From NCBI GenBank assembly GCA_037447655.1, contig JBBHKE010000159.1, positions 674,974 to 738,973 of the forward strand: a stretch of 64,000 nt of DNA. Reading direction: 5' to 3'. The translations under genes and the position numbers were made by a program. The DNA is from Zygnema cylindricum (taxonomy: Eukaryota > Streptophyta > Zygnematophyceae > Zygnematales > Zygnemataceae). The notes under the pieces were generated by a model. The model was not told the DNA's origin. It saw nothing but the letters and a program-made list of their open reading frames with translations, and ran no database searches. This document shows, piece after piece, positions 1-64,000 of the stretch (within the stretch, counting starts at the first letter, position 1; each line of letters starts with the position of its first letter).

Positions 1-645
1 AGGGAGGGGGAGGGGGAGGGGAAGGGGGAGGGAGGGAGAGGGAGGCAGCGGTACGGCTGCCTCCCTTGTTTTTGGGATTGCCATTTTTGTTTATTGGGGG
101 TGACGGGGATGCTGGTGTTTTTAAGGGGGAGGGGTGGGAGGAGGGAGGAGGACGGGGGAGGGGAGGGTGGACGGAGGAGGTGAGTAGAGGGAAGGACAAG
201 AGGACTAAATTTGGTTTTTCTGTTTCTTATTTATTGTTTGTTTGTTTGTTTATTAGTACTGTTTTGAATTTTGAAGTTGGGGTCCTCTCCTTCGTACTTT
301 TTCATCTTGTTTATTCCTCTTTTGCGTTTTATTACTCATTTTTTTTTAAACTTGAGTCTCCTCTTTTGCGTTCTCGTTTCACCTTAAGATTCCCGATTGG
401 TTTTTCCCGATTTTTGCATTTTTTTTTCATTTGGGATTTTCCCAGTTTTTGGGTTTTTCCCCCTTTTTCTCAGTTACATTTCCTCTGTCTGGAGTTTGTC
501 CATCTGGGATTTTCAAATTTTTGAAGTTTCCATTCTGGTCAGTCTCCAAATGTACGTTTTTTTCATGCGGCTTATGTTCAAATTTTGTTTTTTCTTTTGA
601 TTTTTTTTTTATTATTATTGTTATTGTTTCTTTTTTTTTTGCCAG
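1..645 (+). other. Low-complexity sequence, probable MraY intron
   Basis: The first 48 bases are almost pure G/A, with runs of G that could form quadruplexes. From about 190 to 645 the strand is T-rich and ends in a long poly-T/poly-pyrimidine tract before the CAG acceptor at 643-645. Long open frames here come from base composition and do not resemble proteins. I read most of it as intron upstream of the MraY exon at 646. Confidence 0.5.
49..99 (+). CDS. Possible upstream MraY exon (tentative)
   Basis: The frame through 50-97 reads GTAASLVFGIAIFVYW, which resembles the transmembrane segment just after the LDGLA motif of plant MraY (a GTAALAF-like stretch). A CAG acceptor lies at 46-48 and a GT at 100-101. 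However, splicing 99 to 646 gives the wrong phase, because the next exon needs one leading base and not two. Either a small exon is missed, the donor is unusual, or the resemblance is chance. Confidence 0.35.
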
Positions 646-1550
646 CTTTGGGAGCTTTTGGAGCGGCCATGGCCGGAGCTTGTGTTGGGTTTTTGGCCCA
701 TAATAAAAACAAAGCTTCGGTTTTTATGGGAGATACTGGATCTCTTGCTTTGGGAGGAGCTTTGGCGGCCATGGCTGCCGTTTCCGGAATGTTCCTTCCT
801 CTTTTTCTCGCTTCCGGCGTGTTTGTTATAGAGACGGTTTCCGTCGTTTTACAGGTTAGCTAAGGGACAAATTTGGTCGGTGGGTGGATAAAGTTGAAGG
901 TTGTTTTGATTTTGGCTTTGGTTGAATTTGATTGGATTCGGTTAAATTTGGTGGGAATTTCTTATCTAGTTTGAATGGGATTTAGTGAGTGAAGCGGAAA
1001 TTTTGTGATTTTGGTTAAATTTGATTGCAAACTAATCGGCTGGATTTTGGTCGACTTCGAATAGATTTGGTTAATTTCTGCTGGATTGGATGGATTTGGT
1101 CAAATTTAACAAATTTTTCTAGTTTTTATTGCATTTTACTACAATTGGCTGTGTTTGGTTAGATTTTTTACATTTTTGTTGAATTTAGTAGTGTTTGGTT
1201 GGGTCTAGGTTTAGTCATTTTAAGTATAGTTTGGTTCAGTTCAGTGACGTTTCAACTAGATTCAGTTGACCTTTGTTTAATTTTGTCTTATCTCGGCTGA
1301 GTACCAAATTTAACCTTTATTTGTTTCATTTACTTTATTAAATCAATTTTTTTTGTTCTTTTTGCAGGTGGGTTATTTTAAACTGACAAAACGGTTGCAT
1401 GGAACGGGTAAAAGATTGTTTAAAATGACTCCATTTCATCATCATTTGGAACTTTCCGGATGGTCGGAAATCAATATAGTTATCGCGGCTTATTTTTTGG
1501 GCCTCATTTTTGCAATTCTTGGAGCTTATGTGGGATTAATTTCGGCATAA
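646..1550 (+). CDS. MraY: MraY (phospho-MurNAc-pentapeptide translocase), 3' two exons
   Basis: MraY transfers phospho-MurNAc-pentapeptide from UDP to undecaprenyl phosphate, the first membrane step of peptidoglycan synthesis; in streptophytes the nuclear gene product acts in the plastid. Two exons are visible, 646-854 and 1368-1550, joined in phase (CAG|GT donor at 854/855, TTTGCAG acceptor at 1367). The first carries [10 protein letters not shown] and the family motif [12 protein letters not shown] with its catalytic-site aspartate. It then runs through a transmembrane stretch to [12 protein letters not shown]. The second carries VGYFKLTKR, the signature [11 protein letters not shown] histidine triplet, and a final membrane helix ending in YVGLISA and TAA. 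About 130 C-terminal residues are present, against roughly 360 for bacterial MraY, so the 5' exons lie left of the window. An AT-rich intron fills 855-1367. No disruption is seen in the visible part. Confidence 0.93.
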
Positions 1551-2850
1551 TTGCATTTTTCGGAAGAAAATATACCAGCCAGGAATTATGAACTGGGACC
1601 AGTCCGTGTTAAATTCCTCTCCTTCCTTACCTTCTTTCCTTTTCCTTTCTTTTCTTTTCTTTTCTTTCCTTTCTGACCGTACTTTTCTTTCTTCTGCCTC
1701 TCCTCCTTCCTTTTCTTCTTCCCTTGTCTCCCTTTCTCCCTTTCTCCCTTCCTCCATCTTCATTCCTTTTCCTCCTTTCTTTGCTCCCTTCCCCATTTCA
1801 TTTTTTTTCTTCTCCCTCCCTCCCTCCCTCCCTCCCTTTTCCTTTTTGAACTTCAAAATTGTTTCCTTAGTTGGTACAATTTGTAGATGTTTTTCTTACT
1901 CAAGTACAAACTAATCTTTTATTTCGCTATTTTTTCCAGGATTACTTATCTTGTACAAATTAGGAATGCTTTAGAAATTAGAGTAGGAAAACTTTGATTT
2001 CGTATATAGTTTTTAGCTCAACATTTTTTATTACAACAGAAATAATGTGGCAATATTATTTTTTGTCGCTAATAATCCATCATTTTTTGTGTTTCATTTG
2101 TTCCGAGACTTGAAAAAAAAATTGTGACGAGACTTGCAACTAACGCCCAATTTAAATAGAAATGGAAACTAAAAAAATCTAAAAGCAAAAAACAAGAAAA
2201 CAAGTTTTTCCTTTTCTTCCTCTTTGGTAATGTTTTCCTTTTTTTTAACGACTACAGAAGGATAAACATGTAATTAATGTAATAGAATAATAATAGTTGG
2301 TTTAAGATTGAGTGCAAATATGGGTTGGAGAAGTACAAAATAAAGGAGGTATGTGGAGATTTCGAAAAAGAGGTTTTCATTCTAAGCAACTATTTTTAAA
2401 ACTCTCCAACATTCATAAAACTATGAGTGGAACCGAATTTATTTTCAAATTGTCGATAATTGTCGATATACTTCTGCATTTACGTTTTTTGTTTGAGATT
2501 CAACAACCACCTTTCTTTTACAACATTTCGTTTAAAACTTTAAATTTTAACATTTAATTCACTGTCCCAAGAAATACTCTTTTCTACAGCACAAATATAC
2601 GAAAAGAACATAACCATCTTTAATTGATTAGACTTCCTTGGCCCAAATCAGCAATAATCTCCTTTACACCTCTGAAAATATATAAAACGATTTCACGGAA
2701 ACAATTAAAGAAGATTTGTCAACATTTTAAAGAGTCAAAATGGTAAGACTAACACTGATAACATTAAGAACTTTTGAAGCTTTTTAAAGATAATCAGGGT
2801 ACTTCAGCCGCTAATGATTATAAACCCTAAAACGTACATTTTATATGCTC
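1551..2850. other. Intergenic region between converging MraY and LOLITA
   Basis: About 1.3 kb separates the two convergent stop codons. A strongly pyrimidine-rich tract (C/T on the plus strand) covers about 1610-1845, and the rest is AT-rich. It must hold both transcription ends, but I see no convincing isolated poly(A) signal and no further gene. Confidence 0.5.
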
Positions 2851-4922
2851 CTATGAATCCACTAAAGGACGAAGCCTCGTCAGTCGACGAATACGATCTT
2901 TGTCGGTTTGCTCAAAAATTCCCTGTCAAAGTATCAAACAACACCAACATTCATTACTGCATTAAAAACCCATAAGACCAATTAGGGTTCAGGAAGGGGA
3001 AAAGAAAAAAGTGCACAAAAAAACACATCACAGTGAAACAAAACAAAACAAAACAAGAAACAATGTAAAAAACTCTTTTTCGATACATTTTGGTTCCACT
3101 ACTCACCTGCGCCATGATTTCATCGAGAGTGAGACAAGCTCGTCCGTAGCGATCGAGCAAATTACTTTCCTTCAAACCGTTTCGACAGAGGTCCTTTAAA
3201 GACGCCACAAGGGCGCTTAAGACTTCGTCGCCTGAAAAGTGGCAGTACAAACCACGCTACTTTAAAGAAAAAAGGGTAAAGACGGTGCGCAATGGATTAA
3301 AATCCAGTCATGAGTTCTCTTTTTTTTTTGAGGGGAGGGAGGAGAGAGAGGAGAGGGGCACAAAAATAAAAGTACGGGGAAAGAAAGAAAGGGTGTGTGC
3401 CACAGAAAATAGGAGACAATGAGGGAAGAAGGAAAGGAGGCAGAGAGAAGGATAAAGTGGGACGAGACGTAGTGACAAAGAAGAAGAAAGAGAGCACAAA
3501 TGAGTAGGAGACAAAGAAAGAAAGAAAAAAAATGGAGGGAAGAGATCCTTGTGTTTAGGGTAGCCGTGTACCTTGAAAGAGGATGGGGGAAAAGAGAGGA
3601 AGAGGAATGAGGAAGAAGAAAAGGGAGGGAAAACGAGGGAGGGAAAACGAGGGAGGGAAAACGAGGGAGGGAGGGAGGGAGTTAGCCAAGAAAGAGAAAA
3701 TGAGAAGGAAAAGAAAGAGAGAGGGGAAGAGGGATCGTACATCCAAGTTCATCGTATTCTTTGTTTCCAACGACAAAAATGGCGATATCTTGAATGGCGC
3801 AGTAGACGACAAAATCTTGCCTGCAGGACAACAGTCACAAACCCTCTCACGTTATCTCCATACTGCCCAATTCGTGTAACAGAAAACATCAATTTCCCTT
3901 ATGCGACTTATACCCTAATTTTGAAGAACTCTAATATAATGACAGTCCTTCAAGCTGAATAACCATTCTAATCTTTGACACCTCTTCTGTCATCCTCTCC
4001 ACTTTACCATTACCACACCTTAATCTCAAATTTCTTCCCCCCCCCTCCTAATCTCTCCCTCTCCCTTTCCCTCTCTCCATCTCTTTGCTTCATCTCCCCT
4101 CTTCTCTCTCCAGACTCTCTCGAACTTCTCTATCTGCATTTCTTTCTCGCACATTTCTCACCTGTCCCTTCAAAATGAACTCCAAAACAAAACTAGAATA
4201 AAACTACACACCTGAGTAATTCCTCAGCCAATAAGAATCTTCCAGCCAAACTATACCAGCACCAAGGACCCAAAGGAACAAAACTGGAGTCATAAACCAG
4301 AGGATCTAAAAGAAGTTATCAGACATTATTCACCGTGGATTTGACTGCCAACTCATTTTTATCAACGCTAATAACGGTACAGGTTGACTGACCTAATAAC
4401 TGCCACCTGATGCTGTTCTTCCCTCCAGTCCTTCAAATTGTCGGCTCCAAGTTTTAATAGAAACGCTCGGAGATGATTTCTCTCCTCCGAAGGAACTCCA
4501 TGGAATCTGAAACCCTAACCTTGAACAGACCTCAGAAACATCTTGGAAATAATAACACAAGATGTCTGCAAAACTATTTTACGGAATCTCTACAAAAATA
4601 TAGAATATGTATAAGTAATATTAAAAAAGGTAGCAATATTCTGGTGGAACACCCTTGAAAGCTAAAGAGTAGCAAATAAAAATTCAGAAACGAAAATGAA
4701 ATCCTGAAGACTAAACTTACGAAACTAGTGTCACTCTCAAGCCTTAACTTAGGAAGCACAAAAACATTCCAGTAAGTAAACTGATTTTCAAGAACAAATA
4801 ATGACACAATTAACCAGAATGTTTGCCCTAACCTTAGTTTAACCTAACCCTAAAACATGAGCAATATACCTTTCCAGCAGTACATTTCCGGCACTGTTGG
4901 AAATTATAATACTTTTCAGCAT
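2851..4922 (-). CDS. LOLITA: LOLITA-like longin small subunit of the TPLATE/TSET complex (5 exons)
   Basis: Five exons on the minus strand join in phase through canonical introns: 4922-4870, 4506-4393, 3820-3741, 3231-3107 and 2922-2851, giving 147 residues. Donors are AG|GTATAT, AG|GTCAGT, AT|GTACGA and AG|GTGAGT, and every intron ends in AG. Recognisable stretches are GNVLLERFHGVPSEER (exons 1-2), LRAFLLKLGADNLK, DIAIFVVGNKEYDEL (exon 3), DRYGRACLTLDEIM (exon 4) and TDKDRIRRLTRLRP (exon 5). This is the pattern of the small longin-fold family to which Arabidopsis LOLITA (At1g15370) belongs. LOLITA plays the sigma-adaptin-like role in the TPLATE/TSET complex, which works at the plasma membrane in plant endocytosis. 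AP sigma and coatomer zeta share the fold but lack the KEYDEL and TDKDRI motifs as I know them. The start is the only in-frame ATG giving the family N-terminus. I recall the family at about 140-150 residues, so the gene looks complete. Confidence 0.82.
3318..3730. repeat. Purine-rich (GGGA/GAAA)n tract inside a LOLITA intron
   Basis: This is an almost uninterrupted purine tract on the plus strand (pyrimidine on the transcribed strand) with GGGAGGGA and GAAAGAAA units. It fills most of the third LOLITA intron (3740-3232). It opens long meaningless frames on both strands. Confidence 0.7.
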
Positions 4923-5218
4923 CTCGTAAATAGGAATGAACAACAATTTTCTCAGTTTTCAATATATGTACTAGCTCCAAAGTTTTAATTTTCGAAAATG
5001 TGTAAATTTGAAAGGTTCACTGGATATTTGCAGGGGGAAATAATTAACTTTTTGTATTATTTCAATTTTTTTATTTTATTTTCCAAGGATCGCTAAAGCT
5101 TCCTGAAAATTCCTTCAGCAATTTCAGATTTTGGCAAGAATTCTAAGGTCGTTTTTGGAGACATTTTGAAGGTTGAAACTTTTTTGACAAGGTTTGCCCA
5201 AGAAATTAACTTAACCAA

Positions 5219-5247
5219 CTACAGTACAGTACAGTACTGTACTGTAG
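5219..5247. repeat. Perfect GTAC-rich palindrome
   Basis: CTACAGTACAGTACAGTACT followed by GTACTGTAG reads the same on both strands, with ACAGT-type units meeting at a central GTAC. It lies in otherwise unremarkable sequence upstream of LOLITA, whose start is at 4922 on the minus strand. It could be a small cruciform or the scar of a transposable element; no function can be assigned. Confidence 0.6.
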
Positions 5248-5593
5248 CTGTTGGAAAATGGATGCGAAGTTTCGAATATTTCGAAAAGATTTGAAACAGT
5301 TTGATTTTCAGAAACGATCTATCCCAGTTAGAGCGGTTGTACATGTATCCAAAGCATCAACTTTCACGCGTGCGAGAGCTTCCACGCGTCAATCTAACAA
5401 AGCTCGTACAGCAGTTTCCGCGTAGAGGAGGACTTCCATTAGCGAAAAGGTGGGGTTGTTTACTTGATGGCGTTGATGCCGTACCTTTTCGTACCATTTC
5501 GTACTATTTTATTATTTGAATAAAAAAAAAATTTACTGAAGATCTGCGGCGTGTGCTCGATGCATATGGGCGAACCATTAATAGATTGGTGGT

Positions 5594-5685
5594 TTTCGCC
5601 TTTCGTAAACAACTCCAACCCGCGGTTCATGATCATTTTTTGCCTCATCAGTTTGGGGTGGCCACTCAAAAAGGGTTGAGAGGTA
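5594..5685. repeat. 92-bp direct repeat, copy 1
   Basis: The 92 bases ending in GTTGAGAGGTA match 8724-8815 at every position I compared. Both copies are followed directly by a CACC-starting TIR element. Confidence 0.85.
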
Positions 5686-7034
5686 CACCGTTAATCGCAA
5701 TTAGCGTTCATGACTCTAATTGAAGTACCCTGTTTTTTTCGGCAAATTCTCAAATAGAATTAATCATTCTAAATGTTTCTAAACGTTATTTGAGGTACCC
5801 CACTTAATAGGATTCATAACTGTAATTTAGTGCCTTTTTAAATAGTGTGGTGTACGGCATGTCAAATCCGTACTATTAAGTACTTTTTTAAGTAAAACAA
5901 TACAGAAAAAATATTTACGCTGACGCGCGCGCATGTAAATGTGCTCTGGAAAAAAGCGACCAAATGAGATCGGCAAAATACGTGTTCACATTTGTTAGAA
6001 TGTCGTTGGCGTGGTCAACCGTGTGAACACTGGACATGCGTGTATGTCGTGGATTTTTCCCGTAAAACAATCCAACAGTGTGATGTGTCTCTGTCGTTGT
6101 AACTGCCGACCCCCAACTGTTGACGTATTCACTGTAATTAAGGGACAACACAAAATTAGGGTGAACCTTAATTCTATTTCGGAGCGACAGCATATTTAGG
6201 GTGACGTTCCATCAGACGAAAAGTGAGGTTGTTTACAGAAATCCGGATCTATCCGTACTACGCCGTACCTCTTATTTTGTTTTTATACGCGAACAACATT
6301 ACAGAGAATCTTGCCAATATTCTCCAAAGGTCTGGGAGATAACAATGACCGTTGGATGTTTTTTCGCGAAGCATTCGCTTCGAAAGTTTCTGTAAATGGT
6401 GATATACCTCCTCGAGGTACATCACCATTTACAGAAAAAATTGAGCCGCGACACGTTGGATAATGAATACACGTGTCACGACGGCAAACCAACGGAAATC
6501 GAAAAATTTCGCACATGATATATGCATTCAAAAATTCAACGGACATCACGAAAGTGACCTCGTAACGAGCTTTCGTCGCGCTATTTTTGTTACCGGCCAT
6601 TCGTCACACTATTTGTGGAAGCGCTCATTCGTCACCCGAAAAAGCATAAACCCTAAAAATAATGAACTGGCATCTGACAAGCGTTTGCAAAGAGTACAAA
6701 ATGTGTGTGGTACGATGCCCTAGTCCGCACATATGGTATGCAAATGACGATTTCGAGTTGAAGTTGGTCGGTGTAAAAAATATTTGACGATTTTCAATAT
6801 ACGATCTTATCTTACGTGGTACCACTCATTTCTGAGCACGTGGATTACAGACTCTGCGCAGTCCGTACACCATACTATTTAAAAGGGCACTAAATTACAG
6901 TTATGAACCGTATTGAGCGGGGTACCTCAAATAACGTGCAAAAACATTTAGCGTACTTTATTCTATTTGAGAATTTGCCCCAAAAAAAGGGGTACCCCAA
7001 TTAGCGTCATGTACGCTAATAGCGATTCACGGTG
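5686..7034. mobile_element. CACCG-type TIR element, TA-flanked, about 170-bp TIRs
   Basis: The left end CACCGTTAATCGCAATTAGCG and the right end complement each other over about 170 bases. The arms run about 5686-5860 and 6865-7034 and share a CAAATAGAAT-type block and a TTTAAATAGTGTGGTGTACGG block. TA flanks both ends (5684-5685 and 7035-7036), consistent with a 2-bp target duplication. No transposase is readable inside. The interior holds a fragment of a Harbinger-like element (6199 to about 6860). Related ends occur at 8816, 9252, 31587, 35903 and 41880. The superfamily is uncertain, because TA duplications occur in several. Confidence 0.75.
6199..6860 (+). mobile_element. Harbinger-like TIR element, 3' truncated, nested
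   Basis: It begins GGGTGACGTTCCATCAGACG directly after TTA (6196-6198) and follows the element at 33974-35164 for about 650 bases, including the CACTATTTGTGGAAGCGC and CGAGTTGAAG stretches. The right end with its TTA is missing; similarity stops near GGATTACA (about 6850). It preserves the empty target site (AGTTGAAG, near 6752) for the hAT MITE present in the 34-kb copy. Confidence 0.65.
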
Positions 7035-7185
7035 TAGTTTACTGCAAAAATGAAATCAACTCGCGAACCGTTACATTGAACTTGGACACATATTAAAGGA
7101 CGACGTACAACATGTGTAAACTCGCACGAAACCAAATAAACTTCGTACAAAATAAAAATGCGTACCCGACTACCCGCGTATAAAT

Positions 7186-7490
7186 CATAGTTCAAAAGTA
7201 GGTGAAAGTAGGCCCATACAATATGCCTATTGTATGCAAAACATACAATATGGCCTTAAGACCCATATTGTATTCCGACCAATTCGGACCAATTAAAGCG
7301 TCCGGACCAAAAATTGGACCAATTAAAACATTCTGACCAAATAATTATACAAACACCGTCAGATTCAAACGATCGGACGGTCTATGATCAAAGTAGTGAT
7401 CTAAGAATATCACATGAAAAGCCCATAACACAACTTACGCTAAAGGCGCCGACCAAAGGCCTACTAAAAAACGCCTACTTTTGAACTATG
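7186..7490 (+). mobile_element. hAT-type MITE (CATAGTTCAAAAGTAGG family), TSD GTATAAAT
   Basis: The terminal inverted repeats CATAGTTCAAAAGTAGG and CCTACTTTTGAACTATG bound 305 bases. The 8-bp duplication GTATAAAT lies on both sides (7178-7185 and 7491-7498); eight bases is the hAT signature. There is no coding capacity, so it needs a transposase supplied from elsewhere. Family members lie at 30295, 31070, 34541 and 35473. Confidence 0.88.
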
Positions 7491-7499
7491 GTATAAATA

Positions 7500-8113
7500 T
7501 CGATGAAACTAAAATGACACGTCGTCACGTCCACGGTGGACGTGACAACGAGTTGATTTCATTTTTGCGGCTAACGTGAAGTGATAAACTATCTGCGCGC
7601 AGCCATCTTATTTATATGTGGCTGCCGCAGTTTGGTTACAGTAAAACTGCGCCGGCCGTGTGAATTTTTTTTTTTATGATGGTCGACGTTTGCAAGCGCG
7701 ACACTTTTTTAACCGTCGGTACAATAATCCGCCGATCAAAGTTGTTCGACGGATTGACCGTCAGATCTGAAATTAAAGGTACGTAGCCTGTACGAAATTG
7801 TACTTCAAATGTACAATTTTTGACAACTATCTGCGCGCAGCAAAAATCATCTCTGCGATTAGCAATTCCCAAAAAAATTTACTGAAGATATGCGGCGTTT
7901 GCTCTATGCTTATGGGCGAACCATTCAATCGATTGGTGGCTTTCGCCCATAGAAGTCCCATGCGCATAACACGCACGGATTAAACTAACGATTACTAGGT
8001 AAAGTGCGCATCAAACGATTTCGGAATTTTTAAAATTCGTACCTTATTTTGACTTTCAGATTTCAAAAAATTTAAATATTCAATACCCTAAAAAACTGAA
8101 AAGTTCAACGCAC
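7500..8113. other. No gene recognised
   Basis: The region contains GTAC-rich sequence and a 60-base stretch (about 7880-7945) resembling 5535-5600. No open frame looks like a known protein. Confidence 0.4.
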
Positions 8114-8115
8114 TA

Positions 8116-8264
8116 GCAGCGAGCGGCGGAATTTACGGCGTCCCCAACGACGGCTTCCTTTTGAAGACGGAGTCGAGGACATTTGAAAATACGCGCGCGC
8201 AAATGAAACAAAACGGCTCAAGGAAGCCGCCGTTGGAGACGCCATAAATTTTGTCGCTCGCTGC
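8116..8264. repeat. Inverted repeat (45-bp arms, hairpin) beside tandem array
   Basis: The arms 8116-8160 and 8220-8264 are imperfect reverse complements, with GCGAGCGGCGGAATTTACGG facing CATAAATTTTGTCGCTCGCTG. The 59-base spacer contains GCGCGCGC. The right arm leads straight into the 49-bp tandem array, whose units repeat the GCCTTAAATTCCGCGGC part of the arm. Confidence 0.7.
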
Positions 8265-8265
8265 T

Positions 8266-8527
8266 CAGAAAAAAATACGCGTGCGAAACGCCTTAAATTC
8301 CGCGGCTCGCCGCTCAGAAAAAAATACGCGTGCGAGACGCCTTAAATTCCGCGGCTTGCCGCTCAGAAAAAAACATGCGTGCGAGACGCCTTAAATTCCG
8401 CGGCTCGCCGCTCAGAAAAAAATAGGCGTGCGAGATGCCTTAAATTCCGCGGCTCGCAGCTCAGATAAAAACAAGCGTGCGAGACGCCTTAAATTCCGCG
8501 GCTCGCCGCTCAGAAAAAAATACGCGT
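8266..8527 (+). repeat. 49-bp tandem repeat, five units plus a partial
   Basis: Units start at 8266, 8315, 8364, 8413 and 8462, with a truncated sixth at 8511. Each begins CAGAAAAAAATACGCGTGCG and ends in CCGCGGCTCGCCGCT. Unit-to-unit differences are few (for example ATGCGTGCG in unit 3, and CAGATAAAAACAAGCG in unit 5). The units abut without spacers, so this is a minisatellite. Confidence 0.92.
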
Positions 8528-8723
8528 GAGCCGCTCAGAAAAAAATACGCGCGCGCAAATGAAGCAAAAATGCGGCATGCGGCGGAATTTACGGCGCCTC
8601 CAACGGTTGATGTCCGTACATGTTCGTACATTTTCGTACGAAATTTACGAATTTTACGAAACAAGCGAATACTACGTAGTTTTCGTAAAAAAACCCAAAT
8701 CCGTACGAATTGGACTTCTATGC

Positions 8724-8815
8724 TTTCGCCTTTCGTAAACAACTCCAACCCGCGGTTCATGATCATTTTTTGCCTCATCAGTTTGGGGTGGCCACTCAAA
8801 AAGGGTTGAGAGGTA
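8724..8815. repeat. 92-bp direct repeat, copy 2
   Basis: It matches 5594-5685 along its full length and again ends GAGAGGTA immediately before a CACC-starting TIR element. Confidence 0.85.
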
Positions 8816-9029
8816 CACCATGTATCGCTATTAGTGTTAATTTTTTCGCCACATAAAACATCTTTTCTCCGTACACACTTGTCCTATTTTCAGTTTGAGA
8901 GCGCCAATCAGAAGCTGAGAATCTTACCCTTCAATCCCAACAGTCAGATCTACAACCTGACATGTGTGTACGGAGAAAAGATGTTTTAAGAGACGAGAAA
9001 AACGTTAACACTAATAGCGATTCACGGTG
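8816..9029. mobile_element. 214-bp MITE of the CACCG/TA family
   Basis: The ends CACCATGTATCGCTATTAGT and its reverse complement near 9010-9029 form TIRs of about 65 bases. They include the block AAAACATCTTTTCTCCGTAC in both arms. TA flanks both sides (8814-8815 and 9030-9031). It is non-autonomous. Confidence 0.85.
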
Positions 9030-9251
9030 TAGTGCTTCACACCAGAAGTCGCAACAACCAAAATTTTACATAACCAAAACCGACCGTTTTTTTTTTCTTC
9101 AAAATCTGAGTAACCGAAGCCCGACCGGGTTATATCACGCTCCAAAATTGTTAACCGTTAACCGACCGGCGTTTACGAAAATAAAAGTTAACCGAAACTC
9201 GATTTCTCGCGACTATGCGTACCCGCCCGTAACCGAAAAAGTACAGAAATA

Positions 9252-9417
9252 ACAACGCTCGTTGTTATTGGCGTTAAGCATCTATTAGAGTTAATGAAAA
9301 AATATGATTAACAACACTATTTAATACAAGGAGACGTGGCAAGTTGTAATCCACGTCTTTAAATAGTAAAGACTATAAATAGTAGCGACTTTTTAACACT
9401 AATAACAATGAGCGATG
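9252..9417. mobile_element. Degenerate CACCG/TA-family MITE nested in the hAT
   Basis: The ends ACAACGCTCGTTGTTATTGG and the complement of TAACACTAATAACAATGAGC form TIRs of about 25 bases, with mismatches to the family consensus (CACCGTGAATCGTTATTAGTG). TA lies on both sides. The interior has a further small palindrome (ACTATTTA...TAAATAGT). Confidence 0.6.
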
Positions 9418-9996
9418 TAGTGGTACATCTCCTTTTGCGTGTAACTCTTAGTCTTAATCATTATAATTTTGCGTGCAACTCTTATATTAATGTTTAAACT
9501 CTTATGTTAATGTTTTTTCTCTCGCAAATCTAACTTTTTTGCTACATGTTTTGGACGGTTTTTCTTTCGACTACGATACTATGTTATGAATTATGCAAAA
9601 ATGGTAAAGTTTTTATTATGTATTATTAAAAAAAAATCTTAGTTTTTCACATGGAAAATCAATTAGCAAAAAACACATTGTGATAGGCAAAAAAAACAAA
9701 AAATATTTTGTAGCATCAAATATAGAAATAAACAAATAACAACCTTGTTCTATTTTCCACTCCTTTATACAAATTCTCAACCTCAAACTTAAAAACTACA
9801 CAAAACCTATAAATCTAAATTTGTTATACATACGACGCTTTTGTAATTTGATAAAAATAAACATTCCGGTTTAAAAAAAAAAGCAAAATAACACTAGAAA
9901 AACTGTGAAATACAACAAAAATTTCAAAGGAAAAAAAGACAATATAACTAATACTAAAAAATAACAATAATTAGAAAACAAAACAAAATAAAAAAA

Positions 9997-10626
9997 CTAT
10001 GCATTTACAAGATCTCGGTTGAATCTAACACACAAAAGATCATTAACAATTGAAGCCGCTAGTGAGCTCCTCTTCTTTGTTATTGTGTTTCCGGCATCCG
10101 AAAAATTACATTGGGAAATGGAGTTAGAAGCCGGAATAGCTAGAATATATCTAACAACACTGGCTAGAATAGGAAATCCTCCATCTTTCGCACGTACATT
10201 TGATTTAGTTTTCCACCATTCCAGTATGTTAAAGTTCAATCTTTCGTCGTTGGTTAATTTTAAATCAAAATAACATTTCATTTCGTTGTTAACTAGCCGT
10301 TTTTTGTCGGTGGTAATAATAACCTTGTTTTCGTCATCGCTCTCACCAAAAAAATTGTGGAAATCGTCTTTACTTTGTGATGTTTTTCATTTTTTTGTAT
10401 TACGTTAAGGACTACCGAAATCAACGTCATCACCGAGGTCGTTTGTGAGTTCTCGAAGTTTGACCCTTGCGCTTTCAATTTCGGTTTTCAATACCCCAAT
10501 TATTTCAAGCTTTTGTATTCGTTGGGGATCTAAGAGAGCCGCGACAATATGATACTCGTGAAGGCCCCACTTCGGTAGTACAAATTCCACAAAACGTTTT
10601 GCAAGTTTAGGGAATCGGCGGGGCAT
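9997..10626 (-). pseudogene. hAT transposase, C-terminal fragments (hATC domain)
   Basis: Transposase that would excise and integrate the surrounding hAT element. Two open blocks on the minus strand remain. Residues from 10626 read WGLHEYHIVAALLDPQR, a counterpart of the hAT 'A..LDPR' stretch before the dimerisation domain. Residues from 10281 to 9997 read LNFNILEWWK, then FPILASVVRYILAIPASNS and a KRSSL...LLCVRFNRDL ending; this is the hATC dimerisation pattern (LEWWK, FP.LA..A...LAIP.S, R..L). Stops and a frame change separate the blocks. The N-terminal BED finger and catalytic aspartates are not recognisable, so it is a remnant. Confidence 0.8.
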
Positions 10627-11630
10627 TCTTTTTCACCGTCATTGTAAGATGTTTTTCTTATTTTACAATGGTTATGGAGAGACAATAGTTACAACAAAAC
10701 CAAATGTGAAGTTGGTTCTTTGAATTTTTCCAACTTTAGGGTCGCTTCTTGAAACCTTTCCAAAAATCGTATAACTTTGGTAAGGTGAGTCTTATCGATA
10801 CAAGCAAAAGGTATCAATTATTTTTTGCTTCAGCGATTGGTCTTATCTCATTGAATGCATCGTGAATACTCTTAAGCATTCGGAGCAAAGAATTCCACCG
10901 CGGTGCGTTTTATTGTTTTGAAGTGTTTTGGATCGAAGTTCGTTTTGGATTGTAGTTTTAAGGGAAGTGAGGATGTTTTTCTCCATTTTAGTGTATGACT
11001 AAGTTTTGTTTGAATTGTGGTCGAGTTTCTCTAACTTAAATAGCAATTCAATTTATCGATTTATTGTTTGAAACATGTGAGTAAGCTAATAATTAGGATT
11101 TGTCGTGGGAAATTGACATAATAATTTGATTTTCACTGATTTATTAACCAATTATTACTACATGTCGCATGACATTGACATAATAATATGATATATTTGT
11201 GGAAACATGGTATAAAATGCATAATTAGCACTTTGCAATAATGTACGACATATGAATAAACCAATAATTACGATTTGCCGCGTTCCCTAAAATTTGTGAA
11301 ATGAATACTGTTACTACCGTGTCAGATTTGCGATGCTAATCATGATGTCACGTACTTCCACGATACCAAAGAGTACAAAGTACAATAATGTTGGATTGCA
11401 TGGACAGGTACAAAATTTTCATTTTTTTGGTTTTTTGGTTAACCAACTGGCTTTCTTTTTTTTTCTGGTAAATCAACCGCACACAACCGCCCGGCCCCCA
11501 AAATTTGGCAACGGAATCCGTTCAGGATCCGGTGCGGGCGGTCGGTTAACGGTCGGTCACGGTTTCGGCTGACCGTTTGGGACCTCTACTTCACACACTT
11601 TGGCTTTATGGAATAATCGTCCAAATTTTA

Positions 11631-12019
11631 GTGTTGGGTATCGAGGGCCCATTGTTGATATTCGATATGTATCAAAATTTGGGTACCCGATAATCGATAT
11701 ATCGCCTCGATATATCCAAGAGCTTAATATCGCGATATATCTGCGATATATCAGGCGATATCACGATATACTTCAATCGGGATACATCGAAGTGAGGCTA
11801 GGTCAATTTATTCCCCCCGCTTGCGCTATCGGTGGAAATAATGTACGATTTTCCGTATGATTCTCCGTACTGGATGTGTACGGACACCCACCTTTTACCA
11901 AATATATCACGATAATTTATGTTGGTCCCTGTACGATATATCGAGGAGTGTGACCGATCGATAATCGATATATCGAATATCGAGATTATCGCGATATGAT
12001 TTTACCTGATACCCAACAC
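11631..12019. mobile_element. TIR element GTGTTGGGTATC, TA-flanked, CGATATAT-rich
   Basis: Inverted ends GTGTTGGGTATC and GATACCCAACAC bound 389 bases, with TA on both sides (11629-11630 and 12020-12021). The interior is dominated by CGATATATCG and ATATCGCGATAT motifs, giving many nested palindromes. An open frame through it has no recognisable content. Confidence 0.65.
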
Positions 12020-12299
12020 TACTAAATTGGTTAGTGCTCTGAGTTGATATTTTAAATGCATTTTAATACGATGGACGGCAATGTTTGCACCTCCTAAAGT
12101 TTTTGGAATATCGTTTTTTTGCGAGCCTTTAATTCTTTCACTATCAACCTCTCTTTCTCAAGTGATAGTGGTTTGTTTTCTCTTTTCTCCGCCACCGATA
12201 CTTATAGCGTCAATTGCTTAGCAGACCTCGACTTGCCTTCGAGAGTTACAATGCCCTCTTTGCTTCCGATTTGGAATTCCATTCTTTTGTCGTTCCTTT

Positions 12300-13365
12300 T
12301 ACGGTGGACGGCACGTATATCATCCACTTTATAGCAAGTTATGTTAACCTACCTTTTTTTCGAGCATCATCTGGTTGAACATAGCTTTTATATTCAATCT
12401 TCTAGTTCAATTCATTAGATATCATATTATATTTTTTCTTTCGCCCACCATTTTCGCTCTTACGTGTTTACTCCATCCGAAGGCATTCTTGTGTTAGGTT
12501 TCCCCCTCAGCTCCCGTATTTTTGTGACCTAGTATCTTAGTCCCTGTTGCTAGGCATTTATTAAGTGAACAACCTCCACAACCTTATTAACCCTTAGGCA
12601 GATTTTGCTTTCTTTATGAGGTAATTCACCCACAACTCTTACCTCACTCAAAATTTTCCACGCACGCCTAATTTTGTCTCATCTCTTTTGGCCTTTGATA
12701 ACCGCTTCAAATACATCTTCCACGCTTTATAAGGTCGTGGGACTTTTAATCTCGAGTCTCAGCCTACGACTCCGATGAAGGCATCCTTTTTTCTCGCTAC
12801 AAGGTGGTTGGATTTAGTTGTTGTGGTATGCGTGGCTCTCATTGCATAATTGGGGAGATGTTGCCATAGTGCCTCCATTATTCGCTTTTGTTTTTTAGGA
12901 AAGATGTTGTTGTCCTTGTCAATAATTTTTCATGTTTCAAAATATTTATTTTCCTTCCTACAATCAGTTTTGGTGGTGGCATGTATTTCCCCTAAATTTA
13001 TTTTAACAAATATGCAATTCTTTCACACCCTTTTGATACAGTTAGCTAAAGTTCTTTGATAACCAATTTTTAGTAAGGTCGTCGCCACAATTTGACTTGA
13101 GTTCCTTGACGTGCTTCCCACAATTTTTTCACGTGCCAATGTTGTCTTATTCGTGTGAGTTGTATATAGGGATTTACTATAAGTTATACCTAATTTTGTC
13201 ACTCTACGTTTCACACCTGCTCAAAACAACGTCGCCCTTAATTTCAAGTTTGGCCACCCTCAACAACCGTTACTCGGCTCACTTGTTTGCTAGTTCGACC
13301 AGGTTTTTCAACCTAATGACGTCCGTTTACTTTGTCAATTGCATATAGGAGAGTCTATTCATACA
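12300..13365 (-). repeat. Direct repeat A (about 1.07 kb), intact copy
   Basis: This sequence is colinear with 17580-18186 followed by 24614 to about 25060. Shared landmarks are TATCATCNAC...AGCAAGTT, GTGACCTAGTAT, GGTCNTGGGACTTT and GGCCACCCT. Minus-strand fragments such as VEDVFEAVIKGQKR give a weak coding impression, but I cannot name a protein. It ends exactly where the old copia LTR begins (13366). It may be a degenerate leader/gag region of a minus-strand copia relative. Confidence 0.6.
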
Positions 13366-14346
13366 TGTAATACTGTGACCTCCATTGGTCCAGAGAATGT
13401 CCAGCTTATATGAAGCCTCTAGGATAATATTTGCACTTTTGACTTTAGCAATGAATAAGTGCCACCCTGGCATGCAAAAACTCTGACCGACTAGACCCTT
13501 GTGTAGTGTGGATTCCTCTGAGTCCGCAGCAAAAAGAATCACAAAAAATGCTCACCTAAGCATTAAGTTATGGCTGGCCAAAGATGTCCTATAAAAACAG
13601 ATTTACTTTGGGAGAGAGGCGGCTACCTAAATTTTTCTAAGTTCTAAGCTCCCTCTCTGAACCTACTACTAGTGTACGTAGCCAATCAAAAGAATGTAAG
13701 GTACAAAAAGGTACATGTACCAATGTACTTCTTGTACGGCCATAGTGCGGCATAGCCGCCCCGCTGATACCTGTCAGTTTTTGAGCCGTAGTTGCTCCCC
13801 CTGTAATATCCGCTGTCCAATCATAACTCGCCACGTGTCGTCTTCCGACATTGGCTTGGAAACCGCCAAATGTCTACTCCGGAATTTTGGCTCCTCTGCG
13901 AGTCGTCGATCGCGAACGACATTTGTTTTCGTCTGTTGAAATTTGATTTGGTTTCGTTTATTTTGTGCTGTCCAGTATTTCGTGCGGCCCTGTAAGTTTC
14001 ATGTTTATTTTGTTCCGTAAGGTGTTAAATGGAATGTGTCGCTGCGTCACTGTTTAAATAATTAACACATCCAATATACGTAACGCTTGATGAAGACCTA
14101 CCGAATGAAACAGTTGGCTATTTTGTACGGCAGTTATCCGCGAGGTCACATGATCAAATCTTGCTCTTTTCAGTCTCTTTTGTAGGAGTTGTGTCTTCTG
14201 CCTGTCTTCTTATCTGCCGAAGGCAACCATGGCTGCGTGCCAGTTATCATGGCTGCGTGCCAGTTATTAGTGATTACAACAAATATGAGAATTGTAGAAT
14301 AACCATAGACTAACTAAAGAGATATAATACAAAATACCCTTTTTCA
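13366..14346 (-). repeat. Old Ty1/copia LTR, minus strand
   Basis: The terminal TG and CA are present. The sequence aligns, with much divergence, to the reverse complement of the LTR at 18187-19223: the GCCTCTAGGATAAT, GCAAAAAGAATC and TTTTTCTAAGT blocks are in order. It lies 3' of the minus-strand pol remnant, whose polypurine tract is read from 14362 to 14347. It is clearly older than the plus-strand copies. Confidence 0.8.
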
Positions 14347-17300
14347 ACCCTCCCCTTATTTTCTAGTCTTTCTTTTGCTTCAGTCCACACTTCTCTCTAC
14401 AAAACAAACCAATTTGGGAGAAGCAACCAGCTTAGTCATCATATCTGCTACCATTTCTCCATCCGGTCTATATTCCAAACTAATTTTTTTATTCTGAACC
14501 TTCTCTCTAACAAAGCCCAAACGAATATCCATATTCTTTGCTTTAAAGTGACGTTTAGGGTTTGCTGCAATTGCAATCGCAGCTTGATTATTACAAAATA
14601 TCTTTTGCACTCTATTCTTCATATATCCAAGTTCTTAGACAAAGATTTCACCCACATTATTTCTTCCACAACCGAAAAGAGGCCATATACTCAGCCTCCA
14701 TGGTGGACTAAGCAATCACCTTTTGTTGCTTGCTGCTCCAACAACAAGCCCCAATCCCAACATAGAACACATACCCAAAAGTACACCTCCTCATTGGAGC
14801 ATCCCCATAACTGGCATCACTCCAAGTGGTGATGTTAGTATTATCCCCTCCCAAATGCAACCACAGATTTCTCGTTCCTATCAAGTATCGCATAACCCTT
14901 TTGGCCGCTTCCCAATCTTTCTTCATTTGTTCTTAATCCGGGCTATATTGCAATCCATAAAATAGATCAAACCATTGATGTCCTATTTGTGCAGAATAAT
15001 TACAAACTTGTTTCCTCAGGTTCATTGTTATCCAGATCACCTCTTTGAGTTCCCATTCCGTCTTTAAATCCATTGGATTCGAACAACTATTTATTTTATC
15101 CATTTGAAAATTTTCAAGCATATTTCCTATTGCTTCCTTTTGAGTTAGTCTAATTGTTTTCTTCCCTCTATCCCTCTCCATCTGAATTCCCAAAATGTAA
15201 TTTGCATCTTTCAAGTCGTTCATTTCAAATCTACTCTTTAGATCCCTTTTTAATCCATTAATTTTCTCCATTGATATTCTCAAAACAAGCAAATCATCAA
15301 CATAGATGGCAATGAAAATTATATCTTCCTCATCCTCAAATATATAGATGGAATGATCCGAATTGATTCGGATATATCCCAAAGTTGTCAAAAACTCGTC
15401 TAGCTTCTTGTCCATTGGCGTGGAGCTTGCTTTAGTCCATAAATATACTTTATCAATCTGCACACTTTACTTTCTTCTCCTTTCTCCACAAATCCTTCTG
15501 GCTGTCGCATGAAGATCTCTTCTTCTAATTCCCCGTGTAAGAAAACGGTTTTGATGTCCATTCGGTGCACTTCTATGTCTTCCGCTGCCACTAGACTAAG
15601 TAGAATCCGGACGGAGGTAATCAACAACTGGGGCGAAGTCTCTCGCTATGCAAGCGAACCTTTGCCACTAATTGACCTGTATGGCTTGATAGTGTTATCG
15701 GTTGAGTTTATTAAATACCCACTTGCATCCTATCGGCTTTCTGCCCGGATGACAATCTACCAGCTCCCATGTGTTTGATTCCATAATGGATTAATGGTTG
15801 TCTTCCATCTACTACGTTCCAGACTATTAATTCCATCCGAGTAAGTTTGGGGTTCGCTTAAATGTGACAGCTTAGTTACCTTGTTGTTCACTTGTCTCTC
15901 TTGAAGTCTCTTGCTGCTTCTCCTTCCTCCTCCAAAATCTGATGCTGGAATGGAGGGTAATCTCAGATTTCTCCGGATGACTTCATCTTTTCCCTTGTCC
16001 GTGGATTCCATCTTTGGACGTTCATCATTCATTTCCGGTCTTTTCTCGTTTTATTCCTCGATTTGAACCGCAAGCTGTGACTCCAAGAGAGGGTCACTCT
16101 AGGTCAGATTTTTCTCTTCCTCTGCAAGGTCAGGCTAAAGCGGAGTTCGGTTAGGAGAATTTGAATCTATCTCATTTTTGGATTCAATTCTAATTCTAAC
16201 TGGTTTAGTGTATTTCAAAGGATCTATGGAATTTCTTTCATCTAGGACCACCAAAGGTTTTACTAGAATGATGTCTTCTCTTCCGAGATCATAAACTCTA
16301 TATACCTTTACATTTTCATCATACCCAAGTAGGTATGCTGACTTTCCCTTTGCATCTAACTTCGAGTCAGATTTTTCTATGTTTAGACTAATTACCTGAC
16401 TTTCGAACACCTTTAAGTGTGACATATTAGGTTTTCTCCCGGTCCATCTTTTATAAGGTGTTTTTCTTTTTACTGCCGAGGCAAGGACTCTATTTTTGAG
16501 ATATTTAGCACAATTCATAGTTTCTGCCCAAAATCTTTTTATCCTACAACATGCTACGGGCACTATCAATTAATGTCCGATTTAGTCTCTCGGCTACACC
16601 GTTTTGTTTTGGGTTATGTGGAATAGTCTTTTGGTGTTGTACACCTTCATCTTTCAAAAAATCCTCAAACTCATTAGAAGTGTATTCCCCCCAATTATCA
16701 CTCCTCACTCTCTTTATAGGTGTCTCATGAAGCTTCTCACTCCATGCTTTATACTCTTTAAAATAAGTTGAAGCCTCATATTATTTTTTCAAGAAACATA
16801 CTCTAGAGTATCTAGACCAATCATCAATGATAGTAAACATAAATCTTTTCCCTCCAACTGATGGCACTTTGGCCGGTCCCCTTATGCCAGTATGAACCAG
16901 ATCTATTACCTTTTCACCCTTATATGTTGCGGTTTTTGGAAAAGCCAATTTATGGGCCTTACCTTGAGCACATCCACTACAATCATCGAAGGTCTCATCA
17001 TCTCCAAAATGTATTCCCTCAACTACACCCATTTTTTTCATTTCTTTTAATCTATCTTGATGCACATGTCCCAATCTTTTATGCCACATCATCAAATCAC
17101 TTACACCGGCATAGTAAACTCCCGTCTTTCCATTACTCAAATTCAGCCTAAACATCTCTTGGCTACCCTTTTCCGCTGTGAAGTACACTTCATTCCATAG
17201 CTAGCAACAAAGACTCCTTTCTTAGTTCTAGTCTCAAAACCCTTATCATCTAAGACCGATGTAGAGATAAGTTTCTTGTTCAACTCTGGAATAAAAAGAA

Positions 17301-17575
17301 CATCACAGAAAGTGACTATGGATATCTTACCATCAACTTAGACTTTCAGATCCACAAATCCCACTAAATTAGTGGTTACTATTCTCCCATCCCCATACTA
17401 TATCTCTATAGTAGTGATGTTTCTCATTTTGGTAAACAATGGTTTTTCTCTCCACATGTGTATAGAGGCTCTTGAAACAATAATCCATCCTTCTTCAGGA
17501 GCTTCTTTTACTCCACCGAAAGCACACTTTTGCCTCCTTCGAATCTCCGACTGGGAATTCATTTTTGCCTCTTCT
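14347..17575 (-). pseudogene. Decayed copia pol, minus strand (protease to RNase H)
   Basis: Read from 17575 down to 14347, the fragments follow the order of the intact copia at 18187. First comes a protease-side piece with RRRQKCAFGG (about 17520). The integrase zinc region WHKRLGHVHQDRLKEMKKMG and an integrase core piece (DDWSRYSRVCFLKK) follow at 17188-16781. Next is the integrase C-terminal GRKPNMSHLKVF (16450), then RT with MDIKTVFLHGELEEEIFMRQ (15580) and YVDDLLVL (about 15290). RNase H is ASYGDAPMRRCTFGYVFYV (14810), and the tail is NPKRHFKAKNMDIRLGFVRE. Many stops and frameshifts interrupt it. Recognisable gag and the 5' LTR are missing; similarity stops at about 17575, where repeat B starts. 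Confidence 0.88.
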
Positions 17576-17579
17576 ATTT

Positions 17580-18186
17580 TGTGGCGGACAATAGACATAT
17601 CATCGACCTTAGAGCAAGTTGTGCTAGCTTACCATTTTGAAAAATATCGACTGGTTGAACTTAACCTTTACATTCAATCGTCGAAGTTTTTTGTTTACAC
17701 ATCTTATAATACTCTTTCTTTTAACCCCCCACTTTGCTCCTAGATGTTAACTCCATCCAAAGGCATTCATGAGTAAGATTGCCCCTTTGGCTCGAGTTTT
17801 TCTGTGACCTAGTATATTAATTTTTGTCTTCGGTCAATTATTATGTGAAAGACCTCCACAACCTTTTTGACCCTCATGTATCTTTTGATTTTTTTCATAG
17901 GATTTCACACACTATTTCTTCACCATCTCTTCCCCGCGCATGCGTACTTTTGTATGATCTCTTTTTGCCTTCAATGATCGCTTCAAAGACATCCTCCACA
18001 CTTTATCAGGTCATGGGACTTTCAATCGCGAGTCTCGGCCTACGACATGCATAAAGGCATCCCTTCTCCTTGTTAGGGGAAGTTGGTTTAGTCTTTTTGG
18101 TTTGAGTGGCTTTCTTTGCCGAACCAGAGAAACGAATTACCTCTATTCTTCTCTTTCGTTTTTCAGCTACATATGTCGCTGTCCTT
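17580..18186 (-). repeat. Direct repeat B, left part
   Basis: The first 0.6 kb of the second copy of the repeat seen at 12300-13365. It is cut at 18186 by the plus-strand copia element and resumes at 24614. The join restores colinearity with copy A, so repeat B pre-dates that copia insertion. Confidence 0.65.
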
Positions 18187-19223
18187 TGTAGAAACTAATG
18201 GTTTAAAAGTATTTTCTAGGTCTGAAAAGAAATAAAGAAGCCGAGGCAGTCTATCTCTAACTTCTCTCTCCAACTCTCAAACTTGTTGCAGTCACTGAGA
18301 AATTGAAGAGGAAGCTAGAGCCATGGCTACCTAAGCTATCCTGAGGTTTACGGGAAATTTATATTAATTAGGGTTTATTTATTTAAAAGGTATGTGCCGG
18401 CGACAGGAATTGATCCTTGTACCTACCGGCGGGCAGACAGGAAATAGCCGGTAGCCTTAGCCGTTAAGTCTAGGATTAGTGTTACGTAGTATATAGTTTG
18501 ATAATTATATAAATATGTATACGTACGATAATTCATTTAACTATAATTGATTACGTGATACATAGATCCGGTACAAATTACGGTACGGATGACGAATCAA
18601 TACCGCGCATTTGTTTCGTAAGTGAAACAAATACCGCGCATGTATTTATTACGGCTACGATTAAATTACATTCTAATCGGACGGCCGTAATTAGCGCCGA
18701 GATCGCGGAGGAAGATTTCGACGGTTTGTGGCCATCGCCACATCGGATGACGCGTGGCGAAATTACATTAGATCGTGGAATCTCCGGAGATTATGGCACC
18801 GAATCCGGATATGACATGTGTCGACATTTAGGGCATGTCGTACAATGTCCGTACCTAAAGTACACCGGCAGCTGTACTTTTGAGTACGGAACTCAATTCT
18901 GATTGGTTCCGTACATCAGTAGATAGAGTCTGTGAGAGAGATAGGACTTAGAAAAATTTAGAAGATAGGACCCTCTCTCCTAGAGAGCTTCTGTATAAAT
19001 GGTCAACTTTGACCCTCTATAACTTACTGCTCAGGGGAGCAAATTCAGAGAATCTTTTTGCTATCGACTCAGGGGAGTCTTGCCTTCACAGAGGTGCAGG
19101 AGGTCAGGGTTTTTGTCTGCTGGGTGGCAGTTATTTTTGCTGAAACACAAAGGGGTCAGGATTATCCTAGAGGCTTCTTGGAAGCTGTCTACTCTGAGGA
19201 CTTATAGAGGTCTCAGAGTTACA
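18187..19223 (+). repeat. 5' LTR of copia copy at 18187
   Basis: It starts TGTAGAAACTAATGG and ends AGAGTTACA. It contains TATAAAT (18994-19000), followed at once by the 14-bp palindrome GGTCAACTTTGACC (19001-19014). It also holds a GCCGGC-rich block with a tRNA B-box-like GACAGGAATTGATCC motif, and a 115-codon open frame (18555-18902) with no recognisable domain. Confidence 0.93.
18994..19014 (+). promoter_or_regulatory. LTR TATA-like box and inverted W-box palindrome
   Basis: TATAAAT at 18994-19000 is a plausible core promoter for the element's transcript. The adjacent GGTCAACTTTGACC carries TTGACC, the W-box core bound by WRKY factors, on both strands. The palindrome recurs in the LTRs at 24391, 45106, 46194, 51598 and 63484, while the TATA is altered to TACAAAA in several, so the palindrome is the better conserved part. 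Confidence 0.5.
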
Positions 19224-19236
19224 GGTTATGGGCCCA
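19224..19236 (+). promoter_or_regulatory. Primer-binding site, half-tRNA (initiator Met) type
   Basis: GGTTATGGGCCCA follows the LTR directly and complements the anticodon stem-loop of eukaryotic initiator tRNA-Met (UGGGCCCAUAACC). It does not match the tRNA 3' end. Drosophila copia uses the same kind of site. The ATG at 19228 inside it is also the gag start in this copy. Confidence 0.85.
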
Positions 19237-22200
19237 CCCTCTAGGGTACCAATCTTTAATGGAACCGGCTTCATATACTGGGAAAGTATGATGATAGGAG
19301 CTCTATGCCAAAAAAGGTTTTGGGGGATAGTGAGTGGACGGTTAGGGCATCCATCAAGTCTTGGAATTCCTCCAGGATTTGGAGGAACCAGATTCACCAG
19401 GAAAGAGGATCCATCTTCAACGGAGGAAACAAAAGAAGGAGAGGTGGTGGACAAAGGAAAGGAGAAGGAGACGACCACACCAATAGCAACTGGTTCGACA
19501 TTCATGTCGCATATTCCGAGGAATGAGGAGAATGATACTGAAACCTGGGACTTCAATAATATGGCGGCAAAACACTTCATCCTACGCCATCTCACTCAAG
19601 GACTTGCATGTCCTCATTTGCAGGTAGAAAGGGCATCCGATCTTTGGATGGCTCTCATAGAGATGTACCGAAGTGGTACGATTCAGCAACAACAGTTGGC
19701 TGATCAGAAAGTTAAGGAGTATGTATACAAAGGGGGAAATATGTTGGATTTTTGCAATGAGCTTGCTACACTCTTCATGGAGCTACAGAGTGCGGAAAAA
19801 GATTTTAGTGAAAAAGAAAAGGTTAATTGTTTACTGATGAAGTTACCTGATGAGTTCGTGAACATAGTTTACCGTGTGCAGGACTTGCCTGACTCAAGGT
19901 GGATATGGAACTCAGTGGTAGGGATGATTCTCGTTCAAGAGAATACAATTGAGATCCGAAGGGGAGGAAAGAGTGGCCAAGCCTTGGCAACAGCGACTGA
20001 TTAGAGGAACAGGGATTCCCGAAACCCGGTCGGAAACTATGGGGGTAGGGAGCAGAAAAAACAGTCCGACGAGTTCGAACCAAGGGCTCCCAAAGGTTTA
20101 TGTCATTTTTGTAAGAAACCGGGGCACTATATGGCAGAGTGCACTAAGCTAACCGAGCTGAGGTTAAAGGAGGGGCAGTCCGATGGTACCCCGAGAGGAA
20201 AGAAAAAGGCCCTTGTCACACAGGTTCTTAAGGCGGAATCCGAGGACGAGGACGATGAGCTCCTTTTGGATGAGGAGTTGGAGGCGAAAAATAAGGTCGA
20301 AATTCTACGAAGGCAGAAATGTGCTTACGGTGGATTGAAAGGTGAAGCAGGCTGGATTGTAGATTCAGGTGCCTCCATGCACATGTGTAAGGATAGACAC
20401 CTGTTCACTAAGATAAGAAAGATTCCCACCGTAGAGACAGAGTACGGGGATGGGAGGATAGTCACCACTACTCTTGTAAGATCGGTAGATCTGAAAGTGT
20501 TAGTAGAAGGAAAGACATCCATATTAACATTCTCCGATGTATTGTTTATTCCGGAGCTGAACAAAAATCTTATCTCTACATCAGTATTAGATGATAAGGG
20601 TTTTTTCACTAGCACTAGGGAAGGAGTCTTTACTGCTAGTTTTGAGGAGGATGTCTATTTCATTGCTGAGAAAGGTAGCCATGGGATGTTTAGGCTGATC
20701 TTAAGTAATGAAAAGAAGAAACTTTATTATGCTGGTGTTCATGATATTATGATGTGGCATAAGAGGCTTGGGCATGTGAATCTAGATAAGTTAAGAGAGA
20801 TGAAAAAGATGGGAGTGGTGGAAGGGATTCAGTTCAGTGAGAGTGATGATATAAGTGATTGTAGTGGATGTGCTCAAGGTAAAGCACACAGATTACCCTT
20901 TCCTAAGTCAGCCACCTATAAGGGAGAAAAAATTCTAGATCTAGTACACACAGATATTTGGGGACCGGCTAAAGTGCCCTCACCGGGGGGGAAGAGATTT
21001 ATGATGACTATAACTGATGATTGGTCTCGGTATTCCCGGGTATATTTTTTGAAAAACAAGTCCGAAGCTGAGGATTGTTTAAGACAATATAAAGCATGGA
21101 GCGAAAAACTCCATGAAACTCCAATCAAGAGAGTAAGGAGTGACAATGGTGGAGAGTATACTTCTAACCAGTTTGAGGATTTTTTGAGGGAAGATGGGGT
21201 CCAACACCAAAAGACAGTTCCAGAAAATCCAGAACAGAATGGGGTAGCTGAAAGGTTAAATAGAACACTAAGTGATAGTGCTAGAAGTATGTTGTCAGAT
21301 AAAAAGATAGGGAAAATTTTTTGGGCAGAAGCAATGAACTGTGCTAATTACCTCAAGAATAGAGTTTTTACTTCAGCTATAAGAGATCAAACACCTTATG
21401 AGAGATGGACAGGTCGGAAACCAGACATATCTCACTTAAAGGTTTTCGGCAATTAAGTGTTCAGTCTAGATACTGATCGATCCAATTCGAAGCTAGATCC
21501 TAAAGGAAAACCGGGATACTTATTAGGATATGATGAAGATGTTAAAGGATATAGAGTTTATGATCTAAAAAGGGAAGATATAATCTTAGTAAAGCATCTA
21601 GTAGTCATGGATGAAGGAAAGTCTGTGGATCCCTTTAAATATACGAAGTCAGTAAAAATCAGATTTGAGTCAGAAAATTCTGATGACTTTGAGCTTCCTA
21701 ACTATCCAGGTTTTAGAGAAGATGACATTCTTGCAGGAACAAATTAGATCGAAAAGGACTCAGCTGTGGAAACTCCAGTGACAACTCTACTCGAAGCGGA
21801 AGACGTGGTGGAAATTGATTCGGAATCAAGGGATAGGGGAGAAGCCGAGTTTGTTCGAAAGAATCCACGAGAACCATCTATTCCGGCCTCAGATTTTGAG
21901 GGGGGGAGGAGAAGTAGCAAAAGACTGCAAGAAAAACAGGTTAATAACAAGGTAACTAAACTATCTCATCAAGATGAACCTCAAACTTATGGAGAGGCGA
22001 TGACTTGTCCAGAAAGAAACCGGTGGAAGACAGCCATCAATGAGGAGATGGCTTCAATCATGGCAGCCGATACTTAGGAGCTGGTGGACTTTCCACCTAA
22101 CCGAAAACCAATCGGTTCTAAGTGGGTTTTCAAATTAAAACTGAACCCAGATAACACAATCGAGCGCTACAAGGCCAGATTAGTGGCAAAGGGATTTACA

Positions 22201-23562
22201 CAAAAGGAAGGAATTGACTACGAGGAAACCTTTGCCCCGGTGGTCAGATTTCCCTCCGTCTGCATACTTCTCAGTTTAGCAGCGGCGGAAGACATGGAAG
22301 TGCATCAGATGGACATCAAGACAGCCTTTTTGCATGGAGAATTGGAAGAGGAGATCTTCATGCGACAACCCGAAGGTTTTGTGGAGGAAAGAGAGGAAAG
22401 TAAGGTATGCCGGCTGATTAAATCTCTTTATGGTTTGAAACAGGCACCTCGACAATGGAATAAGAAGCTTGATGAGTTTCTTACCGGTCTGGGATATATT
22501 CGGATCAGCTCAGATCACTCAATCTATGTTTTCGAAGATGAGGAAGGTTTTATATTTATCGCAATTTATGTTGATGATTTGCTTGTTTTAAGTAAATCAA
22601 TGGAAAAAATTAACAAACTGAAAACCGATCTTAAAGGGAGATTTGAAATGAAGGATATGGGAGAAGCAAGATATATTTTGGGAATTCAAGTAGAGAGAGA
22701 CCGAAAAAGGAAAATTATAAGAGTGACTCAAAAGGAAGCAATAGGGAACATGCTTGAAAAATTTCAAATGGATAAAGCTAATAGTTGTACAACTCCAATG
22801 GAGTTGAAGAAGGGAAGTGAGGGGAGTGAGGAAGAAGGAGTCATAGTCTTAGACGAGGAATTATCTCCTGATGAACAGAAGTTCATGCAGACTATTCCTT
22901 ACAGGCAAGTAGTGGGAAGTCTAATCTATTTTATGAATTGTACCCGGCCGGATTTAGCTGCAGCTGTAGGAGTGCTGAGTAGAAGTCTAAATGCTCCCAC
23001 TAAGAAGGATTGGGAGGCAGCTAAGAGAGTCCTTAGATATTTGGTAGGAAATACGGATCTATGGTTGCATTTGGGTGGGGAGAATACTGACATCACTACC
23101 TGGAGTGATGCCAGTTATGGTGATGCTCCGATGAGGAGATGCACTTCTGGATATGTATTATATGTGGGTGATGGGGCTTGCTCTTGGAGTAGTAAACAGC
23201 AAAAGGTTATTGCTCAGTCCACCATGGAGGCTGAGTATATGGCCTCTTGCTCTGATGTAAAAGAATTGATGTGGGTCAAGTCTTTGCTTGGTGAGCTTGG
23301 CCACCTTAAGAGTGGTGTGCAGAAAATATTTTGTGATAATCAGGCAGCAATCGCTATTTCTGCCAATCCTAAACATCATTTTAAAGCCAAACACATGGAC
23401 ATCAGACTCAGCTTTGTTAGAGAAAAAGTAGAAAACAAAATAATCAGTTTAGAGTATGGACCAGATAGTGAGATGGTAGCGGATATGATGACCAAACCTG
23501 TGCCTTCCCCTAAGCTAATTTTTTGCAGGGAGAAGTGTGGACTGAAATTAAAGATTGACTAG
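19228..23562 (+). pseudogene. Copia gag-pol polyprotein, one frame with four stops
   Basis: Gag begins MGPPSRVPIFNGTGFIYWES, matching the usual copia gag opening (F.GT.F..W...M). The CCHC knuckle CHFCKKPGHYMAEC lies at 20101-20142. Protease has DSGA at 20362-20373. Integrase has the zinc region (HKRLGH...CSGC, about 20758-20874) and a DDE core with D in HTDIWG, D in RSDNGGEYTS and E in NGVAERLNR. RT has YVDD at 22567-22578, and RNase H has ASYGDAPMRRCTSGY and STMEAEYMASC. The tail ends LKLKID at 23562. Stops at 20002 (TAG for TGG), 21454 (TAA for CAA), 21745 (TAG for CAG) and 22075 (TAG for TGG) break it; the residues are read from the copy at 45368. No indel is apparent, so little change separates it from an intact frame. 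Confidence 0.95.
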
Positions 23563-23575
23563 AAAATAAGGGGAG
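23561..23575 (+). promoter_or_regulatory. Polypurine tract of copia copy at 18187
   Basis: AGAAAATAAGGGGAG lies directly before the 3' LTR and would prime plus-strand DNA synthesis. The same tract precedes the 3' LTR at 50769, and in reverse complement the old LTR ending at 14346. Confidence 0.85.
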
Positions 23576-24613
23576 TGTAGAAACTAATGGTTTAAAAGTA
23601 TTTTCTAGGTCTGAAAAGAAATAAAGAAGCCGAGGCAGTCTATCTCTAACTTCTCTCTCCAACTCTCAAACTTGTTGCAGTCATTGAGAAATTGAAGAGG
23701 AAGCTAGAGCCATGGCTACCTAAGCTATCCTGAGGTTTACGGGAAATTTATATTAGTTAGGGTTTATTTATTTAAAAGGTATGTGCCGGCGACAGGAATT
23801 GATCCTTGTACCTACTGGCCGGCAGACAGGAAATAGCCGGTAGCCTTAGCCGTTAAGTCTAGGATTAGTGTTACGTAGTATATAGTTTGATAATTATATA
23901 AATATGTATACGTACGATAATTCATTTAACTATAATTGATTACGTGATACATAGATCCGGTACGGATTACGGTACGGATGACGAATCAATACCGCGCATT
24001 TGTTTCGTAAGTGAAACAAATACCGCGCATGTATTTATTACGGCTACGATTAAATTACATTCTAATCGGAAGGCCGTAATTAGCGCCGAGATCGCGGAGG
24101 AAGATTTCGGCGGTTTGTGGCCATCGCCACATCGGATGACGCGTGGCGAAATTACATTGGATCGTGGAATCTCCGGAGATTATGGCACCGAATCCGGATA
24201 TGACATGTGTCGACATTTAGGGCATGTCGTACAATGTCCGTACCTAAAGTACACCGGCAACTGTACTTTTGAGTACGGAACTCAATTCTGATTGGTTCCG
24301 TACATCAGTAGATAGAGTCTGTGAGAGAGATATGACTTAGAAAAATTTAGAAGATAGGACCCTCTCTCCTAGAGAGCTTCTGTATAAATGGTCAACTTTG
24401 ACCCTCCATAACTTACTGCTCAGGGGAGCAAATTCAGAGATTCTTTTTGCTATCGAATCAGGGGAGTCTTGCCTTCACAGCAGTGCAGGAGGTTAGGGTT
24501 TTTGTCTGCCAAGGTGGCAGTTATTTTTGCTGAAACACAAAGGGGTCAGGATTATCCTAGAGGCTTCTTGGAAGCTGTCTACTCTGAGGACTTATGGAGG
24601 TCTCAGAGTTACA
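23576..24613 (+). repeat. 3' LTR of copia copy at 18187
   Basis: It is nearly identical to 18187-19223, with a few substitutions (for example GGTACGGATTACGG against GGTACAAATTACGG). It carries the same 115-codon open frame (23944-24291). It is followed by the TSD TCCTT and then by the rest of direct repeat B. Confidence 0.93.
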
Positions 24614-25060
24614 TCCTTACCAATATTATCTCTCGTGTTTGAAACAACGTATGTTTATTCTTACGGTCAATTTTGGTGGCTGATTATTTTTAATCATCAA
24701 TTTGCTTCAATTAGTAGTTGCACCCTTATTATAAAACTACCTAAATGTGTCCAATGACTAATTTTTAATGAGGCCGTCACCACCATCTGATTTAAGCTCC
24801 TTGAGGTGCTTCCCACCATTTTTCACGTGCTCTTATTCTCTCATATGGGTGATTTGCTTTTGGAGCTTTGCTGTAAGTTATACCTACCTTTGTCACTCTA
24901 GGATTCACGCCTGCTCAAATCAACATCGCCCTTAAGTTCAGGTTTGGCCACCCTTATTAGCCTTCACTCGGCTCACATGTTTGCTAATGGGGCCATATCT
25001 TTCAACCCGATATTGTCATTTGCTTTGTTGCTTGCATATGGGAGAGTCGATTTAGGCACA
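24614..25060 (-). repeat. Direct repeat B, right part
   Basis: Colinear with the last 0.45 kb of repeat A (about 12920-13365), for example CACGTGC...TTATTC and GGCCACCCT...GCTCAC. The resemblance ends at about 25060, at the point where repeat A meets the old LTR. Confidence 0.6.
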
Positions 25061-28039
25061 CGATATTGCTCACGACATTATTGCAGCTATTACTTGTGAG
25101 GACGCGTATCTTTTCATTTCAATATTGTTCAATGGTGTTGCTTATTGATCGACATCTTTCCCACGAACCCTTCCTCGGTTACAGTCATCGGCCAAGAGGT
25201 TTGACATATTGGAGAGGTGACGCGTGTTCGGTAGAAAGGGCGTGATTGGTACACCGCAATGGTATGGATCACTTTATTGCAATAAGAGGCGGGTAATTTT
25301 GTTGCTCGGAAGTTGTGTTAGACAAGTTCTTCTGTACTTGTGGTCGACGTAAGAGCCCTCTAATTGTTGTCTTCACTTGTTTTTAACGTCGGTGGTTCCC
25401 TGGTTGTGAAGAGGATTGGTTTGGTGTTTCTGTTTTGGATACGCTATTTCGTCATTGTTTTTGTGCATATAGTTCTTGTCAACGTCGTTGTTGGCTTGCC
25501 CTTGTTTGTCTGTTCGTTTCTTTCGCACCACCGTTCCTATTAGTTATCTTGAACTATAGTTCAGTTTTCAAATTTCGTTTTTGCCATTCGTTTTTTGTCC
25601 CTGTACTCAGATGGTTTATCATCGTGTTTTATTAATGAAGTTGTAGAACATTTTAAACTAGTCTTGAATTAGTAACCTTGTTTATCATCGTGTTTTATTA
25701 ATGAAGTTGTAGAACATCTTAAACTAGTCTTGAATTAGTAACCTTTTTAGCCAGGGAGGATTTAGAGCTATTACTTTTCCCATTTTGCTAACCAAAAGAT
25801 ATGTATCACCGTTTCAGATTCTTAAAACGATAGCGGTAAATTCAAAAAGTGCAGAATGAAACGAGCCATTTCAACGAAAGTTCAACTAGACCATTCAACG
25901 ACAGGTTTTATTGAGGATATGTGGCACGTCTCACTGATAGGTGATCCATGGTAAGAGAGGTGAGTGGATAAATGTTGGAAACTGAACTCACCAACGCCAA
26001 CTCTTTGAAGAGTTTTAATTCGTGTTTTGGTGGAAATTTTTAGTTGGCTCCTAAAAAGCGTGTAATCGAGCAAACACATCAGAATTCTGACATTTGGTGT
26101 ACATATGGGTGAGGCGAGTGACACAATCAGTTAAGGTGTCAGATTATAGAGCCGCCCAGACTGCTTGTGGGCACATAAGCGCATACTTTAGTTCCTACTA
26201 AAGAAAGTGTTTATATAACAAGTAAGATGCTGGTTGGAAGAGAATGGCGTGCAATTTTTGCTCTCTCACGATCGTCTAATAAGAGTAATCGAAGAAGAAA
26301 GAGAAATTTGCGACAAGGTTTGACCTCATTATTTTGGGGGGTTTTGTACGATTGGGATCTTGTATCGTGTTGACGATCTCGTCAGACATACCATCGAGAA
26401 GTCCCCAGATATCATCTCAATAAAGATCTAAAACCGGCCATAGAGTTTTTTTGTGGAAATTGAGGGTGAAGTAAGATTTTTATGAGCAACAAGATATCGA
26501 GAATTATGGGGAACTTCCGTATTTGGATATGAAAAAATATGAAAATAAATCAACATAAAGAAAAAAAAAACAAAGTTAAGGATAAATCCTCAATGAACAA
26601 CAGTGATACTAAAATAAAGAGCGATATTATCACGATTCAAACATTTAATTATCTAGAAGTTAAATCTTTAGTTTGCCAAGCCTAAAACATAAGAACTTGG
26701 AAGAGGAGAATGCAACAATAGTCTTGAAAATTAATTTGATTATAAAGTGGAACAAGCCAAACAAACAGGAACAAGCCCAACCAACTTCCATATTATCATA
26801 AACGAGACGACAATTCAAAATCACATTATTTTATTCCCGATGCAGAAGAAATAGTAATTTTTTTTTGGTAATAAGCAAAAATAATGATCAACGACCCCAT
26901 TCTAACATTGGAACAAAGTTGCCGGCCAATTGGATTTCAAATGAGAAAGCAGCGCGAGAAAAAGATTGTAAGTCCGTTGTTGATAATCACAAATTTAAAA
27001 AAAAAAACTACCAAAAAAACAAAGGAAAGTTGATGCGAAATGGGTTTCAGAACAAAGACTGTTGCGTAAGATAAAGTAATGAAATAGAAGATGAGGCTAT
27101 TGTAAAGGGTTATAGGAAAAGAGGGAGTGGGCCGCATGGAGATATAAGCCGCATGGTAGAATTTTATGTGTTGGGAATGATAATTTCCTTTTAGGTAGTT
27201 AATAACAGTGGTAAAATTTCATCTGTTGGGGATGATAACTGCCCTTTCGGCAACAAAAACAATCACGTTTGGAACATTTTTTTTTCGTTGGTGAAAACAA
27301 TTAACATGAAGGTGCTTGATAGCGCTATATTTTAGAAAGGATAAGATAGTGGATTGAAAAATCTCTTCATGGGCTTAAGTTCACGCCACAACTTTCGTAT
27401 TCATTAGGTTTTACCCAATTTGCATTTTTTGCCAAAATATTGGAGGTTAAAGTACAATTGAAAAAGGTGTGAATTAATCTTGGAACATGGAGTTATTAAA
27501 CAGTAAATTCTTGATTGTCTTCGGACACTCAAAAATTACAGAGTTACAAATCTAGATTGCAAAGTCTAGACATATAAGAATTGGAAAAAGACGAGGTAAC
27601 CAGGAAAGGTGATTTATTGAGCGGAAAGAGAGAGACATTAGGAAATTGCATTAACTAATTTTTGATGCGAACGGGATAGTATAATTCTATAACTATCACT
27701 GTTCGAGAATATGAGGAGGGACTTTGAATCATACAAAAAATAACGCTAACCTCGTTGGTCGATTACTTTTCATGCGTAAAAGTAAGTTTATGAGTCCATC
27801 ATTGACAATTGGATATTTCAAGATGTGAAGCTACCAAGAGCCAAAAGAGGAGGACCATTGATAAAAAATGGGTGTTCTTGACAAAGAGAAAGACATCAAG
27901 TGATCTAATTAAGTAGAAGACGCACCTCGTCTATACATAATTCAACGGAAAAAAAGAGTTAATTATACGGAAACACACGCTTTTGAAGTAAAATTTGATT
28001 GATTAGGGAATATAGTTTCTCCCACAACAATTATAAATG
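25061..28039. other. No gene recognised; old degraded sequence
   Basis: No frame with a recognisable domain occurs on either strand. The only local structure I see is the 66-bp tandem duplication at 25615-25746. The right part may be worn-out 5' sequence of the copia relic that becomes recognisable at about 28040. Confidence 0.4.
25615..25746. repeat. 66-bp tandem duplication
   Basis: The unit 25615-25680 (starting TTTATCATCGTGTTTTATTA) is repeated at 25681-25746 with about two differences (ACATTTTAAAC against ACATCTTAAAC, and the last base). This is a recent local slippage or repair duplication. Confidence 0.9.
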
Positions 28040-29100
28040 GTATGGCGGGTTCACAAATCTCTGTATGAGCTGAAATTAGTGTCACAAACATTCTATCGTT
28101 TGTCTTTATAAATTTCTACTCGATTTTGGCTTTGTAGCGATAACGCCTGAATCAAAAGTTTGCGTTAAAGATAAAGGGGAATACGAAATCTTATTTTTGG
28201 TCTAGGTGGATGATTTCATTGTGACAGCCATTTCAAACGCATTCCCATATTGGAGACGTATTTGGGTTTGCAACCAAACGTGAGGGAATAGGGAAGGTGC
28301 GTTATATTTTGGGAATTATATTCGTGATGCTGGAGAGAATCATTAAATAAAGTGAAGAGCAGCATCAATGAGGTGTTAGCGCGGTTTTCTATACTCTACG
28401 CTAAACCACTTTTGACCCGGTTGGATTCAAGTATATATTCAAAAAATTTAAGGGACTAATTGATGGTAAATGCCCCATGTAAAAAGCAAACATATTCTGT
28501 CATTTGTTTGAGCGTTGAAACTCAAACCAATATTATGGAGGGCATTTCTAAAATAAGTTGCTTACCCCAAGCTTAGAAAAAAGGTACAATATGAGCTAAT
28601 GAAAATGTTTTTTTGATATTTAGCTTGAACAATCAATTTGCGACTCGTGTTCCGATCAGGTATGGAGCCTTTGGAATGTTGTGGATATCAAGATTCGGAT
28701 TCATGCAACAATTTCGATTGGATAAAACCTACGTCAATTTTTTCTTTAGTTTTAAGAGGAGCGACAGTTTCTTGGAGTTCTCGTCCCAAACTTCACCATA
28801 AGCTAAACATATTGCAACTTGTCATACATCTATGGCTTGAGTGTTGATTAAAGAGATGTTGAGTGAGTTGGGTGTGTCGGCCGGATGCTCACGGATTAAC
28901 GGTGACACCATGAGTTTGGTGGCACTTAAGAAAAATCTCATCCTTTAGAAGTGCACCAAAACACACTCGTATTTAATGGCACTTTTTGAGCAGTTTGATA
29001 GCATCTAGGGAGGTGAAGTTTTTTTATGTTCTTACAAAAGAGGAGGCAACATATATGTTGATGAAAGCTAAAACGTATGGTGAATTTGCAAGGGGTTGAC
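28040..29100 (+). pseudogene. Relic of a different copia element (RT to RNase H)
   Basis: Broken frames retain copia landmarks in order. HKSLYELK near 28050 stands for KSLYGLK, and VDDFIVTA near 28206 for YVDDLLV. GKVRYILGI lies near 28295. RGATVSWSSRP near 28757 stands for the RNase H GGAVSWSSKKQ segment, and IKEMLSELGVS is near 28847. It is far more diverged than the main copia family and has no recognisable LTRs or knuckle. Confidence 0.6.
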
Positions 29101-29690
29101 ATAAATTGGGCTTGTTATGAGGTGCAAGAATTCTCACAATGAAGACGATGAATGCAAGGTGACATTGTGAAATCGGAGAAATCGGCGCTTCGCAAAACAA
29201 GTAGGTGTATCGGCTTCACGACTGAGTTAATTGATTCCATTTGTCGTCTAGATATCGAAGGACTGGAGGTCGTGGTAGCCGTACGCTCTACTTAAATTTG
29301 GTCGTAGTGTGGCGTTTTTGATTTTGTATGGTTGGCCTTTAGGTGTTAGAGAGGTGTTATTTTTTAGAGGTGTTTTGGCAGTCAGGCGTTTGCACATGCC
29401 GTGTATAGCACACGTGAATCGTTATAAGTGTAAAGAATTTATCAATGTAAAGTTAAAAATAATGTTATTAACTCTATTTTGGGATATAAGCCTAACATCA
29501 ACAATATAACGTTATTTTATACATCTAGCTCTTATTTGAATCCACATTATATGCGTGTATTCAAATTGGTGACAAATGTATAAAATAGCGTTAAATTTTG
29601 TTGGAGTTGGGCCTGGAACCCAAAATGCAGTCAATAACACTATTGTACTTTTTACAATACATATTTTTTACTCGTAAGGCGATTCACGGT
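29101..29690. other. No gene; stray right end of a CACCG/TA element
   Basis: GGCGATTCACGGTG at 29678-29691 followed by TA matches the right end of the CACCG family, but no left end is found nearby. An internal inverted pair occurs at about 29507-29522 and 29577-29592 (TTTTATACAT / ATGTATAAAA). Confidence 0.45.
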
Positions 29691-29721
29691 GTAGTGAATT
29701 GAGACGGTGATTGGTTGGAGT

Positions 29722-29872
<151 letters not shown>

Positions 29873-30294
29873 GTGGCTAACAAAAACTTTCATATATGTT
29901 GGCCGACTCTCTTCACATGGATGTAGTGTGATAATGCTCACGCTTGTGATGTGATTATTGTGGAGTTATTTGTGAGTGTTTTTTAGGGCTTTTGTTTTGT
30001 CGATCCTATCGATATTTGTACTATCGTGTCAGTTGTTTGGCCCGACGTATGCGAGGACCATTTTTCTTTTAATCGTTCACTGTAGCGCTCTATTGCGCGC
30101 CACAAGCATGTAAGCTTGGCCCGCAACTGTGCGGTGCCCCTAGTTACCGTACACGACAAGAACATATTGGTTGTGAGCCACCGCCCGCGCGCCGCCTTAC
30201 ACGCTGCTTTTGAACGTGGCCGTCAAGATTTTGCCTTACGGATGAAATACGAAGTTAATCAGCTTTGGCGGTCGAAATGGCTCTGACTTCAATC

Positions 30295-30599
30295 CATATT
30301 TCAAAAGTACGTATTTTTACGCTAGGCCTTTGGTAGGCCCCTTTATCGTAAGTTGTGATATGGGCTCTTCATGTGATCTTCTTAGATCGCTACTTTGATT
30401 TGAGATTGTTCGATTGTTCGAATCTGACGGCGTAAATAATTTTTTTTGGTCTGAATGTTTTAATTATTCCAATTTTTGGTCTGAATGTTTTAATTGGTCC
30501 GAATATGTCCAAATACAATATGGGTCTTAAGGTCATATCATATGTTTTGCATACAATAGGCAATTGTATAGGCCTACTTTCACCTACTTTTGAACTATG
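30295..30599 (-). mobile_element. hAT-type MITE, inverted copy
   Basis: Reverse-orientation copy of the CATAGTTCAAAAGTAGG family. The right end CCTACTTTTGAACTATG is perfect and the left end (CATATTTCAAAAG) is mutated. No 8-bp duplication is evident, so flanks have changed or been rearranged. Confidence 0.75.
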
Positions 30600-31069
30600 T
30601 AGAAAACGCTTTGCTTGTTGTGGTGCGTCGCTTAACTTGTAGCGTCGCACAGCGTGACACATTGAAGCATGGTCGATGGGACCTTCCCCCACGAATAGTG
30701 TCGCCTAGCGCATTTGAGCGACCAGATGGCCACAACTTTCAGACTAGACGCCGGCGTAGAAACGAGCAAAAATTTGCGTGTGTGCTTAATTTGGGAAAAG
30801 ACAAGAAGTACAAAAAGTACAGATGGCGTCGACGACTAAAATTTGGAAAGTATACTGTAAAGATTCTCAGAAGAACAATTTGTTTATTCGAATTTGCCAG
30901 ATCGAGTAAAAAGGGGATTGAAGTGGTTGATTCAATTTCAGTACTTGATCATTGGTCACAACACACAAGTTGGCCGCATGGTCTTAAACACATTGTCGCG
31001 ATTCCGTAAAGTCAACAACATACGTGGAGCGCTCCGAATCTCCGAAGGATCGTCGGAGTCAGATTGCAG
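30600..31069. other. Unclassified segment between two MITE copies
   Basis: A 139-codon frame on the plus strand (30590-31009) contains an Arg/Lys-rich stretch, RRRRRNEQKF, but no recognisable domain, and it starts inside the MITE. I do not call it a gene. It could be a fragment of the autonomous parent of the MITE. Confidence 0.35.
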
Positions 31070-31375
31070 CATAGTTCAAAAGTAGGTGAAAGTAGGCCCA
31101 TACCATATCCCTATTGTATGCAAAATATACAATATTATCTTAAGACCCATATTGTATTCGGACCTATTCGGACCAATTAAAACATTCTGACCAAATATTG
31201 GACTAATTAAAACATTCAAACCAAAAATTTTTGATTACACCGTCAGATTCGGACGATCAGACGATCTCTGATAAAAGTAGCGATCTAAGAAGATCACATG
31301 AAGAGCCCATAACACAACTTACGATAAAGGCGCCGACGAAAGGCCTACTATAAAAACGTCTACTTTTGAACAATG
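31070..31375 (+). mobile_element. hAT-type MITE
   Basis: CATAGTTCAAAAGTAGG at the left and CTACTTTTGAACAATG at the right (one mismatch) bound 306 bases very similar to 7186-7490. The flanks (GATTGCAG and GTTTTCTA) do not form a duplication. Confidence 0.75.
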
Positions 31376-31586
31376 GTTTTCTATTACTCTTTCCTGAAAG
31401 TCAACCCATACAAAAACGTACCACATTGGAATATGTTCGGACGGCAATTCCTTAATAGTGTGTCGCCGAACAAAGCAATATTCCAGACTCCCACCGCCCA
31501 TCGCTGCTAGAGTCGGTGATTTTTTACGGGTGACACTTTTGTAGATAAACAACGACGAATCGTAGCTCGGTGGCGGGGCTACAGTA

Positions 31587-32891
31587 CACCGTGAATCGTA
31601 ATTAGACTTATGTACTCTATATCGACACCCCTATCAATTTTGACATTGATGCCTGAAATACAATTAATAAATGTAATTTTTCCTTAACATTAATTACGGT
31701 TCTTGTAAAATAGCGTTAACGGTCATACCGTACTTATTTTATGAATAGTGTGGTGTATAGAAGGTGTTTGTTCGTGCAACACTATACTTCGTTACAGGAA
31801 ATTGTACATAAATGGTAGTTAACTTATGTCGGTTGCATACAAAACTGCGCTTAGAATAAACTTGGAGTCGAGTTTGCAACAAACGCGTCCGCAAACCCAA
31901 ATTATAATGATAGATAAATTATAGTAAAAGGACGCGACGTTGTACGAATTGTCATATTTTATACTTCTACCTGTTTTACTGTTTATATAATGACGGTAGA
32001 TCTCATGTACCTAAATCAGCGTTATGGAATAATTACAATTAAACATTTAAAAAAAAAATTGCAATACCCAGTATTAATTGTTGTTCTGAGACAACTGCTG
32101 GCACTGAAGATGAAGAAGATGCAGCATTAGTCATCGTAGAACAAATCAAGAGAGGAAGCTTCCACAAATACCGATGGCTGAACAGAAACTTTGACAGACT
32201 ATAAATTTCTGAAAAATGCTCCAATGGTCTTGAAAATTTAACACATTGTAGATAACTTACAAAAGAACACACACACAGAAATTCAATCAATTCCGCCTAC
32301 ACATCTGTGAGATATGCGGAAATGAAACTACATAAAACTGAGTGTACAGTTTTCATATCATTTGTTCCTAAAAATCAAATTCACTAAGTCCTACATCTAT
32401 ACACCGAAACTACACTAAGCTGTACGGAGGCATTCCAACCGTACATCTAACATTTTATCACAACAAATAATTCACTACGAACAAAGTTCTATTCTACCAA
32501 ATATTTAGGGGTTCGTAATACGAAGTGATATTGATCTAGTCACCTTCGATATTTGGCGGGCCGCCGTCCGACAGAGGATTTGCACCGTAGAATTGACTTC
32601 ACGAATTCCGTGGTCATGCGAATTTCCGTCGTCCGGGAGGACATACTCCGCGTTCTTCGGTGACGACGCGTGTCCCAAGTGTGAATGAACCGTGAACTCC
32701 CAACTTCACTGTCACACTAATTTTGGTATGTAATGAACCGAACTCAACCAAAAATAGCTTAAGTCCTGAACAACTCTCTCTCCCTCACAGCTGAGGCATA
32801 GAGAGGACTAAAGCTTTCTAAAAACAACATTAATAACACTAATTAATTATTAACACTAATAATTTCTAAAAGCTCATAACGATTCACGGTG
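31587..32891. mobile_element. CACCG/TA-family TIR element, interrupted by a solo LTR
   Basis: Left end CACCGTGAATCGTAATTAG, right end CATAACGATTCACGGTG, TA on both sides (31585-31586 and 32892-32893). A sister copy at 35903-37052 is colinear apart from nested insertions. It has no transposase. A 751-bp solo LTR sits inside at 32079-32829. Confidence 0.8.
32079..32829 (+). repeat. Solo LTR (TGTT...AACA family), TSD TTAAT
   Basis: It starts TGTTGTTCTGAGACAAC, ends CTAAAAACAACA, and has TTAAT on both sides (32074-32078 and 32830-32834). The sister element at 35903 has the uninterrupted target (near 36990), which proves insertion. Other copies lie at 52234-52971 and, truncated, at 41178-41585. 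The internal region of this family is not seen in the window. Confidence 0.9.
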
Positions 32892-33009
32892 TAGTGAACT
32901 GGATCTTGTTATCATCACTAATTTATGATTGCTAGACAAAAAAAACACTTCTCAAACTGACAATGATTATTAAAAGTTAAATAATAATGGGTGGCGTGAT
33001 GCTGACTTA

Positions 33010-33970
33010 GGGTACTTTCGCATGTGCTAAAGTTACAGCTATTTTCTGTCATTTTCCTCCATAACTTCGAAAAAAACAAAAAAATCCGCATCCGTACCAA
33101 AAAATTGAAATTACCACCATACAAGTTGCATTACCTTAAAAATATATATGTACTGCGGTTTGTCGTCTAGCGCGATTAATTTTATCGTCTAGCGCATTTC
33201 AACCCACTTTCGCGTCCTTCCAGCTCATGCTCAAACTTTACATAAAATCACCTCGTGAGGTGATTTTTAATAATTTCCATGTGGTGAGTGAACAAGTAGA
33301 TGTTATCGCACGTGCCAAAAGTTTTTGACATTTTTTGTGCGCGGAGTACCAAAAAAAAACCCACTGCACGTTTCCAGCCTGTGCGTGACTTTTTTTCGTG
33401 CGCTTTTTTCCGTACACGGCCGTGGAGGGGGTCTCGACCGACGGACGCCATTTCGCAAAAGCGAAGTCCATGAAAGCTCCTCTCTCTCTCTCTCCCTCTC
33501 CCACTACCAGGTCTGTCTCACAATTTTTGCAATGAAAAACGTTAACAATGGTATCAAATGAAAGATCTCTGAAACGATTTCTTTTGACTATCTTTGGGCG
33601 TATTTTTATGGCAAGTAGAGTGAGGAAAGACTAATAAACAAAATTGGAAAACCACGGTGGAATTTTTTAGAAATTGTGACGTCGACGCTGTCATAATTTG
33701 AGCGTGACGTCAAAATGTCACAAACCCTAACATCTACAATGTCATAAGTACTTAGACGTCTACAAACGTCAATATTTTGTAAACTTCATCGATTGTCGCG
33801 AGTTTTGTAGTCGTCTACAACCGTCACAAATTACAGCCACGTCTATATCCGTCACAATCAAAAGTAACGATTTCATTACTTTACATACGAATGCTCTAAA
33901 AGTAGTACAGAGATTCTTTGCTAAAAATAAAGTTACAAGACTACGGCTTCGGTTACATGCGAAAGTACCC
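33010..33970. mobile_element. Harbinger-like TIR element, TSD TTA
   Basis: GGGTACTTTCGCATGTG at the left and its complement ending TACATGCGAAAGTACCC at the right, with TTA on both sides (33007-33009 and 33971-33973), is typical of PIF/Harbinger. The interior contains a palindrome (AAAATCACCTC/GAGGTGATTTT near 33245). A segment from about 33250 to 33900 recurs at 61463-62036. There is no transposase. Confidence 0.75.
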
Positions 33971-33973
33971 TTA

Positions 33974-35164
33974 GGGTGGCTTTCCATCAGACGAAAAGTG
34001 AGGTTGTTTAAGAAATCTGGACCTCTCAGTACTATGACGTAATTTCTAAATTGTTTTTATATGCGAACAGCATTATATAGAATCTTGCCAATATTCTATA
34101 AAGGTCTGGGAGGTAACAATGACCGTTGGATTTTTTTTTCGCGAAGCATTCGAGTCGAAAGTTTTTGTAAATGGTGATGAACCTCGAGGAGGTACATCAC
34201 CATTTACAGAAAAATTTGAGCCGCGACACGTTGGATAATGAACATACGTGTCAAGACGGCAACCAACGGAAATCGAAAAAATTTTGCACATGATATATAC
34301 ATTCAAAAATCCAACCGAAATCACAAAAGTATGCTCGTAACAAACTTTCGTCGCGCTATTTCTGTTATCATCCATTCGTCACACTATTTGTAGAAGCGCT
34401 CATTTGTCACGCGAAAAAACATAAAAAACAAAAAAAATGAGTTGGTATTTGATAAGCGTTTGCAAAGATTTGTGTGGTACGATGCCCTTGGTCCGCACGT
34501 ACGTGGTGTGCACTATGCAGATGAAGATTTTGAGTTGAAGCATAGTTCAAAAGTAGGTGAAAGTACGCCCATACAATATGCCTATTGTACGCAAAACATA
34601 CAATATGACCTTAAGACCCATATGGTATTGGTCGCAAAATGAAAAAAAATAGTAACAGGGTTGAGTTGCACATCGATCGATAGAGAATTAAACGTCATGT
34701 CTAAACTTTGAAAAACATTCGGACAAAAAATTGTTTTTCTGTGAGTTTTGAGGTATTTTTTATTCAAACCGTCAGATTTGGACGATCGGACGGTTGATGA
34801 TAAAAGTAGCGATCTAAAAAGATCACATGAAAAGTCCATAACACAACTTACGATAGGAGTATCGTCAGATTCGGACAATCGGACGGTCGTTGATAAATGT
34901 AGCGATCTAAGAAAAACACATGAAAAGCCCATAACACAACTTACGATAAAGGCGCCGACCAAAGGCCTACCATAAAAACGCCTACTTTTGAACTATGAGT
35001 TGAAGCTGGTCGGTGTAAAAAATATTTGATGATCTTATCTTACGTGGTACCACTCATTTCTGAGCATTTGGATTACATACCCTCAGCGAAAGAACATCGT
35101 TCAAAATGTAGCATCCTTTAATGTAAGCCGTACAATTACAAAAAATCCTGATAGAACGCCACCC
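33974..35164 (+). mobile_element. Harbinger-like TIR element abutting the previous one, TSD TTA
   Basis: GGGTGGCTTTCCATCAGACG at the left and the complement of GGGTGGCGTTCTATCAGGAT at the right, with TTA before and after (33971-33973 and 35165-35167). The left TTA is shared with the element ending at 33970. It is homologous to 6199-6860. A hAT MITE is nested at 34541-34997. Confidence 0.78.
34541..34997 (+). mobile_element. hAT-type MITE, enlarged, TSD AGTTGAAG
   Basis: Perfect CATAGTTCAAAAGTAGG/CCTACTTTTGAACTATG-type ends and a perfect 8-bp duplication AGTTGAAG (34533-34540 and 34998-35005). The homologous Harbinger-like copy near 6752 has the single, unoccupied AGTTGAAG. At 457 bases it is longer than its relatives because of an internal duplication of the CGATCGGACGGT...ACAACTTACGATA block. 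Confidence 0.92.
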
Positions 35165-35302
35165 TTAGTCTCCCATTGTTAAAACAAATTAAACGATAGG
35201 ATCGTCTCCACGCTTGTACCCGTCCGAATCCACTCTTGTTTTGTATGTTTACCGAATCTTATCTCATTCTAATGAAGTTTTACGCCGCTTCTTACAATTC
35301 GT

Positions 35303-35312
35303 NNNNNNNNNN
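35303..35312. other. Assembly gap (10 N)
   Basis: Ten consecutive undetermined bases; a gap of unknown true size is likely. The flanks are unclassified sequence. Confidence 1.
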
Positions 35313-35472
35313 CACCCCGCGTTATCTCGAGATGTCACTTGGTATCAAGTTTTCATCCGGAAAATTACCATCCGGAAACCAGCCACGGATATAGTGTTTA
35401 ACACTATACCCGAAAAGTACACTCGAAGAATCTAGCGATGAAACTAGTCGCTGACAGGCTAGCAGGTTTAGA

Positions 35473-35823
35473 GTAGGTGAAAGTAGGCCCATACAATATG
35501 CCTATTGTACGCAAAACATACAATATGGCCTTAAGACCCATATTGTATTGGTCGCAAAATGAAAAATAATAGTAACAGGGTTGAGTTGCACATCAATCGA
35601 TAGAGAATTGAACGTCATGTCTAAATTTTGAAAAACATTCGGACAAATTTTTATTTTTCCGTGATTTTTGGGGTATTTTTTATTTAAACCGTTAGATTTG
35701 GACGATCGGACAGTCGCTGATCAAAGTAGCGATCTAAGAAGCTCACATGAAAAGCCCATATCACAATTTGTGATATAGGCACCGACCAAAGGCCTACCAT
35801 TAAAAGGCCTACTTTTGAACTAT
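35473..35823 (+). mobile_element. hAT-type MITE, left end lost
   Basis: It follows the family from GTAGGTGAAAGTAGGCCC to the perfect right end CCTACTTTTGAACTATG, but CATAGTTCAAAA is replaced by GCAGGTTTAGA. The interior resembles the enlarged copy at 34541 (GGTTGAGTTGCACATC block). Confidence 0.75.
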
Positions 35824-35902
35824 GGTTCACTGTAGAGCTCTATTGCGCCCCACAAGCTGGTAAACTTGGCCCGCAACTGTTCGGTGCCCATAGTTTCCCT
35901 TA

Positions 35903-37052
35903 CACCGTGAATCGTAATTAGCCTTATGTACTCTATATCGGCACCCCTAAATTTTGACATTGATACCAAAACACAATTAAAGAATTTAATTTTTCCTTGA
36001 CGTTAATTACGATTCTTGTAAATTAGCGTAAACGGTCATACCGTACTTATTTTTTGTTCGTACAACACTATACTTCGTTACCGAAAATCGTACAGAAATG
36101 GTAGGTAACTTATGTCGGTTGCATTCAGAACCGCGCTTATAATAAATCTGAAGTCAAGTTTGCGACAAACACTTTCACATCCGAAATTATAATCATGGAT
36201 TAATTATAGTAAAAGGACTCGACGTTGTACGGATTGTTATATTTTTTACTTCTACCTATTTTACTGTTTTTATATGCGTGGTTCACACTTGGAAAAATGG
36301 GAAAACGATGTCATAAATTTTGGGATCCGTACGCCAAATTTCATTAATTGACAAAAAACGCGGCGGTGACGGTTAGGGCGGTTGGTTTCGACCGTTTTGG
36401 AGCGTAGCGGCTGACAAAAGATGCAGTTCTATGCGTCAAAACTCGAAAGCTGTGTAAAGCAAACGGCAGCTGACGTCCGCCATCGGACATCATGTTCGGA
36501 ATGCACTTTTTCGTTTTTGAAGAATTTCGAAAACGAAGCGCACGGACGTGAACCATACAAGAATTCATTCCGTCGCAAACTTATGAACAAATTAGGAGAC
36601 CAATCACATAAGAAAACACGTAATGGCAAAAAAGAAAAAAAAACACTGATGATTTTGGGCATGTTCTAAGTTCATCCGGGTTATTTTCGGTCTGTACAAA
36701 CGCTTGCTTCGCAGTACAGTTTGATTTGGAAGGCTTCATACATATCATGTCCGCAAAGCCTTTCTTTTTTTTATAGACAAGCGGCTCATATCACGACACA
36801 CTAGTTGACACATGATAGCGTCATGTGCTAGTTCACGGCAGACAAAAAAAAGTATCGTTTTCATGCCATACCGTTTTCCCCTTTTTGAAGTGTGAACCAC
36901 GCAATAGTGACGACAGATCTCGTGTACCTAAATCAACGTTATGGAGAAATTACAATTAAACATTTAAAAAAAAAAATGTAATACCTATTATTAATAACAT
37001 TAATTAATTTTTGACACTAATAATTTCTAAAGGCTAATAACGATTCACGGTG
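35903..37052. mobile_element. CACCG/TA-family TIR element, sister of 31587
   Basis: Ends CACCGTGAATCGTAATTAG and CTAATAACGATTCACGGTG with TA on both sides (35901-35902 and 37053-37054). It is colinear with 31587-32891 but lacks the solo LTR and instead carries the 629-bp TIR element at 36275. Right-flank sequence after 37054 matches that after 32893 for about 350 bases, so the block was duplicated. Confidence 0.8.
36275..36903. mobile_element. TIR element TGCGTGGTTCACACTT, 3-bp TSD ATA
   Basis: Inverted ends TGCGTGGTTCACACTT and AAGTGTGAACCACGCA, extending as imperfect arms (GGGAAAACGATG / CCGTTTTCCCC). ATA occurs on both sides (36272-36274 and 36904-36906). The sister element (near 31985) lacks the insert. 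It is non-autonomous; a 3-bp duplication would suit a Harbinger-type element. Confidence 0.75.
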
Positions 37053-37413
37053 TAGTGAACTGGATCGTGTTATTATCACTGATTTATGATTGCTGGACAA
37101 AAAACACTTATCCAACTGAGAGTGATTATTAAAAGTTAAATAATAATGGGTGGCGTGAAGCTGAGTTAGGGTACTTTCGCATGTGCTAAAGTAACAGTTA
37201 TTTTCTGTTATTTTCCTCCATAACTTCGGAAAAAATGAGAAAATCCGCAGCCGTACCAAAAAATTGAAATTACCACCATACGACTTGCATTACCTTGACA
37301 ATTTATGTGTATTGCGGTTTGTCGTCTAGCGCGATGCAATTTGTCGTCTAGGGCATTTCAACCCACTTTCGCGTCCTTCCAGCTCATATTCAAACTTTAC
37401 AAAAAATCACCTC

Positions 37414-38276
37414 TGTCAAGCTCGTGTGCATCTTCGGCACATTTGCACTCCCAGGAGTTTCGAGGCCTCGTTCCACCTTGTAGGGACTCCAGCGTACGGA
37501 GAAGGGGGGGGACAACCCGTCGGATCAGAACTTTGTATTTTTACCGTGGAGCACAACGCACTTTAGTTCACCTTAAACGGAGGTCGGACTGCGGAGTTAG
37601 TCCAGTGTAAAGGTGGCGGCTCCATTTCATGACATCCGATCTATGTAGCTCTAAGCGGAGGGGTACATTATAGAAAGGCACGCAGCCTTTAAGATTGTCC
37701 CGTAGATCTTGCTGTTAGCTGTCAGTAGGATGTTAGTTCAGGTCTAACAGACGGGCAAAGCATTTATGACATTGGGTCAAAGTTAGACGTTTCACGTCAA
37801 TTCAAAACTTTGTTGCTTACTAGTGTACCATAGGAAGACCTTTGGCTGTCAATTCAGCCGGAGCCAGTCGCCTAACTTTTTGCCTTGAGTGTAATGTAGC
37901 CTGGTTTGTCTTGTGTCCGTACGATAACAATTGCTGGTTGCTGATTGGCTTTGAGCATTGCTTTGAATTTGGTAGATGCAATAGGACAAACTTTTGTTGT
38001 ATAAGTCACTTAGGGTCGAAGGAGACAGGTTGCTTTTTCAGTACTGTCTCCTGAGAAAACCCCTAGAGAAGAAAATCAACTTTTTTGTTGGAGAACTGTT
38101 GCATTGTGTCGTTGCCTCTATTGCCATCTTTGTTTTGGATTGTCTTTTGTGGAGACCGTAGCTCGGGTGGGTGGTTGGCACTATCCTCTCTTTGGGCGGT
38201 TTGGACTTTCATTGTTTGAAACTTAGAAGAGTCTTGTCGGATCCGTACGGCCGAAACGAGGGGTGAGGGAGACTCA
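37414..38276 (+). repeat. Gypsy LTR (TGTCAAGCTCG family)
   Basis: It starts TGTCAAGCTCGTGTGCAT and ends GAGGGAGACTCA. It resembles 42266 to about 43090 more closely than the adjacent LTR at 38278. A single T separates it from that next LTR. The block GGAGACAGGTTGCTTTTTCA...CTGTCTCC forms a small inverted pair in all copies. Confidence 0.7.
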
Positions 38277-38277
38277 T

Positions 38278-39140
38278 TGTCAAGCTCGAGTGCTTTTCAG
38301 GCACACTTCTATATTACCGAGGATTTCCGTACCCTTCCTACCCGTATTGTTCTCATAGTACGGAAAAGTGAGCGCAACCAGCCGGAAGGATTATGGTATT
38401 TCCTTTACTGAACAAGACGCACTTTGTTTCGTGCCTAACGGAGGCTGGACGACAAAGTTCTACCGTCTGAAAGATCGCAGTTCCGTCCCCTAGTACTAGC
38501 TTCCACCAGCCCTAGTGGAGGGTACATTGTGGATTGCCACGTAGACTTCCGGACTGTCATCTAGATTTTGCTGTTAGCTGTCTGTAGCAATTCAGTTCAG
38601 GTTTAGCTGACCAGTGGTTAATTAATTACATTAAGTTAAAGCTTGGCACTTCTGTGTCCCTTTCTTTGTGGTTTGGCTTATAACTGCAGATTAAATAATA
38701 ACCTCCGGCCGCGGATCTAGCCGTAGTCAGATGTTTAACTTTTTGCCCCAAGTGTAGTACGGAATATTTGGTCCTCTGTCAGTTCGATTGCTCTAGCTTG
38801 CCGCTCACTGGTTCATAGCATAGTTCTGACTTTTTGGACCTGATTTTGGAAAAACTTTGATGTATAAGGCGCTTGGGGCCGAAGGAGACAGGTTGCTTTT
38901 CAGTACTGTCTCCTGTGAAAACCCTCAGATATTCCAACAAAACCTTCTTTTAGAGAATCTTTGTGTTATTTGACTCTATTGCCATCTCTGTTTTGGATTT
39001 GTCCATTTTGGGAATCATAGTTCGGGTTGGCAGTTGGCACTGCCTTCCCTTTGGGTGATTTTTGGATTTTTCGCTGTTTGAAACTGAGAAGAGTCTAGTC
39101 AGTTCTGAGCTGCGGACACCGAGGGTTGAAGGAGTACCAT
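38278..39140 (+). repeat. Gypsy LTR adjoining a gag gene (5' LTR of partial copy)
   Basis: It starts TGTCAAGCTCGAGTGC and diverges from its left neighbour, but keeps the same order of blocks (GCGCTTGGGGCCGAAGGAGAC, CTGTTTGAAACT.AGAAGAGTC). The 3' end is approximate. It is followed by a leader of about 450 bases and the gag frame at 39587. Confidence 0.65.
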
Positions 39141-39586
39141 ACCTATTTACACTGACCATCAGGAGAGATTTCGCCTTTCTCCCATTGTCATCGTAAATTG
39201 CCTGGGTATGTTAAGCTTGCTTCGCCATCTTTTACATCTTCCATCTTATATTTTATTTCTGTGGTCAAGGTGATATTGTTAAATCTGAAACAGCCATTCC
39301 TATTTATTTTTTTATATGTCCACGTGGTAGTGCATTTGTGTCTTCACTTTTAGTCTCTTTTGCTTTGGCGGGGACTTCCCGGAGTAAAACTGCAATTTCC
39401 TGTTATCAAAACAGTGGGTTTTGAGGGAACGGATGCTATATACTTCCTGTGGATAAAGCACTGTACTGAAAAGCCACCTGTCTCCTTCGGATTAGAGGGG
39501 ATAGGAGTTTTTGACTTTATAAGCCCACCCGGCGCAATCGAGTTTGGTTTACTTTCGTTTCTTCTTCTTTCAAGACCTTTGTCATC

Positions 39587-41177
39587 ATGGGGGGAGGCGA
39601 AGCCCAAGATAGGAATCTCTCCGGTGCCCGGCCGAAAGAACGGGCGAATCCAGAAGCGGTGGTATCAGAAGAAGAGTCCCAGGTTCCCGAAGAATCAGTC
39701 CTTTTCACCTCGCCTGCCAACATAGAGCGGTTTCTCCAGGGGATGATGCCTGAGCCTGTTAGGGTTCAAACTCCTCCAAAACCACCCGAACCACAAACTT
39801 CGCCCCCATCTCCTCCTAGCCTCACTCCTGAACATTTTCCCTCCTTGGCGGAGGCCTCCAGAACCTTTGCCGAGGAAAGAAAGGAGGCCAGAGCACAGGC
39901 TCAAGAAAGAAACCGAGTGTTACCACGGGCCAGGCCAAAGAGGCAAGCTCAGCGGGAGCCCCTTTTGGGTCCCCTTTCGGAGGTCGGGCTTCACACCAGA
40001 TCAAAGATTCCCAGGGCCGAAATTCAGATTGACCCTGCGGTTTTGACGGATCCCAGCCGCCCTGGTCGAAAGGAACTCCTTGCTCTTCATGATCTTCATG
40101 AACTGAAGGTTAAGCAGGAGTTGGTGCAAAGAGTGTCTCAGTCGGATCAACCTCGGGTGGTTAAACTAGTGGGAGGGGTAGTGGAGATTCTAAGCAGCTC
40201 TTCAGAGAGTGGTTCCTCACAGTCCTTGCAGGAAAGGCCTAGGAGGGCTCCTCCTTCTCGCCCTCCTCCATCTTCTTCCCAAGACACTGCAGCAAGCCGA
40301 CCGTCCCGAGGGCGCCCGACTACGAGGTCTCGTAGTAGAGCTGATGGCAGCGATAGAGGGGCTCTAGAGCCGGGGAGGGGGAAGAAGTTTGACCACAGGG
40401 ATAGCAAGGGTAGATTTGCACCTATTCCCAAGGAAGAACCTTCCCCAACGCCAGTGCCAGTCTCCACCAAGAGATCTACCCCTCCAGCACCCCGGGTCCG
40501 CCCTGATGGAGGGTTCTGGCGACCCGAACCCACTGACCCAGAGGTTCCAGAAACCGAACCTGAAGAGTTTTCCGAGGGATTGTTTCGAGCCAGGCCTACA
40601 GATCCAGAAATTCTAGGAGCAGGGATAGCTGATCTGACCGGAGTCGTGGAAAGGGCTAAGGAACTAGTGGAAATTTTATAATCCCAGGGCTCGGCTACGG
40701 CGGGGACTGGAACCGTTATAGTGGATTGGGAAGCATTGGAGGAAGAACGGAGAAAGTTGTGGGAGCAGGAATTGAATCTTATCCGGGAAGCTAAGCGGAG
40801 GACCAGTGGGATCCTCAGTGGGCGGATCCCTCCAACACCAGTAGCGGAAACCTCGCCCAGAGCTCCACCCCAGGCTCCTCCTTCTGAGATTGGTCGGGAA
40901 CCTCCTCTTCAGCGGGAAGAGGGGGCAGACACAAGACCTAATATTGGGGGTTTCGGTGCAGATTTACCGTCTAAACTCGAAGCGGCTCCGCGGGAAGAGC
41001 CTACTTTTGTTTCGGTGGAGGTTTCTGAAGCTGTTGAGGCCTTAGTGGAGTTACGACCGGACGAAAGAATTCACATCCCCTTGAGGCCGTCTACCCCTCC
41101 TTCTCCTCCACCCAGACTGTCCCCTGATCCTCCTCTTTTCCCTCCTCGTCTTCCTACTTCCCACGCCCAGGCCCCGG
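39587..41177 (+). pseudogene. Gypsy gag N-terminal region, proline-rich, partial copy
   Basis: Opens MGGGEAQDRNLSGARPKERA, then a Pro/Ser/Arg-rich, probably disordered 360-residue stretch (PPKPPEPQTSPPSPP, RRAPPSRPPPSSSQ), then DWEALEEERRKLWEQELNLI, which looks like a short coiled coil. A TAA at about 40679 interrupts the frame; it resumes to 41177 and ends where a truncated LTR begins. The same protein, more damaged, is encoded in pieces at 43519-44283, 51827-52228 and 52977-53613 in the longer gypsy copy, upstream of its capsid. I infer an N-terminal gag extension; no domain is recognised in it. Confidence 0.7.
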
Positions 41178-41585
41178 TACACTAAGCTGTACGGAGGCAT
41201 TCCAGCCGTACATCTAACATTCTATCACAAATATTTACACCGAAGTTAAGACAACGTAAAGTGATAATGATCTAGTCACGCCTCGTCACTATTTGTTGGC
41301 GGCGGTTGTCAGCGGTCCGATTAGAGGATTTGGCACCGTAATATTGACTTTACGAAGTCCTAGTGGTCCTGCCAAATTTCCGTACGTCCAAGGAGGACAT
41401 ACTCACGCATTCTCCCAAGTGACGACACGTGTCCCAAGTGTGAATGAACCGTGAACTCCCAACTTCATTGTCACACTAATTTCGGTAAGTATTGAACCGA
41501 ACTCAACCAAAAAATAGCTTAAGTCCTGAACAACTCTCTCTCACAGCTGAGGCATAAAGAGGACTAAAGCTTTCTAAAAACAACA
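41178..41585 (+). repeat. Truncated LTR of the TGTT...AACA family
   Basis: Matches the 3' 55% of the LTR at 52234-52971 (from CACTAAGCTGTACGGAGG to CTTTCTAAAAACAACA). The 5' part is missing, and it joins the gag sequence directly. Confidence 0.8.
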
Positions 41586-42265
41586 CCTAGATCCATTGAA
41601 GGTGGGCACCCTAGAGGGTGGGCCCATAACCTGTAATTTTGTGTCCTCCATTGGACTATAGAATTCAGGAAGCCTCTAGATAACTTTTAACTAACCCACG
41701 TCAAGCCACAACCACTTCTGCTCTAAAGTGAAAAGTGACAGTTTGACGGCACTTATGTGCAGCCTAAACTCCCCTAAGTCCGTGGCAAAAGAACCATTGA
41801 AAATGACCAACCAAGCGATAAGTTAAGAGTCGACAAAAACGCCAATTTTATACAATGCTCTCTTAGAGAGAGATATCTACACCGCGCATCATTATTTTTG
41901 TTAAGGTTTAAATAGCGTAAAAGAAAAATTAGTGTTATCCATTCTAATTTAGTGCAAAAAACATGGCAGATTATTGTCCACTTCCTTAAATAATGTTGCT
42001 AATTTAATTTCGAAAATCATGTATACTATTTTTGGAAAAATATCAAGATTTTAAGAACACAAATTAGAGTCGTTGACACTAATAACGATGTGCGGTGTAC
42101 CTACCAGAATTTCCTAAGTCCTAAACCCTTTGACAACCCCTATCTATTTAAGTACGAAACTATCATATTATTATACCGTACCAGAAAGTACTGTTGCCGG
42201 TGTACCTTTTGTACGACAGATGTACGAGAAGGCTATTACGTGGACGCGTGCCCTCTTTTTACTCG
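41586..42265 (-). mobile_element. Copia fragment, minus strand: gag start, PBS and part of 5' LTR
   Basis: Reading leftwards from the LTR, the copia LTR (42265-41632) is followed by the half-tRNA primer site (41631-41620) and the first gag codons (MGPPSRVP-like), which stop at 41586. The LTR is split by a CACCG-family MITE (41880-42097) and its U3 side is cut off by the gypsy LTR starting at 42266. Confidence 0.8.
41880..42097. mobile_element. 218-bp MITE of the CACCG/TA family inside a copia LTR
   Basis: Ends CACCGCGCATCATTATTTTTG and TAATAACGATGTGCGGTG, with TA on both sides (41878-41879 and 42098-42099). The LTR sequence is continuous across it (GAGAGAGATATC / CTACC...TTTCCTAAGTCC), confirming insertion. 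Confidence 0.85.
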
Positions 42266-43090
42266 TGTCAAGCTCGTGTGCATTTTCGACATTTCCAGGG
42301 CTTCATTCCACCTTGTACGGACTCTAGCGTACAGAGAAGGGGGGAGGACTGCCAGCCGGATCAGATCTTTATATTTTCACCCTGGAGCACTACGCAATTG
42401 AGTTCACCTTAAACGGAGGTTGAACGGCGGAGTTAGTCCGGTGCAAAATGTCTGGTCTATTATATTGTGTGTTCTAAGTAGCTCTAGTAGAGGGATACAT
42501 TAGGAAACAACACGCAACCTTTGGAATTATCCCATAGATCTTAGGATGTCAGTTCAGGCCCAATAGACGGGCAAAGCATTTATAACATTCGGTCAAAGTT
42601 AGGCGGTTTCACGTCGAGTCAGAACTTTGTTGCCCTTTCGTGTATTATAGGAGGACCTTCGGCCGCTAATCCAACGAAACCAGTCGTCTAACTTTTAGCC
42701 GTGAGTGTAGTACAGTCAGTCTTGTTTTGTGTCCGTGCGATAACAATTGCTGGCCGCTGATTGGCTTGCCACATTGCTTTGACTTTGGCACTTGCAGTAG
42801 AACAAACTCTGATTGTATAAAGCACTTAGGGCCGGTGGAGACAGGTTGTTTTTTCAGTATTGTCTCCTGAGAAAACCCACAGAGAATTAAATCAACCATT
42901 CTGTTGGAGAACTGTTGCATTGTGTCGTTGACTCTATTGCCATCTTTGTTTTGGATTTTCTTTTGTGGAGACCATAGCTCGGGTGGGTGGTTGGCACTAT
43001 CCTCTCTTTGGGCGGTTTGGACTTTCGCTGTTTGAAACTTAGAAGAGTCTTGCCGGATCCGAACGGCGGAACCGAGGGGTGAGGGAGACT
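42266..43090 (+). repeat. Gypsy 5' LTR
   Basis: Starts TGTCAAGCTCGTGTGCATTT and ends about GGTGAGGGAGACT; it parallels 37414-38276 closely. It interrupts a minus-strand copia LTR. The primer-binding site after it (CTTACCGGTTTTCGGGGCC) is not recognised. Confidence 0.7.
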
Positions 43091-43518
43091 CTTACCGGTT
43101 TTCGGGGCCATTGGGAGAGTTTCCTTCTTCTGAGTTTGGTCATCGTTGCAGTCCGGGGTATGTTCCCTTGCTTCACCATTATCATTTACTTATATCTTTA
43201 TTTCTATTCTCTGGGCAGGGTGATATTATTTAATCTGAAAGAGCCGATTTTTATTGTTTCTATTTTTTTGCGTGGGGTTATTTGCGTACTCTTGTGGTCC
43301 TCGTTGGGTTTCTGTCCGGAGGTCTTGTGGGCCGGATCGGACGACTATCATTCCCTTTCTATTATTTGGAGAGTGGTCAAGGGAGTAGCATTAAGTAGGC
43401 TTCAGGTGGAAAAAGCACAGTACTGAAAAAGCAACTGTCCCCTTTTGAGTTAAAGAGGATAGCTGGTTAGGGTAGTGTACTTTCATAAGGAGATTTAGTT
43501 CCTCTCTTCAGGATAGTC

Positions 43519-44283
43519 GTGGGCAGAGGGGATGATCAAGATCGGGATCTTACAGGTGTCAGTGAGGAAGAAAGCGGGAGGCAGGAAGTAGTGGCCCAAA
43601 AGGAAAAGTCACAGGTGCCCGAGGAAGCAATCCCCTTTGCTTCCGCTTTAAACATAGAGCAGTTTCTCAAGGGAATGATGCCTACGCCTGTCATAGTTGA
43701 GACTCCTCCGAAATAGCCAGAGAAGCAACCATCTCCCCCACCTCCACCGGTCTTTTCTCCCGAGAACTTCCCTACGTTGTCAAAAGCCGCCAAGGCTAGG
43801 GCTACGGGAAAGGATGAACGACATACCGGAGCTCCTCAATCCCGCAGAAAGGTTTTGGCACATAAGGAAACGGTTCTTGGCCAACTTCCCGAAGTGGTAC
43901 GGTATACCAAGTCTAAAGCTCCAATAGTGGAGACATACGTGGATCGTGAAATCTTGACAGATCCTAGTCGGCCTGGTCGTAAGGAAATTTTAGCTTTGCA
44001 CAATATCCATGAGTTAAAGGTAAAGAAGGAGCTTGTGCAGTTGGTTGCTAGGAGCGATCGAGCCCGGATCATTCGCCCCATGGGAGGTGAAGTTGAAATC
44101 CTAAGCAGTTCGTCTAAGAGCGGTTCTTCAACATTTGTGCGGGAGCAACACGGGAGGCCAGCGACTTCGCGTCAACAGCCCACCCTATCTCGAGACACTG
44201 CCACTAGTAAACAATTTAAAGGCCAGGTAACTTCTCGGGCCCGGGCAGGTGAAGAAACCAGCAAGCGAAAATTGCCAAAAACC
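43519..44283 (+). pseudogene. Gypsy gag N-terminal region, first piece
   Basis: Homologous to 39587-40320: QDRDLTG, SQVPEEA, FLKGMMPTPV, then TDPSRPGRKEILALH and ELKVKKELVQ. One in-frame TAG (43714). It is cut at 44283 by a solo copia LTR (TSD AAACC). 37 further bases of gag follow that LTR before the next insertion. Confidence 0.75.
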
Positions 44284-45330
44284 TGTAGAAATTAATGGTT
44301 TTTAAGTATTTTCTAGGTCTGAATAGAAATAAAGAAGCCGAGGCAGTCTACCTCTAACTTCTCTCTCCAACTCTCAAACTTTTCGCAGTCACTGAGAAAT
44401 TGGAGAGGAAGCTAGAGCCATGGCTACTTAGGCTATCCTGAGGTTTACTGGAAATTTATATTAGTCAAGGGATTAATTACTAAAAGGTATGTGCCGGCGA
44501 CAGGATTTGATCCTGGTACCTGCCGGCCGTCAAAGAGTAGATAGCCGGTAGCCTTAGCCGTTAAGTCTAGAAGTAGTCTTACATAGTTTATACTACGATA
44601 ATGATTTAAACATGTACACGTAGGATAAATCATTTAACTATAACTGTTAACGGGATACATAGATATGGTAGTGTAAAAGTACGAATCGCGGTAAGGATAA
44701 CAAATCAATACCGCGCATTGATTTCGTAAGCGAAACAAATACCGCGCATGTATTTATTACGGCTACGATCAAATGCGAGTTTAATCGGACGGCCGAAATT
44801 ACCGCCGAGATCGCGGAAGGAGAATTCGGCGGTTTATGGGCATCGCCACATCGGATGACACGTGGCGATGTAACATTGGAGCGCGGCATCTCTGAGGATT
44901 AAATGAGCGAATCCGGATATTCCACGTGTGGACATTAAGGGCATGTCGTACAATGTCCGTACATAAAGTACACCGGTAGCTGTACTTTTGCATACCAAAC
45001 TGTATTCTGATTGGTTCCGTACATCAGTAGATAGAGTCTGTGAGAGGGATAGGACTTAGAAAAATTAGAAGATAGGACCCTCTCTCCCAGAGAGCTTTTG
45101 TACAAAAGGTCAACTTTGACCCGTTATAACTTACTGCTCAGGGTAGCAAATTCAGAGATTCTTTTTGCTATCAACTCAGGGGAGTCTTGCCTTCACAGGG
45201 GTGAGGGTGGTCAGAGTATTTGTCTGCCACAGTGGCAGTTATTTTTGCTTAAACACAAAGGGTCAGGATTATCCTAGAGGCTTCTTGGAAGCTGTTCACT
45301 GTGAGGACTTATAGAGGTCTCAGAGTTTCA
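44284..45330 (+). repeat. Solo copia LTR, TSD AAACC
   Basis: 1,047 bases, TGTAGAAATTAATGG to CAGAGTTTCA, flanked by AAACC (44279-44283 and 45331-45335). It is a product of LTR-LTR recombination. It lies 37 bases upstream of the complete copia element, and gag sequence is continuous across both. Confidence 0.93.
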
Positions 45331-45367
45331 AAACCAAGATAGATTTCCGGTTCAACCATAGGGATAG

Positions 45368-46417
45368 TGTAGAAATTAATGGTTTTAAAGTATTTTCTAG
45401 GTCTGAATAGAAATAAAGAAGTCGAGGCAGTCTACCTCTAACTTCTCTCTCCAAACTCTCAAACTTGTCGCAGTCACTGAGAAATTGGAGAGGAAGCTAG
45501 AGCCATGGCTACCTAGGCTATCCTGAGGTTTACGGGAAATTTATACTAGTTAGGGGATTATTTACTAAAAAGCATTTATGCCGGCCACAGGATTTGATCC
45601 TTGTACCTGCCGGCCGCAGATAGTAGATAGCCGGTATCCTTAGCCGTTAAGTCTAGAAGTAGTCTTACACAATATGTAGTACGATAATTAATTAAACATT
45701 AATTTGTATGATAAATCATTTAACTATAATAGTTAACGGGATACATAGATCTGGTATGTAAAAGTACCATTTGCAGTACGGAAAAGAAATCAATACCGCG
45801 CATAGATATTGTAAGCGAAACAAATACAGCGCATGTATTTATTACGGCTACGATCAAATACGAGTTTAATCGGACGGCCGGAATTAGCGTCCGGATCGCG
45901 GAAGAAGAATTCGGCGGTTTGTGGGCATCGCCACATCGGATGACACGTGGCGATGTTACATTGGAGCGCGGCATCTCCGAGGATTAAATGAGCGAATCCG
46001 GATATTCCACGTGTGGACATTAAGGGCATGTTGTACAATGTCCGTACATAAAGTACACCGACAGCTGTACTTTTGCGTACGGAACTATAATCTGATTAGT
46101 TCCGTACATCAGTAGATAGAGTCTGTGAGAGAGATAGGACTTAGAAAATATTAGAAGATAGGACACTCTCTCCCAGAGAGCTTCTATACAAAAGGTCAAC
46201 TTTGACCCTCCATAACTTACTGCTCAGAGGAGCAAATTCAGAAATTCTTTTTGCTATCGACTTAGGGGAGTCTTCTCTTAACATGGGTGAAGTTGGTCAG
46301 AGTTTTTGTCTGTCAGGGTTGCAGTTATTGTTGCTAAAACACAAAGGGGTCAGGGTTATCCTAGAGGCTTTTTACAAGCTGTCCACTCTGAGGACTTATG
46401 GAGGTCTCAGAGTTTCA
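45368..46417 (+). repeat. 5' LTR of copia copy at 45368
   Basis: 1,050 bases ending GAGTTTCA. ATG at 46398 near its end opens the gag frame (MEVSEFQV, then MGPPSRVP), so translation could begin inside the LTR. Confidence 0.93.
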
Positions 46418-49400
46418 GGTTATGGGCCCACCCTCTAGGGTACCAATCTTTAATAGAACTGGCTTCATATACTGGGAAAGTATGATGATAGGAGCTTCAT
46501 GCGAAAAAAGGTTTAGGGGGATAGTGAGTGGACGGTTGGGGTGCCCATCAAGTCTTCGAATTCCTCCAGGGTTTGGAGGAAGCACATTCACCAAGAAAGA
46601 GGATCCACCTTCAACGGAAGAAACAAAAGAAGGAGAGGTGGTGGACAAAGGAAAGGAGAAGGAGGGAACCACACCAATAGCAACTGGTTCGGCATTCATA
46701 TCACCTATTCCGAGGAACGAGGAGAATGATACTGAAACATGGGACTTCAACAAATATGGCGGCAAAGAACTTCATCCTACGCCATCTCACTCAAGGACTT
46801 GCATGTCCTCATTTGCAGGTAGAGAGGGCATCCGATCTTTGGATGGCTCTCATAGAGATGTACCGAAGTGGTACGATTCAGCAACAACAGTTCGCTGATC
46901 AGAAAGTTAAGGAGTATGTATACAAAGGGGAAAATATGTTGGATTTTTGCAATGAGCTTGCTACACTCTTCCTGGAGCTAGAGAAGTGCGGGAAAAGATT
47001 TTAGTGAAAAAGAAAAAGTTAACTGTTTACTAATGAAGTTACCTGATGAATTCGAGAACATAGTCAACCGTGTGCAGGACTTGCCGGACTCAAGGTGGAT
47101 ATGGAACTCAGTGGTAGGGATGATTCTCGTTCGAGAGAATACGATTGAGATCCGAAGGGGAGGAAAGAGTGGCCAAGCCTTGGCAACAGCGACCGATTGG
47201 AGGAACAAGGATTCCCGGAAACCAGTCGGAAACTATGGGGGTAGGGAGCAGAAAAAACAGGTTGGCGAGTTCGAACCAAGGGCTCCCAAAGGTTTATGTC
47301 ATTTTTGTAAGAAACCGGGGCACTATATGGCAGAGTGCACCAAGCTAACCGAGCTTCGGTTAAAGGAGGGGCAGACCGGTGGTACCCCGAGAGGAAAGAA
47401 AAAGGCCCTTGTCACACAGGTACTTGAGGCGGAATCCGAGGACGAGGACGATGAGCTCCTTTTGGATGAGGAGTTGGAGGCGAAAAATGAGGTTGAAATT
47501 CCACGAAGGCAGAAATGTGCTTACGGTGGTTTGAAAGGTGAAGCAAGCCGGATTATAGATTCACGTGCCTCCATGCACATGTGTAAGGATAGGCACCTGT
47601 TCACTAAGATAAGAAAGATTCCCACCGTAGAGATAGAGTACAGGGATGGGAGAATAGTCACCACTACTCTTGTAGGATCGGTAGATCTGAAAGTGTTAGT
47701 AGAAGGAAAGACATCCATATTAACATTCTCCGATGTATTGTTTATTCCGGAGCTGAACAAAAACCTTATTTCTACATCTATATTAGATGATAATGGTTTT
47801 TTTACTAGCATTAGGGAAGGAGTCTGTACTGCTAGTTTTGAGAAGGATGTCTATTTCATTGCTAAGAAAGGTAGCCATGGGATGTTTAGGCTGATCTTAA
47901 GTAATGAAACAAAGAAACTTTATTATGCAGGTGTTCATGATATTATGATGTGGCATAAAAGGCTTGGGCATGTGAATCTAGATAAGTTAAGAGAGATGAA
48001 AAAGATGGGAGTGGTGGAAGGGATTCAGTTCAGTGAGAGTGATGATATAAGTGATTGTAGTGGATGTGCTCAAGGTAAAGCACACTGATTACCCTTTCCT
48101 AAAACAACCACTTATAAGGGAGAAAAAATTCTAGATCTAGTACACACAGATATTTGGGGCCCGGCTAGAGTGCCCTCACCGGGGGGGAAGAGATTTATGA
48201 TGACTATAACTGATGATTGGTCTCGGTATTCTCGGGTGTATTTTTTGAAAAACAAGTCAGAAGCTCAGGTTTGTTTTAGACAATATAAAGCATGGAGCGA
48301 AAAACTCCATGAAACTCCAATCAAGAGAGTAAGGAGTGACAATGGTGGAGAGTATACTTCTAATCAGTTTGAGGATTTTCGGAGGGAAGATGGGGTCCAA
48401 CCCCAAAAGACAGTTCCAGAAAATCCGGAACAGAATGGGGTAGCTGAAAGGTTAAATAGAACACTAAGTGAAAGTGCTAGAAGTATGTTGTCGGATAAGA
48501 AGATAGGAAAAATGTTTTGGGCAGAAGCAATGAACTGTGCTAATTACCTCAAAAATAGAGTTCTTACTTCAGCTATAAAAGATCAAACACCTTATGAGAG
48601 ATGGACAGGCCGGAAACCAGACTTATCTCACTTAAAGGTTTTCGGCAGTCAAGTATTCAGTCTAGATACATATCTGTCTAATTGGAAGCTAGATCCTAAA
48701 GGAAAACCGGGATACCTATTAGGATATGATAAGGATGTTAAAGGATATAGAGTTTATGATCTAAAAAGAGAAGATATAATCTTAGTAAAGCATCTAGTAG
48801 TTATGGATGAATGAAAGTCTGTGGATCTTTTCAAATATACAAAGTCAGTAAAAATCAGATTTGAGTCAGAAAATTCCGATGACTTTGAGCTCCCTAACTA
48901 TCCGGGTTTTAGAGACGATCACATTCTTGCAGGAACAAATCAGACTGAAAAGGACTCGGCTGTGGAAACTCTAGTAACAACTCTACCTGAAGCAGAAGAC
49001 GTGGTGGAAATTGATTCGGAATCAAGGGATAGGGGAGAAGTCGAGTTTGTTCGAAAGAATCCACGAGAACCATCTATTTCAGCCTCGGATTTAGAGGGGG
49101 GGAGGAGAAGTAGCAAAAGACTGCAAGAAAAACAGGTCAATAACAAGGTAACTAAACTATCTCATCAAGATGAACCTCAAACTTATGAAGAGGCGTTGAC
49201 TTGTCCAGAAAGAAACCGGTGGAAGACAGCCATCAATGAGGAGATGGCCTCAATCATGGCAGCCGATACTTGGGAGCTGGTGGACTGTCCACCTAACCGA
49301 AAACCAATCGGTTGTAAGTGGGTTTTCAAATTAAAACTGAACCCTGATAACACAATCGAGCGCTACAAGGCCCGGTTAGTGGCAAAGGGATTTACACAAA

Positions 49401-50754
49401 AATAGGGAATTGACTACGAGGAAACCTTTGCCCCGGTGGTCATATTTCCCTCCGTCCGCATACTTCTCAGCTTGGCAGCAGCGGAAGATATGGAAGTGCA
49501 CCAGATGGACATCAAGACAGCCTTTTTGCATGGAGAATTGGAAGAGGAGATCTTCATGCGACAACCCAAAGGGGTTTGTGGAGGAAGGAGAGGAGAGTAA
49601 GGTATGCCGGCTGATTAAATCTCTTTATGGTTTGAAACAGGCGCCTCGACAGTGGAATAAGAAGCTTGATGAGTTTCTTACCGGTTTGGGATATATCTAG
49701 ATCAGCTCAGATCACTCAATCTATGTTTTAGAAGATGAGGAAGGTTTTATATTTATTGCAATTTATGTTGATGATTTGCTTGTTTTAAGTAAATCAATGG
49801 AAAAAATTAATAAACTGAAAACCAATCTTAAGGGGAGATTTGAAATGAAGGATATGGGGGAAGCAAAATATATTTTGGGAATTCAAGTAGAAAGAGACAG
49901 AAAATGAAAAATTATAAGATTGACTCAAAATGAAGCAATAGGGAACATGCTTGAAAAATTTCAAATGGATAAAGCTAATAGTTGTACAACTCCAATGGAG
50001 TTGAAGAAGGGAAGTGAGGGGAGTGAGGAAGGAGTCGTAGTCTTAGACAAGGAATTATCTCCTGAAGAACAAAAGTTAATGCAAACTATTCCTTACAGGC
50101 AAGTAGTGGGAAGCCTAATCTATTTTATGAATTGTATCCGGCCGAATTTAACTGCAGTTGTATGAGTGTTGAGTAGAAGTCTAAATGCTCCCACTAAGAG
50201 CGATTGGGAGGCGACTAAGAGAGTCCTTAGATATTTGATAGGAATTAGGGATCTATGGTTGCATTTGGGTGGGGAAAATACTGATATCACTACTTCGAGT
50301 GATGCCACTTATGGTGATGCTCCGATGAGCAGATGCACTTCTGGATATGTATTATATGTGGGTGATGGGGCTTGCTGTTGGAGTAGCAAACAGCAAAAGG
50401 TTATTGCTCAGTCCACCATGGAGGCTGAGTATATGGCCTCTTGCTCTGCTGTAAAAGAATTGATGTGGGTCAAGTCTTTGCTTGGTGAGCTTGGTCATCT
50501 TAAGAGTGGTGTGCAGAAATATTTTGTGATAATCAGGCAGCAATTGCTATTTCTGCCAATCGTAAACATCATTTTAAAGCCAAACACATGGACATTAGAC
50601 TCAGCTTTGTTAGAGAGAAAGTAGAAAATATAATAATCAGTTTAGAGTACCGACCAGATAGTGAGATGGTAGCAGATATGATGACCAAACTTGTGCCTTC
50701 CCCTAAGCTAATTTTCTGCAGGGAGAAGTGTTGTCTGAAATTAAAGATTGACTA
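46398..50754 (+). pseudogene. Copia gag-pol with several stops and frameshifts
   Basis: Same domains as the copy at 19228: gag, CCHC (CHFCKKPGHYMAEC, 47299-47340), protease (here DSRA in place of DSGA), integrase, RT with YVDD (about 49766), RNase H with STMEAEYMASC. Defects: a one-base insertion near 46750, a frame change near 46980, TGA near 48086 and 48812, TAG at 49403, an extra base near 49571, TAG near 49698, TGA near 49906 and 50163, and a missing base near 50518. The protease change of the catalytic-triad glycine (DSGA to DSRA) would itself inactivate it. Confidence 0.93.
46418..46430 (+). promoter_or_regulatory. Primer-binding site, half-tRNA type
   Basis: GGTTATGGGCCCA, identical to 19224-19236, complementary to the initiator tRNA-Met anticodon stem-loop. 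It lies within the gag reading frame that starts at 46398. Confidence 0.85.
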
Positions 50755-50768
50755 GAAAATAAGGGGAG
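50755..50768 (+). promoter_or_regulatory. Polypurine tract of copia copy at 45368
   Basis: GAAAATAAGGGGAG immediately precedes the 3' LTR, as in the copy at 18187. Confidence 0.85.
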
Positions 50769-51821
50769 TGTAGAAATGAATGGTTTTAAGTATTTTCTAG
50801 GTCTGAATAGAAATAAAGAAGCTGAGGCAGTCTACCTCTAACTTCTCTCTCCAAACTCTCAAACTTGTCGCAGTCACTGAGAAATTGGAGAGGAAGCTAG
50901 AGCCATGGCTACCTAGGCTATCCTCAGGTTTACGGGAAATTTATACTAGTTAGGGGATTATTTACTAAAAAGCATTTATGCCGGCCCCAGGATTTGATCC
51001 TTGTACCTCCCGGCCGACAGATAGTAGATAGCCGGTATCCTTAGCCGTTAAGTCTAGAAGAAGTCTTACGCAATATGTAGTACGATAATTAATTAAACAT
51101 TAATTCGTAGGATAAATCATTTAACTATAATTGTTAACGGGATACATAGATCTAGTATGTAAAAGTACGATTTGCGGTACGGAAAAGAAATCAATACCGC
51201 GCATATATTTTGTAAGCGAAACAAATACCGCACATGTATTTATTACGGCTACAATCAAAAAATACGAGTTTAATCGGACAGCCGGAATTAGCGCCGAGAT
51301 CGCGCAAGAAGAATGCGGCGGTTTGTGGGCATCGCCACATCGGATGACACGTGGCGATGTTACATTGGAGCGCGGCATCTCCGAGGATTAAAGGAGCGAA
51401 TCCGGACATACCACGTGTCGACAGTTAGGCCATGTCGTACAGTGTCCGTACATAAAGTACACCGGCAGCTGTATTTTTGCGTACGGAACTATAATCTGAT
51501 TGGTTCTGTACATCAGTAGATAGAGTCTGTGAGAGAGATAGGACTTAGAAAAAATTAGAAGATAATACCCTCTCTCCCAGAGAGCTTCTGTACAAAAGGT
51601 CAACTTTGACCCTCCATAACTTGCTGCTTAGGGGAGCAAATTCAAAGATTCTTTTTGCTATTGACTCAGGGGAGTCTTGTCTTCACAGGGGTGAAGTTGG
51701 TCAGAGTTTTTGTCTGTCAGGGTGGCAATTATTTTTGCTGAAACACAAAGGGGTCAGGGTTATCCTAGAGGTTTCTTGGAAGCTGTCCACTCTGAGGACT
51801 TATGGAGGTCTCAGAGTTTCA
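50769..51821 (+). repeat. 3' LTR of copia copy at 45368
   Basis: 1,053 bases, TGTAGAAATGAATGG to GAGTTTCA, very similar to 45368-46417. Followed by TSD GATAG and the remainder of the gypsy gag. Confidence 0.93.
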
Positions 51822-51826
51822 GATAG

Positions 51827-53613
51827 CAAAGGCCGATTTGCTCCCCTAGTGAAAAAGGAGCCTTTCTTTCATTCCACCTCAGTTTCGCCAACCATTTCTC
51901 CCTCAGCGCCGGTGGTTCGCCCTTCCGAAGGATTTTGCGTTCGAGACCTACAAACCCCGAGGTACCCGGTTTAGGGATTGTTGATCTCTCGGGTGTGGTG
52001 AGCAGTACCCAGAAACTCGTGGATATCCTCCGATCGCAGAGTCACGCTATGGCGGGGGTCGGGCCCGTCACAATAGACTGGGATGCTCTGGAAGAAGAAA
52101 GGAAAAAAGCGTTGGAACAGGATCTGCTCCTAATACGGGAGGCTAAACGGAGATCAGGGTGAATCCTTAAAGGACAAGTATCTCCTTCTCTTAGAACAGG
52201 TACCTCGATAAAAGGACAACATCCAGCACAGGCTGTTTTTCTGAGACAAGTGTTGGTACTGAAGATGAAGAAGATGCAGCAGTAGTCATCGTAGAACAAA
52301 TCAAGAGAGGAAGCTTCCACAAATACCGATGGCTGAACAGCAACTTTGACAGACTATAACTTTCAGAAAAACGCTCCAAACGTCCTGAAAATTTTCCACA
52401 ATGTAGATAACATACAAAGAAACACTCACACAAAATTTCAATCAATTCCGCTCACAAATCTGTGAGATATGTAGAAATGAAATTACATAAAACTGAGTGT
52501 ACAGTTTTCATATCATTTGTTCCTAAAAATCAAATTCACTAAGTCCTACTTTTATACACCGAAACTACACTAAGCTGTACGGAGGCATTCCAGCCGTACA
52601 TCTAACATTCTATCACACATATTTACACCGAAGTTCAGACAACGTAAAGTGATAATGATCTAGTCACGCCTCGTCACTATTTGTTGGCGGCGGCTGTCAG
52701 CGGTCCGATTAGAGGATTTGGCACCGTAGAATTGACTTCACGAAGTCCAGTGGTCCTGCCGAATTTCCGTACGTCCACGGAGGACATACTCACGCATTCT
52801 CCCAAGTGACGACACGTGTCCCAAGTGTGAATGAACCGTGAACTCCCAACTTCACTGTCACACTAATTTCGGTAAGTACTGAACCGAACTCAACCAAAAA
52901 TAGCTTAAGTCCTGAACAGCTCTCTCTCACAGCTGAGGCATAAAGAGGACTAAAGCTTTCTAAAAACAACACAGGCCACCCCTTGTGCTATGCGAGATCT
53001 CAGGGCATCACCGGAACCCGGACAAAAATCTCCTCTTCCGCGGGAAAGGGAGGACACAACAGGGGCTAACAAAAAGGGGTTGGGTGTAGATCCACCGAGT
53101 AATCAGGTAGACGCGTCCACAGAGCTTCCTACATTTGTCTTGGTGGCGGGATCTTCTACAGTGGAGGCCGTGGTACAACTACAACCCGACAAGAGACTCC
53201 ACATTTCCCTCGGACTGACCACTCCTCCTCCATCACCACCTCACGCATCCTCTCTTTCCCCTCCCTTCTCCTTAGCTGCAGCAGTTTGTGGGTATCCAGA
53301 TCCGCCTGTTCTACCTTACAAATACACCGTTTACTCACCTCCTCACTGGCGATCCCCATCCTTCAGTGCCGGAACTCCCTTGCCCAAAGATTCTGAAAGG
53401 CGGTATAGGAGACAGACACCCTTCAGGAGACAGACACACTTGCCTCTGAGCTTCCAGCCGTCTCCTTCTACATCGCCAGCCATCTCCCGGAGGCCTCGAC
53501 CTTGCCTGCACATTCCATCGGTGGAGATAGTGTTAAGGGGAGAACAATCTTCTTCGAATATAGAGGAGCAGGCGATCTACCATCTTCTTCAAGAGCAGGA
53601 CCTTCCTCCGTAG
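51827..53613 (+). pseudogene. Gypsy gag N-terminal region, later pieces
   Basis: 51827-52228 continues the gag after the copia insertion (DSKGRFAPLVKKEP, then a frame change near 51935 and DWDALEEERKKALEQDLLLI). A solo LTR then splits it (52234-52971), and it resumes at 52977 with LRASPEPGQKSPLPREREDT, PTFVLVAGSSTVEAVVQLQP and a Pro/Ser-rich tail. The parallel intact stretch in the other copy is 40388-41177. The product is the probable N-terminal gag extension. Confidence 0.72.
52234..52971 (+). repeat. Solo LTR (TGTT...AACA family), TSD CAGGC
   Basis: 738 bases starting TGTTTTTCTGAGACAAG and ending CTAAAAACAACA; CAGGC duplicated at 52229-52233 and 52972-52976. Same family as 32079-32829. 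It is the third nested insertion in this gypsy copy. Confidence 0.92.
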
Positions 53614-53775
53614 GAGAAGGAATCACTGTTACTACAACCGCACTTCATATTGGAGGAGGGACCAGTTCGGATCCTAAGATTTAGGACCCCAGAGCAGTCT
53701 CATCGGCTCAGTTTGTAAGTCCCACCGGACAGGCCTCACCACGGTTCATCAGTACTACAGAGGAGGAAAAAAAAA

Positions 53776-55040
53776 TGGGGGACGTTCGGATCTTCACTGG
53801 GGATAACTACGGGATCGCTTTTTCTAATTTCGAACTAATGTGGAAATCTTTGACATAATCTGAAATTAACAAATACAGGGGTGGAGCCATCCCACCGGAT
53901 TTCGAAACAACTCTTTTTCCAATGATGGTCAATTATTTAGCCGGGGGGGCGTTGGCCGATTATAAGGAGCGTCTACCCTTGTTGATGGCTTCAGTATAAA
54001 ATTATCAAATCCAGACTTGGACGCCATAGTTTTTCAAGCAGCCGCTGACTTGGCTGTCGCCGCCGCAGCTCCTATCACAGCCACATTCACTATGGACATG
54101 AAGCTGTAGGCCCAAGGTGGGGCCTATGTCAATCATCTCCAGGCCGTCCCAGTCGCCGAGGCAGCCACTGGGATGATTGCCAATCCAACTCCCTGCACGA
54201 CCCTCTTGGACGCCGGAGACTCCTTTATACACAAAAGGAACGAAATAACAATCAAGGAGTTCACCGACTTCCTATGTTTGAAGAATGAAACCCCTCAGAC
54301 TCTTTTCAACCGACTCTCCAGCCTCTATGAGAAGACCAAATTGTCCACCATCGATACGCCAGCAATGGCCACCAAATATTATGTGGCTGTTCGAAATTCA
54401 TTCGGGCCTACCGGGCAGGCAGCTCTACACAATTCGAGTTCCAATTAGGCTATACACAACAGGAATCCTACGGCGCTAGAAATTTCATTGGCGGCAATGA
54501 AGTTATATGACCATTTTGTCAACAACGATGCTAGAGAAAAGGCTGTTACCGGAAAAGCAATAGCCAACTTTGCAAGTTTTGCGGGGGAATCTTTTCTTAG
54601 CAAGAGGAACAAACTGAACTTCAAGCTTTGCTGAAGCTCAAAGGAAAACAGGAAGTTGAAACTAGACCCGAACCCGCTATGGGGGCTGATGAAAAATTTT
54701 ATCTTTACAATTGCCTGAACTGCAACCAAATTGGTCACGAGTGCAAAAGATGCCCCAGGAAACTCAACCCAGGACTCTCGATGAAGCAAAAAGAGTTTGA
54801 AAAGGAATGTGCAAAAAGAACCCGAAGGCAGCAAGAACACAAGCACGGAGGCGGAGGAGGGGACCGCCCACCGGTCATTAGAGACACCTATAAACGTACT
54901 CCCCACTCTCAGATGACTAAGATGTCCCAATCTCAGTTGAGACAAATCCGACTTCCTAAATTTGATGATGCTCAGATCTTACAACTGAGGGATCGAAATG
55001 TGAGGCTTGTGGTTTCATAGGGCACAAAGAACGGCAATGT
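53776..55040 (+). pseudogene. Gypsy gag: capsid and two CCHC zinc knuckles
   Basis: MGDVRIFTGDNYGIAFSNFE opens a capsid-like domain (TGDNY...F...W.S), and the capsid C-terminal region includes FLCLKNETPQTLFNRLSSLY. Two nucleocapsid knuckles follow: CLNCNQIGHECKRC (about 54718-54759) and CEACGFIGHKERQC (54999-55040), both CX2CX4HX4C. Stops at 53856 (TAA), 53997 (TAA), 54107 (TAG) and 54446 (TAG), and frame changes (for example between the knuckles), break it. It would coat the RNA and form the particle in an intact copy. Confidence 0.8.
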
Positions 55041-56130
55041 TTCCGGAAGTTCGGGGTCCCAAAAGACATGCTGCAACACGCACTCTTCACAGGCGAAGGG
55101 GAAACAACAGTTAATCCTCCACCACTGCAACTTTTATATCCATGGGAACGTCGATCTCCTGATGAACCTAGACACAGTACGTCGACATAGGAACATATCA
55201 TCCAACAACAGAGCACTCAATTAGCCGCCTTGGCAGTAGAACTGGCTCCTCTCCGCATGGGATCAAATGCTCGCACCCCACGACCTCTGACGCCAGCTCA
55301 CAAACTGCAGAAACAAAAACATGAACTCCTGCAAAAGCTAGCAGAACTGGAACAACAAACCACGGTGGGTGGTGATGATGATGACCTAATGGGATGGGAT
55401 ATAGAGCCTCCAAAGGCTCATCATGCCCGGACATTTCTATCCGGAGCTTAGAACGTTGGAGTGAGGACAGTCGTAGGCAACTGCGCGCTACAATGTCCTC
55501 TTAGAGAAAGGACAAAGAGCCGATGGAACGAAGGGACCACAACCGCAAAGCCACCGATCCTTTATCCTTCAAACCCAGAGCGGTCCTCTTGAACAGTGAC
55601 ATTGGGCTGGGCCTAAAGCCGACTCATCCGCCTCCCCCCGCCCCAAAGAAACTTCCCCCTGGTTTTGAAGATTTTAAAAAACCCAAGCCGGAAAAAGATC
55701 CTTCAACCAGTGAGACAGATCAGGAATGGTTCAACCGATACTTGGCTGAAAGACCAACAACAGATCCGCCGATGACACCTCGAACACGAAATTTTGACAA
55801 AGAAAGTGAGGAAGCAGAGGGGGGGGAACAAGAGAAATCAGAAGACGACGATTCGCCCATTTTATCGCCGAAAGCTCTCCCTCCTTCGTCTAAGCCGGCA
55901 GTAATGCTAGTACGTCACTTGATGCTCTACGCTTTGACTCACGTCAAAACGCTATCCTCCTCCCAAAATTTGCCCAAACAAACACTCATATAGACATAGG
56001 GGAAGAGATTCACACCAAGAGGGAAATGGTCGCGTTGGCAGAACCACCCAAGACAAGCTTCATGGCCGCAGAACCAACAACTTCTATGGCGGATAGAGAT
56101 TATAAGGCCCTGTAAGTGGCTCTTATTCTT
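55041..56130 (+). pseudogene. Gag-protease linker, Pro- and acid-rich
   Basis: Open pieces at 55230-55451 (LTPAHKLQKQKHELLQKLAEL, a probable coiled coil) and 55523-55993 (PTHPPPPAPKKLPPGFEDFK, then an acidic stretch EEAEGGEQEKSEDDD). No enzyme domain is seen. It joins the knuckles to the protease in the original polyprotein. Confidence 0.55.
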
Positions 56131-56460
56131 AACAAGACATGAAATTTTAAACTCAATGGATACGACGGGTATCAAGATGCCGTGGTAGACACCGGAGCTC
56201 TCCCAAATCTCATCACCACATCAGCATTACAACAAATGCCTGAGGAATTCCGGCCGAAAATTAGCCCAAGTGACATCTGCCTGAGTACAATTAGCAGTGG
56301 GAGCGAACGAGTATACGGCATCATCAAGGCAATGGAAATCGAATTTGCTGATGACGCGGGCCAATACGTACTAATTTAACTCCCGTTCCTAGTGGTGGAA
56401 GGTAAGCAGTTTGACATTTTGTTGGGAATGGCTACTTCGACCAGGTTGAACATGAATTGA
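56131..56460 (+). pseudogene. Gypsy aspartic protease
   Basis: AVVDTGALPNLITTSAL carries the catalytic Asp-Thr-Gly (about 56188-56196), and FDILLGMATS carries the conserved hydrophobic-hydrophobic-Gly near the C-terminus. The flap region is around VYGIIKAMEIEF. It would cleave the polyprotein. A TAA at 56377 (in YVLI*LPFLVVEG) interrupts the frame. Confidence 0.82.
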
Positions 56461-56839
56461 GCTGTGGAAGGAACAGATTACAGTTTCAGACCCGGAGGAC
56501 CCAAAGGGCACCAAAGTGGTTGTCCCCTTAGATTTATGGAACCGAGGGAAAACAACTATTCCGGTATCTAGAAGTTATCCCGTATATTCTGTATCAACAC
56601 TTTCGGAGTTGTTCAGAGACTCCACAGATATTGTTGACTCCATATAGCAACTCCCTATTTCCAAGCGGTGGGAAAGTGAGTATCATAATAAATTGGTACA
56701 GATGGCCACACTTCGGCGAGAAATGGACAAAAGCTTTGCCACCATACCGCGCGGAACAACAAAGGTTCTCCGTTCGAACCTGTGACAGTTTCTCAAAACG
56801 GGAAGGACTGCAATCGACAAGTTGTGTTAATGGAGATCC

Positions 56840-57810
56840 GCCCTCGGGACTCAAGATTTTATCGTTTTTTTATGATATCAGTTCCGACTTCGAAGCCGTC
56901 TTGAAAGTTGGATACAGAGTAGAAACATACTCGGCAGTCGAGATTGACCCGGACGCCCGTGCAGTAAGCGAGTATAGACTACAGCAGCTTCACCAACTTT
57001 ACCCACAGCAACTCCCGGTATCTCCCATTTCCAACTCTCACCGCAAGCTTCCCAATAATATTGACAACATCACCAATTCATATTTGGAAAAGCGGGGACG
57101 AGCAGATCTTGTGGTCGATGGATGGCCATGCGAAGGGTATTCGTTAGCAAGACAGGGCAGGGGACACTAGGATGTCTGTAGCAGAACATTCTTCCAGATG
57201 AGGCAACTGATAACATTCTTCCAGATGAGGCAACTGATAAAAGAGATACAAAAATGTCAAGACACGCCAGTGGGGTACGTCTTGGAAAATGTTCACCCCA
57301 CAGATGATAAAAGAAAAGAGGTGGTCAACAGCTGGAACCAAGTAACTCAGGTTCTGGGGACTCCCATAGTTTTTGACGCAGCTCAGATTGGATCAAGAGC
57401 CCACAAAGTTCTTGCTTATTGGACCAATTTGGTTCCTATTCCTATCTTCCAACAGCTGTTGAAAAAAAAGGTACCGGATCCTCGCATCACAGTTCAGCAG
57501 ATTCTCGGACAAGGGCCAATGGCCACCCCGTGACAAAAGCCAACTGAGCACCCTTCTTATGTTGCAACCAACCCGGGAATCCACGGAAAGCCCTACCAAC
57601 CCTGGTATCATTCCCCAACAGCCATGCTTACCGGAAAGGGGCACCAGCAATGATATTTGAAAGAACAGCCGCTACGTGGACAACACGAAGTATTGAAGAA
57701 CGCGAACAGGCAATGGGATTTCAACAAAGAACCACAGTAGCACCAAGAGTCTTAGTCTCAAAAAGGTGCAGTTTAATCGGGCAAAGTATGTATTTGAATG
57801 CAATTTCATG
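56840..57810 (+). pseudogene. Cytosine-5 DNA methyltransferase domain inside the gypsy pol
   Basis: Motifs of C5 DNA methyltransferases appear in order. I: KILSFFYDISSDFEAVLKVG with the following acidic EID of the S-adenosylmethionine site (56852-56950). IV: DGWPCEGYS with the catalytic Pro-Cys (about 57118-57141). VI: VLENVHP with the Glu-Asn-Val (about 57279). VIII: QIGSRAHKVLAYW (about 57385). IX: EEREQAMGF (57695-57721). X: LIGQSMYLNAISWVL (about 57773-57815). Motifs I to VIII share one frame apart from a TAG at 57168; IX and X lie in another frame after a TGA at 57531. It sits between protease and RT, as a captured domain of the element. The PC-E-G form of motif IV leaves the subfamily open (DNMT1/bacterial types have PCQG, DNMT3 PCN). 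This copy is inactive as it stands. Confidence 0.85.
57186..57239 (+). repeat. 27-bp in-frame tandem duplication in the methyltransferase
   Basis: 57186-57212 and 57213-57239 are identical 27-base units encoding TFFQMRQLI twice. Being a multiple of three, it keeps the frame between motifs IV and VI. Confidence 0.95.
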
Positions 57811-57939
57811 GGTGTTGCAGCATTCTTAAGCATTCTCTAGCCAACAATCTCTAAAGTCACGGACAACATACCTTCAGGCTCCACAATTGTTGGCCATGCA
57901 AGCTACTCTGCAGCTTGAGAGGGAGAGAAAGGCAAGAAG

Positions 57940-59540
57940 AGAAAAATTCACAAAGTTACATTCAGATAACATATTGAACCCAGGATTTTCCTCAGTGGGG
58001 GGGAGAGAAAGCTTAGAAACATGAAATTGTCAGTAGCAACGTTTTTACAGCCGAGCAAGGGACAGATCCACATGAAGAGCTTAAATTCGACATCTCCCTC
58101 TGGGTCGACCGCCGGAAGCATGGGCTGTAGTGGAACTCGGAAAGATGGACTAAAAGCTAAGGGAACAGTTAGATGCACATCAGAAGGCTCGACTCTCGAA
58201 GCAGTTAGAGGAGAACGGGCAAGTGTTCTCTTAGTTTGACACAGATATAGGAATCTATAAGGGGACATCTTTTTGAATAGATCAGACCGATGAGACATCA
58301 ACGATTTGGCAGAAACAGTATCCTCTCAGCTTCAAGGAGAAGGAGTTCATCCCCGCAAAGGTGTAGACTTTGGTGGTTGCAAGGCTTGTGCAGGAGAGAA
58401 CCGGGCTACATGGGTTTACCTCTCCAACAATACTCCCTCCAAAGTAAGACTCCTCTGAGAAAACTGTAGATTTACGGATGTGTGAAAACTATCGGATGCT
58501 CAACACGACAACTGTTTCCGATCGCTATCCAATGCCTACCCCGGAAGAGATCTTCGATTCTCTTGCTAGGGCCACCATTTATTCCACGTTGGATATGAAG
58601 AATGGATTCCACCAGATTGCAATGGAGCCAAAGCACCGAGAGCAGACGGCTTTTTGGGCTGGATCAAGGTTGTATGAGTGGCTGTACATGCCATTTGGTC
58701 TCAAAAATGCAGCTGCATAATTCCAACGGGCTATGGACGAGGCCCTCCGGGGAATTGATTGCACACGGTGTTACATCGACGATGTAATCATTTTCTCCAA
58801 GACATTCAAAGAACACTTAGAGCATATACAGATTGTTCTCTAGGCTCTGCAAGCAGCGGGCTTGAAGTGCCATACGGGGAAGGGAATTTTTGGGGTGCAG
58901 AAAATCATTTATCTGGGTCATGAGGTGACTCCTGGGACAGTGGGTCCCCACATGGTTAAGGTGGCAGCTCTCGACACACTTCCACCCCCGCAGGACATTT
59001 CTGCCCTCCGCACCTTCTTAGATTTAGCCAACTATTACTGGAGGTTTATTCCCGAATTCAGCAGCCACGCCCAGCCATTAAATCAATTATTGCTAAAGGA
59101 CCAAGAGTGGCAATGAAGAGAAGAACAGCCGATCGCTTTTCGGTGCTTGAAAGACTCCCTCAAGCATTATCCAGTGCTCCGGATGCCCGATCACCAGCGA
59201 CCTTTCCTCCTTTTATACTGATTGGAGCAGGTTTGGATTGGGAGCAGTGTTGGCTCAATTCGACGATGCAGGGGCGGAATACGTAGTGGCTTACGCCAGC
59301 CAGAGCAATAACGCGGCCGAGGGGAATTACAGCAGTTACCACGGAGAATTACTCGCCAAGTATGGGCCATCCACCACTTCAGGCCTTACCTCTATGGAGT
59401 ACACTTCACCCTTATTACGGATCACTAGCCCCTCACATGGATAATGGAGAACAGTAAGTTGATTGGCAAGCTGTTCAGATGGGTTCTCATTTTGCAGGAA
59501 TACGATTTCAGCATCATCCACCGAGCAGGGGAGATTCATG
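57940..59540 (+). pseudogene. Gypsy reverse transcriptase and RNase H
   Basis: RT landmarks are NYRMLNTTTVSDRYPMPTPE (58484), YSTLDMKNGFHQIAM, YMPFGLKNAA and the catalytic YIDD (CYIDDVIIF, about 58768-58794). GLKCHTGKGIF, YLGHEVTPGTV and the connection LDLANYYWRFIPEFSSH follow. RNase H follows with FLLYTDWSRFGLGAVLAQFD and VVAYASQSNNAAEGNYSSYHGELLA. Interruptions include TAG at 58364, TAA at 58718, TAG at 58841 and TGA at 59114. It would copy the element's RNA into DNA. Confidence 0.9.
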
Positions 59541-59603
59541 GGAATGCAAACGAACTAAACAAGAATCCAGATCGTTCTACTAGAGACTCTACAGGGGCTC
59601 AGC

Positions 59604-61020
59604 ATGATGAAGACCGGGAGCTCAGTTTGGGACTTATTCGGGCTTCCTCCGCCTTCATTTGGCTGCCTCAGACTTAAGGAGAACTATCAACTTTTGCGTC
59701 GGACGTCGAAGGGTCATGCTCCCATAGGATTTGGCCACAAGGATATTTGGAATGACACTGATTCCCTCCAGTCCATCCAAAATGGTTCCCCTCTTCCTCA
59801 CTTGGCCGCGAGTCATTTGTCCTGTGTTCAGACTTGGATGGCGGCGTATGAATGGGACCGAGGCATTCATCTCAAAAAATGGGCCGGTGGGACGAGGAAA
59901 GTGGTTCCTCCTCCGACAGATCGGGAAACCCTCATTGTTCAACTTCACCTGCAATGCGGGCACTTCAGACAAAAACGAACAACCTCACTGGTTACCAGGT
60001 CGTACTGGTGGCATGGGTTGCGGGCCCTGGTCAACCGTCTGGTGAAGACGTGCCCTTTTTGTGACCGAGTGAAAGCCGCCTTTGACAAAAAAGGTGGAAC
60101 AGAACTTCATTCTCTCCCTATTCGGGGGATGTTTTACAGATGGTCAGTGGATCTGCCGGGACCACTTCCAACCAGCCGCAGGGGAAACCATTTTGTTCTG
60201 GTAATGATTGAACACTTCTCTAAATGGATCGAACTAGTGGTCATTCCCCCAAAAGAGTCAAAAGCAATCGCTGAAGCATTCTTGCACAGAGTGTTGTCCC
60301 AATTTGGAGCACAGGCCGAAGTTCTCACAGATCAGGGGTCCGAGTTTGCTAGAGAATTTCCTAACCTTCTGGAAAAGTGCCTCATTGACCACCGGTTGAC
60401 CAGCCAAGACCACCCCCAAGCTGATGGTTTGGCTGAGAGGTGTGTACAGACAGTGAAGCGGTCACTACGGAAAATATGTCGTTGAAGAGGATTTGGGGGA
60501 ATGGGACAGACGGGTGCCTTGGATTGCCATAGGATACAGGATCAGTAGGCAAGCCTCCCTCCACTCCCATAGCCCTTACTTCATTCTCTTCGGCCGACAT
60601 CCCATCCTACCAGGAGCCGCCTCGGCTCAGGCGGTTGTGCGTCCAGAAATGGACAACCGGGGGACTGTCGAGAAACTGATTGCCGACCGGGCCAATGTAT
60701 TTCACCGGGAAATACCTCTGGGTATGGGCAATTTACAGGCTGCTCAGCACATGGATCAGCTTTGGTATTCCCAATGCCGGAGCAGAAATTATGTCCCACG
60801 GCAACGGCGATTCGTACTCGGGGATTTTGTGTATCGCATGCAACATAAGAAGGATACTTTGGACATTTTGACCGGACGAGTGATACTGAAAGTAGTGGAG
60901 GTCTCTAACAAAGGGGTTCTTACCTTGGAGGGGAAGGATGGCCACAAAATTAAAGAAAATCAGACCAATGTGGCTCCTTGCCACCTGCGAGGGGTAGAAG
61001 ACGAACCCACTTTCCACCTC
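59604..61020 (+). pseudogene. Gypsy integrase
   Basis: The HHCC zinc domain LQCGHFRQKRTTSLVTRSYW...CPFC lies at about 59938-60063. The catalytic core has D in WSVDLPGPLP (60145), D in LTDQGSEFAREF (about 60327) and E in GLAERCVQTVKR (about 60432). A one-base frameshift near 60485 separates the core from the C-terminal domain, which continues from 60493 (SLHSHSPYFILFGRHPILPG, then VLGDFVYRMQHKKDTLD). It would insert the cDNA. A PHD finger is fused downstream in the same frame. Confidence 0.9.
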
Positions 61021-61203
61021 ACCTATTTTGCAGAACCACCCTCATGTTCCTCTGCTTGTAATGGGTCCTCTGTATCCAACCTTCTGCTAATGTGCAAACA
61101 CTGTCACCGGGGGTGGCATGACGGCTGCCTACCATTGAATTGGGAGCCCCGCTCTCAACCCGCAAATCCGTGGTTTTGTTGGGACTGCGAATTTGGCAGC
61201 TAA
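61021..61203 (+). CDS. PHD finger at the integrase C-terminus
   Basis: Cysteines and histidine follow the PHD Cys4-His-Cys3 pattern: C...C at 61045 and 61057 (spacing three), CKHC at 61093-61104, then HX2C (WHDGC, 61114-61128) and CWDC at 61177-61188, with the usual Trp two residues before the last pair (WFCWDC). The frame is continuous with the integrase C-terminal domain from 60493 and stops at TAA 61201. PHD fingers usually read the H3 tail, so the domain could steer integration or tether the complex to chromatin. No stop interrupts this exon-like stretch. The first Cys pair has three residues between cysteines where two is standard. Confidence 0.75.
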   Translation, partial: TYFAEPPSCSSACNGSSVSNLLLMCKHCHRGWHDGCLPLNWEPRSQPANPWFCWDCEFGS

Positions 61204-61462
61204 TTTGTCTAATCCTCTTAGTCATACGGGACTCAAAAGAGGGGAGGAATCCGAGGGGGGGTATGGGGTACTTTTACTTTTACTCTCAATTCCTCATTAT
61301 TACCTATGCATATCCTTGGGGGGGAAAGACAGAGAAGGGCATGGTCATGGGTCTGGGGAATCATCAACATTTGGGGTGGATGGTAGGTCTCTCATGCACA
61401 CCTCATAGGACATCTAACCTCGACCTCACGGTCCCAAGGCACGCTCAACACCTCCCGACGTG
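61204..61462 (+). other. Gypsy 3' untranslated region, no 3' LTR
   Basis: G-rich stretches (about 61236-61276 and 61317-61340) could include the polypurine tract, but the TGTCAAG start of an LTR does not follow. I see no gene. Confidence 0.5.
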
Positions 61463-62036
61463 ATTTCTAATAAAGTTCTATGAGGTGAGGGAGCAGGCAG
61501 ATGTTGTCGCACATGTCGGAAGTTTTTGACATTTTTTGTGCGCAAGTACCAAAAAAAAACCCACTGCACGTTTCTAGCCTGTGCGTGACTTTTTTCCGTG
61601 CTTTTTTTTCCGTACAAGGGCCGTGGAGGGGGTCTCGACCAACGGACACCATTTCGCAAAAGCGAAGTCCATGAAAGCGCCTCTCTCGCTCTCCCTCTCC
61701 CACTAACGTGTTTATCTCGCAATTTTTGCAATGAAACACATTAATAATGGAATCAAATGAAAGATCTCTAAAAACGATTTCTTTTTACTATCTTAAGGCG
61801 TATTTTGATGGCAAGTAGAGTGAGGAAAGACTAAAAAACAAAATCGGAAAACCACGGTGGATATTTTTAGAATTTGTGACGTCGACGCTGTCATAATTTG
61901 AGCGTGGCGTCAAAATGACACAACCTTAACATCTACAATGTCAGAAGTAGTTAAACATCTACAACTGTCACTATTTTGTAAACATCATCAATTGTCGCTA
62001 GTTTAATGGTTGTCTACAACCGTCACAAATTACCAC
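61463..62036. mobile_element. Fragment related to the Harbinger-like element at 33010
   Basis: Colinear with about 33266-33890: AGTTTTTGACATTTTTTGTG, CAAAAAAAAACCCACTGCACG, GGGGGTCTCGACC, and the TGACGTCGACGCTGTCATAA block. Terminal repeats are not complete here. It separates the gypsy copy from the next LTR. Confidence 0.7.
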
Positions 62037-62557
62037 TGTTAGGATTTGGTACTGAGAACTCTTTTAGCGACTAGTGATTCTCGTAGCTAAAGTAGCGACG
62101 ACCAGCGACGAAGTAGTTTCGTCGCTGGATATTTTGAAGTGACGTAGAAATTAAATGTTCATTTCGTTTCACGTATGTTTGAATAGTACTATAGAAGTGA
62201 CGTGGAAATTGCATGGTAATTTCGGTTCACGTAAGTTTAAGTCGTAACGTGTGATTCAAGTTGGTTCGCGGTTGACTTTTCTAGTCGTACCGTGTTGTTC
62301 AAGTCGTTTCAACTTGTCTGTTGTTTATTTCACCATGTTGACTCTTACGCGTTTCTAGTCATATACCTATATATATTTGTTGAGACTTCATGGTAGTATT
62401 ATCCTATTGGAGGCGTAGCTTATTAAAGAGGCGTAGAAAGGTAAGAAGTAAAACGAAAGAAGAAAATGAGTTGTATTTACATTGTGCTTAATATATTGAA
62501 TGTGTTTTAGGGGAACACCATTGTTGTGTGTATATTTTATTTGGTTTTTAATCTTCA
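62037..62557 (+). repeat. LTR of a second copia-type element
   Basis: TGTTAGGATTTGG to TTAATCTTCA (521 bases) with a canonical primer site two bases downstream. The LTR has no resemblance to the 1-kb copia LTRs. Only the 5' end of the element is in the window. Confidence 0.75.
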
Positions 62558-62559
62558 AT

Positions 62560-62570
62560 TGGTATCAGAG
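62560..62570 (+). promoter_or_regulatory. Primer-binding site, initiator tRNA-Met 3'-end type
   Basis: TGGTATCAGAG is the usual plant LTR-retrotransposon primer site, complementary to the 3' end of initiator tRNA-Met. It contrasts with the half-tRNA site of the main copia family. Confidence 0.88.
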
Positions 62571-62595
62571 GGGGTTACTGGCAACACTTGTCGGT

Positions 62596-62688
62596 ATGGC
62601 GGAGAAAGGGAAATCCTCGGCGAAACCTAGTGGAGGAGCTAGTGGGGGAGTTAGTGGAGGAGGAGTTACAAGGACACAATATGATAAG
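62596..62688 (+). pseudogene. gag start of the second copia-type element, interrupted
   Basis: MAEKGKSSAKPSGGASGGVS, a Gly/Ser-rich start, then TRTQYDK, cut at 62688 by the LTR of another copia copy. The rest of the gene would lie beyond the window, on the far side of that insertion. Confidence 0.6.
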
Positions 62689-64000
62689 TGTAGAAACTAA
62701 TGGTTTTTTAAGTATTTTCTAGGTCTGAAAAGAAATATAGAAGCCGAGGCAGTCTGTCTCTAACTTCTCTCTCCAACTCTCAAACTTGTCGCAGTCACTG
62801 AGAAATTGGAGAGGAAGCTAGAGCCATGGCTACCTAGGCTATCCTGAGGTTTACAGGAAATTTATATTAGTTCGGGTTTATTTATTTAAAAGGTGTGTGC
62901 CGGCGGCAAGAATTGATCCTTGTACCTACCGGCCGGCAGATAGGAAATAGCCGGTAGCCTTAGCCGTTAAGTCTAGGAGTCATGATACGTAGTATATGGT
63001 TTGATAGTTATTTAAATATGTATACGTACGATTATTCATTTAACTATAATAGATTACGGGATACATAGATCCGGTAATATATAAAGTACGGATTATGGTA
63101 CGGACTATAAACAAATACCGCACATGTAATTATTACGGCTACGATTAAATTAGATTCTAATCGGACGGCCGCAATTAGCGCCGAGATCGCGGAGGAAGTT
63201 TTCGGCGGTTTGTGGCCATCGCCACATCGGATGACGCGTGGCGAAATTTTGTTGGATCGTGGAATCCCCGGAGATTATGGCATCGAATCCGGATATGACA
63301 TGTGTCGACATTTAGACCTTGTCATACAATGTCCGTACCTAAAGTACACCGGCAGCTGTACTTTTGCGTACGGAACTCAATTCTGATTGGTTCCGTACAT
63401 CAGTAGATAGAGTCTGTGAGAGAGATAGGACTTAGAAAAATTAGGAGGTAGGACCCTCTCTCCCAGAGAGCTTCTGTACAAAAGGTCAACTTTGACCCTC
63501 CATAACTTACTACTCAAGAGAGCAAATTCAGAGATTCTTTTTGCTATCGACTCAGGGGAGTCTTCCCTTCACAAGGGTGAAGTTGGTTAGAGTTTTTGTC
63601 TGCCAGGGTGGCAGTTATTTTTGCTTAAACACAAAGGGGTCAGGATTATCCTAGAGGCTTCTTGGAAGCTGTCCACTCTGAGGACTTATGGAGGTCTCAG
63701 AGTTTCAGGTTATGGGCCCACCCTCTAGGGTACCAATCTTTAATGGAACTGGCTTCATATACTGGGAAAGTATGATGATAGGAGCTCTATGCGAAAAAAG
63801 GTTTTGGGGGATAGTGAGTGGACGATTGGGGCGTCCATCAAGTTTTGGAATTCCTCTAGGGTTTTAAGGAAGCAGATTCACCAAGAAAGAGGATTCACCT
63901 TCAACGGACGAAACAAAGGAAGGAGAGGTGGTGGACAAAGGAAAGGAGAAGGAGGCGACCACACCAATAGCAACTGGTTTAGCATTCATGTCACCTATTC
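62689..64000 (+). mobile_element. Main-family copia element, 5' part only
   Basis: 5' LTR 62689-63707 (TGTAGAAACTAATGG to GAGTTTCA), primer site 63708-63720, then gag to the end of the window. It is inserted in the gag of the second copia type. It has fewer bases in the LTR than its relatives (a shortened block near 63080). Confidence 0.93.
63688..64000 (+). pseudogene. Copia gag, partial, with an early stop
   Basis: Opens with ATG at 63688 inside the LTR (MEVSEFQV) and continues MGPPSRVPIFNGTGFIYWES as in the other copies. A TAA near 63865 (GF*GSRF) stands where the copy at 19228 has GGA. The frame then runs to the window edge (ATTPIATGLAFMSPI). Confidence 0.88.

Follow-up and report, generated by a model that had tools for sequence, protein, structure and literature searches.

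Sequence comparisons confirmed that positions 56823-57826 of the window (the whole stretch of 64,000 nucleotides of Zygnema cylindricum DNA that was analysed) correspond to a predicted DNMT3-type cytosine-5 DNA methyltransferase (MTase), located between the protease and the reverse transcriptase (RT) of a Ty3/Gypsy LTR element. This copy is dead, with a stop and a frameshift inside the MTase, a lost motif I, nested insertions and no 3' LTR. The family to which it belongs is abundant in the host genome, is under selection and has recent-looking insertions. Its anatomy is LTR - Gag - protease - (in-frame UAG CAA) - MTase - RT - RNase H - integrase - PHD finger - LTR.

Anatomy of the element and of its methyltransferase

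The features of the element are as follows; L003 is the related contig CADCWO010000201.1.

42264-43450 (+): probable 5' LTR, end approximate, beginning with TGTCAAGCTCG (similarity to post-PHD sequence in four copies)
43517-44283 (+): leader and first part of the Gag region, split by Copia insertions (~68% DNA identity to a second, truncated copy at 39585-40219)
44284-51822 (+): insertions into the element, a solo Copia LTR (44284-45330) and a full-length Copia element (45368-51822) (window self-comparison)
51823-55450 (+): remainder of Gag, many broken frames (matches to 40400-41077 and to repeat copies at 32079 and 41178)
about 52190-52972 (+): ~0.74-kb repeat inserted in the Gag remainder (window comparisons)
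54712-54753 (+): first CCHC zinc knuckle of Gag (read off the translation)
54999-55040 (+): second CCHC zinc knuckle of Gag (read off the translation; weak zf-CCHC-type matches, E 0.019-0.3)
56143-56376 (+): aspartic protease, DTGA (weak PF13650 match, E 0.069; same place in relatives)
56645-56653 (+): in-frame stop TAG CAA CTC between protease and MTase (comparison of copies; TAG CAA TTC in others)
56823-57826 (+): MTase, DNMT3-type cytosine-5, degraded (TAG at 57168; frame change between 57530 and 57548)
58448-59113 (+): RT, with stops (PF00078, E 8.4e-10)
59123-59620 (+): RNase H, with frame changes (PF17919, PF17917)
59742-60473 (+): integrase zinc finger and core (PF17921, PF00665; 50% to L003)
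60499-61050 (+): integrase C-terminal region (41% to L003 over 60499-61200)
61054-61188 (+): PHD finger, end of Pol (PF00628, E 9.4e-5, 22.8 bits, below the 24-bit cut-off; in register with the L003 PHD finger)
61449-62688 (+): another LTR element, inserted (its repeat 61449-62033 equals 33249-33834)

The RT - RNase H - integrase order and the Gypsy-type integrase (H2C2, rve) bear out the initial annotation of a Ty3/Gypsy element, and the protease and the RT are where it had placed them, at 56143-56376 (weak Pfam match) and from 58448 on, respectively. Gag harbours CCHC knuckles and an aspartic protease is present upstream, the protease match being weak in the window; that of L003 reaches 20.5 bits with PF13650, under the 24.3-bit cut-off. 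The whole segment 56838-61200 is colinear with the MTase-RT-RNase H-integrase-PHD order of L003, with 33-82% identity per piece.

The segment 42264-43450 was identified as the probable 5' LTR by its likeness to the sequence downstream of the PHD region in the genome copies L019, L026, L027 and L031 (82.7-86.6% identity over 0.76-1.26 kb). For the 3' LTR, comparison of 61190-62700 with the LTR region of the family gave no match. The direct repeats 50784-51822 and 62706-63708 were considered as LTRs of the MTase element and rejected, as self-comparison identified them as Copia LTRs. Five frame changes between the MTase and the PHD finger and several stops, together with the nested insertions, show that the copy is decayed, as had been proposed.

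The window contains further material of the same and other families. Two additional LTRs of the MTase element family, at 37412 and 38277, are found with a Gag region in the segment 37412-41177; the one at 38277 is 91-95% identical to the LTRs of copies L020, L022, L023 and L025, which form a second subfamily. A Copia element at 18187-24613 has long open frames, and its LTRs (18187-19223 and 23576-24613) are 98% identical, which points to a recent insertion; relatives of it are present at 45368-51822 and from 62689 on. The ~0.74-kb repeat occurs at 52190-52972, 41178-41586 (partial) and 32079-32829, with 79-97% identity between copies, i.e. at different points in the Gag region of two MTase-family copies and at one site elsewhere. 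A primer-binding-like TTGGTATCAGAG at 62559-62570 follows the LTR belonging to the element that is inserted at the 3' end.

Pfam scans of the raw single-frame pieces of the window did not match the MTase; to see the domain, one has to read through the single TAG of the piece or go by way of relatives. Read across the TAG, 56823-57530 scored 22.5 bits with PF00145 (DNA_methylase), for a cut-off of 22. With the TAG at 57168 set to X, the same piece matched 30 distinct PDB sequences at E <= 1, of which 29 are DNMT3A, B or C (best E 7.2e-7) and the remaining one is talin, at chance level (E 0.77). A large protein search with 56823-57530 yielded three proteins, all from Marchantia (best E 8.4e-32) and all Gag-protease-MTase proteins by their sequences. 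The C-terminal part of the MTase (motif IX-X region) is in a separate frame, 57548-57826, which matched 59 of the 64 relatives gathered by then, with E values down to 4.9e-23 and 41-44% identity for the best four.

The identification of a cytosine-5 MTase of eukaryotic type thus holds, the matches being to DNMT3 proteins. The claim that the MTase motifs occur in the correct order was right for motifs IV (GWPCE), VI (ENV) and VIII (GSRAHKVL), followed by the IX-X region in the second frame, and motifs IV and VI, whose failure to align would have spoken against an MTase, are intact. Motif I is placed right but broken (FYDISSD, compared with F-x-G-I in 18/18 host copies), and the second Arg of motif VIII is gone. 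With these losses, the stop and the frameshift, the catalytic motifs of the window copy are not intact; most of the 18 other copies keep them. The window MTase also has a tandem 27-nt duplication at 57186-57239.

A profile built from nine relatives, with the window excluded (profile A2), matched DNMT3A in the PDB with an E value of 3.6e-25. The E values were 6.5e-13 for 4onj, labelled only DNA methyltransferase and probably a plant DRM, 1.7e-10 for DRM2-named chains and 4.6e-8 for HhaI; none of the 54 PDB chains listed for this profile is named DNMT1. The match to DNMT3A extends into the C-terminal part, and DRM2 matches part of the profile only. In agreement with the profile, DNMT3A, 3B or 3C, many of them complexed with 3L, are the best 50 matches listed for the predicted fold of the L003 MTase domain (mean pLDDT 73.4, less reliable at 233-271; best E 6.9e-15). 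DNMT3 is therefore the better match for both the window piece and the profile of the relatives, ahead of DRM, DNMT1, DNMT2 and bacterial enzymes. The motif order I-IV-VI-VIII-X is unpermuted, and a plant DRM (rearranged DNMT3), with motifs VI-X before I-IV, was rejected on this ground and because of the partial DRM2 match. On these comparisons we assign the predicted MTase to the DNMT3 class. PWWP or ADD domains were looked for in the Pfam scans made of the window and the relatives, with no match.

The methyltransferase family in the host genome

We searched the host assembly (352.8 Mb in 2689 contigs). With the MTase piece, the 150 candidates that were scored all matched (E 5.1e-40 or lower); as there were 1450 first-look candidates, the family count is a lower bound. 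With the integrase piece, 4453 candidates were found, and 152 matches came from the 150 scored. An MTase is present upstream in 26 of the 30 best integrase matches, window counted (25/29 without it), in line with the proposal that it is a fixed domain of the polyprotein shared by the other copies. In 21 of the 30, the MTase search had a match where one was expected, in one case at a distance of 4.3 kb instead of about 3. For the remaining nine, the 3.6 kb upstream were examined and an MTase was found in five; none was detected there in C2595, C996, C1701 and C1336. The RT region is present without MTase in C2595, which is near an N run, and in C996; the RT of C1701 and C1336 is displaced or cut, and the examined stretch may therefore end short of the place of the MTase. 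One integrase match, C961:70327-71058, is listed with an open frame of 5743 residues, probably an N run since the neighbouring locus L035 holds 1191 N.

Twenty copies picked for long open frames were examined at 10 kb each. The MTase, RT, RNase H and integrase are in this order in 16 of them, and the search also brought up two copies with intact frames, in which a single open frame of 1520 or 1525 residues runs from before the MTase to the PHD finger. Given these single-frame copies and the conserved order, a host gene or an assembly artefact was rejected. Among 18 host copies, the motif IV Cys is kept in 18, the E-N of motif VI in 17 and the Arg pair of motif VIII in 18.

Comparison of the copies revealed a conserved stop. 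TAGCAATTC is found 155-198 nt before the MTase in 18 of the twenty 10-kb copies, and upstream of the MTase in 7/7 further near copies (L005-L011); in 15/20, TAG CAA TTC is in the same frame as the MTase. L003 has TAG CAA TCA, located between the MTase and the RT. The leaky stop context of plant viruses is UAG-CAR-YYA; the L003 stop fits it, and the host version departs from it at the last base. A search of the window for the exact context returned two matches (3.3 would be expected by chance), neither of them on the plus strand and one inside the Gag region of the element; the conserved stop came to light only by comparing copies. We infer that ribosomes may read through this UAG. Readthrough, if real, would place the MTase at the Gag level in L003 and at the Pol level in the host elements.

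We determined dN/dS ratios by the Nei-Gojobori method. For 18 stop-free MTase domains (153 pairs, of which 74 were dropped as they had no usable dS, saturated or zero), the median is 0.18, with values below 1 in 79/79 computable pairs; the ratios are 0.03 for the RT (44/45 pairs) and 0.09 for the integrase (10/10 pairs). The choice of copies with open frames may have lowered these values somewhat. The ratios nevertheless show that purifying selection acts on the predicted MTase of the family. LTR pairs were looked for in eight copies and found in seven, six at K2P distances of 0.019-0.058; the seventh, that of L031 (0.18 over 807 nt), may not be a true pair. No LTR pair was found for the two copies with the longest frames (0/2), nor a 5' LTR for L022. 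The family is thus flanked by LTR pairs in other copies, and by a probable 5' LTR in the window copy.

Relatives, domain orders and the PHD finger

L003, of 9285 nt, codes for two long open frames, Gag-protease-MTase (1162 residues, open at the contig start) and RT-RNase H-integrase-PHD (1047 residues). Its ends overlap by 127 nt, as expected for a circularly assembled repeat. Although a retrotransposon of eukaryotic type, it was assigned to a cyanobacterial metagenome bin, and P0070 and P0064 are likewise labelled bacteria; these labels probably reflect bin contamination.

A Marchantia MTase query matched 64 proteins among 7994 scored candidates, and the A2 profile query 224 proteins, of which 120 are listed. 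The named sources are Marchantia polymorpha, M. paleacea, Riccia sorocarpa, Calypogeia fissa, Sphagnum fallax, S. troendelagicum and the chlorophyte Monoraphidium neglectum, in addition to metagenomes; the liverwort relatives have 36-45% identity. All were gathered through the MTase, and related Gypsy elements devoid of it therefore fall outside the sample. In the 88 relatives with >= 85% coverage, the motif IV Cys is present in 85, the E-N of motif VI in 86 and both Arg residues of motif VIII in 81. Viral contigs gave no relatives: the P0031 query found nothing, two loci from the A2 scan were read as phage-like by their neighbouring frames, and an integrase-PHD scan for MTase-less relatives returned 41 pattern matches but no relative.

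Domains were located in 184 relatives with the L003 pieces. The MTase and the RT are in one protein in 27 of them, the MTase preceding the RT in 7 and following it in 20; in the latter, it is between the RNase H and the integrase wherever an integrase is present. In the MTase tree, the two domain orders correspond to the two sides of one branch (support 100/99, and 100% of 200 bootstrap trees) when P0063 is left out; with the long-branched P0063 included, support for this branch is 45/99. An earlier tree with other rows required two changes of domain order. The window MTase clusters with those of the host copies (100/97 or better); Marchantia and L003 are found on this side of the split. Rooting on phage enzymes is weak (0.26). 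The split of the two orders on this unrooted tree implies either two acquisitions of the MTase or one or more changes of its position inside a single lineage. Resolution is poor in the 28-row integrase tree, where 5/25 inner branches are starred; the window integrase is closest to that of L003 (53%).

A PHD finger is present in all 22 relatives with at least 260 residues behind the integrase. The best PDB matches of the L003 PHD finger include PHF12, CHD4, UHRF1, KDM5A and PHF21A, which are readers of the unmodified histone H3 tail. In the host copies the domain is divergent; its pattern is in one frame in 10 of the twenty 10-kb copies, and the window PHD finger is under the Pfam cut-off. Behind the PHD finger, the C-terminal ends of P0031 and P0063 have a stretch with DPW(C)-like and SPW/APP-like motifs reminiscent of adenine methyltransferases; that of P0031 has no Pfam match.

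Possible roles of the methyltransferase and known systems

The anatomy of the family and its presence in the host genome are direct observations. As to function, we consider it an even bet that the window element is a dead copy of a family with self-methylating, PHD-steered insertion. Occasional readthrough of the UAG would yield an MTase made together with Pol, which would be packaged in the particle, freed by the protease and carried along with the cDNA. It would then carry out de novo methylation of the new copy, and the integrase-borne PHD finger would recognize the histone H3 tail and direct insertion to silent chromatin. New copies would thereby begin in a chromatin state tolerated by the host. 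For the window element, the CpG observed/expected ratio is 0.64; four other copies have 0.61-0.64, the neighbouring Copia elements 0.66-0.68 and the whole window 0.85. There is no clear extra CpG loss in the MTase elements relative to the neighbouring Copia elements, and CpG depletion thus does not support self-methylation, which the initial annotation had raised as a possibility along with hiding in heterochromatin.

More tentatively, a deep Gypsy clade of green algae and bryophytes might carry a self-silencing kit in one polyprotein, with a de novo DNMT3 enzyme and an H3-reading PHD finger on the integrase. Its members would insert into silent chromatin and methylate themselves there, with the MTase dose set by the side of the UAG readthrough stop on which the MTase lies (before the stop and with Gag for L003, after the stop and with Pol for the host).

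An unlikely alternative is that the MTase acts in trans on host genes, rival elements or genome-wide host methylation rather than on the element's own new copies. The high copy number (150/150 scored candidates) represents a large potential dose, and the relevant passages of PMC5890265 describe an unusual CG methylation throughout the genome of Symbiodinium, a carrier of such elements. In contrast, Klebsormidium, with its Gypsy-Dnmt3, is described there as having a land-plant-like methylome, and an MTase made only by readthrough with Pol would favour the particle's own cDNA.

It is rather improbable that the domain no longer methylates DNA and is kept for nucleic-acid binding in the particle, Pol multimerization or RNA modification. 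Motif IV is GWECQ instead of GWPCQ in 10 of the 88 relatives, and motif I is variable among them, which speaks in its favour. However, conservation of the catalytic Cys, of E-N in motif VI and of the two motif VIII Arg residues extends to 81-86 of those 88 relatives and to 17-18 of 18 host copies, and the median dN/dS of the MTase is 0.18. That the MTase is a chance passenger, captured by one lineage and merely decaying with the elements, is very improbable: the window copy is itself dead, but the liverwort relatives at 36-45% identity, the conserved catalytic residues, the dN/dS values below 1 in all 79 computable pairs and the two copies whose whole MTase-Pol frame is open argue against it. 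Finally, a host DNMT3 gene or pseudogene beside, or inserted into, an unrelated Gypsy copy has nothing in its favour beyond the DNMT3 kinship and can practically be dismissed, as the MTase, RT, RNase H, integrase and PHD finger are joined in one open frame in two copies and the MTase-RT-RNase H-integrase order recurs in 16/20 copies and in L003.

If self-methylation were true, some selfish elements would profit from silencing themselves, which would reverse the usual arms-race picture of DNA methylation. The idea is testable, as the family is abundant, selected and recent-looking, and has relatives in Marchantia, for which methylomes and genetics are available. The relatives are widely spread, over liverworts, Sphagnum, a chlorophyte and metagenomes, which is also relevant to the question whether DNMT capture is recurrent, as published, or partly old and inherited.

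The initial annotation referred to a 2018 report by de Mendoza and colleagues of retrotransposon-encoded enzymes in dinoflagellates and charophytes. That report exists (PMC5890265), and its relevant passages describe DNMTs in LINE and DIRS elements of Symbiodinium and a Dnmt3 in a Gypsy element of Klebsormidium. The combination of Gypsy and DNMT3 has thus been known since 2018. The Ka/Ks of the Klebsormidium Gypsy Dnmt3 is given as < 0.2, and no activity of the enzyme was detected in yeast, a result that the authors call inconclusive. A passage of a 2025 report (PMC12344493) places some DNMT3s within retrotransposons of streptophytes and dinoflagellates, and the relevant passages of PMC6453930, PMC9516144 and PMC8594673 contain no retrotransposon-borne DNMT. 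By title, no paper listed in the literature searches, which covered few subscription journals, reports such elements in bryophytes or with a PHD finger. New here are the PHD finger behind the integrase, the conserved in-frame UAG-CAA stop before the MTase, the relatives in liverworts, Sphagnum, a chlorophyte and metagenomes, and the two MTase positions, which split cleanly on the MTase tree with P0063 left out.

The closest known system is KnitGypsy-Dnmt3 of Klebsormidium nitens (PMC5890265), which we compared by its published description rather than by sequence; no Klebsormidium is among the named relatives listed. According to the relevant passages, its Dnmt3-type MTase is encoded in the Pol frame of an LTR Gypsy element, has retained the key residues and is under purifying selection; the Ka/Ks of < 0.2 resembles the median dN/dS of 0.18 found here. 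It differs in that the words PHD and Marchantia are absent from the main text of that paper, and in that a figure legend equates its repeat structure with that of a DIRS element, whereas the copies described here have ordinary LTR pairs. SymbioDIRS-Dnmt3 and SymbioLINE-Dnmt of Symbiodinium are also retrotransposon-encoded cytosine MTases, and passages of the same report describe the Dnmt3 of SymbioDIRS as located in Pol, with two domain orders. Those elements, however, belong to the DIRS (tyrosine recombinase) and LINE types instead of being LTR Gypsy elements with an integrase (PMC5890265).

Compared with animal DNMT3A/3B and plant DNMT3, the MTase has the same unpermuted motif order, and its best profile and fold matches are DNMT3A/3B, but it is part of a retroelement polyprotein, with the PHD finger at the far end of Pol. 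Chromoviruses are Gypsy elements with an integrase chromodomain; they share with this family a chromatin-reader domain behind the integrase, the chromodomain being replaced here by a PHD finger and an MTase being added. With its DNMT3 enzyme and PHD finger, the proposed kit would be an element-built parallel of animal DNMT3, which combines a catalytic domain and a reader of H3K4me0.
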